Source of the DNA: Nitrospirota bacterium | GTDB taxonomy: Bacteria > Nitrospirota > Nitrospiria > Nitrospirales > Nitrospiraceae | Reading direction: 5' to 3' | NCBI GenBank assembly: GCA_028876065.1 | Contig: JAGWTI010000013.1 | Coordinates: 1-51,640 of the forward strand | Length of the DNA: 51,640 nt | In this document: positions 1 to 51,640 of the stretch, piece after piece | How the letters are laid out: each line of letters opens with the position of its first letter | Position numbering within the stretch: position 1 is the stretch's first letter | Notes under the pieces: model-generated | The model's input: the letters and a program-made list of their open reading frames with translations, nothing else | The model's database searches: none | What the model was told of the DNA's origin: nothing | Translations under genes and position numbers: made by a program

Positions 1-1519
1 CGAGGAGAAGTTCGCCCGGCTTCAGGCGACGACTGGCCAGATTGTTTCTGGCCTTGAGATCCTGGACGGATAGGTGAAAACGTTTGGCGATGGTCCAGAG
101 ACTGTCCCCGACCCGCACGCGATACCAGCCACGAGACTCCCCGGCCGGATCGGGGCGATGCTTGGCGAGCTTGGGCAACCGCACCGGAGGCTTCCAGGTC
201 GGAATCTGGTCCAGGACCTGCTCCACTCGTTCCTTGCTGCCCACCGGAACTTTCAGGTGATAGTGCGTGTCGTCCGGAGGGGTGACGTCCCGACGCAATT
301 CCGGGTTGAGGCGCTGCAACTCGCTGAAGGGGATGTCGGCGACCTTTTCGAGATCGCGGAAATGCACGGCATGCGGGACCACGACTTCCTCGAACGCATG
401 CAAGTCCGTCTGCACAGGAGTGAAGCCGAATTGCCCTGGGTCCTTGGCAATGATGGTAGCCGCCATGAAGCGGGGCACGTACTCCTTCGTTTCCCGACGG
501 ATGTGTTTGGTCGCCGCAATATCCCAGAAACTGTCCGCTCGGGATTTTTGCAACGCCCGCATCACTTTTCCCTCGCCGGCGTTGTAGGCAGCCATGGCCA
601 AGGGCCAGGTTCCGAAGAGATCATAGAGATCCCGTAAGTAGCGTGCGGCAGCCACCGTGGATTTGATGGGGTCTCTCCGCTCGTCGACATATTGGTCCAC
701 CCGCAGGCCATAAACCTGGGCCGTGCCCTTCATGAACTGCCAGGGGCCGGTGGCTTTGGCTCGGGAGTAGGCGTGCGGGTTGAAACCGCTTTCCACCAGC
801 GAGAGATAGACCAAGTCGCTGGGCAAGTCGAATTCGGAGAAGATCCGTTCGACGAGCGGTCGGTAGTGGCTCAATCGGGTGAGCCAATGCTCGAACCGGT
901 CCCGGATCGCCGTGTGGAAGAAGCGCATATGGCCTTCCACTTTTTCGTTGCGTACGATGGCAATGTTGTCGCGCGATTCCTCACGCAACACCGTCGGTTG
1001 GCTCGCTTCCTCACCCGTTGCCGTTGCGGGGTCGGCAGGGTTGGATGAGGTTGAGGGGGCGACCGGTTTTGCCACGACGGCCGTCGCGTCTCGAACGGGG
1101 ACCGTTGGTGCCGGTGTTTCTAGATTCGCAGGAGCTTTTGCTGCTGGGTTGACGCCAGACGGTTCCATCGTGATAGAGGATTCAGGCGCCGACCCAGGCT
1201 GTGCTGGTTGAGCGACTGGCTGGCTCTGCAGGGGATTGAGGGGAGACTCTGCTTGGTCAACCGCCGAGAGCGATTCAGCTTTGAGACGTACATCCTGGCT
1301 TAGCTGGTCTCCGGTCGCTGAGGCTGTCGGTGCATCAGTTGGAGAACCAAGGCTTTCAAGGGATGCGCTATTGGCCGTTGAGGTATCCGCCTGAACATAG
1401 GGAATCGGAACAGCCAGTCCCCCGATGAGGAGGGCCGCAAACATGGTCCGGGAAAAATTCTGTGAGCGCAAGCGCAGCATGCTAATGATTCCAACGGGTT
1501 CTGGTTCAGATGCTTCCAT
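1..1519 (-). CDS. mltD: MltD-like membrane-bound lytic transglycosylase with LysM (partial, C-terminus beyond left edge)
   Basis: This enzyme cleaves peptidoglycan glycan strands in the periplasm (GH23 fold). Reading the minus strand gives a signal-like hydrophobic N-terminus (MFAALLIGGLAV) and then a long Ala/Pro/Ser/Thr-rich linker. The catalytic domain follows, with the motif LVESGFNPHAYS, where the Glu is the expected general acid, then GPWQFM and later AAYNAGEGKV. The last visible part is a LysM domain (RVGDSLWTIAKRF) that runs off the window. The frame is open from the start codon to base 1. Two adjacent ATGs exist, and the one at 1519 has AAGGGG at suitable spacing. A further in-frame ATG at 1480 sits directly before the signal sequence and is a possible alternative. 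The gene is divergent from the aminotransferase. The family assignment is firm. The MltD subtype is inferred from the GH23-LysM order. Confidence 0.88.
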   Translation of the reverse strand, partial: MEASEPEPVGIISMLRLRSQNFSRTMFAALLIGGLAVPIPYVQADTSTANSASLESLGSPTDAPTASATGDQLSQDVRLKAESLSAVDQAESPLNPLQSQPVAQPAQPGSAPESSITMEPSGVNPAAKAPANLETPAPTVPVRDATAVVAKPVAPSTSSNPADPATATGEEASQPTVLREESRDNIAIVRNEKVEGHMRFFHTAIRDRFEHWLTRLSHYRPLVERIFSEFDLPSDLVYLSLVESGFNPHAYSRAKATGPWQFMKGTAQVYGLRVDQYVDERRDPIKSTVAAARYLRDLYDLFGTWPLAMAAYNAGEGKVMRALQKSRADSFWDIAATKHIRRETKEYVPRFMAATIIAKDPGQFGFTPVQTDLHAFEEVVVPHAVHFRDLEKVADIPFSELQRLNPELRRDVTPPDDTHYHLKVPVGSKERVEQVLDQIPTWKPPVRLPKLAKHRPDPAGESRGWYRVRVGDSLWTIAKRFHLSVQDLKARNNLASRRLKPGELLL

Positions 1520-1530
1520 CATGACCCCTT

Positions 1531-1559
1531 AGCGTAGCCTCGATATGGCATGATGTCAA
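1531..1559 (-). promoter_or_regulatory. Candidate sigma-70 promoter of the lytic transglycosylase
   Basis: On the minus strand a perfect -35 box TTGACA (1554-1559) is followed after 17 bases by TACGCT (1531-1536). The latter keeps the T, A and final T of the -10 consensus. It lies just upstream of the start codon, so the leader would be very short. The -10 is weak and the call rests mainly on the -35 box and the spacing. Confidence 0.4.
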
Positions 1560-1713
1560 GGAAGTTGTTGGTTATGAGGCGATGAGTCTTTTGATGCATG
1601 CTGTTCTGATGACCGGACTGGGCCTTTTATTTTCTACATAGATGGCATCGTGACAACCGTTGGAACGGTTGATTCCGAGCGGAAAGTTGCTGCTCGAACC
1701 GGCTTTCCTTGCC

Positions 1714-1743
1714 TTGACAGTTTGGGGGGGGGAGTGGTAGCGT
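1714..1743 (+). promoter_or_regulatory. Candidate sigma-70 promoter for the aminotransferase-serA run
   Basis: A perfect TTGACA (1714-1719) is followed after 18 bases by TAGCGT (1738-1743), a weak -10 that keeps TA and the final T. The spacer contains a run of G. It lies about 60 bases before the aminotransferase start in the only intergenic space available for a promoter of this run. Confidence 0.4.
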
Positions 1744-1799
1744 AGCCCCCTTCCTATCCCTATTAAAATGACGCATCGTTCTGTGAGGAGAATGGCACC

Positions 1800-2942
1800 A
1801 TGCTGAAACGGTATTTGCTGGCTCCAGGGCCGACGCCGGTTCCGCCAGAAGTCTTGTTGGCCATGGCCCGGCCCATGATCCACCACCGTGCTCCGGAGTT
1901 CGATCCGATTTTTCAAGAAGTTCGCGAAGGGCTGAAATGGCTGTTTCAGACGAGGAATGACGTACTGATCCTCGCCTCATCCGGCACGGGCGGGATGGAA
2001 GGGGCCGTCTCCAACTTCCTGTCGCCGGGGGACAAGGCGCTGGTGATCAACGGCGGGAAATTCGGCGAACGGTGGGGCAAGCTCTGTAAAACGTTCGGCG
2101 CCCAAGTGACGGAAATCAAGGTGGAATGGGGCCAATCCGTGGACCCAAAAGTTGTGGCGGATGCGCTGAAAAAAGACCCGGCGATCAAGGCGGTCTATGT
2201 CCAGGCGAGCGAAACGTCCACCGCTGTGACGCATGATGTGAAGGCGCTCGGGCAGATTGTAAAAGGTTATCCGGAGACCATCCTCGTGGTGGATGCGATT
2301 ACGGCGCTCGGCGTGTTCGACCTCAAGACGGATGACTGGGGATTGGATGTGGTCGTGACCGGTTCGCAAAAAGCCTTGATGCTCCCGCCGGGACTGGCGT
2401 TCGTCAGCGTCAGCGACAAAGCCTGGCAGTTGGCGGAAAAGGCCAAGAACACCTCCTTTTATTTCAACTTCAAGCGTGAACGGGACAATCAGCAGAAAAA
2501 CCAGACGGCCTTCACCCCGGCCGTGTCCATGATCCTGGGCTTGCAGGAAGTGCTCAAGATGTTGAAAGCCGAGGGCTTGGAGAAGGTCTTTGCCCGGCAG
2601 ACTCAGATGGCCCACGCCCTGCGCGAGGGGGCCAAGGCTGCGGGATTGGAAGTCTTCGCGAAAGGCACGCCCAGCGACGCCGTTACGGCGATCAATGCGC
2701 CGGCGGGCGTGGACGGCCAAGCCATTTATAAAAATCTTCGCGTGCAATACGGCATTACGGCAGCCGGTGGGCAAGACCACCTCAAGGGCAAGATCTTCCG
2801 GATCTCGCACATGGGCTACTTGGACCGGTTCGACGTGATCCTGGCCCTGGCCGCGACGGAAATGGTGCTCAAGGGGCTGGGCCATCCGGTCACGCTCGGC
2901 AAGGGTGTGGCGCGGGCGCAAGAATTGTTGATGGCGAAGTAG
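1800..2942 (+). CDS. PLP-dependent alanine/serine-glyoxylate aminotransferase family protein
   Basis: This is a class V, fold-type I aminotransferase of the alanine-glyoxylate / serine-glyoxylate / phosphoserine group, 380 residues and full length. The N-terminal LLAPGPTPVPPEV and the SSGTGGMEGA phosphate-binding stretch are typical of the family. The PLP-binding lysine is K191 in TGSQKALMLPPG. The C-terminal RISHMGYLD motif is also characteristic. A GAGGAG ribosome site precedes the ATG. The next gene is serA, 31 bases downstream. Pairing with phosphoglycerate dehydrogenase suggests a role in serine/glycine metabolism, possibly as the transaminase that works with SerA. This is inferred from context, because the family has several substrate specificities that the sequence alone does not separate. 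Confidence 0.9.
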   Translation: MLKRYLLAPGPTPVPPEVLLAMARPMIHHRAPEFDPIFQEVREGLKWLFQTRNDVLILASSGTGGMEGAVSNFLSPGDKALVINGGKFGERWGKLCKTFGAQVTEIKVEWGQSVDPKVVADALKKDPAIKAVYVQASETSTAVTHDVKALGQIVKGYPETILVVDAITALGVFDLKTDDWGLDVVVTGSQKALMLPPGLAFVSVSDKAWQLAEKAKNTSFYFNFKRERDNQQKNQTAFTPAVSMILGLQEVLKMLKAEGLEKVFARQTQMAHALREGAKAAGLEVFAKGTPSDAVTAINAPAGVDGQAIYKNLRVQYGITAAGGQDHLKGKIFRISHMGYLDRFDVILALAATEMVLKGLGHPVTLGKGVARAQELLMAK

Positions 2943-2973
2943 GCCGGAGAATAATTAGGGGACGACACGAGTC

Positions 2974-4578
2974 ATGGCAGACCCGATCAAGATTCTCGTC
3001 AGCGACAGTCTATCGAAGCACGGCGTGGAGATCCTCCAGAAGGCCGGCTTCCAAGTGGACGTCAAGACCAAACTCTCGAAAGAAGAGCTCCTCAAGGAGA
3101 TCAAGTCCTACGATGGCTTGGTCATCCGCTCGGCGACCAAGGTCACCGCGGAAGTGGTGGCGGCGGCCGATCGGTTGAAGGTGGTGGGACGGGCCGGGTC
3201 CGGGCTCGACAATGTGGATCAGGCGGCCGCCACCAAGCGCGGCATCGTCGTGATGAACACGCCGGGCGGCAACACGGTGACGACCGCCGAGCACACCATG
3301 TCCATGATCTGTTCCATGGCCCGCCGCATCCCGCAAGCGACCGGCTCCATGAAGGGCGGCAAGTGGGAAAAGGAAAAGTTCATGGGCGTGGAGCTGTACG
3401 GGAAGACGCTCGGCATCGTGGGGTTCGGGCAGATCGGCGGATACCTGTCCAAGCTGGCGCAGGGGTTTGCCATGACGGTCATCGCCTACGACCCTTATCT
3501 GGCGCCCGAAAAGGCGCACAAGATGGGCATCGAAGTCGTGGACCTCGCCGACATCTTTCGCCGCGCGGACATCATCAGCGTCCACACGCCGCTCACGGCT
3601 GAAACCAAGTCGTTGATCAATGCCGCGACGATCGCCCAGATGAAGCCCGGCGTCATGTTGGTCAATTGCGCCCGTGGCGGGATCATCCATGAGCCGGATC
3701 TGGTCGAGGCCCTGAAAGCGAAGCGGGTGGCGGCGGCCGCGTTCGACGTGTTCGAAGAGGAACCGACCAAGCCCGACAATCCCTTGCTGGCCCTGGACAA
3801 TTTCATCTGCACCCCGCACATCGGCGCGTCCACGGCCGAGGCCCAGGAAAACGTGGCCGTCGGCATCGCCGAGCAGATCGTGGATTATTTCACGAAAGGC
3901 GTGGCCCGCGGGGCGGTCAATGTGCCCTCGGTGCCGCCGGAGTTGTTGCCGCAGCTGCAGCCGTACCTGACGTTGGCGGAGAAAATCGGGTCGCTCCAGT
4001 CGCAACTCTGCGAAGGGGGCATCGAGCGGGTGACGGTGGAGTACAACGGGGAGGTGGCGTCTTTGTCCGTGGCGCCGCTGACGATCGCCGTGTTGAAGGG
4101 ACTGTTGACGCCGATCCTGGAAAACGCGGTCAATTATGTGAACGCGCCGGTGATCGCCAAGGATCGCGGCATCGAAGTCAAAGAAGTGAAAGGCGGCGAT
4201 ACGGGCGACTTTACCAGCATGATCCGGGTCCGCGTGGAAGCGGGCAAGAAGACGCACCGGATGGCGGGGACGTTGTATAGCCGCAAGGATCCTCGCGTGG
4301 TCGAGATCGACAATTTCCAGGTCGAAGTGGTGCCCGAGGGCTCCATGCTGCTGATCCAGAACGTCGACCGGCCCGGTGTCATCGGCGCGGTGGCGTCGGC
4401 GCTCGGCCAGCACAACGTCAACATCGCTCGCATGCAATGCTCGCGCGAGGCCCGCGGCGGCAATGCCCTGTTGATTATCGGGCTCGACGCCCCCTTGCCG
4501 TCCGGCGTCTTAGACACGATCAAGCACAGTCAGAATATCCTGTCCGTCAAGCTGGTCGACCTCTCAAAAGGGCTTTAG
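2974..4578 (+). CDS. serA: D-3-phosphoglycerate dehydrogenase (long form)
   Basis: It catalyses the first committed step of serine synthesis, oxidising 3-phosphoglycerate with NAD+. At 534 residues it is the long form, with substrate- and NAD-binding domains, an intervening domain and a C-terminal ACT domain. Visible landmarks are GRAGSGLDNVD, the dinucleotide-binding GIVGFGQIGG near residue 150, the substrate-binding Arg in ARGG (R234) and the catalytic His in PHIGAST (H282). The ACT domain begins near LIQNVDRPGVIGAV and probably gives serine feedback inhibition. The ribosome site is weak (AGGGGA about 12 bases before the ATG). It forms a likely operon with the upstream aminotransferase, and hisZ begins 14 bases after its stop. 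Confidence 0.96.
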   Translation: MADPIKILVSDSLSKHGVEILQKAGFQVDVKTKLSKEELLKEIKSYDGLVIRSATKVTAEVVAAADRLKVVGRAGSGLDNVDQAAATKRGIVVMNTPGGNTVTTAEHTMSMICSMARRIPQATGSMKGGKWEKEKFMGVELYGKTLGIVGFGQIGGYLSKLAQGFAMTVIAYDPYLAPEKAHKMGIEVVDLADIFRRADIISVHTPLTAETKSLINAATIAQMKPGVMLVNCARGGIIHEPDLVEALKAKRVAAAAFDVFEEEPTKPDNPLLALDNFICTPHIGASTAEAQENVAVGIAEQIVDYFTKGVARGAVNVPSVPPELLPQLQPYLTLAEKIGSLQSQLCEGGIERVTVEYNGEVASLSVAPLTIAVLKGLLTPILENAVNYVNAPVIAKDRGIEVKEVKGGDTGDFTSMIRVRVEAGKKTHRMAGTLYSRKDPRVVEIDNFQVEVVPEGSMLLIQNVDRPGVIGAVASALGQHNVNIARMQCSREARGGNALLIIGLDAPLPSGVLDTIKHSQNILSVKLVDLSKGL

Positions 4579-4592
4579 GCAAGGCCCAGCCT

Positions 4593-5972
4593 ATGCCCCG
4601 CCCGCAAGCATCTTCACGCGCTCTCAGGCCCGCCCGCAGGCAGGCTGTTGTGTCGAATCGGCCTGACCGTTCGCCGATTCCGGTCGGCATGTCCACGATC
4701 CTGCCCGAAACCGTGACGCAAGTCCGTCATTTGGAAGGCGTGTTGCTGGCGACGCTTGGCCGCTGGGGGTATCAGGAGATCATGCCCCCCACATTCGAAT
4801 ATCTCGATGTGCTGGCGCCGGGGCTTGAGCCGGGCGTCATCGAGGCGTGCTACAAGTTCGTCGATCGGACGACCGGGCGGATTCTCCTGCTCAGGCCTGA
4901 CGTCACCGCGCAGATCGCCCGCATCGTGGCGATGGGAATGGTGGAGGCGCGGCTGCTGATCCGGTTGTCATACCGCACGACGGTCTTCCGATATGAGCCG
5001 GAACATGCGGGCCGCGACCGCGAAGTGTTTCAGGTCGGCGCCGAGTTGATCGGGGTCGATGATGCGGCGATGGACGGGGAGATCGTGGCGTTGATGGGGG
5101 ACTGCCTTGGACGGCTGGGGCTTTCAGACTTCACTATCTCGCTGGGCCATGTGGGATTTTTCAAGGCCTTGGTGGCGCGGGCGGGGCTTTCCCCGGACGG
5201 CCAGAAACGGGCTGAACATGCCGCGGCCAAGAAGGACTTGCCCCGGCTCGAAGAAATCCTCGCCCAGGAGCGGATTTCGGCCAGGGCAGCCAAGGGGATT
5301 TTGGAAGCCCCGCGTCTCTATGGAGGAGAAGCGGTGCTGGAGCGCGGCCGCGCCTTGGCCGGACGAGACCCGAAATCACGTGCGGCGTTGGACCGTTTGA
5401 CGCAGGTCTATCGGCTGCTCGCCGATACCGGTTTCAAGGATCGGCTGGTGCTGGATTTGGGAGAGTTCCGGGGATTTGACTATTACGACGGGGTGGTGTT
5501 CGATGTGTTCACCGAGGGGGTTGGGTGCGAACTGGTGGGCGGGGGACGCTACAACAATTTGATCGGGCGATTTGGGCAAGACCTGCCCTCCACGGGGTTC
5601 GCGTTTGATGTGGATCGTCTCTTCCGGGCGTTGGAGCGGAGGGGCAACGGCTCTCCTCGTGCGCGCGGGACGGTGCTGGTGTCGGCCCCGGCCAGCCAGG
5701 CTCGTCGCTTGTTCCACGTTTCCGGGCAACTGCGAGACGCGGGGATCTGCGTCGTGCACGGCACCCTCCGTTCGAACACAGCGCGTCAACCTCAGGCGGT
5801 GTTGGCGGAAGGACGCCGCCTCGGAGCGGCAACCGCGGTTCTCATCGGGCTTCCCGGTCGACCGCCCGATGAAACGCTGGTGCTGACCGGATGCGCCGAG
5901 CCCCGCCCGCCCCAGCGTCGGCGGGTTCCGCTCAAAGCGTTGGTCGGGATCCTCTCCAAGAACGGTCGCTAG
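4593..5972 (+). CDS. hisZ: ATP phosphoribosyltransferase regulatory subunit HisZ
   Basis: This is a histidyl-tRNA-synthetase-like protein that activates short-form HisG in the first step of histidine synthesis. The class II synthetase core is visible: PPTFEYLDVL, LRPDVTAQIAR (motif 2 region), GFDYYDGVVFDVF and GGGRYNNLIGRFG. About 90 C-terminal residues resemble the anticodon-binding fold of HisS. HisS proper is less likely because the N-terminal and motif details match HisZ. I chose the ATG at 4593 because AAGG lies 8 bases upstream. A GTG at 4650 and an ATG at 4689 are in-frame alternatives, and the extra N-terminal residues are low-complexity. hisG is not in this window. Confidence 0.82.
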   Translation: MPRPQASSRALRPARRQAVVSNRPDRSPIPVGMSTILPETVTQVRHLEGVLLATLGRWGYQEIMPPTFEYLDVLAPGLEPGVIEACYKFVDRTTGRILLLRPDVTAQIARIVAMGMVEARLLIRLSYRTTVFRYEPEHAGRDREVFQVGAELIGVDDAAMDGEIVALMGDCLGRLGLSDFTISLGHVGFFKALVARAGLSPDGQKRAEHAAAKKDLPRLEEILAQERISARAAKGILEAPRLYGGEAVLERGRALAGRDPKSRAALDRLTQVYRLLADTGFKDRLVLDLGEFRGFDYYDGVVFDVFTEGVGCELVGGGRYNNLIGRFGQDLPSTGFAFDVDRLFRALERRGNGSPRARGTVLVSAPASQARRLFHVSGQLRDAGICVVHGTLRSNTARQPQAVLAEGRRLGAATAVLIGLPGRPPDETLVLTGCAEPRPPQRRRVPLKALVGILSKNGR

Positions 5973-6017
5973 TCGGTCCTTGTCGGTCATTCCGCCTGTG
6001 CCACGAGTTGAGCAACC

Positions 6018-7367
6018 ATGACGCCTTCCGATCTCTCCGAACCCCGGCTGCCGCCGCAAAACCTCGAAGCCGAGCAATGTGTGCTGGGGGCGATCCTGCT
6101 TGAGAAAGCGGCGATGGCGAAAGCCGAAGAATTGATCGCGGAAGAGGCGTTCTACCGCACCGCCCATCAAAAAATTTATCGCGCGATGCTGGAGCTCTCG
6201 GAGCAGGGCCATGAAATCGACCAGATCACGCTCTCCGAGCATCTGAAGACCAAAGGCGAACTGGAGTCCGTCGGCGGCTCGGCCTACCTCGCCGAACTGG
6301 TCCAGGTGGTTCCGACCGCGGCCAACATCAAATACCATTGCAAGATCGTGCAGGAGAAAGCCTTGTCACGCGGGCTGATCGGCGCCGCCACCGAGGTGAT
6401 TGCCCGGGGGTACGACGGGATGACTCCGGTGGACAAGCTCCTGGACTTTGCGGAGGAATCCGTCTTCCGCTTGTCGGAAGGAAAGCTGGGGCGGTCGTTC
6501 ACCGAAATCAAGCACGTCATCAAAGAGAGCTTGGACCTCGTCGAGCAGCTTTCCAAGCGCAAGGAAAAGGTCACCGGCGTTCCCACCGGGTTCTATGACC
6601 TGGATGATCTGTTGGCCGGCCTGCAACCCTCCGATCTGATCGTGATCGCGGGACGGCCCAGCATGGGGAAAACCAGTTTGGCATTGGGAATGGCGCAGCA
6701 TGCGGCCGTCCATCACGGCAAGGTGGTCGGGGTGTTCAGCCTGGAAATGTCCAAGGCCCAATTGGTGCTGCGCATGCTCAGTTCCGAGGCCCACGTGGAC
6801 TCGCATGCGCTCCGGACCGGCCGGCTGCAGAAAGAGGATTGGTGGCGGCTGGCCGAGGCGACAGGCCGACTCGAACAGGCCCCGATTTTCATCGACGACA
6901 CGGGGGCGCTCACCGTGCAACAGATGCGCGGCAAGGCCCGCCGACTGAAGATGGAGAACAAGAACAAACTGGACTTGTTGATCGTGGACTATCTGCAGCT
7001 CATGCAGGGGCGCGATTCCGAATCGCGTCAGCAAGAGATCTCCGATATCTCGCGGTCGCTGAAAGCCTTGGCCAAGGAATTGAATGTGCCGGTCTTGGCC
7101 TTGTCCCAGTTGAGCCGGGCGGTGGAAGCCAGAAAACCTCCCATCCCGATGCTGGCGGATCTGCGGGAGAGCGGCGCGATTGAACAGGATGCGGACGTGG
7201 TGATCTTCATCTATCGGGAGGACGTCTACGATCAGGCATCCGAAAAAAAGGGGATTGCGGAGATTTTAGTCCGGAAGCATCGCAACGGGCCGATCGGCGA
7301 CGTGAAACTGTTTTTTCACGATAAATTTGCCAAGTTCGAGAGCCTGGAGAATCGGGAGAGCGTTTGA
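6018..7367 (+). CDS. dnaB: Replicative DNA helicase DnaB
   Basis: This is the hexameric 5'-3' helicase of the replication fork, 449 residues. The N-terminal primase-interacting domain starts with PPQNLEAEQCVLGAIL, and the RecA-like ATPase domain carries Walker A GRPSMGKT (residues 212-219). The Walker B region reads DLLIVDYLQLM, and LADLRESGAIEQDAD is the arginine-finger and conserved helicase block. There is no intein insertion and the length is normal. No clear ribosome site precedes the ATG. A promoter for the next gene overlaps its stop codon. Confidence 0.97.
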   Translation: MTPSDLSEPRLPPQNLEAEQCVLGAILLEKAAMAKAEELIAEEAFYRTAHQKIYRAMLELSEQGHEIDQITLSEHLKTKGELESVGGSAYLAELVQVVPTAANIKYHCKIVQEKALSRGLIGAATEVIARGYDGMTPVDKLLDFAEESVFRLSEGKLGRSFTEIKHVIKESLDLVEQLSKRKEKVTGVPTGFYDLDDLLAGLQPSDLIVIAGRPSMGKTSLALGMAQHAAVHHGKVVGVFSLEMSKAQLVLRMLSSEAHVDSHALRTGRLQKEDWWRLAEATGRLEQAPIFIDDTGALTVQQMRGKARRLKMENKNKLDLLIVDYLQLMQGRDSESRQQEISDISRSLKALAKELNVPVLALSQLSRAVEARKPPIPMLADLRESGAIEQDADVVIFIYREDVYDQASEKKGIAEILVRKHRNGPIGDVKLFFHDKFAKFESLENRESV

Positions 7368-7393
7368 CACCCTCTTGAGCGACTCCGTATAAT
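7364..7393 (+). promoter_or_regulatory. Consensus sigma-70 promoter of the TPR lipoprotein gene
   Basis: Perfect -35 TTGACA (7364-7369) and perfect -10 TATAAT (7388-7393) are separated by 18 bases. The -35 box overlaps the dnaB stop codon. It is the best housekeeping promoter seen in the window and lies about 70 bases before the GTG start of the TPR gene. Confidence 0.78.
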
Positions 7394-7464
7394 CCGTTGC
7401 GGGTGTGCAGGTTCATCCGCCGCCTCGTTCATCGACCCCCTAATTTCCCAGCGAGGGCACGATC

Positions 7465-9330
7465 GTGACGCCATCCATCCACGAGTCGGCCTCCTTGTCC
7501 GCACCATCGGGCCGCCTCCGATTCGTCCGGATCGGGCGATGGTCCGCGGGCCTCCTGCTGTTGGCCTCGTGCAGTACGGCGCCCCAGAGAGACCCCGCGT
7601 CCGTTGCACTGCCGGACAAGCCTTCGGCGGGGGCTTCCACACCGGCCCACCTCGTTCATGCCACCGATCCTCGGGCCTATTACCATTTCATCCTGGGCTA
7701 CCAAGCAGAGCTTGAGAAGGATGCGGATCGGGCCATCCGCGAGTATTCGACGGCCTTGCGGGGGGACCCTCATTCGATCGTGCTCAATGCGAGGCTGGCC
7801 TCGCTCTATTTCTCGATCGGTGAGGTAGCGAAGGCCGTCCGATTTGCCGATCGGGCGTCCGAATCCGGCGACCAGGACGCGGCCACGCTGGTGCAAGTTG
7901 CCGGGATCTACGCGGGGGCGGGACAGACCGACAAGGCGCTGGCCTCATTCGATCAAGCGATCGCATTGCAACCAGCTGGTACCGACGCCTACTTTTCGAA
8001 AGGCCTGCTGTTGGTGGGTCTGAAGCGTTTGGAGGAGGCGGAAGCCTCGCTCCGGAAAGGGATCGAACAGGCCAAGGACTCCCCGCTCGGTTATTACTAC
8101 TTGGGTCGCGTGGCAGTCGAAGCCAAGCAGTACGAGCAAGCCATCGCGAATCTCGAGCGGGCCATCGCGATCAACCAGTCGTTTGACCCGGCCTATGTCG
8201 CGTTGGCGGCGGTGTATGAATCGCAGCAGCAGCATGCCAAGGCCGTCGGGATCTATCGTAAGTACTTGACCATCGTGAACCCGGGCAACCGCGATGTGCG
8301 GCAGCACTTGGTCAGACTGTATATCGCGAATAAGGCCTATGCCGAGGCGCTGGCGGAGTTGGACGTCGCATTGGCGCAGGACCCGGACGACCTGGATGCG
8401 CAATTGCGGGTCGGGTTGATTTATGGGGAGCTCAAAGATTATCCCAAGGCGATTGCCCAATTGAATAAGATTCTGGCCGTGCGGCCGGGCGAACTTCGAG
8501 TGCGGGATTATCTGGGCCTGATGTATGAAGAGACCAAGGACTATCCTCGTGCGCTCGCGGCGTATGAGCAAAACCTTGCGCTGCAGCCTGCATACATTGA
8601 TGGCCATATGCACATGGGTTTCTTACAGTACCGACTCAAGCACTATCCTGAGGCGGTGGCGCATTTTACGGAAGCGGTGAAACTCAATCCCCGGCAGCCG
8701 GACGTCCATCTGCTCCTGGGGCTGACCTACCTGCAAACCGAGCAGTACGCCAAAGCCTCGCAGGTCTTTGAGGAAGGGATTCGCTATAACCCCGGCAATC
8801 CGGATCTGCACTTCAACCTGGGGACGGCTTACGACAAGCTGGACCGATTCGACGAGGTTGTGCAGGCCATGGAAGCTACGTTGCGACTGGATCCGCACCA
8901 TGCGGATGCGCTCAATTATCTCGGATATAGTTATGCCGATCGGGGGATGAAAGTCGACGAAGCGCTCAACCTGATCAAGCGTGCCGTGTCGTTGAAGCCA
9001 AACAATGGCTACTACGTAGACAGTCTCGGCTGGGCTTTTTTCAAGCTTGGCCAGTTGGACGATGCATTGGCGGAAATGAAACGCGCTGCGTCGCTGGTTC
9101 ACGACGACCCGGTCATCTACGAGCATTTGGGCGAGATCTACTTGAAACAGAATCTCGTTCAGGACGCGCGCGAAGCTTGGCTCCATTCGCTGGAACTCGA
9201 TCCCACGAATCTCAAACTCATCGAACGGTTCCGTGCTCAAGGGATGGGCGATGCCACCGCAGAAGAGCGTGTGCGGCAAGCCAAGCGGCGCGTCTTTCAG
9301 CCCCACACGACGCCGAATGCCATGCCATAG
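7465..9330 (+). CDS. TPR-repeat lipoprotein
   Basis: A 621-residue protein. It starts with a basic and hydrophobic leader that ends in the lipobox LLASC, with the acylated Cys at about position 36, so it should be anchored in a membrane facing the periplasm. From about residue 65 to the end it consists of tandem tetratricopeptide repeats (for example AIREYSTALRGDP, AIANLERAIAINQ, ALAAYEQNLALQP), more than a dozen in all. Such proteins are usually scaffolds for envelope or pilus complexes, but no specific partner can be read from the sequence. The GTG start has GAGGG upstream and a consensus promoter. It lies directly before the two pilin genes, which makes a role in pilus assembly or secretion possible but unproven. 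Confidence 0.85.
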   Translation: MTPSIHESASLSAPSGRLRFVRIGRWSAGLLLLASCSTAPQRDPASVALPDKPSAGASTPAHLVHATDPRAYYHFILGYQAELEKDADRAIREYSTALRGDPHSIVLNARLASLYFSIGEVAKAVRFADRASESGDQDAATLVQVAGIYAGAGQTDKALASFDQAIALQPAGTDAYFSKGLLLVGLKRLEEAEASLRKGIEQAKDSPLGYYYLGRVAVEAKQYEQAIANLERAIAINQSFDPAYVALAAVYESQQQHAKAVGIYRKYLTIVNPGNRDVRQHLVRLYIANKAYAEALAELDVALAQDPDDLDAQLRVGLIYGELKDYPKAIAQLNKILAVRPGELRVRDYLGLMYEETKDYPRALAAYEQNLALQPAYIDGHMHMGFLQYRLKHYPEAVAHFTEAVKLNPRQPDVHLLLGLTYLQTEQYAKASQVFEEGIRYNPGNPDLHFNLGTAYDKLDRFDEVVQAMEATLRLDPHHADALNYLGYSYADRGMKVDEALNLIKRAVSLKPNNGYYVDSLGWAFFKLGQLDDALAEMKRAASLVHDDPVIYEHLGEIYLKQNLVQDAREAWLHSLELDPTNLKLIERFRAQGMGDATAEERVRQAKRRVFQPHTTPNAMP

Positions 9331-9394
9331 GGGGCCGTCGCGATCATTCCTCCACGAAACAAGATAGTTTCCCCTTCCTTCGCCCATGGTTTTA

Positions 9395-9410
9395 TGGCAT
9401 AGAAGCTGCT
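9395..9410 (+). promoter_or_regulatory. Candidate sigma-54 (-24/-12) promoter of pilin 1
   Basis: TGGCATA, then four bases, then CTGCT gives the obligatory GG-N10-GC spacing and matches 9 of the 12 consensus positions of TGGCACG-N4-TTGCW. It lies about 60 bases before the chosen pilin start. It shares the same spacer (GAAG) with the matching site before pilin 2. Confidence 0.55.
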
Positions 9411-9472
9411 TCGCTAACTGTGCCAACGAGTCTCGGTACCATGGCAACGACGGATTCTCTTTCAAAGACGCA

Positions 9473-9967
9473 ATGCGTGTGAAACCGTCTCATGCTCAGC
9501 AGGGCTATACCCTCATCGAGTTGATGATTGCCCTCGCCATCCTGGGTTTGCTGGCCGGTCTCGCGATTCCCACGTTCATGCGGTATCAGGCCAAAGCCCG
9601 CCAAGCTGAAGCCGCAACCAACCTGGGCGCTATTTTTGCCACGGAAACAGCCTTCTTCGGCGAGGCGGCGAGGTACAGCAACTTCACCGAGGCTGGGTTC
9701 AGCCTTGCCGCGGCGACGAACCGGTATACGTATCGCGCAGAACAGACGGACTCAGCCGGCTTGGGCACCGGGACTGTGCAAATGATCGGGGCGGCGATCG
9801 GCCCCGTGACGGTGGACAATGTCAGCGTTCCCGCTCGTTCCCATTTGCAAGAATTTACTGCCACTGCCACGGCTAACCTTGACGAGGATACGACGATCGA
9901 TCAGTGGCATGTGGACGACATGAAACGCGGCATAAATGCGGCAGACACAGATGATATTTTTTCCTAA
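9473..9967 (+). CDS. Type IV pilin-like protein (pilin 1)
   Basis: A class III signal precedes the cut: an 11-residue leader ending in Gly, then YTLIE with the required Glu at +5 and the hydrophobic segment LMIALAILGLLAGLAIP. The prepilin peptidase would cleave and N-methylate it. Tyr at +1 instead of Phe is uncommon. The 164-residue product is paralogous to the next gene: both share YQAKARQ, ATETAF/VSETSF, TNRYTYR and a C-terminal D-x-WHV-x-D motif. I chose the ATG at 9473 because the longer frame from 9386 would place its start before the -24/-12 promoter. There is no good ribosome site, unlike pilin 2, which suggests lower expression. It could be a minor pilin. Confidence 0.85.
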   Translation: MRVKPSHAQQGYTLIELMIALAILGLLAGLAIPTFMRYQAKARQAEAATNLGAIFATETAFFGEAARYSNFTEAGFSLAAATNRYTYRAEQTDSAGLGTGTVQMIGAAIGPVTVDNVSVPARSHLQEFTATATANLDEDTTIDQWHVDDMKRGINAADTDDIFS

Positions 9968-10106
9968 TCTTGGAGTGACAATTTTTTGCGCGAGAAGACG
10001 AAAATTGGATGGCTTAGGCGAGATCAACAGGATTCTGTTTTCTGTGTGATCCACAAGACGCTGGAATTCTTGAAAGAGTTTTTTTGATATTCAAAGACGC
10101 CTATTT

Positions 10107-10122
10107 CGGCATGGAAGGTGCA
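10107..10122 (+). promoter_or_regulatory. Candidate sigma-54 (-24/-12) promoter of pilin 2
   Basis: CGGCATG, then GAAG, then GTGCA preserves GG-N10-GC and matches 9 of 12 consensus positions. It lies about 75 bases before the pilin 2 start in a 220-base intergenic region. Sigma-54 control through PilS/PilR is well known for pilA genes in Pseudomonas, Geobacter and Myxococcus. No pilS or pilR gene is in this window. Confidence 0.58.
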
Positions 10123-10194
10123 TTACGCTGAAGCGGGACATTAGTATGCGTGGAATGAAATGGAATCGTTATAACTGATAGTGAGGTGATGATC

Positions 10195-10749
10195 ATGATG
10201 AAATCAATCCGTGACCAGGAGGGTTTTACGCTCATCGAGTTGATGATCGTGGTGGCCATCATCGGCATCTTGGCCGCCATTGCGATCCCCAACTTCTTGC
10301 AGTACCAGGCAAAAGCCCGGCAATCGGAGGCCAAGACCAATTTGGGCGGCGTCTTTGTCTCGGAGACCTCCTTCCTCGGTGAGAACTCGCGGTATGGGAC
10401 CTTTGCTGAGACGGGCTTCCAATTGGCCGGGACGACCAACCGATATACGTACCGGAGCCCGCTGACCCAGGCGGGGGTGGCCGCCGGGGCGTCGGTCGGC
10501 GAAGGGGCGACTCAGGGGACGGATATGTTCTGTAGCAGTGCGGGCAGCAACGGCAGCGGTGGGAGCTGTCTTGCGCCGAGCAACACCTATGTCGCGGGGG
10601 CTGCGACGGTGCCGGGTTCCGGGATCGCCGGCATGTTCAGCGCCAGTGCGGTGGGGAACATCGACGGGGACAGTGCGACGGACAATTGGCATGTCAACGA
10701 CATCAAACAAAATCTGCAGCAGCCGGACTTCAACGACGTCGCTGGCTAG
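10195..10749 (+). CDS. pilA: Type IV major pilin candidate (pilin 2)
   Basis: A 10-residue leader ends in Gly and is followed by [22 protein letters not shown], the textbook N-terminal methylation segment with Glu at +5. The mature part has about 174 residues. Compared with pilin 1 it carries an inserted Gly/Ser-rich loop bounded by two cysteines (CSSAGSN...GGSC), likely a disulfide loop. It ends in the same NWHVND motif family. GAGG at 10183-10186 fits the ATG at 10195. GTG 10186, ATG 10189 and ATG 10198 are also in frame. The strong ribosome site, sigma-54 promoter and downstream hairpin fit a highly expressed major pilin. Identification as PilA is by family and context. Confidence 0.88.
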
Positions 10750-10761
10750 GAGTTGTGACTT

Positions 10762-10796
10762 CCGGGCGGAGCGGGTGTGAAGCCTGCTCCGCCCGG
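10762..10796 (+). terminator. Stem-loop after the major pilin gene
   Basis: A GC-rich inverted repeat with a 14-base arm (CCGGGCGGAGCGGG / CCTGCTCCGCCCGG, one mismatch) closes a 7-base loop 12 bases after the pilin stop. No T-run follows, so it may be a partial terminator or an mRNA 3'-stabilising hairpin that lets the pilin be made in excess over the downstream genes. Confidence 0.6.
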
Positions 10797-10852
10797 GCGT
10801 AACGGTCACGCCGGATTCTCTTGATTCCTCAGCGGATGGCTTGCTGACCGAT

Positions 10853-12949
10853 GTGAGTAATAAAAAATTTTTCACGTGCGCTTCACTCAATCGAATTCTC
10901 GCTGCTCCTCGTCCATCTGATTTGCTTCCCGCTCGCTCCCCGCTTCTTACGACTTCCGGAATATGGGTCCTGATCGGCCTGCTGGTGTTCTCGCCGCTGC
11001 TTGATGGGGGGACCACCCATCTGGCCGCCATGATCATCCGGCTCATGCTGTTGCTCTTGGTGGGGCTTCATGTGGCCGTCGCAATCAAGCGCGGTATCGT
11101 GGCCGTTCCTGTATTCCGAATCGGTCCCATCGTGTTGGCCTTTCTGGGATTGGCGGCTCTCTCGACGGCCATGTCTCCCTACCTGAACCAAAGCTTGCAA
11201 TGGCTGACGGTCTTGATCGGGTATGCGGTACTCCTCTATATGCTGGTTGGCATGTTAATGAGCTGGAACTCCGTCACAATACTGTTGGGGGTGGCTGTCG
11301 GGATGGGGCTATTGGAATCAGGCTGGGCGTTGGCGCAAGCTGGATGGGTTCATGAACAGAGACCGAGCGGAACTTTTTTTAACCCCAATTTTTTGGCCGG
11401 TTACCTCGCGGTAACTTGGCCCATCGTCCTGGGTTGTCTTTGTTACGGTCGGTACAGATTCGGAGGACGGCGAGAAGGGAACGGGCAATATCTACATCTG
11501 CGGCATCTAGTCGTTCCTGGTTTCATGGCGGCAATCTTGGCCTTCTTATTGCTAGTGATTGTATGGACTGGGTCTCGTGGAGGGGCATTGGCTCTGGTAG
11601 CCGGGGCTGCGCTGGTTATGGGGGGGCGATTCGGCCGCAAAGGGGTAGCTGTGCTGGCGGTAGCGGCGCTGGTTGGCCTGGTTACACCGAATCCGCTCAG
11701 CGAACGGCTGAAGGCGCAATACCGGGAAGGCTCATCCATCAGTTTCGCCCGTTGGCAGATGTGGCAAAGCGCGGTTCTCGAAATGGCCGATCATCCGTTC
11801 GGTGTCGGGCTTGGACTCTACCAATATCTGTACCCGCGGTATGCCCTTCCGCTGGAGGGGCAGATTGCTCGCTACGGCAAAGTCGCTCAGACGCCGCATA
11901 GCGAATATTTGCAGATGGGCGTCGAACTCGGATGGGGGGGGCTGCTCCTGTTTATTGGAGGCCTGGCGGTGGTGGCGAGGGAAGCAGTCCTGCTGTTGAA
12001 ACAACGACTCAGGCGATGGCAACGCGGGCTGCTGGTGGGCGTCATCGCAGGGATCGCCGGGACTCTCGTCCAGGCGGCGGTGGATTCCAATTTGCACGAG
12101 CCGGCGATCGCAATCCTCTTGACGTGCTGCGTGGGGATCGTCATGGCCGCACACCGGTTGGTTGAGCGTCACCCTGCGCCGGCGCGTGTGGTTTCCGTCG
12201 AGCCGCGATGGTTTTGGGGCGGTCTGGCTACGGTCTTGGTTGTTGTCCTGACCGTCCACGTGGTTCGACTCGGAATGGCCTGGATGTTTCACGAATCCGG
12301 GTCGCAAGCGATGGCGAAGCGGGAATTGACCCTGGCGATTGCCGATTTTCAGACAGCCATTCGGCTGGATGCAGGCAAAACGTTGTATCGGAGTTCGTTG
12401 GCCGCCGCATATTTCCGAGCGTTTGAGCGGACAGGCGACCCACTGGCCGCGGAAGCAGCCGTAAGCGAATTACGCACGGCCGTTGCCCTGAATCCGATGG
12501 ATGGTCGGCTGCAAGGGTTGTTGGGCTACGTCTATGCCTCGTTGGCCGCCGCGCGCGAACCGCCGCCTGCGTCTCCGGAGCAGCGGACGGCCTGGACGCG
12601 TGCGGCGATCGCATCCTATGAACGGGCGGCCGAACTGGAGCCATTCGTCGCTTTTCACGGGTTGGAATTGGGACGCTTGTATCTGGCTCTCGGCGAGCGT
12701 GAGGCGGCCGCGACGTGGGTGCAACACACCGTCGAGCTGGAGCCGAATTTCCTTCCCGGTCGAGAATGGTTGGCGCGGCGATGGATGGAAGCAGGCCGTC
12801 TCGACGAGGCGGAGCGCGAATGCCGGGAAATTCTGGAGCGCCAACAGCGGTATGCCGCTGCGCCCAAGGATGAACTGGAACAGCGGTTTCTCACCGTCGA
12901 TGTCCGAGGACTGGTGAATGCGTTGGAGCACGTGAGGGAGCGGGGATGA
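10853..12949 (+). CDS. O-antigen ligase / PglL-type oligosaccharyltransferase family protein with C-terminal TPRs
   Basis: A polytopic inner-membrane protein of the Wzy_C / WaaL / PglL superfamily. It has about ten hydrophobic segments over residues 35-460, the motif RPSGTFFNPNFLAGYL and the periplasmic-loop motif PHSEYLQMGVELG. The His of that motif is the position needed for activity in characterised ligases. After the last membrane segment about 220 residues form TPR-like repeats. The family moves lipid-linked glycans onto lipid A-core or onto pilin. Lying directly after two pilins resembles the pilA-tfpO arrangement, while the 25-kb glycan operon downstream fits an O-antigen ligase, so the acceptor is open. 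The start is uncertain: GTG 10853 or TTG 10841. Its stop overlaps the next start. Confidence 0.8.
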   Translation: MSNKKFFTCASLNRILAAPRPSDLLPARSPLLTTSGIWVLIGLLVFSPLLDGGTTHLAAMIIRLMLLLLVGLHVAVAIKRGIVAVPVFRIGPIVLAFLGLAALSTAMSPYLNQSLQWLTVLIGYAVLLYMLVGMLMSWNSVTILLGVAVGMGLLESGWALAQAGWVHEQRPSGTFFNPNFLAGYLAVTWPIVLGCLCYGRYRFGGRREGNGQYLHLRHLVVPGFMAAILAFLLLVIVWTGSRGGALALVAGAALVMGGRFGRKGVAVLAVAALVGLVTPNPLSERLKAQYREGSSISFARWQMWQSAVLEMADHPFGVGLGLYQYLYPRYALPLEGQIARYGKVAQTPHSEYLQMGVELGWGGLLLFIGGLAVVAREAVLLLKQRLRRWQRGLLVGVIAGIAGTLVQAAVDSNLHEPAIAILLTCCVGIVMAAHRLVERHPAPARVVSVEPRWFWGGLATVLVVVLTVHVVRLGMAWMFHESGSQAMAKRELTLAIADFQTAIRLDAGKTLYRSSLAAAYFRAFERTGDPLAAEAAVSELRTAVALNPMDGRLQGLLGYVYASLAAAREPPPASPEQRTAWTRAAIASYERAAELEPFVAFHGLELGRLYLALGEREAAATWVQHTVELEPNFLPGREWLARRWMEAGRLDEAERECREILERQQRYAAAPKDELEQRFLTVDVRGLVNALEHVRERG

Positions 12950-13839
12950 CCATACGCACGGGCATGGAGCCGTCGAGAAGGCGGCTGTTTGCCGGCGCCT
13001 TGATGCTGGCCTTGGGCCTTGGGACAGTCGGGGCATTGGGCGCGCTGGAACGTCAACGCCCGCCGGAAGCCAGGGCCGCGGAACTCTCGTTTCTCCCGAA
13101 GGGCGAGTACATCAGGGTCGCGGCGTTGGGCTATCACCAGATGGCGGCGGACTTGATCTGGCTCAAGGCCGTGCAGCAGCTCGGCGAGTTGAAACAAACC
13201 AGAGCCGGATACCGCTGGGCCTACCATGCGGTGGATGTGGTAACCGATGTGGACCCGGCCTTTGCCTTTGCGTACCAGGCATCCGGGACGATTCTCGGGG
13301 TGTGGGCTGAGCTGCCCCATGAGAGCATCGCCATCTTAACCAAAGGCATGCGCCACCACCCGGATATTTGGCAGCTGCCGCTTGTCGTCGGATACGATTA
13401 CTTTTACGAACTCCATGATACGCGTGCGGCTGCCCGATATTTTCGTATGGCGGCGGTGTTGCCCGGCGCGCCCGAGTACCTGGGCAAGCTGGCCGCCAGG
13501 ATGACCGTCGAAGCGGGCGATCCGGATGCGGCGTTGGAGTTTCTGCAGCGGCTGTCCCTGCGGACGCAGGACGAGCGCATTCGGGCGGGCTTGTTGAAGC
13601 GCATGAAGGAGGTCGTGGTTGAGCGGGACCTGCGGTTTTTGGAGGAGGGGGTGCGCCGGTATCGGGTTCGCTATGGGACGTCGCCGCGGACACTCGATGA
13701 CTTGGCGACCGGGGGGATTGTCAATCGGATTCCCCCGGAGCCGCTCGGAGGGGCGTATCGGTTGAATCCACAGGATGGGACCGTGAGCAGCACCAGTACG
13801 CCCGAACGGTTGCTGGTGCATCGGCGCCCAGGATCATGA
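12946..13839 (+). CDS. Exported TPR-like protein in the PilG position of a pilGHI-like cluster
   Basis: A 297-residue protein with one N-terminal membrane or signal segment (LFAGALMLALGLGTVGALGAL), followed by helical TPR-like repeats. A conserved aromatic block (ALGYHQMAADLIWLKAVQQLG) lies near residues 58-78. The C-terminus (RYGTSPRTLDDLATGGIVNRIPPEPLGG) resembles the C-terminal beta part of pseudopilin-like proteins. It overlaps the ligase stop by four bases, so translation is coupled. It precedes an ABC ATPase and permease, as PilG precedes PilH and PilI in Myxococcus xanthus, where all three are needed for type IV pili. I see no direct sequence proof of PilG homology, so that role is inferred from position. 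Confidence 0.6.
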   Translation: MTIRTGMEPSRRRLFAGALMLALGLGTVGALGALERQRPPEARAAELSFLPKGEYIRVAALGYHQMAADLIWLKAVQQLGELKQTRAGYRWAYHAVDVVTDVDPAFAFAYQASGTILGVWAELPHESIAILTKGMRHHPDIWQLPLVVGYDYFYELHDTRAAARYFRMAAVLPGAPEYLGKLAARMTVEAGDPDAALEFLQRLSLRTQDERIRAGLLKRMKEVVVERDLRFLEEGVRRYRVRYGTSPRTLDDLATGGIVNRIPPEPLGGAYRLNPQDGTVSSTSTPERLLVHRRPGS

Positions 13840-13929
13840 ACGGCGCGTTCTCGTGCGGAGCTTGCATTCTCGTTGGTTCCCCTGCATCATTCTGGAGCCT
13901 GCGGAGGGCTCCGGGAAGGAACGCGACTT

Positions 13930-14904
13930 GTGAATGCCATTGTCATTGATCGTCTGACGAAAGTGTATCGGTCCGCCTGGTTCGGCCGTCCGCCGATGCC
14001 GGCTTTGGACGGCCTGTCTTTGTCGGTCCAACAGGGGGAAATCTATGGCTTTCTTGGGCCGAATGGCTCCGGAAAAACGACCACGTTGAAAATCCTGATG
14101 GGGTTGATGCGGGCCACGAGCGGGAACGCCGAGATTCTTGGCAAACCACTCGATGATGTGCAGATCCGCCACCGCATCGGGTTCCTTCCGGAGGCCCCGT
14201 ATTTTTATGAATACTTAACCGCGGAAGAGTTCCTGGCGTTTTATGGAAACCTGGCTGGATTGGAGCGGTCCGGGCTCGCCCGGAAAATCACGCAGATGCT
14301 GGATCTCGTAGGCTTGGCCGAAGCCAGGACGCGGCCGCTGCGAAAATTTTCCAAAGGCATGCTGCAGCGTATCGGCTTGGCACAGGCGCTGATCCACGAT
14401 CCGGAATTGGTCGTGCTGGACGAGCCGATGTCCGGGTTGGACCCGGTCGGGCGTATGCAGGTGCGCGACTTGATTCTAAGCCTGCGCGACCAGGGCAAGA
14501 CGGTCTTCTTCAGTACGCATATCATCCCGGATGTGGAGATGATTTGCGATCGAGTGGCCATCGTCGTCAAAGGGAAACTGCTCGCGGAAGGCCGTGTCGA
14601 TGAACTGGTCAACCCAGGCCATGCGCAATCCGTCGAAGTCGTCTGTGAAGGCATCAAAGCCGGCGAAGTGGCCACAATCCGGGCGGCGGCCAGCCGCGTG
14701 TTGCAGCGGGGCGACCATTCATTGGTAGTGTTGCCCGGTCCGGATCAAGTGGAACCGGTGCTCTCCGCCATCAGGGCCGAGGGGGGGAGGCTGGTGTCGG
14801 TCACGCCGCAGAAGGGGTCCCTGGAGGACTTGTTCATGAAACGCTCGGGCGCGCCGATCGATGGACCAGGGCGGCAGAGGGACGTCGGCGGATCGGCGGA
14901 GTGA
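13930..14904 (+). CDS. ABC transporter ATP-binding protein (PilH-like)
   Basis: A standard ABC ATPase of 324 residues, with Walker A GPNGSGKT (residues 43-50), signature FSKGMLQRIGLAQAL in place of LSGGQ, Walker B LVVLDEPMSGLD and the switch histidine in FFSTHI. It belongs to the ABC-2 (CcmA/NosF/DrrA-like) group. I chose the GTG at 13930, with GGAAGGA 9 bases upstream. An upstream TTG at 13873 would add about 19 non-conserved residues. The permease follows in the next frame and the pilin genes are upstream, matching the PilH position in Myxococcus. The substrate is unknown. Confidence 0.88.
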   Translation: MNAIVIDRLTKVYRSAWFGRPPMPALDGLSLSVQQGEIYGFLGPNGSGKTTTLKILMGLMRATSGNAEILGKPLDDVQIRHRIGFLPEAPYFYEYLTAEEFLAFYGNLAGLERSGLARKITQMLDLVGLAEARTRPLRKFSKGMLQRIGLAQALIHDPELVVLDEPMSGLDPVGRMQVRDLILSLRDQGKTVFFSTHIIPDVEMICDRVAIVVKGKLLAEGRVDELVNPGHAQSVEVVCEGIKAGEVATIRAAASRVLQRGDHSLVVLPGPDQVEPVLSAIRAEGGRLVSVTPQKGSLEDLFMKRSGAPIDGPGRQRDVGGSAE

Positions 14905-14906
14905 TC

Positions 14907-15671
14907 ATGCAACGTGTTGCCGTCATTGCCTTGAATACGTTCCGCGAGAATCTCAGAGATAAGATTCTCTACAATCTTCTATTCTTCGTCTTGCTGCTGA
15001 TGGGCGGATCCGTCTTGCTGGCGGATCTGACGATCATGGAGCACAGGCGGATTGTCACGGATATGGGGTTGGCCACCATGAATCTGGCGGGAGTGGTCAT
15101 CGCCGTGTTCGTGGGGATCGGCCTGGTCGGCAAAGAGATCGAGCGACGGACCGTCTATACGATTCTGGCCCGGCCGATCAGCCGCACGCAATTTGTTCTC
15201 GGCAAGTACCTGGGGCTGGTCTTGACCCTGCTCGTCAATGTGACGTTCATGCTCGCGGTGTTTCTCGTGACGCTCTGGGCGTACAAGACTCCTCTCCATG
15301 CGGCGCTGTTCCAGGCCGTGGGCTTGATCTTCGTCGAACTATTGCTCGTGACCGCGCTCGCGCTCTTCTTTTCGACGTTCAGCACGGCCACGTTGAGCGC
15401 CATTATGACCCTGGGGTTCTATGTCATCGGACATTTGACGACCGACCTCAAGGGGCTGGCGGAGAACAGCCAGCACGCCGCCGTGCAGACCGTGGTCACG
15501 GGGTTGTATTATGTGTGGCCCAATCTGGAAGTACTGAACGTGAAAGGGCAAGCGGCCACCAACGCGCTCGTGGACATGTCTTATGTGGCGACGGCGTCGA
15601 TGTACGGGCTGCTCTATGCCGCCTTGCTGTTGACGGCCGCCTGCGCGGTTTTTCGCGATCGGGATTTTTAG
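14907..15671 (+). CDS. ABC-2 type transporter permease (PilI-like)
   Basis: A 254-residue inner-membrane protein of the NosY/ABC-2 group with six hydrophobic segments. It starts with VAVIALNTFRENLRDKILYNLLFFVLL and contains the conserved cytoplasmic piece GKEIERRTVYTILARPISR, typical of these permeases. GCGGAG fits the ATG at 14907 with 5-base spacing, and GTG 14901 is the alternative. It pairs with the ATPase immediately upstream. In M. xanthus the corresponding PilH/PilI pair is required for pilus assembly. The function here is inferred from that arrangement. Confidence 0.82.
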   Translation: MQRVAVIALNTFRENLRDKILYNLLFFVLLLMGGSVLLADLTIMEHRRIVTDMGLATMNLAGVVIAVFVGIGLVGKEIERRTVYTILARPISRTQFVLGKYLGLVLTLLVNVTFMLAVFLVTLWAYKTPLHAALFQAVGLIFVELLLVTALALFFSTFSTATLSAIMTLGFYVIGHLTTDLKGLAENSQHAAVQTVVTGLYYVWPNLEVLNVKGQAATNALVDMSYVATASMYGLLYAALLLTAACAVFRDRDF

Positions 15672-15693
15672 CAAGGATCTAGGGGAGGTGCTG

Positions 15694-16995
15694 ATGAGTG
15701 TGCTGGACAAGATCAAGAACCGTTCGGCTGTGATCGGGGTCGTTGGCTTGGGGTATGTCGGCTTGCCCCTGGCGGTGTTGCAGGCCAAAACCGGCTATCG
15801 CGTGATCGGAGTGGATGAAGTCGCAGAGAAGGTGGACCGGGTGTCGCGGAGCGACAATTATATCTCGGACGTGGATAGCGCCGAGCTGAAGGAGGCGGTG
15901 AAGACCGGGAAGCTTTCCGCCACCAGAGACTTTGCGGCCTTGCGAGGCTGCGATGTCGTCATGATCTGTGTTCCGACGCCGTTGACCAAGAATAAGGAAC
16001 CGGATATCAGCGCCGTGGTCTCGGTCACCAGGCAGCTGGCCAAGTATGTGCATCCCGATATGCTCGTGGTGCTGGAGAGCACGACCTATCCCGGGACCAC
16101 CGAAGAGGTCATGCTTCCGATCCTGACCGCAGGCGGGTTGAAGGTCGGACAGGATATTTATGTGGCGTTCTCGCCCGAACGGGTCGACCCGGGCAACCGG
16201 TCGTTCAAGACGCACAATACGTTCAAGTTGGTCGGAGGAGTGACGCCGGCCTGTCTGACCGTTGCGCGGACGTTCTACGAGCAATCCATCGTCAAGATTT
16301 TTCCGGTCTCGTCCCCTCGGGTGGCCGAAATGACGAAGGTGTTCGAGAATGTCTTCCGGTCCGTCAACATCGCGCTGGTGAACGAGTTGGCCATGCTCTG
16401 CGACCGGATGGGCCTCAGCGTCTATGAAGTCATCGATGCGGCCGCCACGAAGAACTTCGGGTTCATGCCCTTTTATCCTGGACCGGGCGTCGGCGGACAC
16501 TGCATTCCCCTGGACCCCTATTACCTTGCCTGGAAATCGAAGGAATATGATGTCCATACCCGGTTCATCGAGCTGGCCGGCGAGATCAACGAGGGGATGC
16601 CCTATTACGTGGTGGCCAAGACCCAGCGGTTGCTCAATCAACACGGACGCTGCCTCAACGGATCGGAGATTCTGATCCTGGGCGTAACGTACAAAGCGGA
16701 TGTGGCCGACTGGCGCGAGACTCCGGCGATCAAGGTCATGGAACTCTTGCAGCGGGAAAAGGCGAAACTGGTCTATGCGGACCCCTTTACGCCGTCGGTC
16801 GAGATTGAAGGGCGGTCGTATTCGGCCGTGGAGGTGACGGACGAACAGCTCCGCCGCTGCGCCTGCGCCGTCATCCTGACGGCCCATTCGGCATTCGACT
16901 ATGAGCGGATTATCAAGTTGGCCCCGGTGGTGTTTGACACGAGAAACGGCACGAGGAACGTCAAAGGCAAGAAGGACAACGTGGTGCTGCTCTGA
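15694..16995 (+). CDS. wbpA: UDP-N-acetylglucosamine 6-dehydrogenase family (WbpA/WbpO-like)
   Basis: A nucleotide-sugar dehydrogenase that oxidises C6 of a UDP-HexNAc to the uronic acid with two NAD+. It has an N-terminal Rossmann motif IGVVGLGYVGLPLAV, the family signature SPERVDPG, and the catalytic Cys at residue 270 in GVGGHCIPLDP. A C-terminal UDP-binding domain contains GVTYKADVADWRETPA. The length (433) is normal. GGGGAGG 6 bases before the ATG fixes the start; an upstream GTG is in frame. The genes directly after it are WbpB-, WbpD- and WbpI-like, so the likely substrate is UDP-GlcNAc and the product UDP-GlcNAcA, the entry to the UDP-ManNAc3NAcA route. It is the first gene of the glycan operon. 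Confidence 0.9.
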   Translation: MSVLDKIKNRSAVIGVVGLGYVGLPLAVLQAKTGYRVIGVDEVAEKVDRVSRSDNYISDVDSAELKEAVKTGKLSATRDFAALRGCDVVMICVPTPLTKNKEPDISAVVSVTRQLAKYVHPDMLVVLESTTYPGTTEEVMLPILTAGGLKVGQDIYVAFSPERVDPGNRSFKTHNTFKLVGGVTPACLTVARTFYEQSIVKIFPVSSPRVAEMTKVFENVFRSVNIALVNELAMLCDRMGLSVYEVIDAAATKNFGFMPFYPGPGVGGHCIPLDPYYLAWKSKEYDVHTRFIELAGEINEGMPYYVVAKTQRLLNQHGRCLNGSEILILGVTYKADVADWRETPAIKVMELLQREKAKLVYADPFTPSVEIEGRSYSAVEVTDEQLRRCACAVILTAHSAFDYERIIKLAPVVFDTRNGTRNVKGKKDNVVLL

Positions 16996-17021
16996 CAACG
17001 GGCGGCACGCGCTATGTGCGC

Positions 17022-18053
17022 ATGAACCGAGACGTCAACAGGGCGGTGCGGGTTGCGGTGGTCGGCGCCGGAGAATGGGGGAAAAACCACGTCCGGACCT
17101 TTGCCCACCTCCGCGGCGCGACGTTGGCGTCGGTGTGCGATTTGGACTCCGCCAAGCTCGAGGCGGTCCGTTCCGACTATCCCGGCGTGGCTGCGACGGC
17201 CCGGTACGACGATGTTCTCCGGGACAGCTCGATCGAGGGGGTGGTCATCGCCTCATTCGCCTCCAAACATTTCGAGCAAGCCCGCTTGGCGCTGGCCGCC
17301 AAGAAGCATGTGCTGGTCGAGAAGCCGATGACGCTCGCGCCGGAAGAGGCCGAGGAACTCGTGCACGTGGCCGATCAAACCGGCTGTTGCCTGATGGTGG
17401 GGCACTTGTTGCTCTACCATCCGGCGGTGGCCAAGATGAAGGCCTTGGTGGCCAACCAGGAGATCGGCGATCTGTTCTACCTCTATAGCCAGCGTCTCAA
17501 CCTCGGCCGGGTCCGGAAGGATGAGAACGCCCTCTGGAGTTTCGGGCCGCACGACGTGGCGGTCGCCGTCTATCTTTTCGGGGACGAGCCGGAGGTGGTG
17601 ACGGCCAAGGGCGAAGCGTTTCTTCAGCAGGGGGTCGTGGACGTGGTCTTTGTAACCCTGCATTTCCCCCGACGGAAGCTGGCCCATATCCATTTGAGCT
17701 GGCTGGACCCTCACAAGACGAGGCGGACGACCATTGTGGGGAGCAAGAAAATGGTCGTGTTCGACGATATGGAGCCGACCGACAAAGTCCGCATTTACGA
17801 CAAGGGCGTGGACATCAAGCCCCAGGCCGTGGCCTACGAGGATTATCTTCACGTCCGATTCGGAGACGTATTGATTCCGCACATCGGCTCGATCGAACCC
17901 CTCCGGCTCGAGTGCCAACATTTTCTTGATTGTATCCGGACCGGAGCCAGGCCGATGAGCGACGGCAGGCAGGGCTTGCAGGTCATCCGGATTCTGGCCG
18001 CCGCTCAACGGTCGCTCGACCTGGACGGCGCGCCTGTCCCGGTCAAGGGATAA
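17022..18053 (+). CDS. wbpB: Gfo/Idh/MocA oxidoreductase (WbpB/WlbA-like 3-dehydrogenase)
   Basis: A 343-residue NAD-dependent oxidoreductase. It has the Rossmann start [20 protein letters not shown], the family EKP motif at residues 100-102 (LVEKPM) and the C-terminal fold region [14 protein letters not shown] that holds the active-site His. In the Wbp pathway this enzyme oxidises C3 of UDP-GlcNAcA to the 3-keto intermediate used by the WbpE aminotransferase. The assignment comes from the family plus neighbours (WbpA before, WbpD and WbpI after). A GTG at 17016 is an alternative start. Only 26 bases separate it from the previous gene. Confidence 0.86.
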
Positions 18054-18055
18054 CC

Positions 18056-18655
18056 ATGGAACAGCAGGCCCCCTTTTGGGCCCATGAGACCGCGTGCGTG
18101 GACGATCCGGCCGGGGTCGGGGAGCGAACCAGGGTCTGGCACTTTGCCCACATCATGAAGGGGGCGGTGGTCGGCAAGGACTGTTCGATCGGGCAAAACG
18201 TGTTCATCGGGGCCGGGGCGGTCATCGGGGACGGAGTCAAGATTCAAAACAATGTCTCGGTCTACGACCGCGTCACGCTGGAGGATCACGTGTTTTGCGG
18301 GCCGTCGATGGTCTTCACCAATGTCATCAACCCCCGCAGCCACATCTCGCGCAAGCAAGAGTACCGGGCGACGCTGGTCCGGCAGGGGGCGACGCTGGGC
18401 GCCAATGCGACGATCCTATGCGGGTTGACCATCGGGCGGTTTGCCTTCATCGGAGCGGGGGCGGTCGTGACCCGCGACGTGCCGGACTTCGCGCTGATCA
18501 CCGGCAATCCGGGCCGGCAACAAGGATGGATGTGCCGCTGCGGCGTCAAGCTCTCGCTGCCGGTGCCGGCCGGCCGTCGTCGGGTGGCCTGCCGGACCTG
18601 CGGGACCGAATATCGCGGCGCGGGGCGCAAGGTGGTCGAGGAGCCGAAGCCATGA
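18056..18655 (+). CDS. wbpD: Left-handed beta-helix N-acetyltransferase (WbpD/WlbB-like)
   Basis: This is an acetyl-CoA-dependent acetyltransferase that would N-acetylate the 3-amino group of the UDP-2-acetamido-3-amino-uronate intermediate. The sequence shows hexapeptide repeats ([20 protein letters not shown], then [19 protein letters not shown]) and the interrupting loop FTNVINPRS typical of WbpD/WlbB. The C-terminus carries two CxC/CxxC pairs (MCRCG and CRTCG), a likely zinc ribbon also found in homologues. The product has 199 residues. AAGGGA lies 5 bases before the ATG. The stop overlaps the next start (ATGA). Confidence 0.88.
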
Positions 18656-19758
18656 AGCTGCTGACGGTCGTCGGCGCGAGGCCGCAATTCATCAAAGCCG
18701 CCGTGATCTCCCGGACGATTCCGCTGTTCAACAGCCGGCGGGCCGGTCACCGCCTGGTCCAAGAGGTGTTGGTCCACACGGGACAGCACTACGACGATGA
18801 GATGTCGGAGATCTTTTTCCGCGAGTTGGGCATCCCTGCTCCGGCCCATCACTTGGGAGTCGGGTCTGGCCCGCACGGGCAGCAAACGGGCCGCATGCTG
18901 GAAGGGCTTGAGCGGGCCATGGAGAAGGAAGCTCCGGATATCGTGCTGGTCTATGGGGATACCAATTCCACCTTGGCCGGAGGGTTGGCCGCCGTCAAGC
19001 TTCACATTCCCGTTGCACACGTGGAGGCCGGCCTCCGGAGCTACAACCGGGCGATGGCGGAAGAAATCAATCGCGTGGCCGTGGATCACCTGTCAACCTG
19101 GTTGTTCTGCCCGACGACGCAGGCCGTGAAGAACCTGGGCTGCGAGGGCCTTGTGACCGGGGTCCACCATGTCGGCGACGTGATGTATGACTCGCTCCGC
19201 TACAATCTGGCGCGAAGCGGCGCAGGCGCGCATCTCTTGTCCGAGTTGGGGCTCCGGCCCAACGACTATGCGCTGGCGACGATCCACCGGGCGGAAACAA
19301 CCGACCGGCCGGAAATCTTGCGCGAGCTTGTCCACGCCTTCGGGCAGCTCGGCCTGCCCGTCCTTCTGCCGTTGCATCCGCGCACGAGAAGCGCCATGCG
19401 GCAGGCGGGGATCGCCCTGCCTCCCTCGGGTTTGCGCCTGATTCCGCCGGTCTCCTACCACGACATGTTGTCGCTCGAGCGGCAGGCCAAGCTGATCCTG
19501 ACCGATTCCGGCGGGGTGCAAAAAGAGGCCTTCTGGTTGGGCCGGCCCTGCGTCACGCTGCGCGGGGAAACCGAGTGGGTGGAAACGGTGGATGCAGGAT
19601 GGAACCGCATCGCCGGCACGGATGCGGAGGAGGTCGTCGCGGCGGCGCGGGCGGCGCTCGGCGAACAGCCGTCTGCGCCGGGCCAACCTTACGGCGATGG
19701 GCATGCGGCAGAGCGGATTTTGGAGGTGTTGGCCGTCCATGGGGGGCCACGGGGATGA
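18652..19758 (+). CDS. wbpI: UDP-GlcNAc / UDP-GlcNAc3NAcA 2-epimerase (WbpI/WlbD-like)
   Basis: A 368-residue non-hydrolysing 2-epimerase of the WecB/WbpI group. The motifs are [13 protein letters not shown] at the N-terminus, [29 protein letters not shown], and [16 protein letters not shown] plus TEWVE in the C-terminal domain. In this cluster it most likely converts UDP-GlcNAc3NAcA to UDP-ManNAc3NAcA, the last step of the Wbp route. Plain UDP-GlcNAc 2-epimerase activity is the alternative. The start overlaps the acetyltransferase stop and its own stop overlaps the exporter permease, so the genes are translationally coupled. Confidence 0.88.
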
Positions 19759-20543
19759 GCTGTTTCCGGATGCTGTTCCGCTATCGGCGGTTGATCGCCA
19801 GCCTGGTTTGGCTGGACTTCAAGGTGCGCTATGCCGGGTCACGCTTCGGGCTCTTGTGGATGCTGCTGGCCCCGGCCCTGGTGCTCGGGAGCTATCTGTT
19901 GGTGTTCGGCGGGATCTTGCAGGTGCAGCGCAGTTCCGGCTGGACGGGGCTGCACTATGCGCTCCTCGTGGCCTCCGGCCTCCTGCCCTGGATCGGCTTC
20001 TCCCAGGGCCTGGCCGGCGGAACCGGGTCCGTGCTGGCGCAACGGAACCTGATGAAGAGCCATGTGTTCCCCGTCGAACTGCTCCCGGTGACGGCGGTTT
20101 GCTCCGGCCTGGTGGGGCAGCTCTGCAGCATGGTCCTGCTGTTGATCGTGCTCGGCTTCGCCGGGTCTGCGGGACCGAGCCTGTTGGCGCTGCCGCTGTT
20201 GCTGGTGCTGCAGGCGTTCTTCACCTTGAGCCTGGTCTGGTTTCTGTCCTGCGTCAACATCCTGTACCGGGATCTTTCCCAGATCCTGAGCCTCGTGACG
20301 GTGCTGCTGATGTTCATCTCGCCGATCGCCTACACCTCCGAGATGGTGCCGGCCGGCCTGGGGCCGGTGATCAAGATGAACCCGTTGTCTTATCTGATCG
20401 ACTGGTATCGGGATGCGTTGCTCTTCAACCGGATGCCGGATCTGTGGGGCATGGCCGTGTTCGCAGTCCTGACCGTGATCGCGGTGCAGATCGCCTATGG
20501 GTATTTTATGCGGCTCCGCAAGGTGCTGCCGGACTTTGCGTGA
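19755..20543 (+). CDS. wzm: O-polysaccharide ABC transporter permease Wzm
   Basis: A 262-residue ABC-2 membrane protein with six hydrophobic spans. The N-terminal amphipathic stretch LIASLVWLDFKVRYAGSRFG and the loop RNLMKSHVFPVELLPV are hallmarks of the Wzm/TagG polysaccharide exporters. It would export the complete lipid-linked glycan across the inner membrane with the Wzt ATPase that follows. The ATG overlaps the epimerase stop. The presence of Wzm/Wzt and the lack of Wzx or Wzy in the cluster point to the ABC-dependent O-antigen or capsule pathway. Confidence 0.92.
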   Translation: MSCFRMLFRYRRLIASLVWLDFKVRYAGSRFGLLWMLLAPALVLGSYLLVFGGILQVQRSSGWTGLHYALLVASGLLPWIGFSQGLAGGTGSVLAQRNLMKSHVFPVELLPVTAVCSGLVGQLCSMVLLLIVLGFAGSAGPSLLALPLLLVLQAFFTLSLVWFLSCVNILYRDLSQILSLVTVLLMFISPIAYTSEMVPAGLGPVIKMNPLSYLIDWYRDALLFNRMPDLWGMAVFAVLTVIAVQIAYGYFMRLRKVLPDFA

Positions 20544-20547
20544 TGGC

Positions 20548-21825
20548 ATGATGGATCGTCTCGCGCTCTCAACTCGCGGGCTGTCGAAACAGTACCTCTT
20601 GTACCGACGGGGCCGCCACCGGCTGCTGGAGTTTTTCGGCATCCGTCTCGGGAACCGCGGACGTATGGTCACGGAACATTGGGCGTTGCACGACGTGAGC
20701 TTCGACGTCGAGAGGGGCAGCACCGTGGGCATTATCGGTCGGAACGGGGCGGGCAAGAGCACGTTGCTCCGGTTGCTGGCCGGCACGATCGCGCCATCCG
20801 CCGGCCAGGTGGAGCGGCACGCGCCAGTCTCCGCGCTGCTGGAGCTCGGGACCGGCTTCCATCCGGATCTGACGGGGCACGAGAACATCTACGCGAGCGG
20901 GCTGTACCTCGGATTGGACAAGCCGGCGATGGACCGTGTGTATGGCGACGTCGTGGCCTTTGCCGAGTTGGGGGAGTTCCTGCACCAGCCGGTGCGTACC
21001 TATTCCACCGGCATGTATATGCGCCTGGCCTTCTCGCTGGCCACCTGTATCCCCGCGGAGATTCAGATCATCGACGAAGTGCTCGGCGTCGGCGATCTGT
21101 ATTTTTTCAGGAAGTGTTTGCAGCGGTTCGCGCAACTCAAGGAACAGGGACGCACGACGATCCTGGTCTCCCACGATCTGGGCACCGTGCTGCGACTCTG
21201 CTCGCGCTGTCTGTGGCTTGATCGGGGACGGATCGTCAAGGACGGCACGCCGCTCGAGGTGGTGACGGCCTACCTGGAATCGGTCTACGAGGACTACGAC
21301 CGACAGGCTTGGCCGTCCGCCGACGCCGATTCGGCCGATTCCGGCGCCCTGCGCGCGACGAGGGCGGTGCGGGTCGAGCGCGTGGAATTTCTGGACGCGG
21401 CCGGCCTGTCCTGCCGGACCTTCTCGACCGGCGATCCGCTGACGGTCCGGATCACATACGACTCCCGGGTGGCCCTGGCGCATCCGGTCGTCTCGGTCGG
21501 GATCTATCGGGCCGACGGGGTGTTGGTCTGCAACGCCATCTCCTCCCTCGACGGGGCGAACTTGGAGCTGTTCGCCGGCCCCGGGTCGATCCGGCTGCTG
21601 TTCGACCGGCTCATGCTGGGACCGGGGGAATATGGGGTGGCCGTCGCCATTTATCCCTCCCTCGACCTGGGTGATTCGGCCAGTCCCCAACATGCCGCCT
21701 TGTGGCATCGGCCGCACACCTTCACGGTGAGCCGGCCGCTCGACGTGGCCGTCGATCTCGGCGTGTTCCGCCATCCGGCGCGCTGGCATGCGGAACGCGG
21801 CGCGGCTATGGAGGTGAAGACATGA
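20548..21825 (+). CDS. wzt: O-polysaccharide ABC transporter ATPase Wzt with C-terminal cargo-binding domain
   Basis: The ATPase partner of Wzm, 425 residues. Walker A is GRNGAGKS (residues 64-71), the signature is YSTGMYMRLAFSLA and Walker B is IQIIDEVLGVGD. All are typical of the Wzt/TagH subgroup. Residues from about 265 form an extra beta-rich domain (for example RVERVEFLDAAGLSCRTF and LMLGPGEYGVAVAIYP). In E. coli O8/O9a this Wzt-C domain recognises the capped non-reducing end of the glycan. Two adjacent ATGs (20548, 20551) are possible starts. The overlapping next gene is a methyltransferase, which fits a capping role. Confidence 0.92.
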   Translation: MMDRLALSTRGLSKQYLLYRRGRHRLLEFFGIRLGNRGRMVTEHWALHDVSFDVERGSTVGIIGRNGAGKSTLLRLLAGTIAPSAGQVERHAPVSALLELGTGFHPDLTGHENIYASGLYLGLDKPAMDRVYGDVVAFAELGEFLHQPVRTYSTGMYMRLAFSLATCIPAEIQIIDEVLGVGDLYFFRKCLQRFAQLKEQGRTTILVSHDLGTVLRLCSRCLWLDRGRIVKDGTPLEVVTAYLESVYEDYDRQAWPSADADSADSGALRATRAVRVERVEFLDAAGLSCRTFSTGDPLTVRITYDSRVALAHPVVSVGIYRADGVLVCNAISSLDGANLELFAGPGSIRLLFDRLMLGPGEYGVAVAIYPSLDLGDSASPQHAALWHRPHTFTVSRPLDVAVDLGVFRHPARWHAERGAAMEVKT

Positions 21826-22676
21826 CGAGCCGGATGGCGCCATTGTCGCAGGAACACATCGACTCCAGGAACGCCTCGTTCTGGAGCGAGCTGTGCGGCT
21901 CGGGCCTGGCCCGTGCGCTGGGCATCACGGAACATTCGCCGCATAGTTTGCGCAAGTTCGATGAAGCCTATCTCGGCTTCTATCCGTATCTGCGGCGGTA
22001 CGTCGAGTCGGACGAGTTGGCCGGTGCGCGGGTGCTGGAGATTGGCCTGGGCTACGGCACCTTGGGCCAATTGCTGGCGTCGCGGGGTTGCCGGTATTAC
22101 GGGTTGGATATTGCCGAGACCCCCGTGACCGTCATGCGGTATCGCCTGTCGCTGCTCGGAGAGGGGAATGGCGAGGACCGGGTTCGCCAGGGCTCCGCCC
22201 TGGCGATTCCGTTCGACGACGGCCTGTTCGACCATGTCTACTCGATCGGATGCCTGCACCATACCGGCAACCTGACACGGGCGATCGCCGAAGTCCATCG
22301 GGTGCTGAAGCCGGGAGGCAGCGCCCTCATCATGCTGTACAACAAATACTCGTGGCGCCAGCTCGTGAGCGTCTCCCCCTGGGCCAGGCTGCGGACGGCC
22401 TGGTCGCGGGGCGGAGCCACGGACGACCGGCAATTTGGTGCGCAGATGCGGGCGCGGTACGACGGCAATGCGAAGGGCGAGGACCCTCCCCATACGGACT
22501 ATGTGTCCCGGACGGAGGTTCGGCGGCTGTTTTCCCGGTTCCGGCACGTTGGGATCGAGAGCCAGAATTGCGATCCGCTCGTGTGGCGCGGAAGAATCCT
22601 CGCTACGCGCGAACAGTTGCTCGGCAGTTTCGGCCGGCTGTTGGGCTTGGATCTCTACATCCGGGGGCGGAAGTGA
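21822..22676 (+). CDS. SAM-dependent methyltransferase, possible glycan chain-capping enzyme
   Basis: A 284-residue class I methyltransferase. The SAM-binding motif I is VLEIGLGYGTLGQLLA near residue 70, followed by YYGLDIA, DHVYSIGCLHHT and VLKPGGSALIMLYNKYSW. It overlaps the wzt stop by four bases. By analogy with cap-dependent exporters (WbdD methylates the chain end that Wzt-C binds), it may terminate the chain. It could equally methylate an internal sugar. No kinase domain is fused to it, unlike WbdD. Confidence 0.82.
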   Translation: MTSRMAPLSQEHIDSRNASFWSELCGSGLARALGITEHSPHSLRKFDEAYLGFYPYLRRYVESDELAGARVLEIGLGYGTLGQLLASRGCRYYGLDIAETPVTVMRYRLSLLGEGNGEDRVRQGSALAIPFDDGLFDHVYSIGCLHHTGNLTRAIAEVHRVLKPGGSALIMLYNKYSWRQLVSVSPWARLRTAWSRGGATDDRQFGAQMRARYDGNAKGEDPPHTDYVSRTEVRRLFSRFRHVGIESQNCDPLVWRGRILATREQLLGSFGRLLGLDLYIRGRK

Positions 22677-24487
22677 CGGCGTCGTCGCTACGATCGGCTG
22701 AAACCGGCGAGCGGACCGGCCAGATCCGTCCGCTTCCGTTGTCCCGCCGCCTATCGGTGCTCCTGCTCTGCGACGATTACCAGGGCCATGCCAACACGGT
22801 GTTGGACCACATCGCGGCCTTCACCGACTTCTCGGCCCACGACGTCCGGGTTTTCAATCCGATCGGCATGACCCGAAGCCGACACCTGGACCTGGATGAG
22901 TTCGACGCGGTGGTGATCCATTACTCGATCAAGATCGTCTCCGAAGACCATCTGGCTCCGGCCTTTCGGGAGCAGCTCCGACGTTACCAGGGGTTGAAGG
23001 TCCAGTTCATCCAGGACGAGTACCGTTCGGTGAACGATTTCACCGAATTGATGCGCGTTCTCGGCATCCGGGTGCTGTATACGCTCCTGGCCGAACCCGA
23101 GATCCCCAAGCTCTACGACGAGACGCGGCTGCCCGGGGTCGTGAAGCTGACGACGTGGGCCGGTTTCGTCCCCAAGGGCCTGACCGAATATGCCGCCCTG
23201 CCGCCGGCCCGCCGCCCGATCGACATCGGCTATCGCGGCCGGACACTGCCGTTCTGGCTCGGCATCCTCGGCCAGGAGAAAGCCTGGATCGCGCAAGGAG
23301 TGCGCGAACGAGCCGGACGGTACGGGTTGCGGTGCGACATCGGTTGGGCGGAAGAAGACCGGATCTACGGGCGGCGGTGGATCGAGTTTGTGGCGTCCTG
23401 CAAAGCCACGCTGGGCACCGAAAGCGGCTCGAGCATCACCGATTTCGACGGCTCCATCGAACAACGGACCAAAGCCTACCTTCTGGAGCATCCTCGGGCG
23501 GATTTCCAGGAGGTCCATCGCGCGCTGCTGCGGCCCCATGAAGACAACGTGAGGGTGACGGCCATCTCACCGCGAATATTCGAGGCGGCGGCCCTCCGAA
23601 CCGCCCTGATTTTGTTCCCCGGAACGTATTCGGGGTTGATCGACCCGTGGGTTCATTACATCCCGCTGGCCAAGGACTTCTCGAATCTGGACCGGGTGGT
23701 CGAGAAGTTGCGGGACGTCGAGTTTCTCGAGACGCTCACGGAGCGGGCGCACCGGGACCTGATCGCCTCGGGCCGCTTTTCGCAGCAGGCGTTCGCGCAG
23801 GAATTCGACGGCGTGCTGCTGCAATACGGGGCGCGCCGGGGCAAGCGACGGAAGCTGTCCTACCGGCTGGCCTGTCTTGAGCGGCCCTGCGCCATGGCAG
23901 CCTCAAATGTCCGGGAGTCGCTGCACCCCATCCTCCGAGTGCCGCAGGATGCCGTCAAGGCGGCGCTCGCCGTCGCGTTGCTGCTGATGTCCGAGGGCGG
24001 CCGTCAGATCGCAACCCGTTATCTGACCAGCCGCGAGCTGCGGCGCAGCGCCCCGTTCGGGGAACTCCTGCGGGATGTGCTCAAACTGGCCGTCGTGGGC
24101 CAGACCATGCACGGCATGCGGACGAGCAAGAAGCCGTTCCGGATGGCCGTGCGGCTGCAGGCCGACGAAGGCCGGATCGTGTTCGAGAGTCTGCGCGGGC
24201 AGGAGCCGGGTCCTGGGGCGGGGGACGGCGGGGATGACCCCAAAGCGGAGGCATTTTGGCGACGCTTCGGGTCGGTCGTCCAGGAGCGACGGCTTCAATT
24301 GATGGTATGGAACCACGCGGCCCTCGGCGGAAACGTTCGCTACAGGCTGGCGCCGTTCGCCGGACTCACGGTCTGCGTCGGCGACTACGACATGCACGCG
24401 TTCGCCGGATTGGTGGAGTTGGCGCGCCGTGCGCCGCAGCCGGCGTGGGCGTTCCTGTCGTCGATGCTGCATCGGCGGGTGGCGTAG
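22673..24487 (+). CDS. CgeB-like putative glycosyltransferase with extra C-terminal domain
   Basis: A 604-residue cytoplasmic protein. Residues about 25-390 match the second such protein of this cluster (start 28496). Shared pieces are RPxDxGxRG, W-x2-F-x3-CK-x3-G-x-ESG, SxRxFE, an HYI motif and DxSNLD. These resemble the C-terminal half of GT-B glycosyltransferases of the CgeB group, where ESG and SNLD line the donor site. About 210 residues after that (from near 390) have no counterpart in the paralogue and no family I recognise. The GTG start overlaps the methyltransferase stop. A glycosyltransferase role is inferred from fold-like motifs and location. Confidence 0.65.
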   Translation: MTASSLRSAETGERTGQIRPLPLSRRLSVLLLCDDYQGHANTVLDHIAAFTDFSAHDVRVFNPIGMTRSRHLDLDEFDAVVIHYSIKIVSEDHLAPAFREQLRRYQGLKVQFIQDEYRSVNDFTELMRVLGIRVLYTLLAEPEIPKLYDETRLPGVVKLTTWAGFVPKGLTEYAALPPARRPIDIGYRGRTLPFWLGILGQEKAWIAQGVRERAGRYGLRCDIGWAEEDRIYGRRWIEFVASCKATLGTESGSSITDFDGSIEQRTKAYLLEHPRADFQEVHRALLRPHEDNVRVTAISPRIFEAAALRTALILFPGTYSGLIDPWVHYIPLAKDFSNLDRVVEKLRDVEFLETLTERAHRDLIASGRFSQQAFAQEFDGVLLQYGARRGKRRKLSYRLACLERPCAMAASNVRESLHPILRVPQDAVKAALAVALLLMSEGGRQIATRYLTSRELRRSAPFGELLRDVLKLAVVGQTMHGMRTSKKPFRMAVRLQADEGRIVFESLRGQEPGPGAGDGGDDPKAEAFWRRFGSVVQERRLQLMVWNHAALGGNVRYRLAPFAGLTVCVGDYDMHAFAGLVELARRAPQPAWAFLSSMLHRRVA

Positions 24488-24501
24488 GACGAGGTCACGG
24501 T

Positions 24502-26427
24502 ATGTGCGGTATTGCCGGCATTCACAATCTCCGCGGTGAACGGTACCCGAGGTTGGGACAGGCTCTGGGGGTGATGAACGGCTTGCAACGGCACCGGGGC
24601 CCAGACGGGGAGGGGGTCTGGGAGCATCGGAGCGGCGCGGTCGGCTTCGGGCATCGACGTCTCAGCGTCATCGACCTCGCGTCCGGCCAGCAACCGATGC
24701 GCGACGCCGAAGGCAATTGGGTGACCTATAACGGGGAAATCTACAATTACCTGGAGCTGCGAGAAGAGCTGGGCCTCGAGTCGTTTGCGACCCGCTCCGA
24801 CACCGAGGTCATTTTGTGCGCCTACCGCAAATGGGGGCAGGACTGCGTCAGCCGCTTCCGGGGCATGTTCGCCTTTGCCCTGTGGGACGAGGCCAACCAA
24901 ACGCTGTTCTGCGCTCGGGACCGGTTCGGGATCAAACCCTTCTACTATACGACGGTCGGCGGCACGTTTTACTTCGCGTCGGAAATCAAGGCGCTGCTGC
25001 CGTTCCTGCCCGAGGTCCGGACCGATCTGGAGGGGTTCAAAGAGTATGTCACGTTCCAGTTTTGTCTGGCCGGCAGGACCTTGTATCGGGATGTCGCCGA
25101 ACTGACCCCGGGCCACGTGCTGGTCGCGAAAAACGGATCGGTCGAGACCCGCCGGTACTGGGAGGTCTGGTACGACCTCGACTTCGACCATACCGCGAAG
25201 TACTTCGAAGAACGGATCCAGGCGCTGCTGGACGAATCGGTGCGGCTGCACCTGCGCAGCGACGTGCCCGTCGGCGCCTATGTGAGCGGCGGCCTGGATT
25301 CGAGCATCGTCGCCTCGCTGGCCGCCCAGCGACAAGGGGAAGGGTTCCAGGGCTTCACGGGGAAATTTTCGCTGGGGCCGGCCTATGACGAAAGCCGCTA
25401 CGCGCAGGATTTGGCCAAGTGGCGGGGCTTCGAGTTACATGAAACGGAAATCACCGCCGCCGATTTCGTCGAGCATATCCGGCAGGTGATCTACCACTTG
25501 GACTATCCGGTCGCGGGGCCCGGCTCGTTCCCGCAGTACATGGTGGCAGGGTTGGCGGCCCGCCACCGCAAAGTGGTGCTGGGCGGCCAGGGCGGGGACG
25601 AGATTTTCGGCGGGTACGCCCGCTATCTCATCGCCTACTTCGAACAGTGCATCAAGGCGGCCATCGACGGCACGATGCACAACGGCAATTTCATCGTCAC
25701 CTACGAGTCGATCATCCCCAATTTAGAAGCCCTGCGCGAGTACAAGCCGCTGCTGCAGGAATTCTGGCGGAAGGGCCTGTTCGAGAAACTCGACAAGCGC
25801 TATTTCCGGTTGATCAATCGCGCCAGGGACTTGGGCGACGAGGTCAACTGGGAGGCGATCGAGCGCTACACCCCCTACGAGACGTTCCGCAGCATTTTCC
25901 GCGGACGGAACGTGCAAAAGGAGTCCTATTTCGACAGCATGACGCACTTCGATTTCAAAACCTTGCTGCCGGCCTTGCTGCACGTCGAAGACCGGATGAG
26001 CATGGCGCACGGGTTGGAATCCCGGGTGCCCTTCCTGGACCATCCGCTGATCGAATTGGCGGCGACGATTCCCTCCGACGTGAAGTTCAAGAACGGGCGC
26101 ATGAAGCACGTGCTCAAGAACGCCATGCGGGGCGTGCTGCCGGAATCCATCGCGAACCGGACCGACAAGATGGGCTTCCCCGTTCCACTCCAGGAGTGGA
26201 TCACGCAGCCGGGCATCGTGCAGGAATTCGCGCGGGACGTCTTGTCGTCGCAGCGGGCGCTCACCCGCGACCTGGTGGACAACCGGAAAGTGCTGGAGGG
26301 CTTGGCGCAGGAACCGCGGTTCGGCCGCAAGCTGTGGGGGCTGCTGTGCCTGGAACTGTGGCAGCAGACGTTCCACGACCGAGCCGCCTCGTTCACACAT
26401 CTGCTCGAAGCGGAGGGAACCACATGA
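24502..26427 (+). CDS. asnB: AsnB-like glutamine amidotransferase 1 (putative uronamide-forming)
   Basis: The 641-residue product has the class II glutaminase N-terminus (MCGIAG with nucleophile Cys2, RHRGPDGEG, NGEIYNY) and an ATP-pyrophosphatase synthetase domain with SGGLDSS at about residue 261. Later motifs are GGQGGDEIFGGY and EDRMSMAHGLESRVPFLDH. It uses glutamine ammonia to amidate a carboxylate after adenylation. Inside a polysaccharide cluster the likely substrate is a uronic acid, as proposed for WbpS (P. aeruginosa O6) and WbmE (Bordetella), rather than aspartate. It is one of three non-identical copies here. Its stop overlaps the SDR start. Confidence 0.85.
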   Translation: MCGIAGIHNLRGERYPRLGQALGVMNGLQRHRGPDGEGVWEHRSGAVGFGHRRLSVIDLASGQQPMRDAEGNWVTYNGEIYNYLELREELGLESFATRSDTEVILCAYRKWGQDCVSRFRGMFAFALWDEANQTLFCARDRFGIKPFYYTTVGGTFYFASEIKALLPFLPEVRTDLEGFKEYVTFQFCLAGRTLYRDVAELTPGHVLVAKNGSVETRRYWEVWYDLDFDHTAKYFEERIQALLDESVRLHLRSDVPVGAYVSGGLDSSIVASLAAQRQGEGFQGFTGKFSLGPAYDESRYAQDLAKWRGFELHETEITAADFVEHIRQVIYHLDYPVAGPGSFPQYMVAGLAARHRKVVLGGQGGDEIFGGYARYLIAYFEQCIKAAIDGTMHNGNFIVTYESIIPNLEALREYKPLLQEFWRKGLFEKLDKRYFRLINRARDLGDEVNWEAIERYTPYETFRSIFRGRNVQKESYFDSMTHFDFKTLLPALLHVEDRMSMAHGLESRVPFLDHPLIELAATIPSDVKFKNGRMKHVLKNAMRGVLPESIANRTDKMGFPVPLQEWITQPGIVQEFARDVLSSQRALTRDLVDNRKVLEGLAQEPRFGRKLWGLLCLELWQQTFHDRAASFTHLLEAEGTT

Positions 26428-27374
26428 GAGTGCTGATCACCGGGGGCGCGGGGTTCATCGGGTCCCACGTGGCCGAGCGTTTGCTGGGCCGGGGCGAGCA
26501 GGTGCTCGTCGTGGACAATTACGCGACCGGCCGGCGGGACAATCTCACGCCGCACCCGAACCTCACCCTCGTGGAGGGCACGATCGCGGACGGCACGCTG
26601 GTGCATCGGCTGTTCCGCGAGTTCGCGCCGGACCGGGTGGTCCATGCGGCGGCGTCCTACAAGGACCCGTTGAACTGGGCGGAGGACAGCGCGACCAACG
26701 TCGTCGGGACGGCGCACGTGGTCCAGGCCGCCCAGCAGGCCGGAGTGGCGCGGTTCATCTATTTTCAGACCGCCCTCTGTTACGGCCTCCATCCCCTGGA
26801 GCAGCCGATCACGCTCCAGCACCCGCTGCGTCCCGGCGCGAGCAGCTATGCGATCAGCAAGACCGCAGGCGAACATTATGTGGCGCTGAGCGGGCTCGAC
26901 TACCTGTCGTTTCGCCTGGCCAACGCCTACGGCCCGCGCAACATCAGCGGGCCCCTGCCGACCTTCTATCACCGGCTGACCAATGGCAAGCCCTGTTTCG
27001 TCATGGACACGAGACGGGACTTCATTTTCGTGGACGACCTGGTGACGGTGGTGATGCGGGCGCTGGATGGGCAGGGCGAGAAAGGCCTCTATCACATCGC
27101 CTCGGGGCGGGACTATGCGATCAAGGACCTGTTCGACGCCACCGTGCAGGCGCTGGGCATCCCGGCCCCGGCGGTGGAGGTGCGGCCGAGGAGCGAAGAC
27201 GATGCCTACACCATCCTGCTAGACCCCCGGAAGACCTGCGACGCCTTTTCGTGGACGGTCAGCACGCCACTCGACATCGGGGTCAAGAAAGCCATCGAGT
27301 GGTACAAACAGTTCGGCATCGCCCAAACCTACACGCATCTCAAGCCGGTTGAAGCCCAGGCCGCGCCGCGGTAG
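26424..27374 (+). CDS. Extended SDR nucleotide-sugar epimerase/dehydratase 1
   Basis: The 316-residue product begins with the NAD-binding ITGGAGFIGSHVAERLL. The Tyr-Lys pair lies in SYAISKTAGE, followed by RLANAYGPRN and DFIFVDDLV. It is of the GalE-like group that acts on UDP- or dTDP-sugars. The catalytic Ser/Thr region reads YFQTALCYG. Related SDRs (WbmF/G/H) accompany Wlb enzymes and an amidotransferase in the Bordetella O-antigen locus, where C4 epimerisation of diacetamido-uronate is proposed. Its ATG overlaps the amidotransferase stop, which suggests linked function. Confidence 0.83.
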   Translation: MRVLITGGAGFIGSHVAERLLGRGEQVLVVDNYATGRRDNLTPHPNLTLVEGTIADGTLVHRLFREFAPDRVVHAAASYKDPLNWAEDSATNVVGTAHVVQAAQQAGVARFIYFQTALCYGLHPLEQPITLQHPLRPGASSYAISKTAGEHYVALSGLDYLSFRLANAYGPRNISGPLPTFYHRLTNGKPCFVMDTRRDFIFVDDLVTVVMRALDGQGEKGLYHIASGRDYAIKDLFDATVQALGIPAPAVEVRPRSEDDAYTILLDPRKTCDAFSWTVSTPLDIGVKKAIEWYKQFGIAQTYTHLKPVEAQAAPR

Positions 27375-27401
27375 GCGGCGGACGAGGGGAGCGGGGCCGC
27401 G

Positions 27402-28463
27402 ATGAATGCGTTCGACGAGGCAAAGGTCCTGGTGGTCGGCGGCGCCGGCTTCGTGGGCGGCAATTTGCTCCGGGCGCTGCTGACGCGTGGCTGCAAACTG
27501 ATCCTGGCGGTGGACAACTTGCTCTCCGCCGAGCGCGCCAACGTGCCGGAAGACCGCCGCGTGCAGGTTATCGAAGGCTCCATCGCCGACGACACCGTCC
27601 TCGCGCAGCTCGCCGACGAGTTCGACTACGTGTTCCATCTGGCGACCTATCACGGCAACCAGAGCTCCATCGCCAACCCGTTGGAAGACCATGCCAACAA
27701 CCTGATCACCACGCTCAAGCTCTACGAGCGGATCAAGTCCTTCGCGAAGATCAAAAAAGTCGTCTATGCCGCGTCGGGCTGCACCTTGGCGCCGCACACC
27801 TTCGGGCACGCCGAAGCGACGCAGGAAGACGGGCCGGTCCCGTTCGATCTGGACAGCCCCTACCAGATTTCCAAAGTTGTCGGAGAATTCTATTCCGTCT
27901 ACTACTTCAACCGCCACCGGCTCCCGACCGTGCGGGCCCGGTTTCAAAATGTCTACGGCCCGGGGGAGATTCTGGGCGCAGGCCGGTGGCGTGGGACGCC
28001 CGCCACGGTCTGGCGGAACGTGACGCCGACCTTCGTGTACCGAGCGTTGAAACGGCTGCCGCTGCAGGTCGAGAACGACGGCAAGGCCAGCCGGGACTTC
28101 ATCTACGTGGAGGACATCGTGCGGGGGCTGCTCCTGTGCGCGACCGAGGGCCAAGCCGGAGATGTGTACAATCTGGCCAGCGGCGTCGAGACCTCCATCC
28201 TGGATTTGGCCGCCCTGGTAAACGAACTGGCCGGAAACCCCACGCCGATCGAACGCTTACCGAAGCGCGCCTGGGACCATTCGGGGCGCCGGTTCGGCAG
28301 CACGGACAAGGCCAAGCGCATCCTGGGGTTCGAAGCGGCGACGACCCTGACGGACGGCTTGCGGCGGACCATCGCATGGACGAAGGCGAATGAAGTCCTG
28401 ATCGACCGGTGCATCCGACAACACGCGGCTCAGATGGACCGCTTCGCGCATTCCCAGGTGTGA
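27402..28463 (+). CDS. Extended SDR nucleotide-sugar epimerase/dehydratase 2
   Basis: A 353-residue extended SDR. It begins VLVVGGAGFVGGNLLRALL and has the Tyr-Lys pair in PYQISKVVGEFYS, RARFQNVYGPGE and DFIYVEDIV. The substrate-loop HLATYHGNQSS and the YAASGCTLAP segment differ clearly from SDR 1, so they are not recent duplicates. It probably epimerises or modifies a second nucleotide sugar. Its last 55 bases overlap the extreme upstream extension of the following frame, whose better start is at 28496. Confidence 0.83.
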   Translation: MNAFDEAKVLVVGGAGFVGGNLLRALLTRGCKLILAVDNLLSAERANVPEDRRVQVIEGSIADDTVLAQLADEFDYVFHLATYHGNQSSIANPLEDHANNLITTLKLYERIKSFAKIKKVVYAASGCTLAPHTFGHAEATQEDGPVPFDLDSPYQISKVVGEFYSVYYFNRHRLPTVRARFQNVYGPGEILGAGRWRGTPATVWRNVTPTFVYRALKRLPLQVENDGKASRDFIYVEDIVRGLLLCATEGQAGDVYNLASGVETSILDLAALVNELAGNPTPIERLPKRAWDHSGRRFGSTDKAKRILGFEAATTLTDGLRRTIAWTKANEVLIDRCIRQHAAQMDRFAHSQV

Positions 28464-28495
28464 CGACGCCGCTGGGCCGGCGCGCTAAGGAACCG

Positions 28496-29689
28496 ATGAT
28501 CGAGCGGATTCCCACCTTGATCCTGTACGCGAAGAGCGTGCCCCACTGGCGGCGGGTGGTGGCGGATACGCTGGTGGGGGGGCTGCGCCTGACGCCCGAC
28601 ATGGTTCCGGCCCCGTTGCGCCGGAGCCGCCGCGTTCGCTTCCTGTTCGCGGAGGAGTACCGGACCCTGTCCTATCTGCTGGATTGGCAAGAGGCGTTTT
28701 GCGAGGCCTCGTCCCTCGACGAACGTCTGTGCAACATCAACAATCTCTTCGAGTATCAAGCGGCCCTGCGGACGCTGCAGCGGTATCCCCTGATCGTCAT
28801 TCTCCACTCGGCAGCCGGCGACAATATGGCGTTGTTACGCCGGGCGGCGAGTCGACTCAAGGACCGGCGCGGCAAGCTGGTCCTGTTCCTCGGCAACGAA
28901 TACAACGGCATGCCGGACAAGATCGGCTTTGCCCGGGACGTGGCGGCCGATTACATCGCCAGCCAATTGCCGCGCGAGGCGGCGGCCTGGCTCTACGCCG
29001 AGTGCGGACCGGCCAAGATCGTCGAGGCTCCGCCGGCGCTGAATCCGAAGCTGTACCAGCCACAGACAGGTCCACGCCCGGTGGACCTGGGCTTCCGAGG
29101 GGATCGTTATGAAGACCGGCTGTTGGGCGACAGGGACCGGGCCCGGATGCTCCATGCCGTCGCGGAACGGGCCGACCGGTGGGGGTTGGTCAAGGACATG
29201 GCATGCATCCGGTATCCGCGCGACGAGTGGAGCCGGTTTTTGGGAACCTGCAAAGGCATTGTCGGCGCCGAGTCCGGCACGGCCTATTTGGAACGGGATG
29301 ATCGAACGCAGGAGGCGGTGAAGCAGTACCTCGCGCGCCGTCCGGAAGCTCCCTTCGAGGAGGTGTTCGATCGCTTTTTCAAGCCGTACCCCCATCCCGT
29401 GTCGGGGAAGGCGGTGTCTTCCAGACATTTCGAGCCGATCGGGACCAAGACGTGCCAGATCTTGTTGGAGGGCCGGTACAACGGGATTTTGCAAGCGGAG
29501 GAGCATTACATCAGCGTGAAGCCAGACTTGTCCAATTTGGACGAAGCCATCCGCCGGTTCAAAGACGACGCGTATCGGCAGGCCATGGTCGAGCGGGCCT
29601 ATGAATACGTCCTGGCAGGCCATACCTATCGGCATCGCGTCGATCGCCTGTTGCGCACCGTGGTGGCCGACGGACTGCCGTCATGGTGA
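28496..29689 (+). CDS. CgeB-like putative glycosyltransferase, shorter paralogue
   Basis: The 397-residue product lacks the C-terminal extension of its paralogue (start 22673) but shares its C-terminal GT-B-like half: RPVDLGFRGDR, CKGIVGAESG, SSRHFEPIG, GRYNGILQAEEHYI and DLSNLDEAI. AAGGA lies 5 bases before the ATG. The frame is open upstream to 28409 inside the SDR gene, but those residues are not family-like. It lies between SDR 2 and amidotransferase 2. The function as a glycosyltransferase is inferred. Confidence 0.65.
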   Translation: MIERIPTLILYAKSVPHWRRVVADTLVGGLRLTPDMVPAPLRRSRRVRFLFAEEYRTLSYLLDWQEAFCEASSLDERLCNINNLFEYQAALRTLQRYPLIVILHSAAGDNMALLRRAASRLKDRRGKLVLFLGNEYNGMPDKIGFARDVAADYIASQLPREAAAWLYAECGPAKIVEAPPALNPKLYQPQTGPRPVDLGFRGDRYEDRLLGDRDRARMLHAVAERADRWGLVKDMACIRYPRDEWSRFLGTCKGIVGAESGTAYLERDDRTQEAVKQYLARRPEAPFEEVFDRFFKPYPHPVSGKAVSSRHFEPIGTKTCQILLEGRYNGILQAEEHYISVKPDLSNLDEAIRRFKDDAYRQAMVERAYEYVLAGHTYRHRVDRLLRTVVADGLPSW

Positions 29690-29713
29690 CCAGGGGATAA
29701 CGAGGACATCGCG

Positions 29714-31597
29714 ATGTGCGGGATCGCAGGACACGTGACAGCGGATCACCGGCCCGTCGATGCGCGCCTGGTTGCGGCCATGGGGGACAGCCTCAGGCAT
29801 CGGGGACCGGACGACCAGGGCCTGTACATCAACGGCTCTGTGGGGCTGGCGCACCGACGATTGAGCATCCTGGATCTCAGTCCTGCCGGCCGCCAACCGA
29901 TGTTCAATGATGCGGGCACGATTGGGATTGCGTTCAATGGGGAGATCTACAACTACGAGGAGTTGCGCGGCAGACTCCGGTCTCCTCGCGCCTTCCGGTC
30001 CCGGACCGATACGGAGGTCCTGCTGGCCCTCTATGAGGATTATGGGGTCGAATGTCTCCCGCTTCTGCGCGGGATGTTCGCCGTCGCCATCTGGGATGAG
30101 CCGCGCCGGCGACTGGTCCTGGCGCGGGACCGGCTGGGCAAGAAGCCGCTCTTTTACTCGGCGGATCACCGTGGGCTGCGCTTTGCCTCCGAGCTGAAAG
30201 CCTTGCTGCTCGACGGGCCGGCTCCGTCCGTCGATCCGCTGGCCGTCCACCATTATCTGACCTTCCAGTATGTCCCGACGCCCCGCACGATCTTTCACGG
30301 CCTGCGGAAACTCCCGCCGGGGCACGTGTTGGTGTATGAGCAGGGCAAGGTTTCCGAGAGCGCCTACTGGTCGCCGAGGTACGACGAGAAGCAGGCCGAA
30401 CGATCCGAGGCCGATTGCAAAGAAGAATTTCTCGCGCTACTGACCGAGTCGGTGAAACTGCGGTTGGCCAGCGACGTGCCCCTCGGAGCCTTTCTCAGCG
30501 GCGGGGCGGATTCCAGCACGGTCGTGGCCATCATGAGCCGGCTTACGGGACAGCCGATCAAAACCTTTTCGATCGGCTTCAAGGAAACAGGGTTCAACGA
30601 ACTGCCCTATGCCCGCGAGGTGGCCGCGCGCTTCGGCACGGAGCACCACGAGTTCATCGTCGAGCCGTCGGCCTTGGATATTCTGCCCAAGCTCGTGCGT
30701 GTCTACGACGAGCCCTTCGCGGACGCGTCGGCGATCCCCACCTACTATGTCTCGCAACTGAGCCGGCAATTCGTGACGGTGGCGCTCAATGGAGACGGCG
30801 GCGACGAGCTGTTGGCCGGCTATCCTCGATATCATCTCACGCCATTCGATAGGATGAGCGCGCGCTACCTTCCGGCGTCGATCCGGGAGCGCCTGGCCGG
30901 TCCGCTCGCCCATCTCCCCTTCGGCGCCTCCGGTCTGGGAAGAGTCCGGAACCGTCTCGAACGGGCGCTGGCCCCGTTCAGCCGGACCTATCTCACCCGC
31001 ATCGCCTACTTCTTGCCGGAGGAAAAGAGGCAGCTCTACACGTCGGACTTCCGGGATTCCGTCAGGGGACAGGATTCCTTCGCTCTGCTGGACGGATGGT
31101 TCGAGCAAGCGCAGGCTTCGGATCTGCTCGATCAGGTGGTTTCGGTGGATACTCGGTCCTACCTGCCGGACGATCTGCTCGTCAAAGTGGACCGGGCCAC
31201 CATGGCGCATGGGCTGGAGGCCCGCTCGCCGTTTCTGGACCATCGCCTGGTGGAGTTCTGCGCGTCCCTTCCTGCGCATATGAAGGTGCGGGCCGGCCAG
31301 GGCAAGTATCTGCTGAAAGCGGCCATGCGCGGGACCTTGCCCGATCGCCTGCTGGATCGCGAGAAGATGGGGTTCGCCGTGCCGCTGGACCGATGGTTTC
31401 GCGAGGAATGCCGCGAGTTCGTGCACGATACGCTCCTGTCCGCGCGCGCGCTGCAACGGGGCTATTTCGAGCCGGTGCAGCTGCGTGCGATGGTCGAGCA
31501 GCGGCAGGGAGGCCAAGGCGGATATGGCGCGTGCGCCTATGCCCTGCTGATGCTCGAGCTGTGGCACCGGGAATATGTCGATCGGAGGGCGGCATGA
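29714..31597 (+). CDS. asnB: AsnB-like glutamine amidotransferase 2
   Basis: The 627-residue product starts MCGIAGHV with nucleophile Cys2, and RHRGPDDQG and NGEIYNYEEL follow. The synthetase domain has SGGADSS at about residue 261, KTFSIGF, LNGDGGDELLAGY and VDRATMAHGLEARSPFLDH. The KTFSIGF and DGGDELLAGY blocks are closest to the B. subtilis AsnB/AsnO type. A genuine asparagine synthetase remains possible. Position, and a four-base stop-start overlap with a GT4 gene, favour a glycan role. Confidence 0.86.
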   Translation: MCGIAGHVTADHRPVDARLVAAMGDSLRHRGPDDQGLYINGSVGLAHRRLSILDLSPAGRQPMFNDAGTIGIAFNGEIYNYEELRGRLRSPRAFRSRTDTEVLLALYEDYGVECLPLLRGMFAVAIWDEPRRRLVLARDRLGKKPLFYSADHRGLRFASELKALLLDGPAPSVDPLAVHHYLTFQYVPTPRTIFHGLRKLPPGHVLVYEQGKVSESAYWSPRYDEKQAERSEADCKEEFLALLTESVKLRLASDVPLGAFLSGGADSSTVVAIMSRLTGQPIKTFSIGFKETGFNELPYAREVAARFGTEHHEFIVEPSALDILPKLVRVYDEPFADASAIPTYYVSQLSRQFVTVALNGDGGDELLAGYPRYHLTPFDRMSARYLPASIRERLAGPLAHLPFGASGLGRVRNRLERALAPFSRTYLTRIAYFLPEEKRQLYTSDFRDSVRGQDSFALLDGWFEQAQASDLLDQVVSVDTRSYLPDDLLVKVDRATMAHGLEARSPFLDHRLVEFCASLPAHMKVRAGQGKYLLKAAMRGTLPDRLLDREKMGFAVPLDRWFREECREFVHDTLLSARALQRGYFEPVQLRAMVEQRQGGQGGYGACAYALLMLELWHREYVDRRAA

Positions 31598-32850
31598 GCG
31601 CTCAAGCCGCCGGTCGTACGGTCGCCGCGCCCGTTCCTCAGGAGGTCCTCCACCAGCGGCAGGGCCTCGAGACTGGCGTGCGGGAGTCGGCGGACGCGGC
31701 GCTGAGAATCTGCTTCATTTCCCCCCTCGGGTACGGCCTGTACCGGCCGGAGAGCGGCCTGCCGTTCGGCGGAGCCGAGGTCCAACTGTTCCTGCTGGCG
31801 AAGGAGATGGCCAAGGGCGAGCGGCGACAGGTGCAGGTGCTGACGACGGTGGAACAGAAGCCAGGCACGGAAATGCAGGGTCGTGTGACGGTGGTGCGGC
31901 GCCGGGGGCTGCATCGGTTGGAGGAGCCCTCCGGCCTGTTTCGGCGCGGATGGAACTATGTCCAGGCGTTCCGCGACATGTACCGACAACTGAGGGCGAT
32001 CGGCGCGGATGTGTATCTCCATTCCGGTTCCGGCGTGGAGGTCGGGGCCTACGCCCTGATCTGCCGCCTCCTGCGCACGCGGTTCGTCTACGTGGTGGCC
32101 TCGTCGGCCGATCTGGACGAGCCCTATGGCAAGGTCCAAGGTCCCTTGCGGTGGCTCTATCCTGTCGGTCTCCGCCTGGCCGACGCCATCGTCTGTCGGA
32201 CCGAGGAACAACGGGTGCGGTGGCGCGAGCGATACGGGCGGGGCTCCTGGCTGATCCGCACCGGCCATCCGATCCCCGAGGTTCTGCCTGATCAACCAGG
32301 AGCCGGCTCGATCCTCTGGGTCGGTCGAGCCCATCCGCTCAAGCAGCCGGACCGGTTCCTGGACCTGGCCGAACGGCTGCCCCACGAGCGTTTCATCATG
32401 GTCGTGATGCCGGATCCGGCCCATCCCGACTTGTCCCTTGCGTTGCGTCGACGGGCCGCCAAGTTGCCGCAGGTGACGTTCCATGAAGGGGTTTCCTGGG
32501 AGGCAGTCGATGGGGTGTTCGCACAGGCCAAGCTTTTCGTCAATACCTCCACCTACGAAGGGTTTCCCAATACCTTCGTCCAAGCGGCGATGCATCGCGT
32601 GCCGATTCTCTCGTGGCTGGTCAATCCGGACGCCGTGTTGACGGCCCATCGCATCGGCGCCTGCGCGGAGGGTTCTTTCGAGCGGCTGGTCGAAGAGGTC
32701 CAGCGTTTTGCCGGTCACGACGAGCTGCGCCGTGAGACCGGGGAGCGCGCCCGCCGGTATGCCGAAGCGCATCATGATGTTGCGCGTGCGGCCGAGACCT
32801 TCGACGCCCTCTTGCGGCAAGTGGTCGGGCAGAGGGAGGCGGTATCGTGA
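31594..32850 (+). CDS. GT4-family glycosyltransferase A
   Basis: A 418-residue GT-B glycosyltransferase. After a 35-residue non-conserved lead the Rossmann start reads ICFISPLGYGLY, followed by PFGGAEVQLFLLAKEMA. The donor-site half has ILWVGRAHPLKQPD and the EX7E-type NTSTYEGFPNTFVQAAMH, where the two Glu/Gln positions contact the nucleotide sugar. It is cytoplasmic and would add one sugar to the lipid-linked chain. Donor and linkage cannot be read from sequence. Confidence 0.84.
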   Translation: MSAQAAGRTVAAPVPQEVLHQRQGLETGVRESADAALRICFISPLGYGLYRPESGLPFGGAEVQLFLLAKEMAKGERRQVQVLTTVEQKPGTEMQGRVTVVRRRGLHRLEEPSGLFRRGWNYVQAFRDMYRQLRAIGADVYLHSGSGVEVGAYALICRLLRTRFVYVVASSADLDEPYGKVQGPLRWLYPVGLRLADAIVCRTEEQRVRWRERYGRGSWLIRTGHPIPEVLPDQPGAGSILWVGRAHPLKQPDRFLDLAERLPHERFIMVVMPDPAHPDLSLALRRRAAKLPQVTFHEGVSWEAVDGVFAQAKLFVNTSTYEGFPNTFVQAAMHRVPILSWLVNPDAVLTAHRIGACAEGSFERLVEEVQRFAGHDELRRETGERARRYAEAHHDVARAAETFDALLRQVVGQREAVS

Positions 32851-34043
32851 AGCCCTTGCGCCTGGCCTACATCGGCCCCGCCCATTCCGTGACCACCCGC
32901 CGTTGGGCCGAGTGGTTTGTGCGGCGCGGCCACGAGGTGACGATTCTGACGGTCGAGCCGACGGACGCAAGCCTTCCCGTCGGGTTTCGGCAGATCGATC
33001 TCAGTTCGGTTTCCGGCCCGCGCAAACTGGGCCGGCTCTTTTCCGTCGCCAAGCTGGCCCTCCAGCTGCGCCGGCTGCGGCCGGATCTCATCCATATCCA
33101 CTATGCGAGGGGATTGGCCTGGGGGCAACTGCTTGCGGGAGTTGCGCCGTCCGTCGTCACCCTCTGGGGCAGCGATGTGCTGGAGGAACAGGGGGCGTTC
33201 AAGGAATGGTACAGCCGGCCTCTGACGAAGGCGCTGTTGCGGAAGGCGTGTCTCGTGACCGTGCATTCGGCCTTCATGGAAGTCCGCGTCCAACCGTTGT
33301 TGGATCGGAGCTCCGTGACCGCCCGCATCGGCTGGGGCGTGGATGTCGCCCGGTTCCGGCCTGGGTTGGATGTGACGCCCCTCCGGGATCGCTGGCAGAT
33401 TCCGGAAGACCGCCGGGTCCTCTTCAGCCCGAGGAGCGCGCAGCCTTTCTACAATCTGGACCGGATCATCCAGGCCTTGCCGCTAGTGCGCAGGCGGGTG
33501 CCCCGGGCGCTGTTGGTTCTGGCCGAGTCCCTGCCTGACCGGGCCTATGTCGAGCGGCTCCGCCGGCTGGTCGATGACCTGGGGGTGCGCGAACAGGTCC
33601 GTTTCGTGGGGGCGATCCCGTACCGGGACATGCCGCTCTGGCTGAATTTGGCCGAGGTTTCCGTCATGGTCCCTCAGTCGGACGGGATGCCCAATTCTCT
33701 CTGGGAGGCGATGGCCTGCGGTGCCATTCCCCTGTTGAACCGGCTGCCGCAATATGCCGAGCTGATTCGGGACGGAGAGCACGGGTATTTCACAGACCCG
33801 GAACCGGAACCGCTGGCCGAGGCGTTGGCGCGGGCCTTGGCCGACCCGGCCGAGCGAGAGCGGATGGCCAGGCGGAATCGGGCGGTCGCGCTGGAGAGCG
33901 GCAATCAGGACCGCGAGATGGCGAGAATGGAAGGGTGGTATGCGACGCTGCTCGCTGGGCGAGGCGCCGGGTGGGCGCCCACCGGCAACGTGGGGGAGAG
34001 GGACGCAGTGCCATGTGCGGAATTGCCGGAATCGTCCACATAG
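32847..34043 (+). CDS. GT4-family glycosyltransferase B
   Basis: The product has 398 residues with a GTG start overlapping the previous stop. The N-terminal half reads RLAYIGPAHSVTTRRWAEWF and LIHIHYARGLAWGQLL, with a glycine-rich acceptor region. The C-terminal half has FSPRSAQPFYNLDRIIQ and the donor motif QSDGMPNSLWEAMACGAIP. The last 30 residues are non-conserved and overlap amidotransferase 3 by 31 bases, the largest overlap in the operon. It may be a C-terminal extension of little importance. Confidence 0.84.
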   Translation: MKPLRLAYIGPAHSVTTRRWAEWFVRRGHEVTILTVEPTDASLPVGFRQIDLSSVSGPRKLGRLFSVAKLALQLRRLRPDLIHIHYARGLAWGQLLAGVAPSVVTLWGSDVLEEQGAFKEWYSRPLTKALLRKACLVTVHSAFMEVRVQPLLDRSSVTARIGWGVDVARFRPGLDVTPLRDRWQIPEDRRVLFSPRSAQPFYNLDRIIQALPLVRRRVPRALLVLAESLPDRAYVERLRRLVDDLGVREQVRFVGAIPYRDMPLWLNLAEVSVMVPQSDGMPNSLWEAMACGAIPLLNRLPQYAELIRDGEHGYFTDPEPEPLAEALARALADPAERERMARRNRAVALESGNQDREMARMEGWYATLLAGRGAGWAPTGNVGERDAVPCAELPESST

Positions 34044-35959
34044 ACAGGCGGCCGCTTGACGGAGGGCTGCTGGAAGCCATGACCCGTTCCCTGGCCCACC
34101 GGGGGCCGGACGGAGAAGGCTACGCGTTGCTGGCCCGGGACGGGACGGGCAAACCGATCACGGTCGCGGGCCGGCTGTCCGATTCCATCCGGTCCGTCCC
34201 GCGCGACTATGCCGTCGGGTTCGGCCACAGGCGTCTGGCCATCCTGGACCGGTCTCCGCTGGGCCACCAGCCCATGTCCTGCGACCGGGAGGAAGTCTGG
34301 CTCACCTACAACGGCGAGCTCTACAACTATCTGGAGCTCAAGCAGACGTTGCGGCAGCGGGGATGGTCCTTCCGGTCCACGAGCGACGCCGAAGTGCTCC
34401 TCTATGCCTATAAGGAATGGGGCGAGGATTGCCTCCACCGGTTCAACGGCATGTTCGCCTTTGCCTTGTGGGATGCGCGGGCGCAGAAGCTGTTCTGCGC
34501 CCGCGACCGGTTCGGGATCAAGCCCTTCTACTATCACTGGGACGGAGACCGGTTCTGCTTTGCGTCCGAGATCAAGGCCTTGCTGCAGAATCCCGCCCAT
34601 CGGGCCAGGCCCCATGACCGGATGGTCTATGACTACCTGACCCTCTCGCGGCAGGACCACAGCACGGAGACCTTCTTTCAAGGCATCCATCAACTGGCGC
34701 CGGGCGAACGGCTGACGCTGCGGCCGGGTCGCGGAGACGGACAGGGAGCGGCGCTCGACCGTGACCGTTGGTGGCGGTTCGCGGTGGGGCGGCAGGAGGT
34801 GTCGCTCGCCGATGCGGCGGCCCGCACGCGAGAGCTGCTGGAGGACAGTGTCAGGCTGGAGCTGCGGGCGGATGTGCCGGTCGGGAGTTGCCTGAGCGGA
34901 GGGTTGGACTCGTCGAGCATCGTCTGTCTGATGAGCCGCTTGCTCGGGCCGGGAGGGGCGCCGCGGACGTTTTCCGCCTGTCATGAAGACGGGCGTTTCG
35001 ACGAGCGGCCCTATATCCGTCCGGTGCTGGAACGGACCGGGGCAGCCAACGAACGAGTGTTTCCCGACGCCACGCGGTTGTTCGCGGAGCTGCCGACGGT
35101 GCTCTGGCATCAGGATGAACCCTTCGCGGGGACGAGCATTTTGGCCCAATGGGCGGTCATGCAGGCGGCCGGTGGGGCCGGCATGAAAGTGTTGCTGGAT
35201 GGGCAGGGAGCGGACGAACTGCTGTGCGGGTATCCCGGCTTCATGGGGGCCCGCCTGGCCGATTTCATCAGCACCGGCCGATGGGGGGCGGGCATCCGCG
35301 CCTGGCGAGACTGGCGCAGGATGCATGGCGGCATCCGGCCGGCTCTCCTTGCCGGCTTGGGACGGGGGCTGCTGCCCGGCCCCATGGCTACCGGCCTCCG
35401 CCGTCTCATCCAAGGGGAGGACCGATGGCTGGCCCCGGCCTTTGTCCGATCCTGGCGGGACGGCGCTGGGGAGGGGCGGGCCGTTGCCGGACAAACGGCA
35501 CTGGACAGGCATATGGAACGGGCGGTCACCCAAGACTTACCCGCCTTGCTCCACTACGAAGATCGGAACGCCATGGCCTTTTCCATCGAAGCGCGGGTGC
35601 CCTTTCTGGACCATCGCCTGGTCGAATGGCTGGCCGCGCTTCCGCCGGAGCACAAGCTCGAGGGAGGCACGACCAAAGTCGTGTTGCGCGAGGCCATGGC
35701 CGGCCTGTTGCCGGAGGAGGTCCGTCTGCGCCGCGACAAAATGGGGTTCGTCACGCCCCAAGACCGGTGGTTGCGTGTCGAGCTGAGGCAGGAGATCGAA
35801 GCGATCGTGGCATCGGACCGGTTCCGCTCCCGTCCTTACTGGCAGGCCTCGGCTGTGCAGGATGCCTATCGGCGTTATTGCGACGGACAGGTCTCCATCG
35901 GCTCCACGGTCTGGCGATGGATCAACCTGGAACTGTGGCTCAGGAGATTTTGTGATTGA
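34013..35959 (+). CDS. asnB: AsnB-like glutamine amidotransferase 3
   Basis: The longest of the three copies (648 residues). It begins MCGIAGIVHID with nucleophile Cys2 and keeps AHRGPDGEG and NGELYNYLEL. It carries an extra 30-residue insertion before GFGHRRLAILD, which moves SGGLDSSS to about residue 294. LDGQGADELLCGY replaces the usual NGDGGDE. EDRNAMAFSIEARVPFLDH closes the active site. A purine-rich GGGGGAGAGG precedes the chosen ATG, which lies inside the preceding gene. Its divergence from copies 1 and 2 suggests a different acceptor sugar. Confidence 0.86.
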   Translation: MCGIAGIVHIDRRPLDGGLLEAMTRSLAHRGPDGEGYALLARDGTGKPITVAGRLSDSIRSVPRDYAVGFGHRRLAILDRSPLGHQPMSCDREEVWLTYNGELYNYLELKQTLRQRGWSFRSTSDAEVLLYAYKEWGEDCLHRFNGMFAFALWDARAQKLFCARDRFGIKPFYYHWDGDRFCFASEIKALLQNPAHRARPHDRMVYDYLTLSRQDHSTETFFQGIHQLAPGERLTLRPGRGDGQGAALDRDRWWRFAVGRQEVSLADAAARTRELLEDSVRLELRADVPVGSCLSGGLDSSSIVCLMSRLLGPGGAPRTFSACHEDGRFDERPYIRPVLERTGAANERVFPDATRLFAELPTVLWHQDEPFAGTSILAQWAVMQAAGGAGMKVLLDGQGADELLCGYPGFMGARLADFISTGRWGAGIRAWRDWRRMHGGIRPALLAGLGRGLLPGPMATGLRRLIQGEDRWLAPAFVRSWRDGAGEGRAVAGQTALDRHMERAVTQDLPALLHYEDRNAMAFSIEARVPFLDHRLVEWLAALPPEHKLEGGTTKVVLREAMAGLLPEEVRLRRDKMGFVTPQDRWLRVELRQEIEAIVASDRFRSRPYWQASAVQDAYRRYCDGQVSIGSTVWRWINLELWLRRFCD

Positions 35960-37142
35960 ACCGGACGGCAAGACGGGAGTCGGCCAGGCCGGCTCCGCTC
36001 CTGATGTCGCGCTGATCCTCTTGAACAACAGCGGGATCGGAGGGACAGAGCGGCGCTTCGCCCAGGTCTACCGAGGACTCAGAGCCCGTGGCGTCTCCGT
36101 GTCGCTGGTGATCAACGAATCGTTGCAGCAACGGCTTGTCCGGTCCGGGTTGTTGGAGCCGGATGAGGCGGCGTTGGTCGTGAAGGAGCCGGTGGGCAAG
36201 GTGGCCCATACGTGGCGCAAGGCGGACTATGGCCTGGCCTGTGTAAGCGTCGGCTGGTGGCTGTTGAAAACCAAGCCCAAGGTCATGCATCTGGTGCTGG
36301 GCGGGGCCTATGTGACGCTGCCGGCTCAGGCGTTGGGCTGGGCGCCGCCGGCCGTCTTGTCTCTCGTCTGCCCGAGCCTGCGGGACCTGGTCGGGTCTGC
36401 CTCTGGCCTGTGGCTGTACCGGTCGGCGCTCAAGCGCGCGGCTTTCGTGGACGCCCTGACTGAGTCGGTGGGAGTTATGGCTGAGGCGGAAGGAGCAGCT
36501 CCGGATCGGATTCGGGTCTCGTCCGGCAGTTGCGTGGACACGGATCGGTTTCGGCCTGCTCGGGCCAAGAAGCCCTGGGTCGTCTTTTCCGGCCGCCTGA
36601 TCGACGAGAAGAATCCGTTGCTGTTCGTGGAGGCCTGTGCGCGCGTCCATCGGCTGGTGCCGGAGGCCCGCTTCTTCCTGTTGGGGAACGGACCCCTACG
36701 CCGCCCGGTCGAGGAATCGATCAGACGGCACAAGCTGGACGCCTGCACCGACGTGGGCTGGCGGGACGAGGTGCAGGAGATCCTCGGACCGGCGCTGCTG
36801 TTCGCCTCCCTCCAGCGCATGGATAATTACCCGTCCCAGGCTTTGCTGGAAGCCATGGCCTGCGGGGCCTCGGTGGTTGCGACGGACGTGGGGCTGACGG
36901 GAAAGCTGGTCGACGATACGGTCGGGCTGCGGGTTCCGGCCGATCCGGTTTCCGTCGCCGAGGCCCTGGTCCGGCTCCTGGCCGATCCGGAGCGAACGCA
37001 GATCCTGGGCGAGCGGGGACGGGAACGGGTGCTGCGCGAGCACAGTCTGGATGCCTATTTGACGCATCTCGAAGGGCTTTACGCAGCGGCGGGGGAATCG
37101 GGCGCGCAGCCGGCCTATGCCTCGGCTGAGGCGCGGCGATAA
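35952..37142 (+). CDS. GT4-family glycosyltransferase C
   Basis: A 396-residue GT-B enzyme. Its N-terminal acceptor domain contains LILLNNSGIGGTERRFAQVYRGL, the donor domain has VVFSGRLIDEKNPLLFVEA, and the nucleotide-sugar site reads MDNYPSQALLEAMACGASVVA. The GTG start at 35952 has AGGAG 5 bases upstream and overlaps the amidotransferase stop by eight bases. The longer open frame from 35862 lies inside the upstream gene. Sugar specificity is unknown. Confidence 0.84.
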   Translation: MIEPDGKTGVGQAGSAPDVALILLNNSGIGGTERRFAQVYRGLRARGVSVSLVINESLQQRLVRSGLLEPDEAALVVKEPVGKVAHTWRKADYGLACVSVGWWLLKTKPKVMHLVLGGAYVTLPAQALGWAPPAVLSLVCPSLRDLVGSASGLWLYRSALKRAAFVDALTESVGVMAEAEGAAPDRIRVSSGSCVDTDRFRPARAKKPWVVFSGRLIDEKNPLLFVEACARVHRLVPEARFFLLGNGPLRRPVEESIRRHKLDACTDVGWRDEVQEILGPALLFASLQRMDNYPSQALLEAMACGASVVATDVGLTGKLVDDTVGLRVPADPVSVAEALVRLLADPERTQILGERGRERVLREHSLDAYLTHLEGLYAAAGESGAQPAYASAEARR

Positions 37143-37151
37143 GGACCGACG

Positions 37152-38219
37152 ATGTTTCTGCTGATCTTGACCTTCCTCCTGGCCTTTTTCCTCTCCCTCT
37201 ACGGGGTGCCCGTGGCCCGCGCGGCTGCGCTCAAGTACGGCATTGTGGACAGCCCGGACGGGCGGCTCAAGCATCAACGCGAGCCCGTGCCCTATCTGGG
37301 CGGACTGGCGATCTACCTGGCCTTCCTGATCAGCCTGGCCTTCACCTTCGAGTTTCGCCACGACGTGCTGGGCATCGTCCTGGCCGGGACCCTGGTCCTC
37401 CTGCTGGGCCTGATCGACGATTTCGGCGTGCTCTCGCCGAGCATCAAGCTGATGGGGCAGTTCCTGGCCGTCTTCGTGCTGATCAAAAGCGGCATCCGGG
37501 TGAATATTGCGGTCCTGCCGGATTGGCTGGACCTGGCGCTGACGGTGGTCTGGATGCTGGGCATCATCAATGCGTTCAACCTTCTGGATATCATGGACGG
37601 GCTGGCGGCGGGGGTCGGGTTCGTCTGTGCGGCCTGTCTGCTCACCGTGGCGTTGCTGAACGGAGACCAGACTCTGGCCTTCATGCTGACGGCTCTGGCC
37701 GGGAGTCTGTTGGGCTTCCTGCGCTACAACTTCCGCCCCGCCCTCATCTATATGGGCGATGCCGGCGCCATGTTCATCGGGCTGATGCTGGGCGCGGTGT
37801 CGATGATCGGTCAGTACCAGGGGAGCCATCCGCTGGCCTTGCTGAGCCCGGCGTTCATCCTGGGGGTCCCGCTCCTGGACACGATCTTCGTCATCTACAT
37901 GCGGCTGTCGCGCGGCGTGCCGGTCTTCATGGGCAGTCCCGATCATTTGGCCTTGCGCTTGCGGCGCCACGGATTTCCGGTGCCGGTCGTGGTGAGCCTC
38001 ATGTACGGAGCCTCGACTGTGCTGGGCGGAATCGGGCTGGCGCTTCTGTTCGTCGACATGCAACTGGCGGCGGCGTTGGTCGGCCTGACGGGATTGGCCT
38101 TCATCGTGACGACGCTCGTGATGAAGCGCGTGGACGTGACCGTGCCCGGTCCGATGCAGGCCGCCGGGCCAGTCGTGGCGGTTCCCGCGGACGTCCGGGA
38201 AGAGCGGGTGCCGTCATGA
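37152..38219 (+). CDS. wecA: Undecaprenyl-phosphate N-acetylhexosamine-1-phosphate transferase (WecA/TagO-like)
   Basis: A polytopic enzyme of the MraY/WecA superfamily, 355 residues with about ten membrane spans. It attaches the first sugar phosphate to undecaprenyl phosphate and so starts the glycan. The diagnostic cytoplasmic motifs are all present: LGLIDDFGVLSP (Asp pair), NAFNLLDIMDGLAAG, GDAGAMFIG and the basic/His motif SPDHLALRL. It is the only initiating transferase in the window, so it is the likely start point for the ABC-exported chain. Confidence 0.9.
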   Translation: MFLLILTFLLAFFLSLYGVPVARAAALKYGIVDSPDGRLKHQREPVPYLGGLAIYLAFLISLAFTFEFRHDVLGIVLAGTLVLLLGLIDDFGVLSPSIKLMGQFLAVFVLIKSGIRVNIAVLPDWLDLALTVVWMLGIINAFNLLDIMDGLAAGVGFVCAACLLTVALLNGDQTLAFMLTALAGSLLGFLRYNFRPALIYMGDAGAMFIGLMLGAVSMIGQYQGSHPLALLSPAFILGVPLLDTIFVIYMRLSRGVPVFMGSPDHLALRLRRHGFPVPVVVSLMYGASTVLGGIGLALLFVDMQLAAALVGLTGLAFIVTTLVMKRVDVTVPGPMQAAGPVVAVPADVREERVPS

Positions 38220-39577
38220 TCGTGATCGTCGGCGCCGGTCTCGCCGGCCTCAGCACCGCCGCCCATTTGGCCAGGCCCTACCGGATCTGTGAGCGGGATC
38301 ACGAAGCCGGCGGGCTCTGCCGGTCCTACGAAATGAAGGGGTTCACCTTCGACATGACCGGCCATCTCCTGCATTTTCGCCAGGCGGAGATCAAGGCCCT
38401 GGTGGAAGGGTTGTTGGAGGGTAGGCTGGAGCGGCACGTCCGCCGGTCGTTCATCTACTCCCACCGGACGTACACGGAATATCCGTTCCAGGTGAATACC
38501 TATGGGCTGCCGCCGGAGGTCGTCCGGGACTGTCTGCTGGGGTTCATCGCCACGTTGGCCAAGCCCTCCGGAGAGGCGGCGAAGGAGCCGTCGTTCAAGG
38601 CCTGGATTCTCGACAACCTGGGAGAAGGCATCGCCAGGCACTTCATGGTGCCGTTCAACGAAAAGCTCTGGCAGGTGCCGCTGGATGAGCTGACCTCGGA
38701 CTGGGTCTCCTGGCTGATTCCCAAACCGGACATCAAGGATGTGATCAACGGGGCCCTGGGCATCAAGGACAAGGCCTTCGGCTATAACCCGACGTTCCTC
38801 TATCCCAAGCGGGGCGGCATCGACGCCTTGCCGAAGGCGTTTCTGCCGCGCGTGCCGGACATCCAGTATGGAACCGAGCTGGTGGAACTCGACACGCAGC
38901 GCCGTCGGGCGACCGTTCGGACGGGACAGAACGGCTCGCGCGTGCTGGAGTACGAGAAGCTGGTCTCCACGATCCCGATCCCGGAGCTGGTGAAACGGTG
39001 CACGGATGTGCCGAGAGACCTCCGGGAGGCGGCGGAGGGGTTGCGCTGCGTGTCGGTCTACAGCGTCAACCTGGGGGTGGCGCGCGAGCGGGTCACCGAC
39101 ATGCATTGGATTTACTTCCCGGAGCCGGACTATCCGTTCTACCGGGCCGGCTTTCCGATGAACTTCTCGCCCGGCCTGGGCCCGTCCGGCTGCAGCTCGC
39201 TGTACGTGGAGATCTCGCATCAGCCGACGGAAGCGCTGGCGTCGGACGACGTGCTCAAGCGGGTCCGGGGCGGGCTGGAACGGGCCGGCATCTTCACCGC
39301 GAAGGATGAACTCGTCGCGGCCGACGTGCGCGACATCCGCTATGCCTATGTCCTCTTCGACCGGCATCGGGCCAGAGCCCTGCCGGCGATTCTTCAGGAA
39401 TTGGAACGGCGCGGCATCCATTCCATCGGCCGCTACGGCCGTTGGGAACATACGTCCATGGAGGACGCGATCGGGCAGGGCAAGCAACTGGCGGAGCAGC
39501 TCAATCGGCAAGGGGACCCGGCGCAGAGCGGGCCACGGCCGGCGGCCGCCGCAGGCAGGGCCGGAGCCAATCCATGA
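38216..39577 (+). CDS. FAD-dependent oxidoreductase, UDP-galactopyranose-mutase-like
   Basis: A 453-residue flavoprotein with the FAD-binding motif IVIVGAGLAGLSTAAHLA followed by CERDHEAGGLCRSYE. A UGM-like region (FDMTGHLLHF, MVPFNEKLWQVP, YPKRGGIDALP) and the C-terminal flavin motif IGRYGRWEHTSMEDAI follow. This group is annotated as UGM-like or protoporphyrinogen-oxidase-like and is common in O-antigen loci. True UGM would ring-contract UDP-Gal to UDP-Galf. This one is more distant, so the substrate is open. It overlaps wecA upstream and a GT4 gene downstream. Confidence 0.72.
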   Translation: MIVIVGAGLAGLSTAAHLARPYRICERDHEAGGLCRSYEMKGFTFDMTGHLLHFRQAEIKALVEGLLEGRLERHVRRSFIYSHRTYTEYPFQVNTYGLPPEVVRDCLLGFIATLAKPSGEAAKEPSFKAWILDNLGEGIARHFMVPFNEKLWQVPLDELTSDWVSWLIPKPDIKDVINGALGIKDKAFGYNPTFLYPKRGGIDALPKAFLPRVPDIQYGTELVELDTQRRRATVRTGQNGSRVLEYEKLVSTIPIPELVKRCTDVPRDLREAAEGLRCVSVYSVNLGVARERVTDMHWIYFPEPDYPFYRAGFPMNFSPGLGPSGCSSLYVEISHQPTEALASDDVLKRVRGGLERAGIFTAKDELVAADVRDIRYAYVLFDRHRARALPAILQELERRGIHSIGRYGRWEHTSMEDAIGQGKQLAEQLNRQGDPAQSGPRPAAAAGRAGANP

Positions 39578-40779
39578 ACGAGCCGATCGCCGTCGCGCAC
39601 CTCATCACCAAGCTGGAACTGGGCGGAGCGCAGCAGAACACTCTGTTTACCGTGTCGCATCTGAGCCGCGACCGGTTCCGCCCGATGCTGCTGACGGGGG
39701 AACCGGGGCTGCTCGATGCCGAGGCGGCAGCTTTGCCCGGTGTGGCGTTCTATCAGGTGCCCTCGATGGTCCGTCCCATCAACCCGCTCATGGACCTGCT
39801 GGCCCTGATGGCGTTGACGCGGCTTCTGGCCAAGCTCAAGCCCGCGATCGTCCATACCCACAGTTCCAAGGCGGGGATTCTCGGCCGTGTGGCGGCCAGG
39901 CTGGCCGGGGTGCCGGTCATCGTCCACTCCATCCACGGCTTCGGATTTACGCCTGCCCACGGTCCGCTGGCGCGGCGGTTCCTCGTGACGTTGGAGCGGT
40001 TGGCTGCGCGCGTGACGACCGGATTCATCGCCGTGTCGGAGGCCAACCGTCGGCAGGGTGTGGCGCTCGGCCTGTTTTCCGCGGATCGTTGCACGGTCGT
40101 CCGGAGCGGGATCGATCTGGACCTGTTTCGCAACGTCCGGGTGAGTCGGCCGGCCAAGCGACGCGAATTGGGTTTGGACCAGAACCGGCCGGTCGTCGGC
40201 ATGATCGCCCCGTTCAAACCGCAAAAGGCCCCGCTGGATTTTGTGCGTATGGCGGCGCTGGTGCAGGAGGGCAGGCCGGATGCGCAATTCCTGTTGGTCG
40301 GCGATGGAGAGCTGCGGAGCGCCGTCGAGGCGGAGATCGCCAAGTTGGGCCTGGCCGGTTCCGTTCATGTAGCCGGCTGGCGGCGGGACATTCCGGACGT
40401 CATGCATTGTCTGGATGTCTTGGTCCTGACGTCGCGCTGGGAAGGGTTGCCGCGGGTCTACCTGGAGGCGTTGGCGAGCGGCGTGCCGGTCGTCGGGACG
40501 AGGGTGGACGGGGCCGCAGAGGTGATCCACGACAGCGTCAACGGGTATTTGGCGGAGCCGGGCGACGTGCGGGGCCTGGCCGAACGGGTCCTGTCGCTCC
40601 TGAACCGTCCGGAGGAGGCGGCCCGCATGGGCCAAGCGGGCCGGTCGCTGCCCGGTGAGTTCGACATCCACGAGATGGTCCGGCAACAGGAGCGGGCCTA
40701 CGAGCAGTGGCTGGCCGCAACGAGAAACGAGAAGTCCTTGAGCCGGGCGGCAGCCTATGGTACACCAACAAAGAATTGA
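39574..40779 (+). CDS. GT4-family glycosyltransferase D
   Basis: The 401-residue product begins AHLITKLELGGAQQNTLFTVSHL and contains VHTHSSKAGILGRVAARLAGVPVIVHSIHGF, typical of EpsD/PelF/WbpH-like GT4 enzymes. The donor half has VGMIAPFKPQKAPLDFV and TSRWEGLPRVYLEALASGVPVV, with the EX7E pair. The ATG overlaps the flavoenzyme stop. The last 25 residues are non-conserved and lead into a low-complexity spacer before the aminotransferase. Confidence 0.87.
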   Translation: MNEPIAVAHLITKLELGGAQQNTLFTVSHLSRDRFRPMLLTGEPGLLDAEAAALPGVAFYQVPSMVRPINPLMDLLALMALTRLLAKLKPAIVHTHSSKAGILGRVAARLAGVPVIVHSIHGFGFTPAHGPLARRFLVTLERLAARVTTGFIAVSEANRRQGVALGLFSADRCTVVRSGIDLDLFRNVRVSRPAKRRELGLDQNRPVVGMIAPFKPQKAPLDFVRMAALVQEGRPDAQFLLVGDGELRSAVEAEIAKLGLAGSVHVAGWRRDIPDVMHCLDVLVLTSRWEGLPRVYLEALASGVPVVGTRVDGAAEVIHDSVNGYLAEPGDVRGLAERVLSLLNRPEEAARMGQAGRSLPGEFDIHEMVRQQERAYEQWLAATRNEKSLSRAAAYGTPTKN

Positions 40780-40854
40780 GTGATTGAATCATTGGCTCAT
40801 CGGGGCATTGGTTCAATGAGGCAATGGCACGATGATGCAATGGGGCAATTCCAG
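40780..40854 (+). repeat. Degenerate short-period spacer before the wbpE-like gene
   Basis: This stretch is built from variants of CATTGG, TTCAATG and GCAATGG repeated at irregular 9-15 base steps. It is open in the aminotransferase frame, so an annotation could extend the protein into it (ATG 40840 also in frame). The translation is not family-like. It looks like decayed simple repeat. Confidence 0.45.
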
Positions 40855-41973
40855 ATGAACGTTCCCTTGTTGGACCTGAAAGCGCAATTCCTCGGGATCA
40901 AAAAAGAAGTCATGGACGTGGTCGAAACCGTCTGCGAGGAGCAGGGGTTCGTCCTGGGGCCACGCGTCGTGGAATTGGAGCAAGCCCTGGCATCGTACGT
41001 CGGCGCGTCCTACGCGGTCGGGGTCGCCTCCGGCAGCGACGCGCTCCTCTTGTCCTTGATGGCCGTGGGGGTCGGGCAGGGAGACGAGGTGATCACGGTG
41101 CCGTTCACGTTCTTCGCCACGGCCGGGGCCGTGTCGCGCCTGGGCGCCAAACCGGTCTTCGTGGACATCCGTCCGGACACCTTCAACCTCGACCCCATGC
41201 GGATCGAAGCCAAGATCACGGCCAAGACCAAGGCCATCATCCCGGTGCACTTGTTCGGGCAATGTGCCGAGATGGGGGCGATCAACGAGATCGCCACACG
41301 CAAGAAGCTCGCCGTGATCGAAGATGCGTGCCAGGCCATCGGCGCCATGCAGCACGGCGTCCGGGCCGGGGTGCTCGGCGATACGGGCTGTTTCAGTTTC
41401 TTCCCTTCCAAGAACCTGGGCGGGTTCGGGGACGGAGGACTGGTCACCATGAACGACGCCAAGCTCCACGATGCGCTGGCCATGCTGCGGGTGCACGGGA
41501 GTCGGATCCGCTACGTGCACGAACAGATCGGCATCAACAGCCGGCTGGACGCCTTGCAGGCGGCCATCCTGCGGGTCAAGCTCAATCACCTGGACCGGTG
41601 GACCGAAGGCCGCCGGCGCAACGCCGCCCGGTACGACAAGCTATTCGCCGAGACCCGGCTCATAGACCGGATCGCGACGCCCGTCACCCAGCCGGGCAAC
41701 TATCACGTCTTCAACCAGTACACGATCCGCGCCCAGCGGCGGGACGAGTTGAAAAACTTTCTCAAGGACCGGGGCATCGGGACGGAAATCTACTACCCCA
41801 TTCCCATGCACGAGCAGGACTGCTACCGGTTCCTCGGCCACAAAAAGGGAGACTTCCCCGTCTCCGAGCAGGCCTCGGCAGAAGCCTTGTCGCTGCCCAT
41901 CTTCGCCGAGCTGACCGACGCGCAGCTCGACTACGTCGTCGAGTCTATCAAGGCGTTCTACGACAAGCGCTGA
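40855..41973 (+). CDS. wbpE: DegT/DnrJ/EryC1 aminotransferase (WbpE/WlbC-like)
   Basis: A 372-residue PLP enzyme that transfers an amino group to a keto-sugar nucleotide. It begins VPLLDLKAQFLGIKKEV, has VASGSDALLLSLMA, and the PLP-binding lysine is K186 in FFPSKNLGGFGDGG. C-terminal motifs are IGINSRLDALQAAIL and GIGTEIYYPIPMH, close to the WbpE/WlbC/QdtB group. It would supply the 3-amino group for UDP-GlcNAc3NAcA and so complete the five-enzyme pathway started 25 kb upstream. It lies at the downstream end of the operon. Confidence 0.9.
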   Translation: MNVPLLDLKAQFLGIKKEVMDVVETVCEEQGFVLGPRVVELEQALASYVGASYAVGVASGSDALLLSLMAVGVGQGDEVITVPFTFFATAGAVSRLGAKPVFVDIRPDTFNLDPMRIEAKITAKTKAIIPVHLFGQCAEMGAINEIATRKKLAVIEDACQAIGAMQHGVRAGVLGDTGCFSFFPSKNLGGFGDGGLVTMNDAKLHDALAMLRVHGSRIRYVHEQIGINSRLDALQAAILRVKLNHLDRWTEGRRRNAARYDKLFAETRLIDRIATPVTQPGNYHVFNQYTIRAQRRDELKNFLKDRGIGTEIYYPIPMHEQDCYRFLGHKKGDFPVSEQASAEALSLPIFAELTDAQLDYVVESIKAFYDKR

Positions 41974-42042
41974 CCGCCCAGCCGATTTCTGGTTTCCCGC
42001 AAGAATTCAATCGGATAAGGGCGCCAATCGCCGGACGAATAA

Positions 42043-42071
42043 TTGCACCTTGATAAGATACTAACTAGTAT
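42043..42071 (+). promoter_or_regulatory. Promoter with overlapping palindromic operator before the lone SDR gene
   Basis: A -35-like TTGCAC (42043-42048) and a -10-like TAGTAT (42066-42071) are separated by exactly 17 bases. The perfect inverted repeat ATACTA-AC-TAGTAT (42058-42071) covers the -10 box, the usual place for a TetR- or MarR-type repressor. No regulator gene is adjacent. The region is AT-rich against its surroundings. Confidence 0.5.
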
Positions 42072-42124
42072 TAACCAATATGGACTTCAACCGGGCGGAC
42101 GGGATGGACGGGGAGGCAGGGATC

Positions 42125-42856
42125 ATGGGAACGCTTCAAGGGAAAGTGGCGATCGTGACCGGGGCGTCGAGCGGGATCGGACGGGCGATTGCCGAGCGGC
42201 TGGCGGCAGAAGGGGCGACCGTGGTGGTGAACTACAACCAGAGCGCCGACAAGGCCAAGGCGGTGGTGGCGGGGATCGAGGCCAAGGGCGGCAAGGCCGT
42301 GGCGGTCCAGGCGGACATGAGCCGGGTCGCGGAGGCCCGGCGGCTGGTCAAGGAGGCGGTGGCGAAGTTCGGGCAGCTCGATATCCTCGTGAACAATGCG
42401 GGGCTGTTCTTTCCCAAACCGCTGATCGAGACGACCGAGGAAGAGTTCGACCGGATCTTCGCGCTCAACGCCAAAGGACCCTACTTTGCGATGCAGGAGG
42501 CGGCCAAGGTCATCACGGACGGAGGGCGCATCGTGAACATCTCGACCTACGGGACGCATTTGGGGTTTCCCGGCGCCACCGCCCATCTGGGCAGCAAGGG
42601 CGCCTTGGAACAGTATACGAAAGGGCTGGCCCACGAACTGGCCCCGCGAGGCGTGACCGTCAACACCGTCTCGCCGGGGTTAACCGAAACGCACATGATG
42701 TCGGACCCGTTCCGTCAGGTCGGCATTCAGCTGTCGCCGTTCAAGCGCATCGGGGTACCGAAGGACATTGCCGATGTGGTGGCCTTCGTCGTGAGCGAGG
42801 AGGCGCGCTGGATGACCGGCCAGAATCTGCACGCCGGCGGCGGCGTGGTGATGTGA
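42125..42856 (+). CDS. Classical SDR oxidoreductase with atypical active site
   Basis: A FabG-like classical short-chain dehydrogenase of 243 residues. The cofactor motif TGASSGIG is at residues 12-19, ILVNNAG and NAKGPY follow, and the C-terminal VVAFVVSEEARWMTGQNLHAGGG is typical. The catalytic YxxxK is changed: His occupies the Tyr position (H154) before the conserved K158. The residue 13 before it is Thr, with Ser one place earlier. Activity may be altered or lost. GGGAGG precedes the ATG at 42125, and the upstream ATG at 42080 is less likely. It has its own promoter and terminator and is not clearly part of the glycan operon. Confidence 0.85.
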   Translation: MGTLQGKVAIVTGASSGIGRAIAERLAAEGATVVVNYNQSADKAKAVVAGIEAKGGKAVAVQADMSRVAEARRLVKEAVAKFGQLDILVNNAGLFFPKPLIETTEEEFDRIFALNAKGPYFAMQEAAKVITDGGRIVNISTYGTHLGFPGATAHLGSKGALEQYTKGLAHELAPRGVTVNTVSPGLTETHMMSDPFRQVGIQLSPFKRIGVPKDIADVVAFVVSEEARWMTGQNLHAGGGVVM

Positions 42857-42905
42857 GGGGCTGAGGTCGGGACAAACCGAGGCGGTGCGAGATGAGAGAG
42901 AATGA

Positions 42906-42940
42906 AACGGGGCCAGGCCGTTTGAAGGCCTGGCCCCGTT
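42906..42940 (+). terminator. Strong terminator hairpin, probably bidirectional
   Basis: A perfect 14-base stem (AACGGGGCCAGGCC / GGCCTGGCCCCGTT) with a 7-base loop lies between two convergent genes. CGGTTTTG follows on the plus side and an A-rich stretch precedes it, which would give a short T-run on the minus strand. It ends the SDR gene and likely the facing lipoprotein gene. Confidence 0.8.
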
Positions 42941-42978
42941 CGGTTTTGTGCTCGCGGTTGTTGTGCCGAGGTGACTGC

Positions 42979-43266
42979 TTAGCGGCCAGGCACGGCTTGG
43001 ATCAGTTTGCGATCGCCCTGATCCCGCGCGCAGCTTTGCTCGGCGATCATACGTTGCCCGGCGCTGGCATCGGCAGGAATTCTGGCCTGACAGGCTTGCA
43101 ACGTGTCTCCGACGGCGCCGGCCGCCATCGTGCTTCTTCCCGTCGCCACGGAAGGCGCGGCCGCTCCCGAAGATTGACGGACTTCCTCAGAAGGCATCTC
43201 GGCACAGCCTACGATCAGCGCCAGGGTTGCGACCATGACCATCGGTCCGATGAAGTGGGTGTTCAT
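42979..43266 (-). CDS. Small lipoprotein with conserved Cys pair
   Basis: A 95-residue product with a lipoprotein signal (MVATLALIVGC, lipobox ALIVGC). The tail contains two cysteines about 20 residues apart (QACQARIPADASAGQR ... SCARDQGD), which may form a disulfide. GGGAGGA lies 8 bases before the ATG at 43266. A longer frame starts at 43293 but lacks a ribosome site. I recognise no named family. Localisation to the envelope is the only safe inference. Confidence 0.7.
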   Translation of the reverse strand: MNTHFIGPMVMVATLALIVGCAEMPSEEVRQSSGAAAPSVATGRSTMAAGAVGDTLQACQARIPADASAGQRMIAEQSCARDQGDRKLIQAVPGR

Positions 43267-43766
43267 TGCTCGTTCCTCCCTTGTGGTACTCATGATTGGT
43301 GGTGGTACAGGAGCTTCGGAGACCGGGGAATCGATCGCGCATCGAATGGATTGGTGCGGCGCGAGAGATCAAACCGTCAGCGTGGCTCAACGTATCGGCC
43401 GCCATCCTGCCCCAGAAGCGAGGCGTGGGTCAACCGAATAGTGGCGAACGAGGTGTGATGTGGCGGGATGGCATGGCCGTTCGCTTCCGCACCTCCGGAG
43501 CAAAGACGCCTCGGCTGACGAAGGTCGGGCAGCGTCGGCTTCGCCACGATGCGATGGTGCTACTGTGCCGCCGGCACCATGCTATTAGCCGCTCGCCTCA
43601 TCGGACTAGAAGAACGGCGAGCGGCGCCCTCTCTGCCTTCTTGTATCCCGATTCCCGCCGTGGCGAAGGCCTCCCTGCCCATCCCTTCCACCCGCGTCAG
43701 AAGAGAGAGGGGGGGTATCGGGACAGGCCGTTTGTACAAGCCCGTTCCGGAGTCCAGTTGAGGGCA
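43267..43766. other. Intergenic stretch without a supported gene; degenerate repeat pieces
   Basis: No gene is supported here. It holds CCGCACCTCCGGAGC at 43487-43501, repeated exactly at 44496-44510, so the two copies bracket the toxin-antitoxin pair. From about 43676 to 43745 it holds a decayed relative of the REP-like element (CATCCCTTCCACCC, AGAGAGAGG, CGGGACAGG). A plus-strand open frame crosses this region and the antisense of the toxin, and is rejected. Confidence 0.5.
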
Positions 43767-44192
43767 TTATCGCCTAGGGCGTGCAAGCATGAGCGCAACA
43801 AAGCCTTCCTGCTCAAAATGTCGGTCCGATGTCAGGACGAGCGAAAGGCGATGTTTGCGTATGACGGTCATGGAGAGGCAGTCTGTCAGGCTGTAGCCTT
43901 TGTCGGGTCTGGCTTTGTATCAGACAAACGCGCTGTTGAAGAAGGTTCGGCTTTGCGGAATAACTTTGACCATCGGATTGTTCAGGATGGTCTCGACTGT
44001 TCTGATAGCGAAGGTGCGGATGTTGACGCCACTGTCGGCCAGAGCGTTCAAAAATTCCGTGAGAACGGCGTCGGTGGTAATCAGCCGGACTTGGCCGAGC
44101 GACGATGAAGCTTCGACCGCGGCTGCGTGGTGTTGATCGAAAGGGTTCGTGAGGGCGATCCAATATGCCGTGTCGGCAAAGACCTGCTTCAA
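43767..44192 (-). pseudogene. PIN-domain toxin interrupted by an in-frame stop
   Basis: The minus strand reads as a complete PIN-domain ribonuclease of about 141 codons, the normal length for a VapC-type toxin. Codon 91 is TGA (43920-43922). Before the stop the protein has VFADTAYWIALTNPFDQHH (Asp7) and TTDAVLTEFLNAL. In the same frame after it are YKARPDKGYSLTDCLSM and LTSDRHFEQEGF, which carry the remaining acidic metal-binding residues. A single nonsense change explains the break, and the rest of the frame is intact. The 90-residue fragment lacks two catalytic acids and should be inactive unless the stop is read through. Its start overlaps the antitoxin stop. Confidence 0.82.
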
Positions 44193-44395
44193 GGCCTATG
44201 GCTTTCGTAGAGGTAGTGATCGTGCTTGGCAGAGAGGTCGGTGGGGAGTTTTTCGAAATCCGGCGCTGGAATCTGGCAGGCGATAGCCAAAATCTCATCC
44301 CAAATCGGTTTCGGTGCGCGGGGCTTGGCCAGACGCTTCCTTCCCGGTGACTGAGCGGTCGCGCCGTTTGGTTTGTGTGTCCTTGCGCGTTTCAT
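44189..44395 (-). CDS. Antitoxin of the PIN toxin pair
   Basis: A 68-residue protein with a basic N-terminus and a C-terminus of KLPTDLSAKHDHYLY, a pattern seen in small antitoxins that precede PIN toxins. The ATG of the toxin overlaps its stop by four bases, the usual coupled arrangement. It would bind and neutralise the toxin and probably repress the operon. With the toxin broken it may persist only as a remnant or as a protective antitoxin. Confidence 0.68.
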   Translation of the reverse strand: MKRARTHKPNGATAQSPGRKRLAKPRAPKPIWDEILAIACQIPAPDFEKLPTDLSAKHDHYLYESHRP

Positions 44396-44683
44396 AGTGG
44401 CTTCAGTGTAGTAGGCAGTCGAGAAGGAGTCAAGAAGCTTGCAGACGATGCCTCGCTGGCGAAGGGGGAGGCGGGTGTGCCGGGGCGCCTCGCCTCCGCA
44501 CCTCCGGAGCGACCCGTCTGACTCAGCCGGGCGGAACCCTTCGGAAATTCCCTCGCGGACTCGGTCAGTTTCCGCTTTCCTTCCCGGCAGAGTCTCGTCA
44601 GGCTCTTTCGCTCCTCCGGCGAAGTCGGCTCGCGCCCCAGTACACCCGCTGGAAAGAAATTTCGCGCCTAAAAGAGAGAGGGG

Positions 44684-44714
44684 CGGGACAGGTCGCTCTT
44701 TTGACCTGTCCCCG
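44684..44714. repeat. REP-like inverted repeat, copy 1
   Basis: The arms CGGGACAGGTC and GACCTGTCCCCG are complementary apart from one extra C, with an 8-base T-rich loop, and are preceded by AAAAGAGAGAGG. The same arms occur at 46693-46723. Such GGGGACAGG palindromes resemble REP elements mobilised by RAYT-type transposases. No such transposase is in the window. Confidence 0.65.
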
Positions 44715-44752
44715 ATTTTCTGCCTTGGTCAGTTTCTGTGATTCATTAGCCG

Positions 44753-44901
44753 GATAAACTGCAGGATTCGCAGCCTATCTCGTGGCACTAGATGGAGTGA
44801 TTGATAAGTGTATGACTTTGCAGTAGGCTTGCCCAGAACAGATTGCTGAGACCGCCTTGCTATGCAGCACAGATAGCCTGCAGCGCACTTAATAGTTAGA
44901 C
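44753..44901 (+). other. Candidate degenerate attC site before cassette 1
   Basis: GTTAGAC at 44895-44901 fits the attC right core (GTTRRRY) and lies 27 bases before the first cassette gene. The sequence upstream forms an imperfect palindrome (GCAGCCTATCT near 44775 and its partner AGATAGCCTGC near 44870). The left core GATAAAC is a poor match and the span of about 149 bases is slightly long. It is much weaker than the attC at 45441. Confidence 0.35.
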
Positions 44902-44927
44902 CGTCTCTACGCCAGACCGAGACGAGG

Positions 44928-45446
44928 ATGCCGAAACACTACGTGTATCGTATGGATCATGATGTCGGCTTTGCTCCTCGAATCCAAGGACGCCTCTGCA
45001 CGCTATGCGGATGCAAAACCACCACCGTAGAGCGATGGGCTGAGCCGGGGAGCTGGGTAGTCGGAATCGGAGGCTTGGGCACCGGCCGGCCAGATGCCCT
45101 TATCTATGCGATGCGGGTAGACTCAACTCCTAGTTATCACGCGCTTTCGAGGGGCCAGCATCACGTGGCCGCTTATCTCCGAGGTCACGGAATCGCCCAG
45201 AATGCCCACGTCCTTTTGGCAAACTACTTCTTCTATTTCGGTGAAAATGCCCTATTGCTTCCGCGTCGCCTCAAGCACATCGTGATCGACCGCCAGGGAG
45301 CTTGGCGTTTGACCGACTCAGATGTTGAGGCCCTTCAACGTTTTCTTGGCCCGTATGGACCAGGCAAACACGGCGAGCCGAACAACGGTCGAAAATGCCG
45401 CAGCCAAAGACAGCCACGTCATGCATGCTTCCGGACGACGGTCTAA
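44928..45446 (+). CDS. Cassette 1 protein: Nmad2-like (nucleotide modification associated domain) candidate
   Basis: A 172-residue product. The N-terminal part YVYRMDHDVGFAPRIQ, then TLCGCKTTTVERWAEPGSWVVGIGG and DALIYAMRVD, matches the layout of Nmad2 proteins: HDxGFAP, then a CK motif, then GDW-like and YAM. That family was predicted from context to take part in DNA base hypermodification and is not biochemically defined here. The stop codon TAA lies inside the left core of the attC site, as is usual in integron cassettes. The last 25 residues are basic and non-conserved. Composition differs from the chromosomal genes around it, which suggests transfer. Confidence 0.62.
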   Translation: MPKHYVYRMDHDVGFAPRIQGRLCTLCGCKTTTVERWAEPGSWVVGIGGLGTGRPDALIYAMRVDSTPSYHALSRGQHHVAAYLRGHGIAQNAHVLLANYFFYFGENALLLPRRLKHIVIDRQGAWRLTDSDVEALQRFLGPYGPGKHGEPNNGRKCRSQRQPRHACFRTTV

Positions 45447-45524
45447 CAAACGAATGGAGCCGATGCGCCCATCGTCTCGTGCGATCATGACACTGAGGCG
45501 CGCGGCTCATTTGTCGCGTTAGGC
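45441..45524 (+). other. Integron attC recombination site
   Basis: The left core GTCTAAC (45441-45447, RYYYAAC) and the right core GTTAGGC (45518-45524, GTTRRRY) are perfect complements and 84 bases apart, within the usual attC range. Inside them ACAAACGAATGGAGCCG and CGGCTCATTTGT pair imperfectly with an unpaired G, as the L sites do, and GCGCC/GGCGC pair further in. The upstream gene stops inside the left core and the next gene starts 19 bases after the right core. Confidence 0.8.
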
Positions 45525-45542
45525 GTTAGAGGCAACTCTGCG

Positions 45543-46052
45543 ATGAAGGACACGCTTTTTCACGCGATTGATCCTCGCGACGGAATGTTCTGCCACAACA
45601 TCAAGCTCAGTGCGGGGCGTCTCACAGCGGTTTCGTTTGTTCGATCGGCTGTGCCGGAGTGGAGTGGTATGCGCTCGCCCTATGAGGCTTTCACCCGCGA
45701 AACCGAGAAAGAGGACTTCTTTGAGGCTGTTCGCGCTCGGGGTTTCCCGTCTGCTCCTCCGAGGAAAGGGGCCTTGTTTCTCTTTGCATCGATTGAAGAC
45801 GCGGCGACGGCAAACGCTAGCTGGTGGCAGGACCAGCGGGTCATCCTTCCAGCCCAGATCGTGCAGGCTTCTCGAGTCGGTGCCTTCGATGCTAGCCAAC
45901 TTGATGCGCCGCGCGAACGCTGGGAAGCCGCAGCTTGTTCGTACTGGGCTGGTGAAACCACCGGCCGCCCGCGAATCGAAGTGCTCGTCGATGGTATCGT
46001 TCAGCTCCAGGGATGGGAGCCATTCGCGAAACTGCTCCGCCCCGGAGCATGA
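45543..46052 (+). CDS. Cassette 2 protein of unknown function
   Basis: A 169-residue soluble protein. It starts FHAIDPRDGMFCHNIKLSAGRL, has SPYEAFTRETEKEDFFEAVR and ALFLFASIEDAATANASWW, and ends near VDGIVQLQGWEPFAKLL. The layout resembles small DUF2441-like or tRNA-ribosyl-like families found in cassettes, but I do not recognise it with certainty. It has no signal peptide or membrane segment. It follows the attC right core closely, which supports it being a real cassette gene rather than a chance frame. Confidence 0.6.
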   Translation: MKDTLFHAIDPRDGMFCHNIKLSAGRLTAVSFVRSAVPEWSGMRSPYEAFTRETEKEDFFEAVRARGFPSAPPRKGALFLFASIEDAATANASWWQDQRVILPAQIVQASRVGAFDASQLDAPRERWEAAACSYWAGETTGRPRIEVLVDGIVQLQGWEPFAKLLRPGA

Positions 46053-46095
46053 GAGATGCTAGCACCCAACCATCAGGTCGAACCGGCCGCCCTTC

Positions 46096-46386
46096 TCACC
46101 CCTTCGCATGCTTAGCCAGAATGTCGTTGATCAGGGTTTGGTAGCCGATATCCCGCTGTTTCGCCTCTTTCTTCACCTCTTCGAGTACGCGCGGATCAAT
46201 GCGAATAGCGATCAAGCGGCGGGCGGACTTTCCAATCGGAGGACGCCCAACGCGGCGCATCGCGCGCAACTGCTCGTCCGACAGCTCGGGGATATCCGAG
46301 AAATCAATCGGCTGAGTCTTGGCGATACGCGGCCTTTTCCTTCCGGTTCGCTTGCCGGGCACTGATGATGCGAGTAGCTTCGCCAT
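46096..46386 (-). CDS. brnA: BrnA-family antitoxin
   Basis: The 96-residue product has an N-terminal part with DFSDIPELSDEQLRAM and a C-terminal ribbon-helix-helix segment, RRLIAIRIDPRVLEEVKKEAKQRDIGYQTLINDIL. The latter gives DNA binding and autorepression in the BrnTA family. GAGGAGG lies before the ATG at 46386. It overlaps the end of the BrnT gene by about 83 bases in another frame, more than usual. It neutralises the BrnT ribonuclease. Confidence 0.85.
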   Translation of the reverse strand: MAKLLASSVPGKRTGRKRPRIAKTQPIDFSDIPELSDEQLRAMRRVGRPPIGKSARRLIAIRIDPRVLEEVKKEAKQRDIGYQTLINDILAKHAKG

Positions 46387-46594
46387 CACTTTTCCTCCTC
46401 ACGGTATAGGCAACCACCAAAATTCGCCCTGCGGACGATTTGCCGAGGCGGAGAAAACGCTGTTCGGCAATCGAGTGCAGGATGTCTTCACCGTCCAGCG
46501 CATCGTCGTCGGCAAAAACCGACGTGGCTTCTTCAAACGACACTCCATGTTTGGTGAGATTGACAGTCGCCTTTCCAGGGTCCCATTCAAACAC
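46304..46594 (-). CDS. brnT: BrnT-family ribonuclease toxin
   Basis: A 96-residue protein with the BrnT signature FEWDPGKATVNLTKHGVSFEEATSVFADDDALD, then RFLRLGKSSAGRILVVAYTVR and TRIISARQANRKEKAAY. The Arg and Lys residues at the end are those expected in the RelE-like active site. The start is GTG with almost no leader after a good -10 box. The frame is intact, so the pair is probably functional, in contrast to the PIN toxin nearby. Confidence 0.87.
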   Translation of the reverse strand: MFEWDPGKATVNLTKHGVSFEEATSVFADDDALDGEDILHSIAEQRFLRLGKSSAGRILVVAYTVRRKSDGEATRIISARQANRKEKAAYRQDSAD

Positions 46595-46600
46595 GATTTT

Positions 46601-46629
46601 AGTATATACACAACGGAGAGGTGGAGCAA
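46601..46629 (-). promoter_or_regulatory. brnTA promoter, probably leaderless
   Basis: On the minus strand TTGCTC (46624-46629) and TATACT (46601-46606) are spaced by 17 bases. The -10 box ends only six bases before the GTG start, so transcription would begin at or next to the start codon. The palindrome GTATATAC overlaps the -10 box and could be the BrnA operator. Confidence 0.55.
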
Positions 46630-47055
46630 GAGGATGCCGGTCTGGGTTTTCGGCACGAGAAAGAGCGCTAGGACTATTCTTTGCTTAAAGAGCGGGGACA
46701 GGTCCATTGGCGACCTGTCCCCGTACACTCTCTTTTATTTTTGGCCGCGAGGGTGGAAGGGATGGCCGGTGAGGGCTGCGTGACGGCGGGAGTGGGGTGG
46801 TGGATAGCGGAGAATCGCCGCGCGCCGTTCTGCTAGTCCGGTGAGGCAGCCCGGCCGACAGTAAGGTATGAATAGCCGAGCGACCTCAACGCATCGTCAG
46901 GCAGCCAGAACCCGGCCACCCTTCGTCACCCTTCTTCGTCTTTCAGCCGTTCGTCAGCCGGGTTTCGACGTCTGCTCCGAGAGGTGCGAAAGCGAACGGC
47001 CGTCCTGCCCCGCTAAGACCTTTCCGACCAGTCCGCCCTTCGTCACCTGCTCTTC
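46630..47055. other. Intergenic stretch between brnTA and ilvD
   Basis: It contains the second REP-like inverted repeat, then GGCCGCGAGGGTGGAAGGGATGG, the reverse complement of a motif found at about 43676. The remaining 250 bases have no convincing gene. A 63-codon plus-strand frame here has biased, low-information composition and no ribosome site. CTTCGTCACC occurs twice, at about 46921 and 47040. Confidence 0.45.
46693..46723. repeat. REP-like inverted repeat, copy 2
   Basis: A perfect 12-base palindrome CGGGGACAGGTC / GACCTGTCCCCG with a 7-base loop. It is followed by TACACTCTCTTTT, the reversed form of the AAAAGAGAG that precedes copy 1. The two copies flank the attC and cassette region and brnTA. 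Confidence 0.7.
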
Positions 47056-48729
47056 TTAAGTCGTGACCGCCCCTTCGGATGCCGATGAGACATGGCGGGC
47101 GTACTTGGCCATGACGCCCATCGTATAGCGCGGCGCCGGCGCCTTCCACTTGGAGAGGCGCGCCTTGATCTCCTTGGCCGTCAGCTCCACATCCAACCGG
47201 CGTTTGGCGATATCGAACACGATCATGTCGCCGTTCTTGACCGCGGCGATCGGCCCCTTCTTGGCCGCCTCGGGAGCCACATGTCCGGCCATGAGCCCGT
47301 GCGTCGCGCCGGAGAACCGTCCGTCGGTCAGGAGCGTGACCGAATCGCCCAGCCCTTCACCCACGATGGCTGCGGTCACGCCCAGCATCTCGCGCATGCC
47401 CGGTCCGCCCGCCGGCCCTTCGTAGCGGATCACGACCACGTCGCCGGCCTTGATGCGCCCGGCCTTCACCGCGGCGAAGGCGGCTTCCTCCCGGTCATAG
47501 ACCTTGGCCGGGCCGCGGAACTTCATCATCGAGTGGCCGGCGACTTTCACCACGCAGCCTTCCGGCGCGAGGTTGCCTTTCAGGATGACCTGGCCGCCGG
47601 TCGCCTTGAGCGGATCGGACAGGGGCCGCAGGACTTGCTGCCCCGGCGTTTCGGTCGCGCCCTTGGCTTCTTCCCCGATGGTCTTGCCGGTCACGGTCGG
47701 TTGGTCGGGATGGAGGATGCCTGCGTCCAAGAGCCGCTTGGCGACCAGGGTGGTGCCGCCGGCCGCGTAGAGGTCCGAGGCCGTGAAGCGGCCGCCCGGC
47801 TTGAGATCCGCCAGCAGCGGGACCTTCCGGTTGATCTTGTCGAAGTCGTCGATCGTGAGCCTCACGCCCGCTTCCCGCGCGACGGCGAGCAAGTGCAGGA
47901 CGGCGTTGGTCGAGCCGCCGGTCGTGGCGACCGAGGCGATGGCGTTCTCGATGGACTTGCGCGTGATGATCTTGCGCGGCCGCAGGTCCTGTTTCAGCAG
48001 GTCCATGACCATTTTTCCGCAGCGGAAGGCCACGTCGTCCTTGTGGGAATCCATGGCCGGGACCCCGTTCATGCCCATGGGGGAGATGCCCAGGAACTCG
48101 AAGGCGATGGCCATGGTATTGGCGGTGAACTGGCCGCCGCAGGCGCCGGGGCCGGGGCAGGCATGGTCTTCCAAGTCTTTCAATTCGGCGTTGCTCATCT
48201 TGCCGGAGGCATGGCGCCCGACCGCTTCGAACACGTCCTGGATGGTCACGTCGTGGCCCTGGAACTGGCCGGGCATGATCGAGCCCCCGTAGAGCATGAG
48301 CGAGGGGACGTTCAGGCGGGCCAAGGCCATGACCGTGCCGGGGATCGTCTTGTCGCAGCCGGAGAGGGCTACGACCGCGTCGAACAGATGGCCGCGGGCG
48401 ACCAGCTCGATGGAGTCGGCGATGACCTCGCGGCTGATCAGCGAGGCCTTCATCCCCTCCGTGCCCATGGAAATCCCGTCGGAGACGGCGATGGTGTTGT
48501 ATTCGATCGGCGTGCCGCCGGCCGCGCGGATGCCGGCTTTCACCCGCTCGGACAGCCGGCGCAGGTGATAGTTGCAGGGCATGACCTCGATCCAGGTGTT
48601 GGCGACGCCCACCAGCGGTTTCGTGAGGTCTTCGTCGGTGAAGCCCACGGCCTTGAGCATGGCGCGCGCCGGCGCGCGGCCAGGGCCGTCGAGCAGATCG
48701 TGGCTCTTGTGTCTGGTGTCGGTCGGCAT
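47056..48729 (-). CDS. ilvD: Dihydroxy-acid dehydratase
   Basis: It dehydrates 2,3-dihydroxy-3-methyl acids in valine, leucine and isoleucine synthesis with an iron-sulfur cluster. The 557-residue frame is full length. The cluster ligands are in [27 protein letters not shown] and [19 protein letters not shown]. The Mg/substrate region and the C-terminal [12 protein letters not shown] and GHVAPEA complete the ILVD/EDD signature. GAGGAG stands 6 bases before the ATG. A palindromic repeat element lies just upstream. It is a single gene, not in an ilv operon here. Confidence 0.97.
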
Positions 48730-48755
48730 GTTATCTCCTCTTACCTATGGTTCGG

Positions 48756-48880
48756 CAGGATGTTGAAAAAGGCCTCCAGCTGCGTTCTCGCATCGCTTAA
48801 AGCCTCGACGTACAGCAAAAAAGTACGCCTCGGCTTTTCACTCGCTGCGGCCTTGCTGGGCGGCCTTTTTGACCATCCTG
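48756..48880. repeat. 125-bp palindromic intergenic repeat element (MITE/REP-like)
   Basis: The ends CAGGATGTTGAAAAAGGCC and GGCCTTTTTGACCATCCTG are inverted repeats with few mismatches. Inside, AAAGCC-x4-CGTAC and GTACG-x4-GGCTTT form a second nested stem around an A-rich loop. The element lies between divergently spaced leftward genes and upstream of ilvD. From memory, elements of this type recur in Nitrospira genomes. The only copy in the window is this one. Confidence 0.7.
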
Positions 48881-48982
48881 ATTTATTAATATTCCATGCA
48901 GAATGGCTGAGAAAACACTTTCGCACAGGAACGGGGGGAGGGTCAATATCGGGATCGGAGGTCTGCGAAGGGTCCGGGCCGG

Positions 48983-49717
48983 CTAGTCGGTTGCCTCGCC
49001 CATGTCGTCGTACCACTTTTCTTTGCGGATCGGGCAGAGCCCTTTTTGACTGATGAGCGCGGAGACCTCGCCGATCATGCCGCTGTTGCCGCAGAGGTAG
49101 ACGGACAGGTTCGCGACCGACGCAACTCGGTCCGCGACCAGCTTGGTGACGCGGCCGGTCGATCCGGTCCAGCCAGGCTCAGGCCTGGAGAGGGTCGTGA
49201 TGAAGCGGAAATTGGGACGTTGTTTGGCCAGGGCCTCGAATTCCTTCTGGTAATAGAGGTCCTTCTGGCTGCGGAGGCCCCAATAGAGGGTCGCCGGGCG
49301 GGCAAAGCCGCTTTCCAGCAGGTGGTCGAGCATGGAACGGAAGGGGGCGATGCCGGTGCCGGTGGCGACGAACAGCAAGTCGCGCTGGCCGTCCTCTTTC
49401 AAGTAAAACGAGCCGGCCGGTCCCTTGAACTGCGTCTCGTCCCCCTCTTTCAGGCCGAACAGGTAGGTCGAGCCTGGGCCGCCGGGAATCAAGTTGAGCA
49501 GCAAGGTGATGCGGCCCTTCTGGCTGGGTGGGGAGGCGATAGAGTAGGCGCGGGTGGCGGGGCGGGGCAACGTGGGGTGGGGGACGTCGAACGAGACGAA
49601 CTGGCCCGCCTTGAAGCGGATCTCTGCCGGGTCGGTCAGCCTGAGGCCGATCTCCCGTACATCGTGCGTGAGGTTTCTGATCTGATCGACGCGAGCGTGG
49701 TAGAGCAGTAGAGACAT
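48983..49717 (-). CDS. Ferredoxin-NADP reductase-like flavoprotein
   Basis: The 244-residue product has an FAD domain with RAYSIASPP and GPGSTYLFGLKEGD. The NAD(P) domain has FVATGTGIAPFRSMLDHLL and LSVYLCGNSGMIGEV. It moves electrons between NAD(P)H and ferredoxin, flavodoxin or an oxygenase partner. No 2Fe-2S domain is fused. The C-terminus (KEKWYDDMGEATD) resembles bacterial Fpr-type enzymes. It lacks a clear ribosome site. Its electron partner is not in the window. Confidence 0.88.
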   Translation of the reverse strand: MSLLLYHARVDQIRNLTHDVREIGLRLTDPAEIRFKAGQFVSFDVPHPTLPRPATRAYSIASPPSQKGRITLLLNLIPGGPGSTYLFGLKEGDETQFKGPAGSFYLKEDGQRDLLFVATGTGIAPFRSMLDHLLESGFARPATLYWGLRSQKDLYYQKEFEALAKQRPNFRFITTLSRPEPGWTGSTGRVTKLVADRVASVANLSVYLCGNSGMIGEVSALISQKGLCPIRKEKWYDDMGEATD

Positions 49718-49776
49718 TCGTTCATGCGCACAGGCCGGCGGGGGTCCCTCAGGACGGACCCCGCCGGCCTGACCGG

Positions 49777-50151
49777 CTAGTCCTTCTTGCCTTTTCCTTT
49801 GCCCTTGCCCTTCTTCTCCTCGCCCTTCATTTCCGTGTCGATCACCGCGCCCGTGTCCGCGTCGATGTGCACTTCCGTCACCTTGTCGTCGGCGCCGACG
49901 ATCTCCACTTCCCAGACGGCCTTGTCGTGCTCGCGCTCCAGCTCGGCTTCGATGACTTTCCCGGTCACCTTCTCCTGGGCGGTCTTGATCGCCTGCTCGA
50001 CCGTGACCTTGGCGGTCTTGGACATTGCCACCGCTTCCTTGGTTTCGTCCTTCTTCTTGTCCTTCCCGTCGCTCCAGGCCGGCCCGTTGAACACCAGCAC
50101 CGATCCAACCAGCAGGGCCAATCCGGTCATGAGCTTGCCAGTCGTGGTCAT
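49777..50151 (-). CDS. Exported PepSY-domain protein
   Basis: A 124-residue periplasmic protein. A signal peptide (LMTGLALLVGSVLVFNGPAWS) is followed by Lys/Asp-rich spacer and one PepSY domain, VTVEQAIKTAQEKVTGKVIEAELEREHDKAVWEVEIVGADDKVTEVHIDADTG, near residues 50-105. The C-terminal tail is Lys/Gly repeats (GKGKGKGKKD). PepSY domains are thought to modulate peptidases or envelope processes, so the role is not defined. AAGGAGGT precedes the ATG. It is cotranscribed with the Spy-like gene upstream. Confidence 0.82.
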   Translation of the reverse strand: MTTTGKLMTGLALLVGSVLVFNGPAWSDGKDKKKDETKEAVAMSKTAKVTVEQAIKTAQEKVTGKVIEAELEREHDKAVWEVEIVGADDKVTEVHIDADTGAVIDTEMKGEEKKGKGKGKGKKD

Positions 50152-50205
50152 GAGCGCACCTCCTTCGTCATCGGGCGGGAGCCGGTCGGCTCCCGTTCCG
50201 CATCC

Positions 50206-50811
50206 TCAGTGTTTCGGCTCCGCCTTGTCCGCGTCCTTCTTCTCGCCCTTCGCGGCGCCATGTCCTTTCATCATGCCGCCGTCCTTGTGCCCTTCTTTGG
50301 GGCCGTCCTTGTACTTCTTCATCATCGCCTCGTGGACCGCCTTGATCCGCTGGCTCTGTTCCGGCGTCAGGAGGGCCATGACGTCCCGCCTGGCCTTGAT
50401 CGCCGCCATGCGGAGCGCCACCTCCTGCATCTCGCCCTGCTTCATCTTGTCCTCGATGGCCGACAACTCGCTCTTCTCATCCTCCACCAGGGCCTGCAAC
50501 TCGCGCTCCGCGACCATGATGTCGGCTTCGGCCTTGATGCGGGTCTTGTCCAGGTCGAGCTGGATGGCCTTCAGCTTGGCCACTTGCTCGTCCGTCAGGC
50601 CCATTTCCTTCTGGGACTGCAGGAGGCCGCGCAGGAGGTGCCCGGTGCTGGCATGGTGCCCGCCCATGCCGTGGCCATGTTCTCCGCAGCAGCCGTGTTT
50701 TCCGCCGGACTCCTGGCCGTGGCCGTAGCTGCCGTCCGCCCAGGCCGGCTGCAGGCCAAGCCCCAACAGAGCCGCGATACACACCGTTGTACTCAGTAAT
50801 CTGATCAACAT
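50206..50811 (-). CDS. Spy/CpxP-like periplasmic protein with metal-binding N-terminus
   Basis: The 201-residue product has a signal peptide (LLSTTVCIAALLGLGLQPAWA) and then a His/Cys/Gly-rich segment, HGQESGGKHGCCGEHGHGMGGHH, that should bind metal. Two LTxxQ repeats follow (GLTDEQ and LLTPEQ), with long helices between them typical of Spy/CpxP/ZraP chaperones. The tail is rich in Lys, Asp and His. It likely senses or buffers metals, or acts as a stress chaperone in the periplasm. AAGGAGGA lies 4 bases before the ATG. Confidence 0.85.
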   Translation of the reverse strand: MLIRLLSTTVCIAALLGLGLQPAWADGSYGHGQESGGKHGCCGEHGHGMGGHHASTGHLLRGLLQSQKEMGLTDEQVAKLKAIQLDLDKTRIKAEADIMVAERELQALVEDEKSELSAIEDKMKQGEMQEVALRMAAIKARRDVMALLTPEQSQRIKAVHEAMMKKYKDGPKEGHKDGGMMKGHGAAKGEKKDADKAEPKH

Positions 50812-50838
50812 CGTCTCCTCCTTATCGTTGTACGAGGG

Positions 50839-51060
50839 TCATGGATTGCTCGCCGGTCCTTTGGCATGGCAGGTGTCGATGCCCAACAGCTTCCACGCCG
50901 GACAGAACCCGGCGATCCCGCTCACCAGGGCCACGGCGCCGACCAGGTAAATCGCGATCACGACGCCCATGGAAACGTCGGCGAGGTAGCCGACGGTCAC
51001 CAGGATGCCGCCCAGGACGACGCGGATGGCCCGTTCGGTGTTCCCCAGATTGCACGACAT
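50839..51060 (-). CDS. DUF2892 family small inner-membrane protein
   Basis: The 73-residue product begins MSCNLGNTERAIRVVLGGILV, has two hydrophobic helices and ends in AGFCPAWKLLGIDTC, the normal pattern of DUF2892 (the membrane part of YgaP-like proteins). A consensus AAAGGAGGT lies 7 bases before the ATG at 51060. A longer frame from 51144 only adds non-conserved residues. The function is unknown. In other genomes such proteins are often near rhodanese or metal-resistance genes. Confidence 0.85.
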   Translation of the reverse strand: MSCNLGNTERAIRVVLGGILVTVGYLADVSMGVVIAIYLVGAVALVSGIAGFCPAWKLLGIDTCHAKGPASNP

Positions 51061-51157
51061 GATGGTACCTCCTTTCAGGGGACTGAAAAAGGCTCCCACG
51101 TGGTGTTCCGACGCTCCGCCATGGCCTCCGGCCGCGCGCGACATCCTCCGTTCTCGT

Positions 51158-51640
51158 TCAATGACCGAAGAGCCCGCCTTCCGCCCTGAGGGCGTTGATC
51201 ATAAATTGCACGGCCAAGGCCGCCAGCAGCAGGCCCATGAAGCGGGTGATGATCTTTTCCGCGATGGGCCCGAGCCACCGGGCTCCGTGGCTGGCCAGGG
51301 CGAAGGTGCTATAGCTTGCCAGACCCACAGCCACGAGGCAAGCCAGGAGCACGACCCGCTGGCCCAGGCCGTCAGTTTGCGCGTCCAGCAGAATGACGGT
51401 CGAGATGGCGCCGGGTCCGGCCAGCATCGGCATGGCCAGCGGCGTGACGGCCACGTCGGCCTTGTCGGCGCCGGCGGCGGTTTCTTCGGCGGTTTCCTGC
51501 ACGGCGGACCGCTGGGCGCGCAGCATGTCCAGCGCGATCAGCAGCAGGATCAGGGCGCCGGCAATCTGCAGGGCCGGCAGGGTGATGCCCATGACTTTGA
51601 ACAGGGCTTGGCCCATCAGGGCGAAACTGCCCAGGAACCC
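51158..51640 (-). CDS. MarC family integral membrane protein (partial, N-terminus beyond right edge)
   Basis: The frame is open to the last base of the window, so the N-terminus is missing. The visible 160 residues contain four hydrophobic segments with LPALQIAGALILLLIALDML and the conserved PLAMPMLAGPGAISTVILL of MarC/NAAT proteins. The variable loop between them (ETAEETAAGADKADVAV) is longer and more acidic than usual. The proteins were once linked to multiple antibiotic resistance, but transport function is unproven for most. Confidence 0.85.
   Translation of the reverse strand, partial: GFLGSFALMGQALFKVMGITLPALQIAGALILLLIALDMLRAQRSAVQETAEETAAGADKADVAVTPLAMPMLAGPGAISTVILLDAQTDGLGQRVVLLACLVAVGLASYSTFALASHGARWLGPIAEKIITRFMGLLLAALAVQFMINALRAEGGLFGH

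Follow-up and report, generated by a model that had tools for sequence, protein, structure and literature searches.

Three divergent AsnB-like enzymes (AsnB1 to AsnB3) are interleaved with transferases and SDRs in one polysaccharide locus of a Nitrospirota bacterium, within the 51,640-nucleotide stretch of contig JAGWTI010000013.1 that was analysed here (the window). The original prediction had described this arrangement and had proposed uronamide formation as the likely chemistry; the arrangement was confirmed, and the chemistry gains support that is strongest for AsnB1. Our general reading, to which we give a probability of about 0.7 to 0.75, is that of an O-antigen-like locus with three glutamine-dependent AsnB-type amidotransferases that would come from three old clades. 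Each of them probably arrived together with its own module.

Layout of the locus and its variable interior

All genes described here lie on the forward strand, and diacetamido-uronate precursor genes are found at both ends of the locus. The first end holds a nucleotide-sugar 6-dehydrogenase in a WbpA-like position (15688..16995; TIGR03026 421 bits, cut-off 190; nearest solved structure Cap5O), a Gfo/Idh-type 3-dehydrogenase in a WbpB/WlbA-like position (17016..18053), a WbpD/WlbB-like hexapeptide-repeat N-acetyltransferase (18056..18655) and a UDP-sugar 2-epimerase in a WbpI-like position (18652..19758; TIGR00236 wecB 291 bits, cut-off 210). The Gfo/Idh-type protein falls under every NCBIfam cut-off (best NF040723, UDP-GlcNAc 3-dehydrogenase, 163 bits against 450) and has no PDB match at 1e-30. 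The acetyltransferase has its best PDB match in the lipopolysaccharide biosynthesis acetyltransferase 3mqg (241 bits), which we take to be WlbB. There follow an ABC-2 polysaccharide exporter permease (19755..20543; PF01061), a Wzt-like exporter ATPase with a C-terminal domain (20551..21825; NF010065 and NF050108, both below cut-off), a SAM methyltransferase (21822..22676; several weak NCBIfam methyltransferase matches) and a GT-B-fold glycosyltransferase with an extra C-terminal part (22673..24487), for which CgeB-like is presumably a suitable name. The latter has no Pfam match; its model (pLDDT 79) retrieves GT-B transferases in Foldseek from E 6e-7.

In the interior, AsnB1 (24502..26427) is followed by SDRa (26424..27374), SDRb (27402..28463) and a second CgeB-like glycosyltransferase (28496..29689; PF13524), AsnB2 (29714..31597) by two GT4 glycosyltransferases (31594..32850, weak GT4-family matches; 32847..34043, PF00534) and AsnB3 (34013..35959) by another (35952..37142; PF13692/PF00534). 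Beyond these lie a WecA-like undecaprenyl-phosphate sugar-1-phosphate transferase (37152..38219; TIGR02380 99 bits, below cut-off), a PRK07208-like FAD-dependent protein of amine-oxidase fold (38213..39577; PF01593, NF005548 below cut-off), a further GT4 glycosyltransferase (39574..40779; TIGR03088 181 bits, below cut-off) and a WbpE-like DegT aminotransferase (40780..41973; WbpE structures 300-303 bits, best chain 7b0d 360 bits).

Two genomes of the same genus share the ends of the locus at 78-95% identity (94-95% for the 6-dehydrogenase); AsnB1, SDRa and SDRb are absent from both homologous loci, and AsnB2 from one of them. Since its ends are conserved and its interior is exchangeable, the sequences point to an O-antigen-like locus that is served by an ABC exporter. 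The 3.41-Mb genome contains six AsnB-type copies, three with gene starts inside 9.6 kb (p ~0.0005 under uniform placement, a value of little weight because polysaccharide genes cluster anyway). Of 59 genomes from the family of the host, at least 7 have three AsnB inside 25 kb, and 4 have a WbmF-type SDR, each time with an AsnB domain about 1 kb away.

Three amidotransferases and their known relatives

AsnB1 (641 aa), AsnB2 (627 aa) and AsnB3 (648 aa, counted from an ATG 78 bases inside the listed ORF, its glutaminase domain having an extended loop) are all full-length, with GATase_7/GATase_6 and Asn_synthase domains and pairwise identities of 35-36%. As the original prediction stated, each has Cys2 and the SGGxDSS loop (SGGLDSS, SGGADSS and SGGLDSS, respectively), followed by the second motifs GGQGGDEIF, NGDGGDELL and DGQGADELL. 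These motif differences look like clade signatures rather than oddities: in a set of 92 rows, GGQGGDEIF is the most frequent motif, with 19, and DGQGADE-x-L is also often found. The phylogeny that had been proposed against WbpS, WbmE, AsnB and AsnO was realised in part: a tree with E. coli K-12 AsnB and the O65 O-antigen AsnB as references places the three enzymes in three separate clades.

E. coli asparagine synthetase AsnB has both catalytic domains and most of the active-site motifs in common with the three enzymes, yet it is only 27-34% identical to them, and all three fail the cut-off of its equivalog model (NF006949, cut-off 499: 300.5, 303.5 and 222.6 bits, against 1050 for E. coli K-12 AsnB). 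The broad asparagine synthase model TIGR01536 (cut-off 267) is passed by all three (534, 490 and 448 bits); it is not discriminating, because the O65 O-antigen AsnB passes too (461 bits). This O65 enzyme (strain M8) lies on AsnB2's side of the tree with a glycosyltransferase on each side of its gene, although it is present in one copy only and shares 38% identity with AsnB2.

AsnB2 has its nearest NCBIfam model in TIGR03108 (XrtA/WbpS family, cut-off 817), at 630 bits, compared to 452 for AsnB1, 386 for AsnB3 and 525 for the O65 enzyme, all below the cut-off. A comparison group is formed by the uronamide amidotransferases of the WbpS/WbqG kind from P. aeruginosa O6, E. coli O121, H. pullorum and P. 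gingivalis (PGN_1234). According to PMC7468200, TIGR03108 is also the best model for WbpS and WbqG, which are placed in that family, and deletion of PGN_1234 leads to the loss of the uronamide in P. gingivalis. The likeness of AsnB2 to WbpS and WbqG is one of a shared best model, whose cut-off AsnB2 does not reach. Moreover, the value of TIGR03108 for recognising sugar amidation is reduced: it does not single out sugar enzymes, since another copy of this genome, C72, which sits outside polysaccharide context between a sulfatase-modifying-factor gene and an SNF2 helicase gene, also scores best there. A search for E. coli O121 WbqG by DNA similarity gave only O65-type clusters, in 2 of 5426 genomes.

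The claim that no such locus had been described does not hold. The psc1 polysaccharide cluster of Rubrivivax gelatinosus (PMC3684757) has three AsnB-type (wbpS) genes, two of which received transposon insertions; it differs in its size of 75 kb, in containing PEP-CTERM genes and in the wider spacing of its wbpS genes in the gene list. Literature searches gave nothing closer on polysaccharide clusters with more than one asparagine synthetase gene (by title and start of abstract), no such Nitrospira locus among the matches listed (by title, for Nitrospira, asparagine synthase and polysaccharide) and no paper joining wbmF with asparagine synthase. Because loci with several AsnB-type enzymes recur and are fairly common, the present locus is a good example and not unprecedented.

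AsnB1 and a Bordetella-type SDR pair

The comparison with Bordetella was borne out, because the SDRs adjoining AsnB1 match WbmH and WbmF. SDRa is of the WbmH type (54.7% identity to WbmH, 2q1w, and 42.5% to WbmG), with a TYK triad and the motifs QTALCYG and YAISK; SDRb is of the WbmF type (63.0% to WbmF, 2pzj) and keeps the Cys133 and His90 positions together with HGNQ and GC. Both loci also contain a gene set for a diacetamido-uronate precursor as well as an ABC exporter, the latter described for the Bordetella O antigen in PMC3849452. They differ in that here two extra AsnB copies are present, SDRb has Ser at the position of WbmF Ala131, and no WbmG-type SDR was found in the window or genome (best match of a WbmG-type query SDRa at 44%, next 34%). 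From its neighbour genes AsnB1 can be called WbmE-like, WbmE being presumably its comparison partner in the wbm locus. Because of the Ser at position 131, the division of labour among the SDRs may differ from that in Bordetella. The idea that Ser or Ala at this position tracks the number of WbmH/G-type SDRs was not borne out by the counts (one such SDR: Ala 45, Ser 4; two: Ala 11; three: Ala 1; none: Ala 1).

Among 80 named AsnB1 loci, 65 have SDRa and/or SDRb, 61 have both, and 42 have the exact order AsnB1-SDRa-SDRb. The combination of AsnB1 with both SDR types is spread across many phyla, mostly without WbmG. The cyanobacterium Cuspidothrix, a culturable organism, has the same cassette. Neither SDR is found in 15 loci, 6 of which have less than 2.7 kb of DNA after AsnB1, and a P. 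frederiksbergensis plasmid carries an AsnB1-type gene without SDRs; a dehydrogenase lies within the compared DNA of only 9 of the 80. Given such SDR-free cases, AsnB1 may have a wider group of uronates as its substrate.

Our observations concern the genes and their association with one another, their clades, motifs and synteny, and from these we infer the reactions and their product. UDP-D-ManNAc3NAcA would be made by the dehydrogenase, 3-dehydrogenase, aminotransferase, acetyltransferase and 2-epimerase. Its C4 would then be oxidised by the WbmH-type SDR, C3 and C5 epimerised by the WbmF-type SDR, and C4 re-reduced, in the lack of WbmG probably by the WbmH-type enzyme, to give UDP-L-GalNAc3NAcA. 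A route between these two sugars is proposed in PMC2279256, which also names the WbmH and WbmF structures. AsnB1 would activate the C6 carboxylate with ATP and transfer glutamine-derived ammonia to it, yielding the uronamide. That AsnB1 acts on a diacetamido-uronate is reasonably probable. AsnB2, as a WbpS-like enzyme, and AsnB3 would most likely amidate further uronic acids of this repeat unit in the same way, and the odds that all three make uronamides seem about even.

Alternative roles and implications

Another option is that only AsnB1 amidates a sugar carboxylate, and that AsnB2 and/or AsnB3 amidate other glycan carboxyls (such as acyl or amino-acid substituents) or the finished polymer. 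This we consider rather unlikely. Neither enzyme is adjoined by its own epimerase pair in the window, and AsnB3 shares its 39-row clade with the lasso-cyclase-like copy C124; yet AsnB2 is nearest to the family of WbpS-type enzymes with tested members (PMC7468200), and in genomes G001 and G003, too, the AsnB3 of the homologous locus adjoins GT4 genes.

The use of amines other than ammonia, which would give substituted amides, had also been raised and has lost ground. Relatives of the AsnB fold with such chemistry exist, for example the hydroxyamidotransferase 7ylz, which is the best PDB match of AsnB2, and lasso cyclases are related. However, AsnB1, AsnB2 and AsnB3 keep the glutaminase-site residues Cys, Arg, NGE and Asp, whose catalytic roles we assume, whereas C124 has lost Cys and NGE. 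Since these residues are kept in all three, ammonia from glutamine is the likely nitrogen donor, and another amine for any of them is very unlikely.

It is also very unlikely that one or more of the three is an ordinary asparagine synthetase. The genome has an AsnRS over its cut-off and AsnA was not found in it, so that some AsnB-type enzyme probably makes asparagine. However, C72 may be the true synthetase and is the better candidate, as each of the two other good genomes of the genus has a close relative of it. AsnB1 to AsnB3 pass only the broad of the two asparagine synthetase models, and AsnB1 and AsnB2 are missing from homologous loci within the genus, as described above. That the three lack the E. 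coli AsnB motif T-x4-T-x3-R does not prove that they make no asparagine, and this argument was dropped: the genome's other AsnB copies, C72 included, do not have the motif either.

Returning to uronamide formation, we can tentatively suggest that AsnB1-WbmH-WbmF is a widespread, self-contained cassette for an amidated L-GalNAc3NAcA-type sugar. Two SDRs only might suffice, the WbmH type oxidising and re-reducing C4 and WbmF epimerising, with Bordetella WbmG as a minority add-on; here, in combination with two further amidases, the repeat unit would come to contain three different uronamides. If this is true, such a polymer of acidic sugars would lose much of its charge. For a bacterium known here from a draft genome, the locus predicts a specific sugar that can be looked for in the surface glycan, namely L-GalNAc3NAcA or its amide. 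The recurrent two-SDR set beside AsnB makes a Bordetella question from 2007, namely which SDR oxidises, which one reduces and whether WbmG is necessary, testable in simpler systems. The locus also calls for caution in annotation, where many 'asparagine synthase' genes are probably sugar amidotransferases.

AsnB1 and its neighbouring SDRs

The window corresponds to contig C134 in a draft genome of 3.41 Mb. It holds a polysaccharide locus from ~15.7 to 42 kb, on the + strand throughout and with many overlapping genes. Three of these encode AsnB-type amidotransferases, AsnB1 (24502-26427, +), AsnB2 (29714-31597, +) and AsnB3 (34013-35959, +); the best named relative of AsnB1, from Nitrospira sp. 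BO4, is 73% identical, which makes a Nitrospirota host likely. Directly 3' of AsnB1 lie two SDRs, SDRa (26424-27374; best PDB match 2q1w, 370 bits, next 2pzk, 274) and SDRb (27402-28463; 2pzj, 490 bits, next 6pmh, 231). SDRa is 54.7% identical to WbmH versus 42.5% to WbmG, and SDRb is 63.0% identical to WbmF. As in Bordetella wbm, a WbmH-type and a WbmF-type SDR are thus present, here beside AsnB1, which by its gene context appears to be a member of a Bordetella-type module. Presumably WbmE amidates the Bordetella polymer, and galacturonamide is a constituent of the O65 polysaccharide of E. coli.

Among the Bordetella structures, 2Q1W is WbmH, 2PZJ, 2Q1S, 2Q1T and 2Q1U are WbmF, and 2PZK, 2PZL and 2PZM are WbmG (PMC2279256, Table 2). 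The authors of that paper propose that WbmF, WbmG and WbmH convert UDP-D-ManNAc3NAcA to UDP-L-GalNAc3NAcA, with C4 oxidation and reduction by WbmG/WbmH and C3 and C5 epimerisation by WbmF (PMC2279256). A pathway for the precursor UDP-D-ManNAc3NAcA is predicted to be encoded in the window: a sugar dehydrogenase, a 3-dehydrogenase, an acetyltransferase (best PDB match 3mqg) and a 2-epimerase at 15.7-19.8 kb, and at 40.8 kb an aminotransferase that matches WbpE structures at 300-303 bits, behind 7b0d and 3frk. The 3-dehydrogenase assignment, to a Gfo/Idh protein, is weakly supported, and a PDB search with this protein gave no match at 1e-30. Upstream of the locus, at 9386-12949, a type IV pilin-like gene precedes, with a gap between the two, the gene for a TPR-containing Wzy_C O-antigen-ligase protein, which may be a ligase for this glycan or another one. 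A short ORF 3' of the locus (44928-45446) has an Nmad2 domain (PF18753, nucleotide-modification associated).

Recurrence and composition of the cassette

In 80 named AsnB1 loci, the best 80 of 191 relatives, both SDRs (called at >200 bits for SDRa and >300 bits for SDRb) were found in 61, in the exact order AsnB1-SDRa-SDRb in 42. SDRa alone occurs in three, SDRb alone in one and neither in 15, six of which have <2.7 kb of DNA 3' of AsnB1. A glycosyltransferase of the CgeB-like 22673 or 28496 type ends immediately 5' of AsnB1 in 29 of the 68 loci with sufficient upstream DNA. By count, ~20 phyla appear among the row labels of the SDRa tree. Since AsnB1-type genes without the SDRs exist, including one on a P. 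frederiksbergensis plasmid (48% identical) that adjoins a Wbp-type set, AsnB1 may accept diacetamido-uronates more generally.

The HGNQ motif is conserved in all 63 SDRb proteins (62 relatives and the window's) and the Cys at the WbmF Cys133 position in at least 61 of them. At the SDR-triad position that these proteins lack, 58 of the 62 relatives have Ala and four have Ser; the window's protein also has Ser there, where WbmF has Ala131. A single SDRa, always closer to WbmH than to WbmG, is present in 51 of 64 SDRa loci, counted in the DNA fetched per locus, outside which a WbmG could lie. Two or three SDRa-type SDRs are present in each of the remaining 13 loci, exactly one per locus being closer to WbmG, and these 13 proteins group with WbmG, set apart from the rest by a branch of 100/100 support in a tree whose bootstrap had not settled. 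No WbmG-type protein was found in the window's genome. The two-SDR form is thus common, and we infer that in it the WbmH-type enzyme may serve both redox steps.

Three divergent AsnB-type genes

The three AsnB-type proteins of this one locus are mutually divergent, as originally noted: they share 35-36% pairwise identity and fall in three separate, well-supported clades (22, 24 and 39 rows) of a 92-protein tree, so they are not recent duplicates. This tree was built by a quick method with every fourth of the 80 AsnB1 relatives, and K-12 AsnB sits on a very long branch, its placement unsure. In an alignment, all three retain the glutaminase-domain residues Cys1, Arg49, NGE(I/L)YN and Asp98, as well as SGGxDSS and the Lys449 position (E. 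coli numbering, with presumed residue roles). This conservation favours glutamine-derived ammonia as the likely amine source, and weakens the earlier suggestion of amines other than ammonia.

A locus with three AsnB-type genes is not unique, and the view that no such arrangement had been described does not hold. Like the window's locus, a 75-kb polysaccharide cluster of Rubrivivax gelatinosus has three genes annotated as asparagine synthase (wbpS), RGS1_10407, 10423 and 10435; the first (reportedly 37% identical to WbpS) and the third carried transposon insertions (PMC3684757). At least two AsnB-type ORFs occur within the fetched DNA in 35 of the 80 AsnB1 loci and at least three in 10, or 24 and nine among the 40 loci of ≥20 kb. 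PF00733 matched in all 59 searched genomes of the host's family, and at least seven (G000, the window's own, G003, G004, G012, G015, G021 and G049, among matches listed down to ~285 bits) have three AsnB within 25 kb. G003, of the same genus, has another three-AsnB set within 13.6 kb (G003:C16:34853-48457; L121, L122), one member of which is orthologous to the copy on contig C73 of the window's genome.

Other copies and the mosaic locus

One AsnB-type enzyme of the genome probably supplies asparagine, because AsnRS (over its cut-off) and GatB are present and AsnA was not found there. The best candidate is the copy on contig C72, given its neighbours (an FGE-sulfatase-type and an SNF2 helicase gene, one each side) and the proteins from G001 and G003, both of the same genus, that lie close to it in the 92-protein tree. 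In the copy on contig C124 (7936-9912; L007), Ser replaces Cys and DGRLDN replaces NGEIYN, so that its glutaminase site is apparently dead; its score with the lasso-peptide cyclase model, 520.6, lies below the cut-off, 525. Relatives of it are present in G001 and G003, and a lasso-peptide cluster may therefore be conserved in the genus.

The ends of the locus are common to the window, G001 and G003, with the dehydrogenase 94-95% and the WecA-like protein, FAD protein, GT4 and DegT 78-90% identical, and the interior differs. G001 has AsnB2 (79%) and AsnB3 (58%), and AsnB1 and the WbmH/WbmF-type SDRs were not found in its fetched locus DNA; G003 has AsnB3 (80%) and another AsnB, 35% identical to AsnB2. 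WbmF-type genes occur in four of the 59 family genomes, each ~1 kb from an AsnB domain. The window's AsnB copies thus appear to be accessory within the genus, and its region seems to behave as a variable, mosaic, O-antigen-like locus.

Follow-up and report, generated by a model that had tools for sequence, protein, structure and literature searches.

A probable complete integron cassette carrying an Nmad2-family gene, without a nearby integrase, at a variable chromosomal spot of a Nitrospirota bacterium

Gene content of the variable island

The window, i.e. the whole stretch of DNA analysed here (51,640 nt; all of contig C134 of the host draft genome G000), contains a variable island edged by two copies of a dispersed intergenic repeat, both with approximate limits: a left copy (44,455–44,740, + strand), with matches in the host genome and in genomes of the same family, and a right copy (46,667–47,040, − strand), matching the syntenic copy in same-genus genome G002 at 92%. 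The left copy is partly inverted relative to the right, and the right-hand stretch (46,660–47,045) has 21 matches in the host genome. With a further copy at 43,463–43,740, these form a repeat family that brackets variable cargo. The island includes a gene for an Nmad2 domain protein (44,928–45,446, + strand; 172 aa), an attC site (45,441–45,524, + strand), ORF2 (45,543–46,052, + strand; 169 aa), and two neighbouring genes on the − strand that are not cassettes, encoding a BrnA antitoxin (46,096–46,389; PF14384, E = 3.3e-10) and a BrnT toxin (46,304–46,594; PF04365, E = 4.5e-25). Outside the island, a PIN-like toxin ORF (43,920–44,192) encodes 90 aa, compared with 141 aa in G003 (L057, 3,331–3,756), and is probably truncated or frameshifted in the window. 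A separate 125-bp sequence in the gap that separates ilvD from the next gene (48,755–48,880) is present in many copies, with 84–92% identity, across genomes of the family.

The Nmad2-like identity first proposed for the 172-aa protein is borne out by a match to PF18753 (Nmad2; E = 4e-22; 79.1 bits vs a gathering score of 26.1), the best stretch covering profile positions 1–72 of 200. ORF2 is distantly DUF2441-like (36% identity to a G406 protein that matches PF10386) and also matches phrog_5663 (E = 2.5e-7); no viral contigs with ORF2 were found. Searches of phage proteins with the Nmad2 gene and of plasmid DNA gave no match, PADLOC matched neither gene to known defence-system models, and the literature on Nmad2 function yielded nothing useful. 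Confidence in the predicted structures of the two proteins is low (mean pLDDT 56 and 32).

In three same-genus genomes the syntenic interval, flanked by an aminotransferase gene and ilvD, lacks the island, so that the comparison with relatives suggested in the first-pass annotation did recover an interval without it. This interval is nearly empty in G002 (only ~300 bp before the repeat), contains in G003 an unrelated ORF (306 aa) with partly inverted repeats on either side, and carries a histidine kinase in G001. Among ~396 genomes of the phylum neither the Nmad2 gene nor ORF2 has a close relative: the former has otherwise only partial matches (34–42%) and the latter a match in one other genome (36%). 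The two genes were never found together; vertical descent of the pair, which the first-pass annotation had named as the pattern that would count against a cassette, was thus not seen in any relative. A protein 53% identical to the Nmad2 protein is encoded, without an attC, in an Acidobacteria MAG (L034), and no attC was found near relatives of either gene. The absence of the island from same-genus genomes, the lack of close relatives and the atypical GC3 of both genes (0.58 for the Nmad2 gene and 0.62 for ORF2 vs 0.86–0.90 in flanking core genes) support horizontal arrival of the cassette region, and the cassette is a lineage-specific and probably recent acquisition.

Structure of the attC site and limits of the cassette

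The attC site is 84 bases long, with the layout GTCTAAC-6-ATGGAGCC-...-GGCTCAT-7-GTTAGGC: R″ (GTCTAAC) at 45,441–45,447, L″ (ATGGAGCC) at 45,454–45,461, L′ (GGCTCAT) at 45,504–45,510 and R′ (GTTAGGC) at 45,518–45,524. Both cores fit the RYYYAAC/GTTRRRY consensus. They had been described from first inspection as perfectly complementary; both are present, but only 6/7 positions pair, and it is with GTTAGAC, at 44,895–44,901, that R″ pairs perfectly (7/7). The remaining structural observations of the first-pass annotation stood. L″ and L′ form an imperfect palindrome (7/7 pairs) with one unpaired base at 45,456, a G on the + strand and thus a C on the bottom strand, while the TAA stop codon of the Nmad2 gene (45,444–45,446) falls within R″ and the next ATG (45,543) lies 19 bases beyond the site.

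A geometric attC finder, written for this analysis and tried on integron regions from plasmids, recovered the attCs of aadA, aacA4, aacC1 and cmlA, and the window site shares the layout of these class 1 sites, with canonical spacers of 6 and 7 nt and an unpaired base third in L″. The bottom-strand extrahelical bases follow the pattern T-N6-C, shared with the cmlA attC and second commonest after T-N6-G among 35 tabulated attCs (the window site included, and with register uncertain for some of the sites counted). In excision assays IntI1 is efficient with attCs of both patterns (PMC3053210). Unlike class 1 integron cassettes, the locus has no IntI1, attI or promoter platform, and has an uncharacterised Nmad2 protein as its cargo.

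Across 785 kb from other loci, matches to the same layout occurred only in regions chosen for integron-integrase matches. Dinucleotide shuffling of the window, to a total of 687 Mb, produced two sites that reached 6/7 or better for R and 7/7 for L at exactly this spacing (~1.5e-4 per window). A covariance model (R1) based on ten other attCs, of which six come from the bacterial family of the window, with the window site left out, aligned well to 45,441–45,524 and scored it at 42.1 bits (E = 9.9e-8), the runner-up in the window reaching 12.2 bits; the site thus withstood the covariance check proposed for it. An Rfam scan gave no match. Predicted folding puts the bottom strand only moderately ahead of shuffled sequence (z = −2.2) and does not clearly favour it in energy over the top strand. 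Palindromes are common and this z-score is modest, as would suit a chance inverted repeat or a transcription terminator resembling an attC, yet such an origin is highly improbable against two equivalents in all the shuffled sequence, 42 bits on a model that had not included the site, and a stop codon in R″ combined with a unique matching opening core. On these grounds 45,441–45,524 is a genuine attC and a putative recombination substrate.

An inserted cassette is expected to open with a GTTRRRY core complementary to R″ of its own attC. On its + strand the window has a single copy of GTTAGAC (44,895–44,901), which is R″ in exact reverse complement and lies 33 bases 5′ of the ATG of the Nmad2 gene. 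Because this opening core is unique in the window and pairs with R″ at 7/7, the cassette is taken to be the 623-bp segment 44,896–45,518 (+ strand), beginning at TTAGAC; the last six bases of the linear R′ are then downstream DNA outside it. As a control, an exact partner within 700 bp upstream was found for 4/56 RYYYAAC motifs in the window. Across 11 array cassettes of the same family the opening core matched R″ at 5 to 7 of 7 positions, and an unusual pair in an array of the host genome (contig C13), opened by GTTATAT and closed by ATATAAC, also matches at 7/7. The segment has the make-up of a gene cassette: a single ORF follows an opening GTTRRRY and has its stop near R″ of the attC that belongs to it. 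The G+C content of the segment is 57% (vs 63% for the window).

Integrase-less attC loci are well known. The first-pass annotation had envisaged a small cluster of such sites here, and this part of its reading was not sustained, the attC at 45,441–45,524 being single at the locus. Its weaker site ending at 44,901 (44,753–44,901) reached model scores of 1.7–4.1 bits at best and folds like shuffled sequence (z = −0.2 and 0.4), while ACCCAAC at 46,064–46,070, proposed as the left core of a truncated third site, scored up to 2.6 bits and likewise showed no folding advantage over shuffled sequence. A second RYYYAAC motif, GCCCAAC at 46,245, falls within brnA with no site to partner it, and the covariance model found no attC after ORF2. 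A CALIN comprises at least two clustered attCs without an integrase, two being the default in IntegronFinder 2.0, although that study accepts that a CALIN with a single attC may be a true positive (PMC9024848). The locus shares with such elements an attC-bearing cassette without an integrase, and differs in its one attC, its genome and its cargo from the CALINs of that study, two of which were reported in Candidatus Nitrospira inopinata (PMC9024848).

Integrase genes and further attC sites in the host genome

The earlier remark that no integrase was in view holds for contig C134, where no integrase-model match, and hence no adjacent intI as in a complete integron, was found; nor did any match exceed the cut-off in the whole draft genome (3.41 Mb, 158 contigs), whose gene content suggests that the host is probably a Nitrospira. 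The integrase-specific insertion is missing from both ORFs (306 and 315 aa) behind the best integrase-model matches. The integrase-specific stretch found nothing better than E = 0.498 in the host genome, compared with 1e-31 to 1e-36 in relatives G015 and G187. Integrases over the cut-off are present in 66/296 phylum genomes. One integron integrase ORF (L009, 422–1,786) has an N-terminal extension of ~120 aa, and in several family members the integrase matches lie within open frames of 430–520 aa.

Seven further attC matches, five of them >29 bits, were identified elsewhere in the host genome by a search that was lossy, the window's own site being missing from its list. They include a three-attC array with cassette ORFs, the first methyltransferase-like, on contig C13 (L142, 4–1,221), and single attC sites on C22 (L143, 6,956–7,019) and C130 (L144, 1,927–1,997). 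Because the attC loci of C13, C22 and C103 sit at contig ends, absence of intI from the organism is likely rather than proven. Those contig ends, and a partial integrase on the edge of a contig in same-genus G001 (6e-13 with the integrase-specific stretch), are what an active integron with intI in an assembly gap, serving the cassette in trans, might leave behind. Such an arrangement, compatible with either insertion history discussed below, appears unlikely given an estimated genome completeness of 100% and the failure of the integrase-specific stretch to find in the host what it readily found in G015 and G187.

Origin of the cassette

The locus very probably holds one complete cassette, an Nmad2-family gene with its own genuine attC, in a variable chromosomal spot with no integrase nearby. 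An integron integrase, acting from a former local integron or in trans, would have bound the folded bottom strand of the attC and joined the cassette at the G^TT core. If the integrase later vanished, or was never local, the cassette would now be fixed unless integrase were supplied again. Both this recombination history and the present competence of the attC are what we infer from the arrangement described above.

ORF2 is either a second cassette that has lost its attC or a resident gene. Its start follows a consensus core (GTTAGGC), the position expected of a second cassette, yet no attC of its own is left; the locus is more likely than not the remnant of a longer array that lost its other attCs and the integrase; we infer this former array from one consensus core, a second attC not having been found at the locus. 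Insertion of a single cassette at a non-classical, attG-like site, with a promoter region on one side, a resident ORF2 on the other and no array at any time, is possible but rather less probable. It would account for the presence of one attC only and for a flank left of 44,895 that is not attC-like, and the genus has further single attCs that are preceded, at the distance of one cassette, by a matching opening core. Integrase activity of this kind has been described (Loot et al. 2024, as cited in PMC12901181 and PMC12444791), and attG-inserted cassettes, as presented there, show how a lone cassette could come to lie in a chromosome at a distance from any attI; for the window cassette, whose pre-insertion site was not recovered, this would be a candidate route. 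Set against it, the post-crossover TTAGGC fits TTRRRY and pairs with R″ at 6/7, which arbitrary DNA would do about 1 in 20 times (estimate), and the composition of ORF2 is also atypical.

The remnant of a longer array is thus the reading we prefer. A broader proposal, that the lineage scatters cassettes singly or in short groups at non-attI sites, with the integrase absent or in trans, as a regular means of gene acquisition and not through array decay, is more speculative still and on balance improbable. The locus alone alters no accepted view of integrons, and integrase-less attC loci have already been reported in Nitrospira. It adds a clean attC cassette of canonical structure, in a phylum for which IntegronFinder 2.0 had listed just two CALINs (PMC9024848). 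If cassettes do routinely scatter without a local integrase, the genomes of these hosts would provide a natural setting in which to study non-attI insertion.
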